A DNA stretch of 30,742 nt from Syntrophaceae bacterium UBA5619 (GTDB lineage Bacteria; Desulfobacterota; Syntrophia; Syntrophales; UBA5619), in assembly GCA_002424545.1 (NCBI GenBank), contig DIKL01000050.1:1-30742 (forward strand), given 5' to 3'. Positions 1-30,742 of the stretch are shown here, piece after piece; the stretch's first letter is position 1, and each line of letters starts with the position of its first letter. The notes under the pieces are model-generated. The model did not search any database. It saw only the letters and a program-made list of their open reading frames with translations, and was not told the DNA's origin. A program made the translations under genes and the position numbers.

Positions 1-280
1 ATGATGGAAATCAGAAGCGGGAGAAAGTAAATCGTGGAAACGACAATGCCGCCAATACATATCTTGTCAATCCAGTGATTGCAGAGATATCTCTCCTCCC
101 AGTCAGTTGATACAATGAAATGCCGAAAGCGTTCGAGTGGGCTCTTTTTCGCCGTGATTCCGCAATGCGTGATCCTGGGTTGCCTGATTGCTATGGATGC
201 CGCTCGTGTCGGAAATGCTGTCATTGTGTTCATTATTTTGTCCTTATCGTGCCGTTTTGGTCAGTAGAATTCTATTGCAT
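1..280. other. Non-coding or unassigned left edge
   Basis: This stretch lies downstream of the leftward lexA-type gene. Short overlapping open frames occur on the plus strand (79-267 and 120-383), but their translations are Cys- and Ile-rich without recognisable domains, and one runs antisense into lexA. I see no tRNA, terminator or repeat that I can support. Confidence 0.5.
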
Positions 281-868
281 CTACTGGTGGTACTTCCGGA
301 TCACCGCCGTAACAACACCTCCAAGTCGTAATTCCGTCTTGGGTCTGATGATGGGGTATTTTGGATTTGCGGCCTCAAGATAGACTTGGCAGTTTTCCTT
401 TTTGAAATACTTCATGGTCCAATCCCCATCCACCTCCGCGATCACAACGTCGCCATTCCGCGGCTGTTTGCCTCTCTCGATAATGACCAGATCTCCCTCC
501 ATGATGCCTTCTCCGATCATGGAATCACCGCTGACTTGCAACAAGAAAGATGCCTCCGGTTTTGTGATCAGGTATTCGTCCATAGACATGATGTCGCAGA
601 GAGCCTCTTCTTCAGGCGACGGGAAACCAGCCTGCACGGAACCGACCAATGGGATGGCAAACGAGCTTTTCTTGAATCTCAGATGGCGCTTTTCGTCCTT
701 TTCCAGAATCCCAGCTCTGATGAGCTTGTCGATCCAGAAATTGACGACGCTCTTGGATCTGACCCCGAGGAGGCCCACCATTTCCGAAAAGGACGGCATG
801 CGGCGGTTCTCCCGGAAGAAGGCGGCAATGAGTTTCTGGACCGATTGGAGGGTACGTTTTTCTTTCAT
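281..868 (-). CDS. lexA: LexA-type SOS repressor (S24 self-cleaving)
   Basis: Transcriptional repressor that self-cleaves when RecA is activated by DNA damage. The N-terminal ~65 residues form a winged-helix DNA-binding region. The C-terminal half is an S24/LexA peptidase: a cleavage-site Ala-Gly in VQAGFPSP, the nucleophile Ser in SGDSMIGEGI, and the general-base Lys in DWTMKYFKK. All three elements are intact, so the protein should be active. I chose the ATG at 868 (MKEKRTLQ) over the in-frame start at 949. The upstream 27 codons overlap the promoter and operator, and 868 begins just before the first helix. No SD is evident before 868. It sits alone on the minus strand at the edge of lower-GC DNA, so it could belong to a chromosomal SOS cassette whose other genes lie outside the window. 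It shows no link to the biosynthetic cluster. Confidence 0.88.
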   Translation of the reverse strand: MKEKRTLQSVQKLIAAFFRENRRMPSFSEMVGLLGVRSKSVVNFWIDKLIRAGILEKDEKRHLRFKKSSFAIPLVGSVQAGFPSPEEEALCDIMSMDEYLITKPEASFLLQVSGDSMIGEGIMEGDLVIIERGKQPRNGDVVIAEVDGDWTMKYFKKENCQVYLEAANPKYPIIRPKTELRLGGVVTAVIRKYHQ

Positions 869-874
869 GGTTGC

Positions 875-903
875 AGTATATAGAACGAGTGTTCTATTGT
901 CAA
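875..903 (-). promoter_or_regulatory. lexA promoter
   Basis: On the minus strand, TTGACA (903-898) and TATACT (880-875) are separated by exactly 17 nt, a near-consensus sigma-70 promoter. The -10 element ends 6 nt before the ATG at 868. The expected transcription start therefore falls on or next to the start codon, implying a leaderless mRNA. Confidence 0.75.
881..896. promoter_or_regulatory. LexA operator (SOS box)
   Basis: The 16-nt perfect inverted repeat TAGAACGAGTGTTCTA has GAAC-N4-GTTC at its core, the layout of LexA boxes outside the gamma-proteobacteria. It fills the spacer between the -35 and -10 elements of the lexA promoter, ideal for autorepression. It could also affect a divergent transcript toward the right. 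Confidence 0.75.
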
Positions 904-914
904 GAAGTTTTTTA

Positions 915-942
915 TTGACACCTGATCCGAGGGTGTTACGTT
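915..942 (+). promoter_or_regulatory. Possible divergent promoter
   Basis: TTGACA at 915-920 is followed after 16 nt by TACGTT (937-942), a weak -10. It would read rightward toward the small ORF at 973 and lies about 20 nt from the LexA operator. The match is partial, so it is only a candidate. Confidence 0.3.
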
Positions 943-972
943 TTTCCACATTCCAATCCCGTGGAGGCTATC

Positions 973-1095
973 ATGAAAAACGTTGAGATGAAGATAGAAG
1001 GAAGCTCTATTTCAATGCGTAATACGTTTGCGGAGATCCCGAGGAGTGGAACCCATTATGGCGTTAAAGCCGAATTCCCATTGCTTTTGAGATAA
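973..1095 (+). CDS. Small hypothetical ORF (40 aa), divergent from lexA
   Basis: The ATG at 973 is preceded by GGAGG at 963-967 with 5-nt spacing, and the frame runs 40 codons to TAA at 1093-1095. The protein starts MKNVEMKIEGSS. From memory this resembles the start of small conserved proteins in deltaproteobacteria, but the rest does not continue that pattern, so it may be a decayed or frameshifted remnant. A candidate promoter lies at 915-942. No function can be given. The good SD and the position next to an SOS operator are the only supports. Confidence 0.3.
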   Translation: MKNVEMKIEGSSISMRNTFAEIPRSGTHYGVKAEFPLLLR

Positions 1096-1155
1096 TTCCC
1101 TTTTACATTAAGCCTATACAAATCTTTCCAATCATTCATTACGAGGAGCTATCTC

Positions 1156-1914
1156 ATGAACAAATCCGACGTTATGAGCGCGTTGGAGTACACAATCATA
1201 GCGGTCGTCACATTCGTCGTCATGCAGACGCTGGTCGTTGTCATGCACGAGTTTACCCACAGCACCGTTGCCTGGCTGCTCGGGCATATGCGAAGCCCTT
1301 TCGACATCATCTGGGGGAATCCCCTGACACTAAAAGGTTGGGACGAAGGCGTGCACTACCGGGAACTGGTCAGGTCCGGGCATCTCGTTGCGGAAGCTCT
1401 CATCGGGGTAAGCCCGCTTGTTGTGCATGCGATCATTGTGACACTGGCTTTCGTTCTCATGGGCAAAGGGATGCCGGGGAACAGATGGCTTTTTCATTGC
1501 CTGTACTGGTTCGTCATAGCCAACTTTATGGAACTTGTCGCATACATTGTTATGTTCTCTTTTTCTGCGCATGGCGACACGGGCCACTTCACGCATGATC
1601 TTGGTGCATCCCCGTGGGTCCTTTTTATCGTCGGAACGACGGCCATCGTCTTCGGATCGTATATTCTCTTCAGGAAAATGATCTCACGCATGTATGCTTT
1701 CTTCGCGCGGGGAAACCATGCGCTCGAGTGGAGTATTCTGATCATGAGCGCCTTTTTTCTTTTTCTTTGGGGAAGCGGTCTTCGCGTGGCCGTTAACATA
1801 TACCCCGACCCTCAGTGGATGTTCGGTCTCTTGGGATTTATAGCATTCGGTTTTGCTATCATCGCAACTGATCCAGGAAGGGCATGGATGATCAGGCACA
1901 AAGAGATTAAATGA
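1156..1914 (+). CDS. Polytopic membrane protein with HExxH motif (putative M50-like metalloprotease)
   Basis: 252-residue integral membrane protein with about six hydrophobic segments (near residues 10-30, 78-100, 108-135, 150-172, 190-208 and 220-240). A HEFTH sequence sits at the end of the first hydrophobic segment, near residue 32. This matches the zinc-binding HExxH of intramembrane proteases of the M50 (site-2 protease) type. An NFMELVAY segment near residue 120 might supply a further acidic ligand, but the classical M50 NxxPxxxLDG motif is not visible, so the proteolytic role is inferred. The start is supported by GAGGAG about 7 nt upstream of the ATG. It is monocistronic in appearance, with no cluster link. 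It could equally be an uncharacterised membrane protein. Confidence 0.7.
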   Translation: MNKSDVMSALEYTIIAVVTFVVMQTLVVVMHEFTHSTVAWLLGHMRSPFDIIWGNPLTLKGWDEGVHYRELVRSGHLVAEALIGVSPLVVHAIIVTLAFVLMGKGMPGNRWLFHCLYWFVIANFMELVAYIVMFSFSAHGDTGHFTHDLGASPWVLFIVGTTAIVFGSYILFRKMISRMYAFFARGNHALEWSILIMSAFFLFLWGSGLRVAVNIYPDPQWMFGLLGFIAFGFAIIATDPGRAWMIRHKEIK

Positions 1915-2302
1915 GGCTGCCATGGCATAACCCTTCCTTCCTTCCTTTTGCCGATGAAAAACTTGGAAAGCTGCCCCGAAGGAAAGCAGGAGCAAGGGGT
2001 GCAAGCAGTTTTGTCGCCTTGAAATGTTGTATCCTGGCGATTATACGCCCAGGTAGTCCCTCAATTTCCGGACAGTCGTTTTCAGCACAGCATTACGTCA
2101 CCATATTTCTCAACCAAGGCGGCAAAGGTTATTTTCAAAGCCGTTCTTTCTCCTTTGCGTTGAACCATGTTTCCATGTTCCATGTTTCCATTGACACGCA
2201 AATTGGCTTGTCCTATGCTTCCCATGAGATTTTATCATCATCGGATCCTGCGTATGCCTGCGGGAGATCATTGACCACTGCCGGACGGCGGAAGGTGAAG
2301 GA
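1915..2302. other. Intergenic region between membrane protein and ParA-like gene
   Basis: About 390 nt without a supported gene. A 131-codon open frame (1911-2306) starts inside the preceding stop region and has no recognisable domain or SD; I do not accept it. A short CCATGTT(T) direct repeat lies at 2165-2190. A GGAAGG near 2290 is the likely ribosome site for the TTG start at 2303. Confidence 0.5.
2165..2190. repeat. Short tandem repeat, three CCATGTT(T) copies
   Basis: Three consecutive copies of CCATGTTT / CCATGTT / CCATGTTT followed by CCA. It could be slippage-generated sequence or a weak binding site; nothing indicates a function. Confidence 0.5.
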
Positions 2303-3400
2303 TTGAGTCCGATTGATCGGAATTCAGACGGTTTCGGCTTGGAAGAATTGGATAATCTGCCGGACAGCATTGCGCGCGAATCCTCACCTGATCGCCCGGA
2401 GGGAAACCTGACACGCGGGGTCGAAACGAAAGCACACATGTCACGCTACATCATGACTACCCAAGAATTGGCCCGCTTGACCGGCGAATCCTCTCACCGA
2501 CTGGCACAAAGCTTGGGCCGAAACGAGCTTCTCCGCCTGCCGAACGGCAAACCGGGAGTCCCACCATTGCGCCTGAGGGAATTTCTCGAAGCAAGGGGCG
2601 CGGATTACAGTTTTAAAGTGGTGGCTCACGTCAACCTGCGCGGCGGCATCGGCAAGACCATCAGTTCCATTACCCTCGCGACCCGGGCCGTGCAATACGG
2701 ATTCAAGACCTGTATCCTGGATTTGGATTCCCAAGGATCGGCCTCGCTGGCCTTCGGGAAGCTGCCGGGGGAGGACGATCCGATTTTTTACGATGTCTGG
2801 CAACGCCCGACGGAGATGCTCCCCGGGGCTTTGCAGCGGATCGAAGACCAGCTTTTCATCTTGCCCTCGTCGCTGGAAAACGGCCTATTGGATATCAATA
2901 TGATCAATCCGAGCGCGCAGAAAAACGCAGTGCGCGGGGTCTGCGCGGAGTTGAAGGCCAACCATTTCGACCTCGTGGTCATCGATTGTCCGCCCTCGCT
3001 GGGAACCGCGGTGATCTCCACGATCTGCGCGGCGGATATCATCGTCATCCCGGTGGCAAGCGATGCGTTTTCTTTCCGAGGACTGGAAATTACGCTGAAC
3101 GAAATCTCATCCATTTGCCAAACCTTCAGCATCAGACCGCCGCAGATCCGAATTCTCTACACGAAATTCGACCGGCGGATCAAAATCTCCCACGATGCGG
3201 CGGCGCGTCTCAAAGCCAATTACGCCCAGTATCTGATTCCGATTTATATCCGGACGAGCACCGATTTTCTCAAGGCTTTGGAACGTGGCGAGACGGTCTT
3301 CGCACACAGCCAAAAGAGCCATGCCAAGGACGATTATGACCTCTATGTAAGAAGTCTGTTGCATCTCGACTCTGCACTGGCTGGTGAGGAAGATGACTGA
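2303..3400 (+). CDS. ParA/MinD-like partitioning ATPase
   Basis: Deviant-Walker ATPase of the ParA/Soj family, which normally positions DNA or protein cargo by ATP-dependent dimerisation. Counting from the TTG at 2303, residues ~52-100 form an HTH-like N-terminal domain (TTQELARLTG). The Walker A loop (NLRGGIGKT) is near residue 115, the switch I-like DLDSQGS near 145, and the Walker B-like VVIDCPPS near 225. Oddly, the signature Lys of the KGGxGKT motif is Arg here. The start is uncertain. TTG at 2303 has GGAAGG 7 nt upstream, whereas ATGs at 2438 and 2453 lack a clear SD but begin closer to the folded HTH region; the first ~45 residues look disordered. No ParB follows. Instead a DUF697 gene overlaps its 3' end by 17 nt, so the two are translationally coupled and may act together. 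Confidence 0.82.
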   Translation: MSPIDRNSDGFGLEELDNLPDSIARESSPDRPEGNLTRGVETKAHMSRYIMTTQELARLTGESSHRLAQSLGRNELLRLPNGKPGVPPLRLREFLEARGADYSFKVVAHVNLRGGIGKTISSITLATRAVQYGFKTCILDLDSQGSASLAFGKLPGEDDPIFYDVWQRPTEMLPGALQRIEDQLFILPSSLENGLLDINMINPSAQKNAVRGVCAELKANHFDLVVIDCPPSLGTAVISTICAADIIVIPVASDAFSFRGLEITLNEISSICQTFSIRPPQIRILYTKFDRRIKISHDAAARLKANYAQYLIPIYIRTSTDFLKALERGETVFAHSQKSHAKDDYDLYVRSLLHLDSALAGEEDD

Positions 3401-3989
3401 AAAAGACCCAAAAGCGGCAATAAAAGTGTCGCGGCCGCGACGGCGGCTGTATGAAGCGCTGCCGGAAATCCCGGAGGCCGCTCCTTCCGTTCCCCCGACC
3501 GCGCCGACAGCGACGCCTGCTCCGACGCCGGCGCCGGAACTAAACACGGCGCATTTCGCCAGGGAGATGGTTGTCAAGCGCTTCGCCCGCATGACGATGG
3601 GCACGGCCTTGATCCCCTTGCCGCTGGCAGATTGGGTCGCCGGTACCGCCGTCCAGATGAAGATGATCAAGACGCTGGCCGAGCTCTATCGGGTTGAGTT
3701 CTCGGAACAAAGGACCAAGGCGATCATTGGTTCGCTGATCGGCGGTTTCCATATCGGCCTTTTGACCGCCAGCCTCTTCAAGGTTGTGCCGGTGATCGGC
3801 CTGGCGGGCGGCGTGGCATCTTCGGCCGCGCTTTCCTACGGCATCACTTATGCCCTGGGGGTGATTTTCATCCGCCATTTCGAGGCGGGAGGAACTCTCC
3901 TGAATTTCGACACTCAGAAAGCCCGGCAAGAGTTTCCGCAAGCCTGCGCCGAAGGTCGGGAAAAGGAGGCCCTACCGGTCGACCATTAA
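3384..3989 (+). CDS. DUF697 family membrane protein
   Basis: 201-residue protein. The N-terminal ~55 residues are basic, then Pro/Ala/Thr-rich (residues ~33-52), a likely flexible linker. The rest resembles DUF697 (YcjF-like and GTPase-associated) proteins: a FAREMVVKRFARMT start, a hydrophobic ALIPLPLADWVAGTAVQM segment, and two closely spaced Gly/Ala-rich hydrophobic segments (~residues 110-165) that could insert into the membrane as a hairpin. It overlaps the 3' end of the ParA-like ATPase, so the pair probably forms a two-gene operon in which this protein recruits the ATPase to the membrane (inference). It is convergent with the biosynthetic cluster and marks its probable left boundary. 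Confidence 0.78.
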   Translation: MRKMTEKDPKAAIKVSRPRRRLYEALPEIPEAAPSVPPTAPTATPAPTPAPELNTAHFAREMVVKRFARMTMGTALIPLPLADWVAGTAVQMKMIKTLAELYRVEFSEQRTKAIIGSLIGGFHIGLLTASLFKVVPVIGLAGGVASSAALSYGITYALGVIFIRHFEAGGTLLNFDTQKARQEFPQACAEGREKEALPVDH

Positions 3990-3997
3990 ACCTGCCC

Positions 3998-4016
3998 CGG
4001 ACGGATCCGATTTTTT
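3998..4016 (+). terminator. Weak possible intrinsic terminator
   Basis: A CGGA-CGGA-TCCG mini-hairpin (4-bp stem) followed by six T residues sits in the 30-nt gap between the convergent DUF697 and racemase genes. The stem is short, so efficiency is doubtful. Confidence 0.3.
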
Positions 4017-4019
4017 CTC

Positions 4020-4724
4020 TTATTCAAGGATTTCCTCGAAGTGCCTTGCGATCGTGAAAAGCGGGTCCACGAAGGCCGTGTCGGCAACGGCGTGGGCGTC
4101 CATGTAGCGGGTCAGCAAATGAAATTCGGTGCAGGCAGCGATGAAGGAGTTCAGCCCGTAGCGGTCGAGCAGCCCGCGCACCGCCTCATAAACCGGGGGC
4201 ACCTCCCGGCCGGGCTTGAGATGGTCGTAAATCAACCCGTGAATGAAACGCCTGTCCTTTTCCTCCGGCACCACGATGTACTCCTGGGCCAGGACCGCCT
4301 CCTGGGAGGCGTCGAAAAGGCGCCGCTCATAGCTCCCCAGCGAGGCCATCAGAAGCGCTTTCTCTTTCCGCACCATCAGCTCCCGGGCCGTGAGATCGAC
4401 GAGGGAAACGATCTTTTCGGTCAGTGACTTGGGCAACCGGCTAAGCAGCGTATGGGAGGTGAAACAGCAGATGACGATCTTCGCGACCCCCGCGGCATTC
4501 AGGGCCGTCAGGTTCCTGACCAGCGAGGCCTCGAGGTTCCGACCGCCGTCGTTCAGCAGAGAACTGGTACGGTCTGGAACGCCAGACAGGGAGTGCAGCA
4601 CGATACTCGGATAGGCCTGCTCGCTGGCGCCGTTCAGGTTGCATTCGTATATCGTCCGGAGAAACGCCAGCGACGCAAGGGGTCCCATGCCCCCGAGGAT
4701 TCCCAGTATCTTTTCCCCCATCAT
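4020..4724 (-). CDS. Aspartate/glutamate racemase family protein (McyF-like role)
   Basis: Cofactor-independent amino acid racemase using two Cys as acid/base. The N-terminal GILGGMGPLAS glycine loop is typical of the Asp/Glu/hydantoin racemase superfamily. The first catalytic Cys region is VICCFTSHTLL and the second AACTEFHLL, so both Cys are present. Length (234 aa) is normal. The frame opens with TTG at 4727, but AGGA 7 nt upstream of the ATG at 4724 favours that start. It lies 9 nt after the stop of the DUF481 gene and is the last gene of the leftward operon. In microcystin and nodularin clusters a racemase of this family (McyF/NdaF) accompanies the NRPS. Here one NRPS A domain reads like an iso-aspartate domain and its module has no epimerase, so supplying a free D-acidic amino acid is a plausible job (inference). 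A housekeeping role cannot be excluded. Confidence 0.85.
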   Translation of the reverse strand: MMGEKILGILGGMGPLASLAFLRTIYECNLNGASEQAYPSIVLHSLSGVPDRTSSLLNDGGRNLEASLVRNLTALNAAGVAKIVICCFTSHTLLSRLPKSLTEKIVSLVDLTARELMVRKEKALLMASLGSYERRLFDASQEAVLAQEYIVVPEEKDRRFIHGLIYDHLKPGREVPPVYEAVRGLLDRYGLNSFIAACTEFHLLTRYMDAHAVADTAFVDPLFTIARHFEEILE

Positions 4725-4733
4725 CAATCCTTC

Positions 4734-5825
4734 CTAATAGCTGAACTGTATCCCTGATTTGAGCGTCGTGTCGGTCTTGTCGACCGTGGGCCAGGGGTTG
4801 CTGTCGTACTCGTACTTGTACCCGATCATGAAATTCACGTGCGGCGCCAGCTTGAAGTAGAGTTCGTTGATGAGGAACCACCGATAGCGGTTGGTATCAC
4901 CGGTCACATAGAGGTGGGCCACGTCGTTGTTGAAGACATCGGTGGACTTGAGGTTCTGGATGATCCGGAAGGTCTGTTTGTAGGTGAGGCGGTCGGTGAT
5001 GTTCCACCGATAGTCCTCCCGGAAGTATGCGGCACCCACTTCAAGATTCTCCATGTCCATGGTTTTCTTGACCAGTTCGGGAAATTTCTCGTTCTCATAA
5101 CCCCCCGCAAAAAACACCCCCAGGCGATGCCGCTCCGCATCGATGAGCGCATAGCCGACTCCGGCGTAGTAGCTGTTCCGACCGGCGATGTAGTTTGCCG
5201 TATCCTTTTCCCACATATACCCAACCTCCCCATAGAGCCGGTCGGTCAGGTCGTAGCGCAAGGCGTCCTGGACGCTGCGGTAATCGGAATCCGTTGAGTT
5301 CTGGCGGGTTCCGGTCTTGGAAAGTTCTGCCTTGAACTCCTTATCGATGATATAGGACAGGGTATTGGTGAACCGCCATTTCCGCACCATAAAATTCGCC
5401 GAGCCGTTGTAGAGATCCGATTGGGTATTGCCCGTCTTGTGCTTGTAGTCCAACGTCCCGTCGATATGAAAAAGCCATCGCTCGGGGAGCGGCGAATACT
5501 TGAGCGAGCTGTGCTCCCACCAGGAGGCGAGGTCGGGTTTCGTTTGCGGTGCGGCGGCGGAAATCGTTGCCGGCAGTGCGGATCCGGGTGCCGCCGGAGT
5601 CGCCTGGACGGGAACGGCGGCATTCTTCACCGCCATTTCGGCTTCCTTTCTTCCGGCCTCTTTGCCCTCGCGGAAAATCTGGAGGTATATGTCCGGGTAA
5701 TGCTCCTTGATGTACCCGCTGTCCATCACCGGCAGATCCGCCGCACCGACATATCCCGCCCCAAGAAATATCGTCGCGGACAACATCCCGATGATTGCAA
5801 TACCCCTTCCACTGAAGCGTCTCAT
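4734..5825 (-). CDS. DUF481-type outer-membrane beta-barrel protein
   Basis: 363-residue exported protein. A signal peptide (about residues 1-28: basic MRRFSGRG, hydrophobic core, cleavage near AGYVGAA) is followed by a charged region, an Ala/Pro-rich linker, and a C-terminal ~250-residue barrel domain. Alternating aromatic/polar strands (WLFHIDGTLDYKHKTGN, LYGEVGYMWEKD, YYAGVGYALID, NFMIGYKYEYDSN) and a terminal aromatic (SGIQFSY) are hallmarks of outer-membrane insertion. The family assignment to DUF481 is by strand pattern. The start has a near-perfect SD (AAAGGAGGT) in the 12 nt after the asnB stop, so expression should be strong. Inside a biosynthetic operon it might help product pass the outer membrane or protect the envelope, but DUF481 proteins have no established transport role. 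Confidence 0.8.
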   Translation of the reverse strand: MRRFSGRGIAIIGMLSATIFLGAGYVGAADLPVMDSGYIKEHYPDIYLQIFREGKEAGRKEAEMAVKNAAVPVQATPAAPGSALPATISAAAPQTKPDLASWWEHSSLKYSPLPERWLFHIDGTLDYKHKTGNTQSDLYNGSANFMVRKWRFTNTLSYIIDKEFKAELSKTGTRQNSTDSDYRSVQDALRYDLTDRLYGEVGYMWEKDTANYIAGRNSYYAGVGYALIDAERHRLGVFFAGGYENEKFPELVKKTMDMENLEVGAAYFREDYRWNITDRLTYKQTFRIIQNLKSTDVFNNDVAHLYVTGDTNRYRWFLINELYFKLAPHVNFMIGYKYEYDSNPWPTVDKTDTTLKSGIQFSY

Positions 5826-5837
5826 CGGCCACCTCCT

Positions 5838-7709
5838 TTAATGAAAATCAGGCATCTTGAACAGTTCGAGAAAGATCTCGAATGTGATGACCGTCATCAG
5901 CAGGTCGTTGTCAAAGGTCTGATTGACCGTGAACCCATCGCTCCGATAGGTCTTCTTGAGCCGCTCGATCGTATCGGGGTTGAAGTATCCCTCCCGTTTG
6001 ATCTTATCGTACGACAACAGGTCGTTCAGCCAGGGGATATCCTGCTTCAGAAGATAGGGGCTTCCCGGCGCCACGAAACCGAACTTCTGCCGGTTGACCA
6101 CGACAGCGGGCAGATAACGCTCCGCCGTTCTTCTCACGATGTATTTCTCGGCGGCGTCTTTCATCAAAAGACCCACCGGCAGCGTCCGGGCGAACTCGAT
6201 CACCTCCCGGTCGAGAAAGGGGTAGCGGGCTTCCACGGAATTGGCCAGAGAGACCCGATCACCGTGATCGGAGAGGAGGTGGTCCGATAGGCGCAGCTTG
6301 AAATCGACGTAAGAGCGCTTGTGGAGGGGATGGCGGCCGATCATCTTCGCCACGTCCACCAGTGCCTTCCCCTCGGCGCAGAAGGTATCCATCATCGCCG
6401 TCACGGCTTCCGAATAAAGGGCCGCCTTCGTTTCCCGGAAGGCGAAAAAATTCCTTTCGTAGAGAAACCGGCTGTCCCCCCAGAGACGCCGGCGGATCTC
6501 CTTTTCAAGCTGGGTTTCTACATCGTCGCTTTCTTCGAGACCGTCTCGCTGCAGCATGTCGAACCGGTATCCCACATAGCCGCCGAAGAGCTCGTCCGAA
6601 CCCTCGCCGGTGAGGATGACCTTGAGGCCTTGACAATGAACCAGTTCCGACAGGGCCAGCGAGCACGTGTCGTAGGATTCCTTCAGCGGCGATTCGGCGT
6701 GGTATACCGCGGTTTTGATGCGGTTGATGATGTCCGGCCAGTCGAAGAGGATCTCATGGTGAATCGACCGGACCTGGGAGGCAATCAGCCGCTGGTATTT
6801 TCGCTCATCGATGTCGGGCTGGTCAAAACCGATCGAGAAGGAATGCCACTGCTCTCCCGGACGGGTGTCGCTGATGATCGCGGCGATCAGGGAGGAGTCC
6901 AATCCCCCGCTCAGGTAGAAGCCGACGGGGACGTCGGCGTTGAGCCGCAGCCGAACGGCCTGTCGGAGGAGGTCATCGAGCTTCTCCACGTAGAAGGATT
7001 CCGGATGCCCGTCGCCGCCTTCGCCTTCCCGCGGATAGGCCAGATCCCAGTACTCATGAATCTCCACTTTTCCGTTTCGGACGGTGGCGCAGTGGCCGGG
7101 TTTGAGACTCCGGATCCCGGCAAACATGGTCGTCGGGCTCACGATCCCCGGGAAGGTGAAAACCTGGTCGAGGCCCGTCAAATCCACACCCCGCCGGACG
7201 GCGGGGTGTTCCAGAATCGCCTTGATTTCCGAGGCGAAGATGAATGAGCCTCCGGCTTCGGTGAAAAAAAGCGGGGTGATCCCCGCATGGTCGCGGGCCA
7301 GAAAGAGGGTCTGCGTCTTTTTGTCAAAGACGGCAAAGGAGAACTGGCCGTTGAGGCGGTTGAGGAATTCGCGGCCGTAGGCCTCATAGAGATGGACCAG
7401 AACCTCCACATCGCAGGTGGTCTGAAACCGGTGCCCCCCGGCGATCAGTGTCTCCCTGAGTTCCCGGTAGTTGTAGATCTCGCCGTTGCAGACCGAGACG
7501 ACTGTGCGGTCCTCATTGTAATGGGGCTGATTCCCCGTCGTCAGGTCGAGGATCGAAAGCCTCCGAAAGGCCAAGCCCCAGTGCTCCTCCACATGGAATC
7601 CCGCGTCGTCGGGCCCGCGGTGGACCAGGGTCCCTGCCATGTCCTCCAGCACTGTCCTTTCGACGGGGGTTTCCCCGGTCAGATCGACGATTCCCGCGAT
7701 CCCGCACAT
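5838..7709 (-). CDS. asnB: Asparagine synthase-type amidotransferase (glutamine-hydrolysing)
   Basis: Class II glutamine amidotransferase plus ATP-dependent synthetase, which converts a carboxylate (canonically Asp) to an amide via an acyl-adenylate. The N-terminal nucleophile Cys2 (MCGIAGIV) is present, with glutaminase landmarks RLSILDL, CNGEIYN and CDVEVLVHLYEAYG. The synthetase half carries the PPi loop SGGLDSSLIAA near residue 265, TGEGSDELFGGY near 365, and SVEARYPFLD near 490. Length (623 aa) is normal for AsnB. The ATG starts just after the stop of the truncated glycosyltransferase frame, with GAGG ~10 nt upstream. Position inside the cluster suggests either tailoring of the peptide (amidating a free carboxylate, for instance on an iso-linked Asp) or supply of Asn; the sequence cannot decide. 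Confidence 0.9.
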   Translation of the reverse strand: MCGIAGIVDLTGETPVERTVLEDMAGTLVHRGPDDAGFHVEEHWGLAFRRLSILDLTTGNQPHYNEDRTVVSVCNGEIYNYRELRETLIAGGHRFQTTCDVEVLVHLYEAYGREFLNRLNGQFSFAVFDKKTQTLFLARDHAGITPLFFTEAGGSFIFASEIKAILEHPAVRRGVDLTGLDQVFTFPGIVSPTTMFAGIRSLKPGHCATVRNGKVEIHEYWDLAYPREGEGGDGHPESFYVEKLDDLLRQAVRLRLNADVPVGFYLSGGLDSSLIAAIISDTRPGEQWHSFSIGFDQPDIDERKYQRLIASQVRSIHHEILFDWPDIINRIKTAVYHAESPLKESYDTCSLALSELVHCQGLKVILTGEGSDELFGGYVGYRFDMLQRDGLEESDDVETQLEKEIRRRLWGDSRFLYERNFFAFRETKAALYSEAVTAMMDTFCAEGKALVDVAKMIGRHPLHKRSYVDFKLRLSDHLLSDHGDRVSLANSVEARYPFLDREVIEFARTLPVGLLMKDAAEKYIVRRTAERYLPAVVVNRQKFGFVAPGSPYLLKQDIPWLNDLLSYDKIKREGYFNPDTIERLKKTYRSDGFTVNQTFDNDLLMTVITFEIFLELFKMPDFH

Positions 7710-7712
7710 ATC

Positions 7713-7844
7713 TTAATAACCCTCGACGATCTCTTGCGGACCGTAATACACCGCCCGCCGTCCGTGCGCACGGAGTCCCCTGCCCAGGGAGAACGTCGCG
7801 TAATAGCCTCCACGCTTCGGCATGACAATTATGGCAATGGTCAT
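7713..7844 (-). pseudogene. Truncated N-terminus of a GT1/MGT-type glycosyltransferase
   Basis: From the ATG at 7844 a 43-codon frame reads MTIAIIVMPKRGGYYATFSL and continues LGRGLRAHGRRAVYYGPQEIVEG-Y. This is the characteristic first beta-strand/helix/second strand of GT-B macrolide-type glycosyltransferases (…F.LAR.L..RGH.VVY.G…). It stops at TAA (7715-7713), 3 nt before asnB, whereas intact enzymes exceed 380 residues. No continuation is visible because asnB begins immediately. It therefore looks like the stub of a deleted gene. It could still be translated and couple to asnB. The longer in-frame start at 7901 adds 19 residues without a family match. Confidence 0.6.
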
Positions 7845-8019
7845 ACACCGCCCCGGTACTGCGGTATGAGGTTGGCAAACTGGATGGGCTTCATGTATCA
7901 TTCAGTCGAGGTCCTGGGCACAATGTCCTCACGTACCAGGGCCGCATGCCCGTATCTCTCGATTCAGACAGCTCACAAAATGAGGGAACATCCCCTTCAC
8001 GGAATCCACTCCCATCCCG

Positions 8020-9669
8020 TCACGGACCCCACTGCCGGCCCGCGGTCTCCTCGACAATGGCTCCGAAGTCGAGCTTCAAGACACGGTCGGCCACATGAAA
8101 GTAGCGATCATCGTGGGTGGATGCAATGATCGTCTTTCCCTGCTTCTTCAGATCCGCGAGCACCTCTTCGTAGAAGTGTCTCCGGAAACCGGGATCCTGA
8201 TCGGCTGCCACCTCATCGAAGAGATAAATGGGCTTATCCTCCATGAGGGCGCTGATCAGGGCGAGCCTCTTGCGCTGGCCTGTTGAGAGGTTGATATCGC
8301 TGAATTCTCCGTCGCGATAGGATATCTTCTCACTCAATTCCATGACGTCGAGCAGCCTGCTCAGCCTGCCCTCATCGACGTCCCTGAGCCCGTAGAGACG
8401 ATCGAAGAGATGAAAGTCCGTAAGGATGATGGAGAAAAAATTCCGGTAGGCGCCGTAATTGGTCATGTTGACCGGAACGTCGTCCATCTGGATCACACCC
8501 CGCTGGGGATAGTACAGACCGGCGAGAAGTTTGACGAGCGTGGTCTTCCCGCTGCCGTTTCCACCGACAAAAAACAGGATCTGCCCCTTCTTCACCTCCA
8601 GATCGATCGGCCCGACCGAAAAGACCTTCTCATCACTCGATTTTTCATAGGAGAAGGTGACCTTTTTCATCGTGATGGTGTCGAAGGTCGTCTTGGACTG
8701 CAGGGGGCCGGTCGTCTTCGATTGGCGGGTATCGTCGGCACCGTCGAAGATCTCCTCGAGTGCGTCCAGCTTTTCCAAGGCGATGTTCGCCACCGATATG
8801 ACGGGTATGGCCTCGACCACTGCCCCCAGGGGGCCGACCACGAAGAGGAGAACCGCCACGAGACTCATGATCAACTGAGGGGATGAAGAGCTCATCTGGG
8901 GCAGTACAAAAATCACCGCCGCGATCATGATCATCATGAACACCTGTGTGTAAATGATGTTGGAGATGAATCTCCCCTCCGTTCTGATCCGGATCTCCTT
9001 GACACTTGCGGAGATGGTCTCCAGGTAATTGCAGAACAGATCGTCGCTCTTGGCCCGGTTCATCTTCAATTCCTTGAACCCCTCGAGGAGATGGTTCAGG
9101 GAACCGATGAATTCATTTTCCATTTTCGCGGAGATGCGAAGCTCCTGATCGATGGTTCTCTGATTGTACATATAGACGGCGATACCGCAGGCGATTACGG
9201 CCAACTCCAGCCAGAAGGCGGTGAGCGAGAGCCAGGCCATGTAGGCGGAGGAAAAGACCAGCATGATCGCCGCGACGGTGCCGTTGGCGATCCGTCGGAA
9301 GGCTTCGAAAACGACCTCCGTACCCTCCGAAAGGGTGGTCAGTACCCTGGGTTTCCCGACCTGTTCGAAAATGGAGAGATTGGAGCGCCTGATCTTGTCC
9401 GCGATCCGCAAATTCGTCTTCGTCAACGCCGCGCGGGCGATGGTCGAGGTTTGATTGAGCGTGTAATGCCTGGTCAGGGCAAGGATCAGGACGCTCAATA
9501 GGAAAATCAGGAGATACCTGAGGTTCAGATTGGCATAATCCTGGGCGGCTTCGTTGATAATGACGACAATCAGGCCGTTGAATATGCCGGCGATGAGTCC
9601 CGCAATCAGAATCTTATGGCCGGTCTGGTTCGATTCTCTTCTCAGGAAGCTGATCAGTCTGCTGTTCAT
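8020..9669 (-). CDS. Cyclic-peptide-type ABC exporter (SyrD/PvdE-like), TMD-NBD fusion
   Basis: Half-transporter of the cyclic peptide exporter family, which in NRPS clusters moves product or precursor across the inner membrane. Residues ~1-310 hold six hydrophobic segments (clear ones at ~22-40, 50-67, 130-175, 240-260 and 270-292). The NBD follows: Walker A GGNGSGKTT near residue 368, the signature LSTGQRKRLAL near 460 (the Thr variant typical of this family), Walker B YLFDEVAADQDP near 480, and an H-loop in ASTHDD. Length (549 aa) matches the family. The ATG at 9669 has AAGGTGA upstream. It follows the NRPS stop by 118 nt and is the only transporter in the window, so it is the likely exporter of the peptide, comparable in role to McyH. 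Confidence 0.92.
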   Translation of the reverse strand: MNSRLISFLRRESNQTGHKILIAGLIAGIFNGLIVVIINEAAQDYANLNLRYLLIFLLSVLILALTRHYTLNQTSTIARAALTKTNLRIADKIRRSNLSIFEQVGKPRVLTTLSEGTEVVFEAFRRIANGTVAAIMLVFSSAYMAWLSLTAFWLELAVIACGIAVYMYNQRTIDQELRISAKMENEFIGSLNHLLEGFKELKMNRAKSDDLFCNYLETISASVKEIRIRTEGRFISNIIYTQVFMMIMIAAVIFVLPQMSSSSPQLIMSLVAVLLFVVGPLGAVVEAIPVISVANIALEKLDALEEIFDGADDTRQSKTTGPLQSKTTFDTITMKKVTFSYEKSSDEKVFSVGPIDLEVKKGQILFFVGGNGSGKTTLVKLLAGLYYPQRGVIQMDDVPVNMTNYGAYRNFFSIILTDFHLFDRLYGLRDVDEGRLSRLLDVMELSEKISYRDGEFSDINLSTGQRKRLALISALMEDKPIYLFDEVAADQDPGFRRHFYEEVLADLKKQGKTIIASTHDDRYFHVADRVLKLDFGAIVEETAGRQWGP

Positions 9670-9787
9670 GGGTCACCTTATCAGCGTTCGGTCCAATCCG
9701 GGGAAAGCGTCATTCCCATACACCACGGGACGCCAAAAGTCAAAATACTTCCACGACAGACGACTGACCTGCCGCATCGCCGGTCCA

Positions 9788-12700
9788 CTAAAAATCCTCA
9801 CTGATCTCCGCGGCGGAGCGGATAAACGCATCCCGCTCCCGCCGCTCTTCGGCACTCAGCACCGATAACCGGAGGTCGCCGATACGTATCCCGGCCTCGG
9901 CCACCATCGAACCGATGATCGCCCCGAAGGTCTCCTTCACCTGTTCCATCAGTTCCTTGGGAAAGACCTGCGCGTTGTAGCGAAACTCAATCTGCATCGG
10001 CTCACCCGGTTCAACGACAATCGTCAAGTCGTAGTTCGTCTGCTCGACGACCTTGACCTCCCCGATGCGAAATCCCAGCCGGTATTTTCGTTCGAGCCCG
10101 ATCAGATCCTGGGCGAGCGGATAGTTTTCGAAGACCAGTACGTGGTCCAGCAATCCCTGTTTCAGAGGGGTCACGGTCTGAACATCGGCAAGGGAACAAT
10201 AGTGGTGCGGTTCGGATTTCAACGCGTCGGCCTGAACATCCCGAATGAGCTGCGCGACCGTTTTTTCAGGTTTCAGCTTGATTCTAACGGGTACCGTGTT
10301 GATGAACAGGCCTGCCATTTTTTCGATGTCGGCTACTTGAGCCGGCCTGCCCGATATGGTCGCACCGAATACGACATCGTCGGAACCGCTGTATCGACTG
10401 AGAACGAGGCCCCAGACCGCCTGAATGACCGTATTCAGGGTGACCTGATGGCCGGCGGAAAAACGTTTCAGGGCCTTGCCGGTCTGGACGTCGATTTCCA
10501 AGATGACCGTTTCCGGGCAAAATTCCTTTGCCTCTTCTTGTATATCCCTTCTCGGCAGGACGGCCGAACGGTCGTACCCCCGGAGATAGTCCCTCCAGTA
10601 TTCGATGGTCGCCGGGCGGTCCAGATTCTCGATCCAGCGGATATAGGCTCCGAACGGCGCCGCGGGATCCGCATCCGGAACGCCGCCCCGCCTTAATGTA
10701 TCGTAGGTCCTAAAAAATTCGCTCATCAGGATGCCCGCACACCACCCGTCAATCAGGATATGGTGGTAGCTCCAGAGAACCTCAAAGGATCGCTCACCCT
10801 TTTTAAAGACATTGACCCGCATCGGAACCTTTGCGGTCGGATCAAATCCCTCATCCCGGTCCCGCTTTCTGGCTTTTGCAAGGCGTTTCGACTGCCGTTC
10901 CTCGGGAAGCGTGCTGATGTCCTCGTAACGGAAATCGACGCGTCCCTCCCGGACCACGACCTGAAGGGGACGGTCGGCGCCTTTGTGAATGAACACGGTT
11001 CTAAGGATGTCGTGCCGTAAAAACAGCATATTCCAGCAGGCCTCAAAAAGGGCCAGGTCGAGTTCCCCGTCGATCCCAAAGGAGATTTGCATGAAATAGG
11101 CGGCCAACCCGTCTTCGAGCATGGCGTGGAACAGCATCCCCTCCTGGAGCGGTGAAAGCGGATAGACGTCCTTGAGATTGGCGGGCGGAATTCCACATTC
11201 GGCAAGGATGCGGTCCAGGTCCCGCATCGTAAGGTCCTTGTACGTCAGGTCATGGGGGGTCAACTCGGAACCCGGGCGGGAAACACAGTGATCCATGATC
11301 CGTCGCAGCTCGTCACGGTAGGTCTGAAGGAATCTATGCACCGTCTCTTCCCGGTGGATCTTCATGCTGAAGCTCAGGCCGATTTTCAATCTGCCCTCGA
11401 TGACCACACCCTCGATTTCAATCTCGCTAGGCCGCTCAAACAGACCGCTGATCAAATTCTTGACAGGGGTCTCTTCGATAGAAAACCTGCCCCGCCCTCC
11501 GACATCAAAGCTGCCGAGGTAATTGAAGAGGATCCGTGATCTCCGATTGAAAGGCATTCCGGTGCCTTCCGCCACGGGCGATAGGTATTTCAGGACGCCG
11601 TAGCCTACACCTCTGTTCGGTACGCGCCTCAATCCCTCCTTGACCTGTTTGATCTGTATGCCCGGCTCCTCGGATTCCGCAATATCAACGATGACCGGAT
11701 AGATGCTCGTGAACCAACCCACGGTTCTCCCGATATCGATGTCCGCAAAGAGCGGTTCCCTGCCGTGCCCTTCCAGGTCGATGAATCCCTTCTCCGATCC
11801 GTAGCACCGTTTCATGGCCCTGCCGAGAGCCGTCAGCAGCAGGTCATTGACCTCGGTATGGTAGGCGCGGTTCGCTTTCGTCATCAACGCCAGGGTCTCC
11901 TCGCCGTCCAACTCCACAAAAACAGTCCTGGCGTCTTCGTATCGATTCGCCGTTCCCTCGAAATCGGGTGGTATCGCCAGCGCCTCCGTTTCTTCCAACT
12001 GCCTCCAGAAAGGTATCTCGGCGAGCAGTTTGGCGTCGGCGCCGTACCGGGCGATTTTTTCCGCCCATGCCTTGAAAGAATCGGTCTTTGGCGGGAGGGA
12101 CGGTGTTGCGCCCGAAAGGGCCTGCTCGTAACCGATGTTGAGATCCTCCAACAGGATCCGCCAGGATACCCCGTCCATCGCCAGATGATGAACAACGATG
12201 AGGAGCCGATCCTGGTCGTCTTGTCTGAAGAGGACCGCTTTCATCATCGGTCCGCTCTTCAGATCGAGGGAGGAGGGAACTTGCGAACACAGTCGTTCCC
12301 GTTCCCGCTCCTGGTTCTCTCTTACCTTCAGATCGACAACCGTGACGCCGAGGGGATAGTCCATACCCGCCATCCGTTGGACAGGGTCATCGCCGCCGCC
12401 TTGGAAGATCATCCTCAGGGCGTCATGATGCGCCTGCAACTTCAGCAGCGCCAACCTGAGCGCCGGTTCGTCAACCCGGTCTTGCGCGCGGAGCAATACC
12501 GCCTGCGCATAGTGATGACGCCCCTTGCCGTAGAGTCGGAAGAACCGCGCCTGAATAGCGGTGAGCGGGACTCTGCCGGTCACCACGCCCTGCTGCGGGA
12601 TGCGCTTTTTGGGGGAGAGCCTTTTCGCCAGCGCTCGAATGGTAGGCGTTTCGAAAACATGGCCAATTTCGAGTGTGAGCTGATGCTGATTGAGGCGAGA

Positions 12701-15700
12701 CAGAATCTGGATCGCTTTGATGGAATCCCCGCCCAGGGAGAAATAATTGTCGAGGACGCCAATCTCGTCCCGGCGAAGCACATCTTTCCAAATACCGACC
12801 AGCAGCGCCTCATGCTCCGTTTGCGGACCCGCAAATTCCGTTTCATGCTTGAGATCTTCACCTTCAATGGTCAACAGGGCTTTGCGGTCCGCCTTCCCGT
12901 TTGACGTCAGAGGCATCTCCTGGATTCGCAAGAAACGCGACGGAATCATATAGTCCGGCAGGTGCTCACCCAGGCGGCCCCGCAATCCTTCGATATCGAG
13001 ATCCTGGAGGGTCACCAGATAGGAGCAGAGGAACCTGTCTCCTGCCTCGTCCTCCCGGACAATTACCGCGGCCTGTTCGATTTCCGGCTGTCGCAGCAGG
13101 ATATTCTCGATTTCGCCAAGTTCTATCCGGTTGCCGCGAATCTTGACCTGATGATCCAATCTTCCCAGATACTCCACATTCCCGTCAGCCATCCATCGGC
13201 ATAAATCTCCGCTTTTATATACCTGCCGGCCCTCCTGAAAGGGGTGCGGAATGAATTTCTCGGATGTCAATTCGGGATTGTTCAGGTAACCGCGGGCCAG
13301 ACCGTCTCCGCCGATCCAGAGTTCCCCCGGAACGCCCACCGGCACCAGATTCCCATATCGGGTATCGACGATATAGAATTCGATGTTGTCAATCGGTTTG
13401 CCGATGGGCACCACGTCGCCGACCTCTTCGGTGGGGCAATCATAGTAGCTTACGTCTACCGTCGCCTCGGTGGGACCGTAGAGATTATGGAGCGTTATCC
13501 CTCGGGTTCTGCCCAGAAGGCGGTTGAACAACTCCACGCAATGAGCCCCCAGCGCCTCGCCACTGGAGAAAACCTGCCTCAAGCTTTTCAACAACGGCAC
13601 CCTGTTTCCCGGATCTGCGGACAGGTACTCCAGAAAAACGCTCAGCATCGAAGGAACGAAATGCATCTTCGTCACGCCGAACCGATGCACCGCCTCCGTG
13701 ATCGCTCCCGGGTCCTTGTGGCCTCCCGGCGCAAGCATACAGACGGATGATCCGTACCACGACCACCAGAACAGTTCCCACACCGATACATCGAAGGTAA
13801 ATGGGGTCTTCTGCAAAATGACCCCGTTCTTCTCCAGCGAATATTTCCGCTCCATCCATCCGAGGCGGTTCACGACCGAGCGATGTTCGATCATCACCCC
13901 CTTGGGATTGCCGGTGGAGCCTGAGGTGTACAGGACGTATGCCAAGTTTCGGCTTCCGGCCGTTCGGGAAGGATTGCTCTTCATTCCCTGCTTGATGCCC
14001 CTGATATCGACACTTTCAACGCCCTCCAACCCGACGCCATCGGTCAGAACCGTTTTGCAACCGCTGTTCCGGACCATGTAGAGCGCCCGTTCCCGGGGAT
14101 ACGAGGGCTCGATGGGCAGATAGGCGGCCCCTGATTTCAGAATGCCGAAGAGTCCAATGATCATCCACTCAGAGCGATCCAGCATGATGCCCACGATGTC
14201 GTCCGGCTTGACGGCGTGCCGTTTTCGCAGATAGTGGGCCAGCCGGTTTGCCTTTTCGTTCAATTCACGATAGGTCAGACAAGCCTGTCCGCAGATCACC
14301 GCCCGGTTATCGGGGGTTTTTTGCACCTGTTCCTCAAAGAGGTCAACGATCGTCACGTCCGTCCGATAAGGATGGAAAGTGGCATTGAAATCCTTCACCA
14401 GATGCCGCTTTTCGCCCTCGCTCAGGATTTCGACGGCATGCATCCTCCGGTCGGGATCAACGATGATTTGATCCAGGATATTCAGAAAACAGGAGAGGCA
14501 TCGTTCCGCTGTTTCCCGCCGGAAAAGATCCGTTGCGTATTCCAGGGAGATGTTCAACTCACGGCCGGAATCCGCGATATCGAGGGTCATATCAAAAATG
14601 GAGGTTTCCGTGCTGCAATTGAGCTCCGTAAAGGTGACGCCTCCGGAGGAGACGGAGGACCCCTCCTGGGTCTCATAAACGAACATGGTATCGAAGAGGG
14701 GATTGCGGCTCATATCTCTGTCCGGAGAGAGCCTTTTCACCAGATCTTCGAAAGGATATTCCCGGCGGTCATAGGCATCGAGCACCTCTCTTTTCACCTC
14801 ATCGAGGAACGCGCGGAAGGCCTTCGTTCCTTCAGGCCGGCACCGGACCGGTACGGTATTGACGAACATGCCGATGGAAGATCCGAACTTCTCTGTCCCC
14901 CTGCCGTCATAGGTCGTTCCCACAACCACATCCTCATTTCCCGTCAGTTTGTGAAGCAGCAGGAAATAAGCGGCAAAAAGGATCATATGCAGCGAAACGC
15001 CGGCGGAGCGCGCCGCCGACCTGACCTTTCGGGTTGCATCGGAATCGAGCTTGCGGAAGATCTTGTCGCCTCGAAAGGTCTTGACCGGCGGGCGTAAAAA
15101 ATCGGCCGGGAGGTCGAGCGGCGGAACGGCCGACGAAAACTTTTCCCCCCAGTAGCGTTCGTGCTTTCCATATTCGTCGCCGGCGAGATAAGCCTGTTCC
15201 ATTTCCACGTAATCCCGATAGGAAGCCGTCGGTGGGAAGACCGTTTCCCCGCCGTACCGCTTGATCAATTCGGACAGGAAGAGATACCCGGATATGCCGT
15301 CGAAGATGATGTGGTGCGCATCGACGACCAGCAGGTGGCGGTCCGCAGACAGCCGCACGAGAGCGGCCCGGAGCAGAGGCGGTTTGGCGAGATCGAACGG
15401 TCTGATGCACTCCCGCACGATCGCATCGATATTCCCGGATGGGCGCTCAAAATAGGAAATGTTGAAGTCCAGGCGATTGCAGACTTGCTGCACCAGTGTG
15501 TCGTCCATGATGACGAAGCCCGCTCTCAGGCTTTCCTGCCGGTCGATGATCGCCCCAAAGCAGGCCTCAAGCCTCCCCCGGTCCAGGGCGCCGTCGATCG
15601 CCAGGGCGCCACTGATGTGATAGGCCAATTCTCCGCCTTTCGTCTGGCTGAGCACATAGATCCTTTTCTGCGCGGACGACATCGGATAAGTCATCCCGGA

Positions 15701-18700
15701 GGACGATTCTTCGAGAGACTCTTCAGCACCGCTTGAACGAGGGACGCGCCCTTTCATCCCCTCGAACAGCCCCCCGACCCGCATCTCTTCAACGCTCTCA
15801 TGGATGGCCTGCACGAGGGTTTCGATGTCCGCGTCGGTGTGCGCCGTCGAGAGGAAGCAGTTCCGCCCCTCCCAGATGTAGACCCCCCGGCACAGGAGGT
15901 GGTAGTACAGGAGCTCCTGGTCTCCCTTCACCCGAATGTGGAACAGCGAACCGAAATGGTCCATCCCGATCGGCAGCCCTTCGCCTTGAAAATAGCCGTT
16001 CAAGCGTGCCGCCAGCGCTTCGGTGCGCCGATTCAGGTTTTCCTGGAGGGAGGGACCCGACGCCTTGAGATGCCCAAGCACCGCATTGGCGCCCGCCATC
16101 GCCAGAGGGTGGTGGTTGAAGGTCCCGGCAATGAAGGTGTTCTCCCGCTCGGGAAAGGATCCGTCCCCGTAGTTCCACATTCCCCCGTCCACCGCATCGA
16201 GAAAACGGGCCTTGCCGGCGACGACCCCGATCGGGATGCCGCCGCCGACGATCTTGCCGTAGGTGACGATGTCCGCCCGGATCCCGAACCAGGCCTGGCC
16301 TCCCCCGGGGTGGATGCGGAACCCGATGATCATCTCGTCGAAGATCAGCGCGGATTCCGAAACGGTCGTAAGCTCCCTCACCCTCTCGAGGAAGGCCTTC
16401 GGCTGCAGGTCCGGCCTCCGGCTCTGCACCGGTTCCACGAGCACCGCCGCGAGCTCGCGTCCATGGGCTTCGATGAACCGGAGCGCCTCCTCTGTCCCGT
16501 AGTCGAGCACGTAGACGTCCTGCACCATGTCCGGCGGTGTCCCCGGAGACATCGGCGCGGCCGACCCCAGCGGACCGTCGTAGTCCTTCACGGCCAACAA
16601 GCCGTCGAAGTGTCCGTGATAGGAACTCGAAAACAGGGCAATTTTCCTCCTCCCGGTGACAGTCCGCGCAATCCGCACCGCCGCCATCACCGCTTCGGTC
16701 CCGGTATTGAAGAAGGCGACCCGCTCCACGCCGGTCAGCTCGTGGACCAGCGTTGCCGCTTTTCCGGCCAGTTCGGTCATCGGGCCGATCGGCGTCCCTT
16801 TGCGGAGTTCCTCCTGCAGCGCCGCCTGGACAAAGGGAGGGTTGTGTCCGAACAGGTAGACCCCGAAGCCCATCGTGATGTCCAGGTAATCCCTTCCGTC
16901 GATGTCAGTAAAGTGCGATCCCCCGGCCTTCTGCACGATGATCTGGTAGATCATCTCCTTCCATTCAGGCCGGAAGCCCGCGATGTTCCGCGTATTGGCG
17001 AATACGGGCCGGTACTTCTGCGTGAGCGCCTTCGACCCGGCCGTGAGCCCCGTGTAGCGTCCGACCAGTTTCTGCAGATGCCCCTTCTGGCGTGCGTTCA
17101 GCTCCAGCTTTCCCCGTCCCGTCACCCCCCGGTAGGCGACGTACTCCTCATGCCTCTTTGCCTCCACCGCGGGGCTCGGCGACGGGGCCTCCGGACCTGC
17201 TCCGCCGATCTGCCCCTTCCGCTCTCCCTCCCGGACCGGGGAGACCCGGAGGTCGCCGGTCCGTTGAGTCGACACGCCTTTCCCGGCGCTCCTCAAGGCG
17301 TTCAGTTGCTCGGACATCACCGTCAATTGCCGGTCCATCAGCTCGATCTGCCGGCCGATGATGCCCTCCGCCTCGCCGTCAACCCTTCCGGGCGGCAAAG
17401 CCCCGGCACCGGACAGGGACGCCTTGACCGGTGCTTGCTCAGGCGCCCCGTCGTCCGGCTTCGACTCCCGATTGATATAATCCACAACCTTGTTGAAGGT
17501 ATCGGTCCGGCTGTAAAACCAGCTCATCTGCAAATCCAGGCCGTAGGCCCGCTTGATCAGATCTTTCAGCCGCGCGATCATCAGCGAGGCAAATCCCAAC
17601 TCGAACAGGTTTGCGTCCCAGTCCTCCCGGCGAATCTCGATCTCCGACGCCTGAAACATCAAACTCCGGATCTCCGCTTCGATCCGTTCCCTTCGACCGG
17701 ACCGCGCCGGCTGGTCTTCGGTCCGGCCGATCACCGGCGTTTTTTCCTGATCATCCTTTACCACGCCGTCACTCCTTTCAGCGGGGCCGCCGTTTTCGGC
17801 GACCATCACGCACTGCATGGGGTTATCCTCCGAATCGTGGGGCAGCCCCTGATAATTCACTAGGGAAAAGCCCGCCTCTTCCAGGGCGGCTTTCCAGCCG
17901 AAAACGCTCAGGGAAGGACCATGGCCGATGCGGCGTTCGGGGTCCTCGAAGAGCCACCAGCCGCTCGTGAGCCCGAAGATCGCGTTGACGATCTCCTGGA
18001 AGATGGTGACCTCGTTCATGATCAGGACGCCGCCCGGCTTCAGCAATCTCCGGACCTGGCGCAGGGTATGGTCGATCCGCCGGGTCGCGTGCAGGACGTT
18101 CGAGGCGATCGCGATATCCCAGGCCGCCGGGGCAAATCCCTGGATTGCCGGATCTTCCTCGATGTCGAGCGTCTTGAACGTCATGAAGGGATGGCCGGCT
18201 CCGAATGTTCCCTGACCCTTCGCCGTAAAGGCCGAGGCGATGTCCGTGTAGCAATATTCCAGATTTCCGAAACCGTCGATCGCCCGCAGGACATGGGCGG
18301 TGGCGCTCCCCGTGCCGGCGCCGATCTCCAGGATCGACAGACGCGCCGAAGGAGATTCGTCCGCCGCGCGGGCCACGCATTCCTTCACCCGCTGTCCGAC
18401 GACCCGGTTGAAAAAGTCCTGGATCTCGTTGTGCGTGTAGAGATTCTCGACGAGTTCCATCGACCCGTTCGGAAAGAGCGCCTCGACAGGACTCATCCGG
18501 CCGGTGATGACGGCGGCGTATGGATCCAGGCAGCGGGCGATGGAAGCCACGGTCGCCGCCATTTCAGGATGCTCCCCGACAATCTCCCGCTGAAGTTCGC
18601 CCGCGGCCCGGGTGATCTCCGGAACCCCCCAGTCGGCGCCCGGCGCCAGGACGGCGACCTCGCCGTCGTTCAGCGAGATGAATCCCCCGTTTGTCAGCAT

Positions 18701-18916
18701 GATCAGCAGCAGATCGAAGAGCCGTCCGTATTCGGGGGACAGCGCCATTTTTTTCTTGAGGGCCTGCACACGGTGCCGCTCTCCCGGGGCGGACAGAACC
18801 CCGAGCTCCTTGAACGCCCTCAGGATATAGAGTCTTCCCAGCCGGTTGAGCTTGTCATAAACCATCGCGGCTTCGCGGGCATCGAGATCAGTCGCATCGT
18901 GATCACGGGCCATCAT
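9788..18916 (-). CDS. Hybrid PKS-NRPS: cMT-ACP-AMT-C-A(Ser)-PCP-E-C
   Basis: 3042-residue assembly-line protein. Order: C-methyltransferase (~1-385; SAM loop LEIGAGTG near 200); ACP (~410-485; LGFASL around Ser444, with the usual Asp before Ser replaced by Ala); coiled-coil segment (~518-547); class III PLP aminotransferase (~600-1050; PLP Lys888 in YGKIVGGG); C (~1075-1510; HHIIFDG); A (~1520-2010), whose hand-read code DVWHFSLVDK equals the known Ser code; PCP (Ser2065 in LGGDSI); E (~2110-2550; HHLAMDGVSW, EGHGRE, VGWFTS); and a final C (~2580-3042; YHHILIDG) that ends at the usual C-A linker without an A domain. This is the McyE layout minus its KS-AT, which is encoded by the preceding gene. 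It should methylate a beta-keto thioester, convert it to a beta-amine, and add D-Ser. The start has GAGGAG 4-5 nt upstream; a second ATG follows directly. Confidence 0.95.
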   Translation of the reverse strand: MMARDHDATDLDAREAAMVYDKLNRLGRLYILRAFKELGVLSAPGERHRVQALKKKMALSPEYGRLFDLLLIMLTNGGFISLNDGEVAVLAPGADWGVPEITRAAGELQREIVGEHPEMAATVASIARCLDPYAAVITGRMSPVEALFPNGSMELVENLYTHNEIQDFFNRVVGQRVKECVARAADESPSARLSILEIGAGTGSATAHVLRAIDGFGNLEYCYTDIASAFTAKGQGTFGAGHPFMTFKTLDIEEDPAIQGFAPAAWDIAIASNVLHATRRIDHTLRQVRRLLKPGGVLIMNEVTIFQEIVNAIFGLTSGWWLFEDPERRIGHGPSLSVFGWKAALEEAGFSLVNYQGLPHDSEDNPMQCVMVAENGGPAERSDGVVKDDQEKTPVIGRTEDQPARSGRRERIEAEIRSLMFQASEIEIRREDWDANLFELGFASLMIARLKDLIKRAYGLDLQMSWFYSRTDTFNKVVDYINRESKPDDGAPEQAPVKASLSGAGALPPGRVDGEAEGIIGRQIELMDRQLTVMSEQLNALRSAGKGVSTQRTGDLRVSPVREGERKGQIGGAGPEAPSPSPAVEAKRHEEYVAYRGVTGRGKLELNARQKGHLQKLVGRYTGLTAGSKALTQKYRPVFANTRNIAGFRPEWKEMIYQIIVQKAGGSHFTDIDGRDYLDITMGFGVYLFGHNPPFVQAALQEELRKGTPIGPMTELAGKAATLVHELTGVERVAFFNTGTEAVMAAVRIARTVTGRRKIALFSSSYHGHFDGLLAVKDYDGPLGSAAPMSPGTPPDMVQDVYVLDYGTEEALRFIEAHGRELAAVLVEPVQSRRPDLQPKAFLERVRELTTVSESALIFDEMIIGFRIHPGGGQAWFGIRADIVTYGKIVGGGIPIGVVAGKARFLDAVDGGMWNYGDGSFPERENTFIAGTFNHHPLAMAGANAVLGHLKASGPSLQENLNRRTEALAARLNGYFQGEGLPIGMDHFGSLFHIRVKGDQELLYYHLLCRGVYIWEGRNCFLSTAHTDADIETLVQAIHESVEEMRVGGLFEGMKGRVPRSSGAEESLEESSSGMTYPMSSAQKRIYVLSQTKGGELAYHISGALAIDGALDRGRLEACFGAIIDRQESLRAGFVIMDDTLVQQVCNRLDFNISYFERPSGNIDAIVRECIRPFDLAKPPLLRAALVRLSADRHLLVVDAHHIIFDGISGYLFLSELIKRYGGETVFPPTASYRDYVEMEQAYLAGDEYGKHERYWGEKFSSAVPPLDLPADFLRPPVKTFRGDKIFRKLDSDATRKVRSAARSAGVSLHMILFAAYFLLLHKLTGNEDVVVGTTYDGRGTEKFGSSIGMFVNTVPVRCRPEGTKAFRAFLDEVKREVLDAYDRREYPFEDLVKRLSPDRDMSRNPLFDTMFVYETQEGSSVSSGGVTFTELNCSTETSIFDMTLDIADSGRELNISLEYATDLFRRETAERCLSCFLNILDQIIVDPDRRMHAVEILSEGEKRHLVKDFNATFHPYRTDVTIVDLFEEQVQKTPDNRAVICGQACLTYRELNEKANRLAHYLRKRHAVKPDDIVGIMLDRSEWMIIGLFGILKSGAAYLPIEPSYPRERALYMVRNSGCKTVLTDGVGLEGVESVDIRGIKQGMKSNPSRTAGSRNLAYVLYTSGSTGNPKGVMIEHRSVVNRLGWMERKYSLEKNGVILQKTPFTFDVSVWELFWWSWYGSSVCMLAPGGHKDPGAITEAVHRFGVTKMHFVPSMLSVFLEYLSADPGNRVPLLKSLRQVFSSGEALGAHCVELFNRLLGRTRGITLHNLYGPTEATVDVSYYDCPTEEVGDVVPIGKPIDNIEFYIVDTRYGNLVPVGVPGELWIGGDGLARGYLNNPELTSEKFIPHPFQEGRQVYKSGDLCRWMADGNVEYLGRLDHQVKIRGNRIELGEIENILLRQPEIEQAAVIVREDEAGDRFLCSYLVTLQDLDIEGLRGRLGEHLPDYMIPSRFLRIQEMPLTSNGKADRKALLTIEGEDLKHETEFAGPQTEHEALLVGIWKDVLRRDEIGVLDNYFSLGGDSIKAIQILSRLNQHQLTLEIGHVFETPTIRALAKRLSPKKRIPQQGVVTGRVPLTAIQARFFRLYGKGRHHYAQAVLLRAQDRVDEPALRLALLKLQAHHDALRMIFQGGGDDPVQRMAGMDYPLGVTVVDLKVRENQERERERLCSQVPSSLDLKSGPMMKAVLFRQDDQDRLLIVVHHLAMDGVSWRILLEDLNIGYEQALSGATPSLPPKTDSFKAWAEKIARYGADAKLLAEIPFWRQLEETEALAIPPDFEGTANRYEDARTVFVELDGEETLALMTKANRAYHTEVNDLLLTALGRAMKRCYGSEKGFIDLEGHGREPLFADIDIGRTVGWFTSIYPVIVDIAESEEPGIQIKQVKEGLRRVPNRGVGYGVLKYLSPVAEGTGMPFNRRSRILFNYLGSFDVGGRGRFSIEETPVKNLISGLFERPSEIEIEGVVIEGRLKIGLSFSMKIHREETVHRFLQTYRDELRRIMDHCVSRPGSELTPHDLTYKDLTMRDLDRILAECGIPPANLKDVYPLSPLQEGMLFHAMLEDGLAAYFMQISFGIDGELDLALFEACWNMLFLRHDILRTVFIHKGADRPLQVVVREGRVDFRYEDISTLPEERQSKRLAKARKRDRDEGFDPTAKVPMRVNVFKKGERSFEVLWSYHHILIDGWCAGILMSEFFRTYDTLRRGGVPDADPAAPFGAYIRWIENLDRPATIEYWRDYLRGYDRSAVLPRRDIQEEAKEFCPETVILEIDVQTGKALKRFSAGHQVTLNTVIQAVWGLVLSRYSGSDDVVFGATISGRPAQVADIEKMAGLFINTVPVRIKLKPEKTVAQLIRDVQADALKSEPHHYCSLADVQTVTPLKQGLLDHVLVFENYPLAQDLIGLERKYRLGFRIGEVKVVEQTNYDLTIVVEPGEPMQIEFRYNAQVFPKELMEQVKETFGAIIGSMVAEAGIRIGDLRLSVLSAEERRERDAFIRSAAEISEDF
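17276..17365 (-). repeat. Coiled-coil repeat, copy within the cMT-ACP-AMT-NRPS
   Basis: Encodes residues ~518-547 (GRQIELMDRQ…SEQLNALRSAGKG) between the ACP and the aminotransferase. It matches the segment at 19118-19209 in the end of the KS-AT gene: about three quarters of bases agree by eye, in the same orientation. The pattern of Ile/Leu/Met spacing suggests an amphipathic helix. Confidence 0.75.
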
Positions 18917-19027
18917 TTTATCTCCTCAAATCGTGAATCTCCCCCGCCCACGGGGCGGGGCTTGCGGGGTGGCGCTCCCGGTCATCATGGCGGTTCGCGA
19001 GGCTCATCCGCGGACCGGCTTCGCCCT

Positions 19028-22000
19028 TCACAGGGGTTTTTGCCCCCGTGCGCGACCGTTACCGTCCCGGTTTCCATTCGGAGAGGCCCGATGGCGGCTG
19101 AACGGTTCCGTCGGTGCGCCTTTCCCGGCGCCCCTCAGGACGTTGAGCTGTTCCGACAGCATCCGCCTCTGCCGACGGATCAGCTCCAACTGCCGGCCGA
19201 TGAGGTCGCCTCCTTCCCCTTCGCCCTCCCGGGATTGTAAAGCCCCGGCTTCGCGAAGAGCGGTCCCCGACGGCTCGACCTTCCGCGGTGCAGCCCCCGT
19301 TTCCCGGGGCCCGGGAAGATCGATCCAGCATCGCTTTCGTTGAAAGGGATAATTCGGAAGCAGGACTCTCTTTCTCGGATACGGATGATCGAACGCCTCC
19401 CAGTCGATATCGCATCCGGCCTTGTAGAGGCCCGCGAGGCAATCGAGGATCGGCTGCCAGTCGCTTTGTCCTTCGATTCGTCCCGGTCTCAGGTTGGCCG
19501 AGAGGTCCCTGCTCCCCAGCGTGGAGAGCCAGAGGCCTGAACGATCGGGAAGGCACTGTCTGCCGAGGCTGGTGAGCATGGAGGTTCCCCCCACCTCGAC
19601 GAATATCCCGTAACCCGCCTCCCCGATCGCGCGCATGCCGTCGCAAAACCGGACGGGTTCGCGCATCTGCCTCGTCCAGTAACCGGGCGTCGCCAGCTCC
19701 GCACCGCCGAGGCGGCCGGTAGTGTCGGCCATGATCGGAAGCCGCGGCGGCGAATAACGCACCCCGACGGCGAGGGTCCCGAACGCCTCCATCACGGGAT
19801 CCAGCAGGCGGGAGTGAAAGGCATGGGATACATTCAGCAGGTGGGATGCCACCCGCTGTTTTCGGAAACGGGCGCAAAGTTCATCGATCGCCTCTTTCTC
19901 ACCCGAGACGACGGTGTTCCGCGGGGCATTCACCGCCGCGATCGAAACCTTTCCCCGACATCCCTCCAGAGCCCCGCTCACCCGCTCTTCGTCGGCCGCG
20001 ATCACGGCCATCCCGCCGTTTTGCGGCAGCGATTGGACAAGCCTGCCCCGCGCGGCCACGAGCCCGAGCGCATCCTCCGGCTCGAATATCCCGGCGATGG
20101 TGGCGGCGACATACTCTCCGATGCTGTGCCCCATGACCAGGGAAGGCTTGATTCCCCAGGATTCCAGCAGCTTCGCCAGGGCATACTCCACCGCGAAGAT
20201 GACCGGCTGGGTATGGCGGGCCTCGTTCAACTCGGCGTCCGTCCCCTCGTCCCCGTACAAAAGGGCAATCAGGGAACGCTCCCCGTGGGGCCTCAGGAGT
20301 TCGTCACAGCGGTCCAGGGCCGCCTGGAAGACGGGATTGGTCCGGTAGAGGTCCGCTCCCATGTGACGGTACTGGGACCCCTGTCCGGTAAACAGAAACA
20401 CGATCCGCCGATCGCTTTTTCCTCCGATCTCATGCGGCGTTGCGGGTTCTGAATCCTGTTCACCGAGACGGGCGTCCAGACGCGCTCGCATCTCCTCCTT
20501 CGTCGCGCCGACCACCGAAATCCGGTGCGGGAAACGAACCCTGCCGACGGAGGCGGTATAACAGATATCCCCGATCCGGTTGTCCGTATCGGCAAGATAT
20601 TCTTGATAACGCACAATCAGTTCCCTGAGTCCGTTCCGGTCAGGCGCCGAAAGGTTCAGGATATGATGCGAGCGTTCGGCTTCCCGTCCTTTCTCCGGAA
20701 CAGCCGCGGGTCCCTCCTGGAGGATAGCGTGCGCATTCGTCCCGCTGAAGCCGAACGAACTGACCGCCGCGGCGCGCGGCGCCGCCCCCCTGGGCCATGG
20801 CATCCATTCAAGCGGAATCTTCACCGGAAGATCTTTCCACGCGATATGCCGACTGGGCCGGTTGAAGTGGATCTGCGGAAAGATCCGGCCGCTCTCGAGC
20901 ATCAGGACGGCCTTGATGATCCCCGCAATCCCGGCGGCCGCTTCGAGGTGCCCGATGTTGGCCTTGACGGAGCCGACATAGAGGGGATTTCCCATATCCC
21001 GGCCCGGCGAATAGACTTTCCCGATCGACTCCATCTCGATGGGGTCGCCAAGGAGTGTTCCCGTCCCGTGGGCTTCAACATACCCGATCTCATCGGGGCG
21101 CAGGGTCGCATCCTCGATCGCCTGTCTGATGACCTTTTCCTGGGAGAGACCGCTTGGCGCCGTAAATCCGTTCGTCCTTCCGTCCTGGTTTACGGCCGTT
21201 CCTCGGATCACGGCCTGCACGGAATCGCCGTCCCTTTCCGCGGAGGACAACCGTTTCAAAATGATCAACCCGCAGCCTTCTCCCCTTCCGTAGCCGTCGG
21301 CCGAATCGTCAAAACTCTTGCAGCATCCGTCGGGGGACAGAGCCCCCAGTTTCGAAAACCCGATCTGTCCTTCCGGAGTGAGGATCAGATTGACGCCGGC
21401 GGCGATGGCGATCTCCGATTCGCCGGCGCGGAGGCTGCGGCAGGCGAGATGGACCGCCACCAGCGATGAAGAGCACGCCGTATCCAGGGCCATGTTCGGT
21501 CCTTCGAATCCGAACAGATACGATATGCGTCCAACCGCCGCGCTCAGGGCGGTCCCGATCACCGAGTACCCATCGATCTTCCGGGGGTCCCCGGAGCGCA
21601 GATGGGCCACCGCATAATCGCTGTTCGCAATGCCGCAAAAAACGCCGGTCCGGCTTCCCTTGAGCGTCGTGATATCGATCCCTGCATTTTCGAATGCCTC
21701 CCAGCAGACTTCGAGCAGAAGCCTCTGTTGCGGGTCCATGCTCGGGACCTCTTTCGGCGAGAGATGGAAAAAGGCGCTGTCAAAACCGTCGATCGGCTCC
21801 CGAAGGAATCCGGCCCGGTTCGTAGCGACCTTTCCCGGGACATCGGGATCCGGATCGCAATAGCTCTCTTCATCCCATCGGTCCCGCGGGACCTCCCGGA
21901 TCGCGTCTTCTCCCCGTTCCAGCAAAGACCGATATCGCTCGATCGTGTTCGCGCCGCCCGGAAAGCGGCAGGCCATTCCGACGACGGCAATCGGTTCCCG

Positions 22001-22087
22001 GCCGGCATTTTCAACCTCGCGAAGCCTCTTTTGCGTCGCCTTGAGCGTTTTGTAGAGCGCCTTCAATGTATCGATATCTTCGCTCAC
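19028..22087 (-). CDS. Type I PKS KS-AT (malonyl-specific), split module
   Basis: 1019-residue polyketide synthase half-module that extends an acyl chain by one malonyl unit. Residues 1-28 are a charged helical N-terminal docking segment. The KS (~30-455) has the triad Cys205 (DTACSSS), His340 (EAHGTG) and His380 (NIGHLEAAAG). The AT (~535-840) has TGQGSQ, nucleophile Ser655 in GHSIGEY, and HAFHS near 752, the signature of malonyl-CoA selection. A post-AT linker (LPNYPFQRKRCW) and a coiled-coil repeat follow; no KR, MT or ACP is present. Those activities (cMT, ACP, AMT) start the next gene, so the pair forms one module. Malonyl choice fits with the methyl group being added by the cMT. The start is GTG, overlapping the upstream TGA as GTGA, with AGAGG upstream; translation is coupled to the preceding NRPS. 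Confidence 0.94.
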   Translation of the reverse strand: MSEDIDTLKALYKTLKATQKRLREVENAGREPIAVVGMACRFPGGANTIERYRSLLERGEDAIREVPRDRWDEESYCDPDPDVPGKVATNRAGFLREPIDGFDSAFFHLSPKEVPSMDPQQRLLLEVCWEAFENAGIDITTLKGSRTGVFCGIANSDYAVAHLRSGDPRKIDGYSVIGTALSAAVGRISYLFGFEGPNMALDTACSSSLVAVHLACRSLRAGESEIAIAAGVNLILTPEGQIGFSKLGALSPDGCCKSFDDSADGYGRGEGCGLIILKRLSSAERDGDSVQAVIRGTAVNQDGRTNGFTAPSGLSQEKVIRQAIEDATLRPDEIGYVEAHGTGTLLGDPIEMESIGKVYSPGRDMGNPLYVGSVKANIGHLEAAAGIAGIIKAVLMLESGRIFPQIHFNRPSRHIAWKDLPVKIPLEWMPWPRGAAPRAAAVSSFGFSGTNAHAILQEGPAAVPEKGREAERSHHILNLSAPDRNGLRELIVRYQEYLADTDNRIGDICYTASVGRVRFPHRISVVGATKEEMRARLDARLGEQDSEPATPHEIGGKSDRRIVFLFTGQGSQYRHMGADLYRTNPVFQAALDRCDELLRPHGERSLIALLYGDEGTDAELNEARHTQPVIFAVEYALAKLLESWGIKPSLVMGHSIGEYVAATIAGIFEPEDALGLVAARGRLVQSLPQNGGMAVIAADEERVSGALEGCRGKVSIAAVNAPRNTVVSGEKEAIDELCARFRKQRVASHLLNVSHAFHSRLLDPVMEAFGTLAVGVRYSPPRLPIMADTTGRLGGAELATPGYWTRQMREPVRFCDGMRAIGEAGYGIFVEVGGTSMLTSLGRQCLPDRSGLWLSTLGSRDLSANLRPGRIEGQSDWQPILDCLAGLYKAGCDIDWEAFDHPYPRKRVLLPNYPFQRKRCWIDLPGPRETGAAPRKVEPSGTALREAGALQSREGEGEGGDLIGRQLELIRRQRRMLSEQLNVLRGAGKGAPTEPFSRHRASPNGNRDGNGRARGQKPL
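19118..19209 (-). repeat. Coiled-coil repeat, copy at the C-terminus of the KS-AT protein
   Basis: Encodes residues ~960-990 (IGRQLELIRRQ…SEQLNVLRGAGKG) after the AT domain. It is the direct-repeat partner of 17276-17365, about 1.85 kb away. It could result from duplication when a single module gene split, and may serve as a docking helix. Confidence 0.75.
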
Positions 22088-25000
22088 GCCCTTGCCTCTT
22101 CTTCCGTCGGCATGTTCCTCCCTTCACCAATCGTCTCCGCCGGCGAATGGGGCGTCGCGCCGAATCGTCTTTTGAACCCGCGCAGCGTTTCCTCTTGGAT
22201 TCGATAATCTTCGCAACGCAGACCGACCACTCCGAAGCCAAGCCGATGAAGAAGACGGTAGTGCCGCAGAGACGTCTCCCCGTCGACCTCCCCGATCGTC
22301 GGTTTCAGATCGGTATAAAGGCGGGAAAGCAGGCCGGAGAGAACGCAGCCGGTGATCGTGCGGGGCTTGAAGGCGAGAAGGGACAGCCTCTTCGTCTCTC
22401 TCAGGGACATTTCCACGGCCTCCGGCAGATACAACAAGCAGGTCGCGGGGGCGGGCAAGCGAAGCAGATCGCCTTCCGTAAACAGGATATCCCCGTCCGT
22501 CTCGATGCGCCGCACCGCGCGCTCCGTCGCGAAACACCGCTGACCCGATTCTTCGACGATGATCGTCCCCGGTTTGATCCGGGCCACATCGATGATCTCC
22601 GGAACATTCGTCGCGCCGATGATCAGCGAAGACTCATAGAACGGGGGCGGCAGTTCATCGGAGGCCTTCATGATCTCCAGTGCATCCCCCCTGAAGCCGC
22701 AGTCGACAAGTTCCCGGCTCAACACGGCCGCAAAGAGGAGATTGTTGTAAGCGTCGGCCATGATGATCTTTTTCGGGTGCGGCATGCATTCGAGCAGCAG
22801 GCAGAGGGTAGCGGCCCCGATCGTGTTGAGCCCGACCAGTCCGACGGTTTCATCCTCAAGACGCCGTCCCGAAATCCTCAGCGTCTTTTCCAGGGTCATC
22901 GCCATCGCCGCCGCCACCGTGGCCTGGCCGGTCGTAATGGAAGGATGGTGATGGTTCGCCGAAACATGTTCGACCACATCGAAGCCGTCATCCGTCGCCA
23001 GCGGGAGATGCCCGGTCAGCGAGACCGTCTTCGCACCGATATGGCCGGCCATTTCCAGCGCCTCGACGACATTGTTCCGCAGGGACGCCTTGTCGCTGAA
23101 TATCTCGGAAGCGAATCGCGGCAGGACGATGGAGGCAATGCGGCCCAGGAAGGTGCTCGTGATGCTGCTCAGAATCGGTCGATTGCCGCAGAACCCTTTG
23201 ATGATTTCATCCTTCCCGAGTCCGGTCTGATCGATCAGGTCATCGGGAAGGCAGATGATCGCGGCGGCATCGACCGGACCGATTCTCCCCGCATCGAAGA
23301 GAGACATCAGCGGCCGTCTTTCGATCGTCATGGTCGGAGAGAGCGGCGGCGGCGTGTCCGCCGACGCGGAGGCCCGGACCGCCGGCATCGGCTTTTGTCT
23401 TTCGATCGCCGCGGTCAATCCGGCGACCGTGGGATTCAGAAAGAGGAGTTTCACCGGCACCTTGACATCGAGTTCGGTCGATATCCGCGATATCAGTTGC
23501 AGGGACCGCAGGGAATTCCCTCCCGACTCGAAGAAATTGTCATGAATTCCGATGTCCGGCCTTCCGATGATCTCCCGCCAGAGGACGAGCAGCCCTTGTT
23601 CGAGATCGTTGCGCGGCTGGACCCGCACGTCGTCCGGGCGACGGCCCGCGGAGGCGGGATCCGGAAGGGCCTTTCGGTCCACCTTCCCGTGGACCGTCAG
23701 CGGAAGGGCATCCATCTGAATCAGATAATGGGGCGTCATATGCCCGGGGAGAAATCGTCCGAGATGAGACCTCAGATCGGCCTGTTCCAACGGCCCGGTG
23801 GCCGTAAAATAGGCGACCAGCTCCTTCGAATCCCTGCCTCCCGCCAGGACCACGGCCTCCTTGACCGCGGCGTGCCGAAGCAGGGCATTCCTGATCTCCC
23901 CCAATTCGATCCGGTACCCTCGGATCTTGACCTGATCGTCATTTCTTCCCAGCCATTCGATCGTTCCATTGGGCAGCCATCTGCCGATATCCCCGGTTCG
24001 ATACAGTCTTTCGTTCGCCCGAAAAGGATGGGCGACGAACCTCTCCGCGGTCAATTCCGGCCGGTTGAGGTACCCCCTGGCCAGTCCGGGCCCGGAAAGG
24101 CATATTTCACCGGGGACACCGATGGGGACGAGATTCAGCGAACCGTCGAGAATATAAACCGCCGCGTTGGCGATCGGCCTCCCGATCGGCACGGCTTTCC
24201 GATAGTCCCCCTCGGGTGATACGCGTTCGATCGTGGCACAGACCGAAAATTCCGTCGGACCGTAGGCGTTGAAGTATCGCTTGCTGCGGCTGAGAAAAAC
24301 CGCGTCCCCGGCGTTCGGGGCTTCTCCGGCCGTGACGATCGTCTTGACGGTGTGAAGGCGTTCCTTGTCGAGCACATTGAGATAGACGGGGGGCAGCGTC
24401 ACATGCGAAACCCGTTTTTCTTCCAGATAGCGAACAAAGGCCAGCGGGTCATAGATCGTTTCCTTTGCAATGGTCACGAGGGCGGCGCCGGCCAGCAGCG
24501 CCATGAATATCTCCGAAAGCGAGGCATCGAACGAAGCCGACGCGAACTGCAGCACGCGGTCGGTCTCCGATACCTCGAAGACCCTGATCTGGTGCAGGAC
24601 CATGTTGACAAAACCGGAATGCTCGATCAGCACCCCTTTGGGCTGCCCCGTGGAACCGGATGTATAGATGATGTACGCCGGCGAGTCGGGGGACGAACGG
24701 CGCGAAAGCGCCGCCGCCGGACCCGACGGATCGTACGGGGGGGCAAGGCGCTCGATCTTCAGGGCCTCCACCGAGGCGGGAAGCGGCCCGATCGCTTCGG
24801 CGAGAGCGCGCCGAACGAGCAGGATCCGGCAACCGCTATCCTCCAGCATATGGTCGATTCTTTCCTTCGGATAGGCCGGATCCAGCGGCAGATAGACCCC
24901 GCCGGCCATCAGGATCCCGAGCAACCCGATCACGGACCATTCGCCCCGGTCGACCATCAACCCGACGGTTTCCCCGGGTTCGATCCGATATTTCGCAACC

Positions 25001-28000
25001 AGCGTCGCGGCCAGTCCGCGGGCCCGCTCGTTCAGCTCGCGGTAACTGAGTTCTCCTTCTTCCAAAACAACCGCCGGGCGATCGGGCTTTTCGGCGGCGA
25101 TTGCCTCGAAGAGATCCACGATCGTCTGGTCCGCCGGATAGGGATGCCGGGTATCGTTGAATGTCTCGGTCAACAGCCGCTTTTCCTCGGGCCCGAGAAT
25201 CTCCAATGTCCCGATCTCCGCGGACGCGTCCATGAGCACGCCCTCCGCCAGCGTGGCGATATGGGAAGCGATCCGCGCGATCGTCGCGTCCCGGAACAGA
25301 TCGGTGTTGTAATTGATCCCGATCCGAAGACCGCCGGCGGACGGCTCGACTTCGAACGTCAGGTCGAACCGGCATGTGCCGGATTCCACCTCCACGGCCG
25401 TCATCCGCAGACGATCCCTGTCCGCGGGCACACGACTGTCCGCGTCCCGATACACCAGCATGACGTCGAAAAGCGGGGCCCGGCCCGGATCCCTTTCCAG
25501 GCCGAGCTCGTCGACCAGACGGTCGAACGGGTACTGCTGATGATCGTATGCATCGATCACCGTCCTTTTCACCTTTTCGATGATCGCGGCAAAGGAATCA
25601 TCCGGACGGAGATCGTCCCGCAGGGCCAGGGTGTTTGCGTAGAAGCCGATCTGGTCCTGCAGATCGGGATGGTTCCGGCATGCCACCGGAGAGCCGACGA
25701 TGATGTCTTCCCGGCCGGTATACCGATGGAGGAGCGTCTTCAGCAGGGCCAGCAGGATCATGAACAGGCTGGCGTCATGCTTCCGCGCAAGCTCCGCCAG
25801 CCCGGCCGTCAGCCGCTCATCGAGATCGAAGAAACTGGTCTTGCCCCGGTAGGTCTGGAGCAGGGGGCGGGCATCGTCCGACGGCAAATCCAGCGGCGCC
25901 GATCCCGCTCCGGCCAGTTTCTCGTGCCAATAATGGGCCGTTTTGGAGGTCTCATCCGCGGCGAGCCTCGCGTTCAGCCATGCGGCGTAATCCCGGTACT
26001 GCACCCTCAGCGGCGCAAGCGGATTGGGTTTCCCCTCCCGGAAGGCGCCATAGAGGGCCATCAGATCACGTTCCAGAATGTCGAAAGACCAGGCATCGCC
26101 GATGATATGGTGTATGTTGAAGAAGATCGCGTGCCGGCCCGGCGTCAGGGCGAGGACCGCGACCCTCAAAAGCGGCCCCCGGGAAAGGTCGAAGGGAAGA
26201 ACCGCCTGGGCGCGGGCGTAGTGGATTGCCCGTTCCTCGGCGTCGGCCGCCCCGGTCAGATCGATCCGCTCGACGGAAAAGCCGGCAAGGGAATCCGCCG
26301 TCTCCCGAATCTTCTGACGGGGCTCCCCTTCGGTCGCGAAGAAGGTGGTGCGCAGGGATTCGTGCCGGTCGATCAGCGCATGAAAAGCCTTCTCCAGCGC
26401 CGGGACGTCAAGATTCACTTCCACCCTGTAGAGGCCCGGCAGATTGTAGGCCACGGATCCCTCATCCATCCGGTCCAGGACCCAGAGCCTTCGCTGCGAC
26501 GGCGAGACCGCGTAATCGGGCTGAGGTTCGAGCGGTGCGATCCCCGCAAAATCGGATCCCGGCCGCTCCTCCAAGAGGGCGGCGAGACTCCGGATCGTCT
26601 GGTTCGCGAAAAATGTCCGGAGGCTGATCTCCACTTCCATCTCGCGGTAGATCCTCGCCAGGAGCCGCGTTGCGGTGAGCGAGTGGCCGCCAATCTGGAA
26701 AAAGGGACTGTTCACCCCGACCTTCTTCAAGTGCAGCACCTCCCCCCAGATCCTGGCCAGCGTCTCTTCCCGTTCGTTCGCCGGGGCTTCGTAGGGAATC
26801 TCCTCGTAGATCAGCTCTTCCGGTTTTGGAAGCGCCTTCCTGTCGATTTTCCCGTTGATATTGAGCGGAAATTCATCGAGCCGGACGTAAAAGGACGGAA
26901 CCATGTACGAGGGCAGCGACCGCCGCAGCCAGGCGCTGATCTGCCCCGCGTCGGTCGCCCTTTTTTCCGTGTAGTAGCAGACGAGGGTGTTCTCGTTGTC
27001 CGGAGATCGATGGCTGACCACCACCGTCTGATCGATCAAATCGCCTCCCATAAGGGTTTTTTCGATCTCGCCCAGCTCGATCCGGATGCCGTTCACCTTC
27101 ACCTGGGTGTCGAGCCGGCCGATGAATTCGATCGTCCGGTCCGTCAGATACCTCCCGATGTCCCCGGTTTTGTAAACGATATCGCCGGAATCGCCGGTGA
27201 GCGGATTGGGAACGAAGCTCATCCCCGTCAGCTCGGGGTCGCCGTAGTAGCCCTTCGTCCGGAACGGGGTCTTGATGAAGATGTCGCCGATCTCGCCCGG
27301 CTCGCAGAGCCGGCCGCCCTTGAGAATCAGCACGGCGGTATTCGCGATCGGCCGACCCGCGGGGATCATCGCGTTGGGATTGGACGGTCGCTGACCGATG
27401 GAGAAAAAGGTCTTCACGAGCGTCGTTTCCGAGGGCCCGTAGAGATTCACCAGGGTAACCCGCTCCCCGACCCGGTCCATCCAGCGGATCACATCCTTCC
27501 CGTAGAGGGGTTCGCCCGCCATCAGGACGTATCGCAGCGCCGGCAGAATCTCCCGTTCGCCGCCGCCGTCCCTCTCCTCGAGTTCCCGGGTCATCATCCG
27601 GAAGAGGGACGGAACGCAATGAACCAGCGTGATCTCCTCATCCTCGATCCACCGGAGGAGTTGTTTCACGTTCGATCGGGCCCCCTTTTCCGGGATGCAG
27701 AGCGTTCCGCCGGTGATCAGCGGAACGAAGATGTCCCTGAGGCTTGCGTCGAAGGTGATCGGCGGCAACTGCGTGACCCGGATGTTCTCGTCGAAGCCAA
27801 ACTCCCCCGCCTCCCAGTGGACGAAATGGCTGAGGCTTTTGTAGCACCCCTCAATCGCCTTGGGAACGCCGGTCGAACCGGAGGTGTACATGATGTAACA
27901 ACCGTCGTCGGGATCGGGAAGGTCCCCCGCCTCCGCGGCAAAGATTCCCGCGGCGCCCGTTTTTTCCGGCGCCCGGAGCGTCGGATGAAGGTCCCGTCCG

Positions 28001-28407
28001 ATCAGAACGACCGGGCAGGCTCGGTCGTCGAAACCCGCCGCGGCGAGCCGCCGGCCCGTTTCTTCGATGGCCGCATCGGCGATGACGACCCGCGGAGGGG
28101 TCTTGCGCAGCATGTATTCGAGTCGTCTGTCCGGGAACGACAGATCCAGCGGGAGGAAGAGCCCGCCCGCCTTCATCACTCCGATGATCGCGGCAACATA
28201 GGCGATGCCGCTTTCGAGCGGCACGCCGACGATGACGTCCCGTCCGACTCCCGCCCGGCGGAGCATCGCCGCGATTTCATCGCTCGCCCGGCTCAAATCC
28301 CGGTAAGAGATTCCATTCCCCGCCTGATGGACGGCCTCCCTTTGGGGAAACCTCCCGACCGTTTCCTCAAAGACCGTATGGACGATTTTTCTGTTCACTG
28401 ATGCCAC
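22084..28407 (-). CDS. NRPS: A(iso-Asp-like)-PCP-C-A(Tyr-like)-PCP-AAR-like domain
   Basis: 2107-residue NRPS. A1 (~10-535; MYTSGSTG near 171, NGKIDRKAL near 516) has hand-read code DARHLALLVK, close to the McyB (methyl)aspartate code DARHVGIFVK. PCP1 carries Ser576 (GGHSL). C (~630-1060) has HHIIGDAWS, with Ala for the usual Gly after Asp. A2 (~1085-1590) reads DASTVAAVCK, a known Tyr code. PCP2 has Ser1632 (GGNSL). Residues ~1680-2090 resemble cyanobacterial acyl-ACP reductase, with a Rossmann loop GLVGLNTIGAAT near 1853; this is not the usual SDR-type R domain or a TE. With no C domain before A1, the protein could be an initiator or could receive a chain from the orphan C domain of the 9788-18916 protein. 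The start is GTG with GGAGGTG ~10 nt upstream; another GTG lies 9 nt further in. The gene begins 45 nt after the hydrolase stop. Confidence 0.94.
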   Translation of the reverse strand: MASVNRKIVHTVFEETVGRFPQREAVHQAGNGISYRDLSRASDEIAAMLRRAGVGRDVIVGVPLESGIAYVAAIIGVMKAGGLFLPLDLSFPDRRLEYMLRKTPPRVVIADAAIEETGRRLAAAGFDDRACPVVLIGRDLHPTLRAPEKTGAAGIFAAEAGDLPDPDDGCYIMYTSGSTGVPKAIEGCYKSLSHFVHWEAGEFGFDENIRVTQLPPITFDASLRDIFVPLITGGTLCIPEKGARSNVKQLLRWIEDEEITLVHCVPSLFRMMTRELEERDGGGEREILPALRYVLMAGEPLYGKDVIRWMDRVGERVTLVNLYGPSETTLVKTFFSIGQRPSNPNAMIPAGRPIANTAVLILKGGRLCEPGEIGDIFIKTPFRTKGYYGDPELTGMSFVPNPLTGDSGDIVYKTGDIGRYLTDRTIEFIGRLDTQVKVNGIRIELGEIEKTLMGGDLIDQTVVVSHRSPDNENTLVCYYTEKRATDAGQISAWLRRSLPSYMVPSFYVRLDEFPLNINGKIDRKALPKPEELIYEEIPYEAPANEREETLARIWGEVLHLKKVGVNSPFFQIGGHSLTATRLLARIYREMEVEISLRTFFANQTIRSLAALLEERPGSDFAGIAPLEPQPDYAVSPSQRRLWVLDRMDEGSVAYNLPGLYRVEVNLDVPALEKAFHALIDRHESLRTTFFATEGEPRQKIRETADSLAGFSVERIDLTGAADAEERAIHYARAQAVLPFDLSRGPLLRVAVLALTPGRHAIFFNIHHIIGDAWSFDILERDLMALYGAFREGKPNPLAPLRVQYRDYAAWLNARLAADETSKTAHYWHEKLAGAGSAPLDLPSDDARPLLQTYRGKTSFFDLDERLTAGLAELARKHDASLFMILLALLKTLLHRYTGREDIIVGSPVACRNHPDLQDQIGFYANTLALRDDLRPDDSFAAIIEKVKRTVIDAYDHQQYPFDRLVDELGLERDPGRAPLFDVMLVYRDADSRVPADRDRLRMTAVEVESGTCRFDLTFEVEPSAGGLRIGINYNTDLFRDATIARIASHIATLAEGVLMDASAEIGTLEILGPEEKRLLTETFNDTRHPYPADQTIVDLFEAIAAEKPDRPAVVLEEGELSYRELNERARGLAATLVAKYRIEPGETVGLMVDRGEWSVIGLLGILMAGGVYLPLDPAYPKERIDHMLEDSGCRILLVRRALAEAIGPLPASVEALKIERLAPPYDPSGPAAALSRRSSPDSPAYIIYTSGSTGQPKGVLIEHSGFVNMVLHQIRVFEVSETDRVLQFASASFDASLSEIFMALLAGAALVTIAKETIYDPLAFVRYLEEKRVSHVTLPPVYLNVLDKERLHTVKTIVTAGEAPNAGDAVFLSRSKRYFNAYGPTEFSVCATIERVSPEGDYRKAVPIGRPIANAAVYILDGSLNLVPIGVPGEICLSGPGLARGYLNRPELTAERFVAHPFRANERLYRTGDIGRWLPNGTIEWLGRNDDQVKIRGYRIELGEIRNALLRHAAVKEAVVLAGGRDSKELVAYFTATGPLEQADLRSHLGRFLPGHMTPHYLIQMDALPLTVHGKVDRKALPDPASAGRRPDDVRVQPRNDLEQGLLVLWREIIGRPDIGIHDNFFESGGNSLRSLQLISRISTELDVKVPVKLLFLNPTVAGLTAAIERQKPMPAVRASASADTPPPLSPTMTIERRPLMSLFDAGRIGPVDAAAIICLPDDLIDQTGLGKDEIIKGFCGNRPILSSITSTFLGRIASIVLPRFASEIFSDKASLRNNVVEALEMAGHIGAKTVSLTGHLPLATDDGFDVVEHVSANHHHPSITTGQATVAAAMAMTLEKTLRISGRRLEDETVGLVGLNTIGAATLCLLLECMPHPKKIIMADAYNNLLFAAVLSRELVDCGFRGDALEIMKASDELPPPFYESSLIIGATNVPEIIDVARIKPGTIIVEESGQRCFATERAVRRIETDGDILFTEGDLLRLPAPATCLLYLPEAVEMSLRETKRLSLLAFKPRTITGCVLSGLLSRLYTDLKPTIGEVDGETSLRHYRLLHRLGFGVVGLRCEDYRIQEETLRGFKRRFGATPHSPAETIGEGRNMPTEEEARA
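22130..23370 (-). other. AAR-like (acyl-ACP reductase-like) C-terminal domain of the NRPS
   Basis: From memory of the Synechococcus AAR sequence, several blocks line up: HIGAKTVSLTGH with the HGIDISALGGF block; SITTGQATVAAAM with the RFTTGNTHTAYV block; ETVGLVGLNTIGAAT with ATVAVVGATGDIGSA; KPGTIIVEESGQR with KQPCVLIDGGYPK; and CLLYLPEAVEMSL with the CFAEAMLLEF block. The AAR nucleophile Cys aligns with Thr1948 here; the nearest Cys is Cys1958. The NAD(P) fold therefore looks preserved while the acyl-enzyme chemistry is uncertain. Confidence 0.65.
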
Positions 28408-28452
28408 GTCTTGAATCCACCTCCCGATGGTTGCCGAATCGATGCCGGCTTT

Positions 28453-29994
28453 CTAATCCCAGGTGTATGCCGCCGTGCAGGAGTTCGTCGGTCTGGTCCC
28501 GGGATTCTTGACGAAGTCATTCATCATCCGATCGACGCACTCCAGATAGGCCGTAGCGTGCCCGGCCAGGATGGGAAAATAAAAGCTGTTCGGCAGATCA
28601 TCCGTCGTCGGCTGACGGATAAAGGTCTCCGGTGTGGCCGTGTCGAGCGTTCCCACGAGCATCAGGGTCGGAATGTCGCTTCTCACCGGATCGCTCTCCT
28701 CGTAGGGAAGCGGCGCGACGGGCCAGAGCCCGAGGATCGCCGGTTCCATGTCGATGTAATGAATCTCGTGCCAACGGGCGATCGGCGCGTCCCGCGCGTC
28801 CGGAAAGCTTTCGCCGATGGATTGCCGGATCTTCTCGGCGCTGGTGTAATAGGCGTCGTCGGCCGAAAAGACGGAATTGTACATCGCCACGCTGGGCGAG
28901 TCGGTTCCGGCTTCGCCGTTGGGGAAGAAGAAATCGAGGTAGCCGATCCAGGAATCGGCGATCGGACCGTAGGCATGGGTTGCAAACATGTTTTCGATCC
29001 GTTGCGGCAGTTTCGTGTCGTAGGGCGTTTCCTTCAGCTTGGCCACAAGGTAAGAGGCGACCTTGTCCCCCGTAACCCTGATCGCGATGTTGTCGGTCGG
29101 ATTTCCGGCCGAATTGTAGTGATGCCCGACGACATCGACCGGGGCCGTATCGAGGGCGTTCATCATCGCGTAGAAATGTTCTTCCAGTGCCGGGTACCTT
29201 GCCGCGGCCGCGTCGAAGAAGGTGCGGAAGGCATGTACGTTTCCCGCCGGCGCCCGCTCGAAGGGGTTGACCTCCGGCGGCAGAATGGAATCGAGGGTCA
29301 CCGAAATGATCCGCTGGGGATAGTGTCTCATCGTCGTCAAGGCCAGCCGCGTGCCGTAGGAGGCGCCGAAGAGGTTGAACTTCTCGTATCCCAGGATGAT
29401 CGCCATATCCCGGATATCCGTCGCATTCTCCAGGCTGTCGTAGGCGGAGAGGTTGACGCCCTCGTTCCGGAGACGGCCGTAGCAGGCGACGAGCCCTCGG
29501 ATCCTGCTGGCCGCCGCATCCTTGAAGGTGAGGCCGTACACTTCAGTCCGCAGGGGACCCAGCTCCTCGGAGCAGTAGAGGGCGGGATTGGAGTAGTTCG
29601 TGCCGCGCTGATCGAGGACGATGACATCGCGGACATCGCCGAAATTCTTCCGGATGTAGTAGTCGCTCATCTCGAAAATCCTGTACGCCGAGGCCGTCGA
29701 GGCACCCGGTCCGCCGATCAGGTAAAAAAGAGGCGGCTGGGTCGAATCGCCGTTCAGGCTCTTGTAAACGGCCACGTAGAGCTTGAGCGTCTTGCCGTTG
29801 TCCGGATTGTTGCGGTCTTCGGGGACGGTCAGGTATCCGCACCGCGTTGTCGAACCGGCCTCCAGCGTATGCTTGCAGGTCGTCTCCTCGAACCGGGAAA
29901 GCATCGGCGGTTCGCTGGAACTGCAGGAAATCAGGATCGGTAACGACAACACCGCCAGCAGCCACGGAACGATCGATCTGACTTTCGCTATCAT
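28453..29994 (-). CDS. TAP-like alpha/beta-hydrolase lipoprotein (peptidase family S33 type)
   Basis: 513-residue secreted hydrolase. The start at 29994 (MIAKVRS) is chosen over the in-frame 30063 because TTTGAGGAGGGAGAAT gives a strong SD and it begins directly with a lipoprotein signal: a hydrophobic stretch ending LPILISC, lipobox Cys near residue 24. Catalytic elements: nucleophile Ser212 in FGASYGTR, Asp in MLVGTLDTATP, His in ILAGHATAY. The C-terminal layout (…GTLDTATP…GHA…C…NSCTAA) is typical of TAP-like S33 proline/tripeptidyl aminopeptidases. It should sit on the periplasmic face of a membrane. It lies between the PKS (65-nt gap) and the NRPS (45-nt gap), so it is co-transcribed. It may trim, activate or detoxify the exported peptide (inference). 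It is unlikely to be an assembly-line thioesterase, since it is exported. Confidence 0.87.
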   Translation of the reverse strand: MIAKVRSIVPWLLAVLSLPILISCSSSEPPMLSRFEETTCKHTLEAGSTTRCGYLTVPEDRNNPDNGKTLKLYVAVYKSLNGDSTQPPLFYLIGGPGASTASAYRIFEMSDYYIRKNFGDVRDVIVLDQRGTNYSNPALYCSEELGPLRTEVYGLTFKDAAASRIRGLVACYGRLRNEGVNLSAYDSLENATDIRDMAIILGYEKFNLFGASYGTRLALTTMRHYPQRIISVTLDSILPPEVNPFERAPAGNVHAFRTFFDAAAARYPALEEHFYAMMNALDTAPVDVVGHHYNSAGNPTDNIAIRVTGDKVASYLVAKLKETPYDTKLPQRIENMFATHAYGPIADSWIGYLDFFFPNGEAGTDSPSVAMYNSVFSADDAYYTSAEKIRQSIGESFPDARDAPIARWHEIHYIDMEPAILGLWPVAPLPYEESDPVRSDIPTLMLVGTLDTATPETFIRQPTTDDLPNSFYFPILAGHATAYLECVDRMMNDFVKNPGTRPTNSCTAAYTWD

Positions 29995-30059
29995 ATTCTC
30001 CCTCCTCAAAATGGGCGCGGCCCCGCGCCGGAATCGTTCATCCTTGCCGCACCTTTCTC

Positions 30060-30742
30060 TCACGACCGTGAAATTTCGTTCCGGATCAACGTTTCCAAAG
30101 CCTCCGCCTCCAGCGCATCGATGTAGCCGAATTCGTCGTTGCCCTTTTCGGCCGTCTTCGTTTTGTTGTCCGACGGCGCATGTTCGGGATCGATCTCGAG
30201 GAGCTCGGCCAGGTGCCGAGACAGATCGTCCACCGAAGGGTAGTTGAACAGAAGCCCCACCGGCAGCGGGATCCCGAGGCCCGCGGAGAGGAGGTTCCGC
30301 AGCTCCACGGACATCAGCGAATCGAGTCCCTGCTCCATCAGGGGCCGGTCGGTTCGGATCGGCCCGGCGTCGGCGTGGCCCATCACCCTTCGCGCGGCGT
30401 CGATCACGCAGGAGCGGAGGATTCCGACCCTGTCTCCGGGGGCGGCATCGACGATCTTAGCGCGGATGGCCGGTTTTGCGGATCGGCGGTCGTCGGTCCC
30501 TTTTTCGAGCAGACAGGAAAGAAATCCCGCATCGCCCCGTGGGAAAACGCGGCTTGCGTAAAGCTCCCAGTCGATGTTCGCGATGAACATCTGCGTCGAA
30601 TCGCAATCAAAAACAGCTTCGAACAAGCCGGGAGCCTCGGCAAGACGGATGGGTTTGACTCCCCTCCGCACCGACGCGGCCAGCGTTTCCGGATGCACGG
30701 CGGCCATGCCGATCCCCTCCCAGGGGCCCCAGTTGATGGTGG
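30060..30742 (-). CDS. 3' end of a modular type I PKS: KR C-terminus, ACP, docking tail (partial)
   Basis: The gene enters from beyond the right edge; its 5' part is not visible. The first readable residues, TINWGPWEGIGMA, are the conserved end of a ketoreductase domain. About 100 residues later comes an ACP with an intact phosphopantetheine site (EQGLDSLMSVEL). After a charged linker the protein ends with an acidic helix (YIDALEAEALETLIRNEI), the pattern of PKS C-terminal docking tails. The presence of KR and the position at the head of the visible operon indicate that it delivers a beta-hydroxy or further reduced polyketide chain. The N-terminal docking helix of the KS-AT protein (22087-19028) is the natural partner, by analogy with McyD to McyE. 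The last ACP belongs to a complete upstream module not contained here. Confidence 0.92.
   Translation of the reverse strand, partial: TINWGPWEGIGMAAVHPETLAASVRRGVKPIRLAEAPGLFEAVFDCDSTQMFIANIDWELYASRVFPRGDAGFLSCLLEKGTDDRRSAKPAIRAKIVDAAPGDRVGILRSCVIDAARRVMGHADAGPIRTDRPLMEQGLDSLMSVELRNLLSAGLGIPLPVGLLFNYPSVDDLSRHLAELLEIDPEHAPSDNKTKTAEKGNDEFGYIDALEAEALETLIRNEISRS

Follow-up and report, generated by a model that had tools for sequence, protein, structure and literature searches.

The C-terminal domain of the NRPS P0001, here referred to as X, is, as judged from its sequence, a member of the TAD family, the carmabin-type NRPS terminal domain, and falls in a well-supported divergent branch of this young family. 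We lean slightly towards X being a chain-terminating domain, in which the peptidyl thioester of PCP2 would be transferred to Cys2021 and released, with ammonia, as a primary amide. P0001 lies as follows in the window, that is, the whole stretch of 30,742 nucleotides analysed:

22084..28407, minus strand: P0001, an NRPS of 2107 aa with the order A1-PCP1-C-A2-PCP2-X
26848..28383, minus strand: A1, at the extreme N-terminus of P0001 without a preceding C domain, code DARHLALLV
26572..26763, minus strand: PCP1 of P0001
25171..26520, minus strand: C domain of P0001
23662..25110, minus strand: A2 of P0001, code DASTVAAVC
23404..23592, minus strand: PCP2, the presumed carrier of the substrate of X
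22150..23340, minus strand: X (TAD family, AAR fold), residues about 1690-2086

The Pfam scan of the whole protein recovered two AMP-binding domains, one condensation domain and two PP-binding domains, with zero matches C-terminal to the second PP-binding domain; the excised C-terminal fragment likewise reached no Pfam family (best 0.2). In the NCBIfam scan of the fragment, run up to E 10, only PigE, whose front half is AAR-like, was listed, as a weak match (4.7e-7), and the cut-off of the AAR model TIGR04058 was not reached. Neither the SDR-type NRPS R-domain models nor the PF00975 thioesterase model matched X in these scans, which bear out the earlier note on this DNA in that the long C-terminal domain belongs neither to the TEs nor to the SDR reductases. 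In the fold search with the X fragment, the carmabin TAD structures matched at 39–41% identity over nearly the whole length, and AAR was the second-best match, at 17% identity. X has the AAR fold, and its relationship to TAD extends in both sequence and fold over the whole domain; the results do not support placing X within the AAR family proper. The AAR-like domain proposed earlier in place of a TE or R domain, with a fold search against AAR as its check, thus stands as to fold and sequence, but not as to the AAR family proper, the best match being the carmabin TAD. The same note could name no precedent for an NRPS-AAR-type fusion; the carmabin TAD is a precedent of this very domain type. An SDR assignment of X was rejected on the Pfam scans and the fold search, and a shikimate dehydrogenase-like assignment, an alternative placement raised earlier, was also rejected because its fold match was not better than that of AAR. 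Ornithine cyclodeaminase was absent among the 50 fold matches listed, which alone excludes nothing, and a Pfam match to it was also absent.

Two cysteines have been candidates for the nucleophile of X:

22345..22347, minus strand: Cys2021, the predicted acyl-enzyme nucleophile, equivalent to carmabin Cys2238 and AAR Cys294
22534..22536, minus strand: Cys1958, the candidate put forward earlier

The AAR nucleophile had been thought to align with Thr1948 and so to be missing, with Cys1958 as a possible substitute. A search of 10 X-bearing cyanobacterial genomes with the AAR model gave over-cut-off matches in seven, and the seven AARs fetched carry Cys294 (295 in one) within FACFAE; an 'EHCF' motif as the site of this cysteine was therefore rejected. 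In the MAFFT alignment of 169 rows, the column of AAR Cys294 is that of Cys2021, and two hhalign runs also pair these residues, under settings chosen to cover the C-terminus, the first local run having stopped short of the cysteine. Similarly, the structural alignment of fragment residues 2..395 with carmabin residues 1908..2301 places Cys2021 (fragment residue 332) on Cys2238. The missing nucleophile thus proved to be an alignment error. All 158 rows that have a residue at position 2021 show C there (162 rows, 4 gaps), and Cys1958 is kept in 143 and replaced in 17 of the 160 rows with a residue, these counts being of sequences and not of independent lineages, as the rows contain near-duplicates (some proteins and loci are identical); Cys1958 is therefore not the essential cysteine of the family.

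It has been reported, in the part of the source available, that Cys294 of AAR takes the acyl chain ahead of hydride attack (PMC9594044), so that an acyl-enzyme at Cys2021 would be the natural first step. In the mechanism proposed here, X, an AAR-fold domain with an NAD site, would stand in for a thioesterase: PCP2 would hand the finished peptidyl thioester to X, Cys2021 would accept the peptide as an acyl-enzyme, and ammonia, as the most likely nucleophile, would attack the Cys2021 thioester, releasing a C-terminal primary amide. The fold, the family, the place at the protein end after PCP2, the conservation of Cys2021 and its alignment with Cys2238 and Cys294 were all computed for X; that the TAD family forms C-terminal amides is suggested indirectly, by PDB titles and by a statement by position in the available part of one paper, and this indirectness counts against the amide reading. 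No paper on the carmabin TAD structure was found among the matches listed from the open-licence PMC literature.

Further residues of note in X, at the dinucleotide site and at conserved motifs, are these:

22924..22926, minus strand: Gln1828, where all 152 rows outside the subclade have His
22816..22833, minus strand: GLNTIG (1859-1864), the dinucleotide loop, in which Asn1861 replaces the second Gly of GxGxxG
22753..22755, minus strand: Asp1885, closing the second Rossmann strand and kept as D in 159 of 160 rows
22534..22554, minus strand: EESGQRC (1952-1958), DDSxPHC in most of the family

Like Asp1885, the NAD-site residues Gly1859 (160/160 rows) and Gly1864 (159/160) are kept family-wide, and Asp1885 suggests NAD rather than NADP. 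This conservation counts against the amide reading, because plain ammonolysis does not need an NAD site. X could instead be an AAR-like reductase, in which NAD(P)H would reduce the Cys2021 acyl-enzyme and so release the peptide as an aldehyde or, further reduced, an alcohol; this is rather doubtful, as the pathways with this domain type (carmabin, and HcaD and VatR according to the available part of one paper) are tied to amides, not aldehydes, the carmabin TAD is far closer to X than AAR is, and Asn1861 breaks the GxGxxG that 7 of 7 AARs keep.

Outside the subclade, and again counting sequences with near-duplicates among them, the second Gly of GxGxxG is Gly in 151 of 152 rows; there, Leu1803 of the window's subclade is Ser (150/152), Glu1952 and Glu1953 are Asp (149/151 and 150/151), Gln1956 is Pro (148/151) and Arg1957 is His (129/151). 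Measured against the conservation found here, the window's X lacks the His of TTGH, the second Gly of GxGxxG and DDSxPHC. The missing Gly and His count against the amide reading for this X, and the amide outcome is less certain for the subclade than for the family because the subclade lost the His kept by its relatives. On sequence grounds, the set Q1828/N1861/E1952/E1953/Q1956/R1957 is the mark of a divergent TAD branch, not grounds for exclusion. In the tree, built by a quick method from 94 of the 169 rows (77 of the 80 loci, the window, 9 proteins and 7 AARs) and with 32 of its 91 inner branches open, the window's group of 8 rows forms one side of a branch with an SH-aLRT of 100 and a long stem of 0.48, and the AARs are joined to the TADs by a long separating branch. 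P0019, a deeper member of the subclade, has the Gln, Glu and Arg set and retains the Gly; the sister loci L009 and L019 retain the His, the Gly and the second Asp. Within the window's group, X is conserved to a degree comparable to C and A2 and below KS and AmT, and it is therefore not decaying; the substitutions may reflect an altered chemistry.

The genes around P0001 are arranged as follows:

30060..30740, minus strand: P0005, the C-terminal end of a PKS (ACP and tail), truncated where the contig stops
28453..30063, minus strand: P0004, an alpha/beta hydrolase, located ahead of the X gene here as well as in L007 and L008
19028..22087, minus strand: P0002, KS-AT, whose start overlaps the stop of P0001 by 4 nt
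9788..18916, minus strand: P0003, MT-ACP-AmT-C-A-PCP-E-C, with an orphan C domain at its end
9890..11170, minus strand: terminal C domain of P0003, the presumed partner of A1-PCP1 of P0001
8020..9669, minus strand: P0006, a cyclic-peptide-type export ABC transporter (TIGR01194, above cut-off)
5838..7709, minus strand: P0007, a glutamine-dependent asparagine synthase (TIGR01536, above cut-off), also in the G100 and G101 clusters
4020..4727, minus strand: P0009, Asp/Glu racemase family, also in the G100 and G101 clusters

P0002 and P0003 together we take to be a McyE-like part, split in two in the window. The cluster is common to three relatives, namely L006, L007 with other contigs of its genome (G100), and L008 (G101), whose 79-kb contig holds it nearly whole, in the order of five PKS genes, the hydrolase, A-PCP-C-A-PCP-X, an extra A-C-A gene, KS-AT-MT-ACP-AmT-C-PCP-E-C (no A match between C and PCP), the asparagine synthase and the racemase. 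In the window and both fuller relatives, the P0003-type protein has a final C without a following A and the X protein an initial A without a C; moreover, the window, L007 and L008 have similar ends to their upstream PKS tails and similar starts to their KS proteins, the latter with an N-terminal coil-like stretch. A line running from the PKS (P0005 and the genes upstream) through P0002 and P0003 to P0001 is the most economical, so that X would most likely be the last station though its gene precedes the KS gene.

The X gene lies directly before KS-AT with the 4-nt overlap, which also allows a hand-over from PCP2 to the KS. X would then be non-releasing, either modifying a PCP2-bound intermediate in cis or persisting as a silent remnant, with the chain passing from PCP2 to the KS of P0002. 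This is quite unlikely: P0003 would end in a C domain without an acceptor, the upstream PKS would be left without a KS for docking, the coil-like start shared by the KS proteins speaks against it, as do the upstream PKS tails, and the conservation of X at the level of C and A2 tells against a remnant. It would nevertheless accord with the KS-AT gene coming next after X in the window, L006 and L007 (in L008, one gene intervenes), with the alteration of several otherwise conserved residues, with the discrete X genes of L045, L052 and L058, which lie mid-cluster and have more NRPS genes after them, and with L064, where a C domain follows X in one ORF.

Read from the alignment, the A1 code is DARHLALLV in 3 of 3 and the A2 code DA(S/W)T(I/V)AAVC in 4 of 4; the A3 code is DVWHFSLVD in the window and DFWNIGMVH in two relatives. 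We take A2 to be Phe/Tyr-like, and the two A3 codes presumably are Ser-like and Thr-like, respectively. The extra A-C-A gene after the X gene (L008:11229-15260) has no PCP match and starts like the X gene, as if the front part of the X gene had been duplicated in tandem. In the sister locus L009, an alpha/beta hydrolase homologue sits after the X gene. Adjoining the cluster, at positions 281-3989 of the window, are a ParA-like gene, a DUF697 gene and, judged by eye, a gene resembling LexA. The first 2 kb of the window have a GC of 0.49, compared with 0.55-0.64 elsewhere in it, and this low-GC start is possibly the edge of a mobile element.

The asparagine synthase is present in 3 of 3 clusters covering that stretch (the window, G100 and G101). 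Across the 80 loci, homologues number 0 for the asparagine synthase, 0 for the racemase and 3 for the hydrolase (L007, L008, L009), where the flanks of L006-L008 stop before the asparagine synthase gene found further on in G101 and G100; X accordingly has no general link to a glutamine amidotransferase of the P0007 type. Tentatively, the subclade could be a re-tooled TAD (His/Asp/His to Gln/Glu/Arg, with a GxNxxG loop) that releases by another chemistry, such as reduction or a non-ammonia amine, possibly fed by the asparagine synthase. If true, a McyE-like assembly line would end in a linear capped peptide, not a macrocycle.

One genome per species was scanned, which yielded 95 related stretches; the 80 best of them serve as the loci. 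Upstream of X lies a PCP in 62 of these, an A domain in 4, an AT in 1 and no matched domain in 9, and the contig start cuts the remaining 4; the 62 loci with a PCP directly upstream uphold the positional part of the earlier proposal and dispose of the concern that homologues might never sit beside carrier proteins. X is the ORF end in 79 of 80 loci, the sole exception being L064 (3-4070), where a condensation domain and a TauD-type dioxygenase follow it in one ORF. In L009, L012 and L020, one A-PCP-C-A-PCP-X protein is the only match to NRPS/PKS queries in about 21 kb, and L016 has C-A-PCP-X among PF00975-carrying ORFs. The X loci on the tree carry 15 phylum labels, and the domain type of the cyanobacterial terminal-amide pathways is thus widespread, with Planctomycetota, Chloroflexota, Bacillota and Rickettsia among the carriers of the 80 loci. 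Among 99 relatives of the window's genome, X was not found in any; of the 100 genomes searched, 65 have a completeness of 90% or more and a contamination of 5% or less. This absence fits a sporadic gain, or a stray contig, the stated contamination of the window's assembly being 7.6%.

Thioesterases were surveyed in 26 chosen from the 80 loci, with distances read from coordinates. PF00975 was found inside the X protein in none of the 26 genomes; in 7 (G112, G113, G114, G120, G123, G125 and G130), it matched on the contig of X at a distance of up to 20 kb, the match in G112 lying 19.3 kb away and that in G113 being weak, with internal stops. A clean absence of thioesterases around X was therefore rejected, and these genes count against the chain-terminating amide reading.

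Discrete X genes occur as well. In L041, L045, L052 and L058 (Robbsia, Erwinia, Hahella), one lies downstream of a KS-AT-PCP gene, with an LLM monooxygenase gene (TIGR04020) between the two in L045; in Robbsia, a penicillin-amidase gene and a CN_hydrolase-NAD_synthase fusion come after the X gene. In Rickettsia (L082:9956-11164 and L084:416-1630), a discrete X gene is immediately preceded by an ORF carrying NRPS/PKS domains, which in the short L084 amount to a PCP; one of the two records is a complete insect-endosymbiont chromosome.

X corrects the choice of cysteine for testing to Cys2021. In addition, the subclade carries naturally occurring changes at conserved positions (His to Gln, Gly to Asn, Asp to Glu, His to Arg) while keeping the nucleophile, and how an NAD-site domain could make an amide is therefore directly testable.

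Among known systems, the TAD of the carmabin pathway (PDB 9e4s, 9e4u, 9e4x, 9e50, 9e56; released 2025-02-26) resembles X in being NRPS-derived (its molecule is named amino acid adenylation domain protein), in fold and in the NAD-site Asp, with Cys2238 in place of Cys2021; it has TTGH, GLGSVG and VDDSGPHCF where the window's X has TTGQ, GLNTIG and VEESGQRCF. The terminal domains of HcaD (hectoramide B) and VatR (vatiamide) are called amidotransferase or terminal amidation domains in the available part of the source; they are likened to X by their described position after the last PCP with no TE, not by sequence, and unlike X they are cyanobacterial, with different products. Cyanobacterial AAR (TIGR04058; PDB 6jzq/u/y/z) shares the fold, the position of the nucleophile Cys and the TTG motif, but differs in its low identity, in using NADPH (PDB title) and in that the 7 fetched AARs have no NRPS fusion (open frames of 341-366 aa). 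The AAR-like thioester-reductase domains of PigE and TamH act, according to the available part of the source, on thioesters in natural-product pathways, but are fused to a class III aminotransferase, not an NRPS. SDR-type NRPS R domains and PF00975 thioesterases occupy the same assembly-line place as X without a model match. At the level of the cluster, the domain order of the window matches the layout we take to be that of microcystin/nodularin (a McyE-like KS-AT-MT-ACP-AmT-C-A-PCP-C, then an A-first NRPS, with a racemase and an ABC exporter), with the E domain extra; this likeness is one of layout, and the 120 proteins listed, of 3874 passing, include no mcy-type name.
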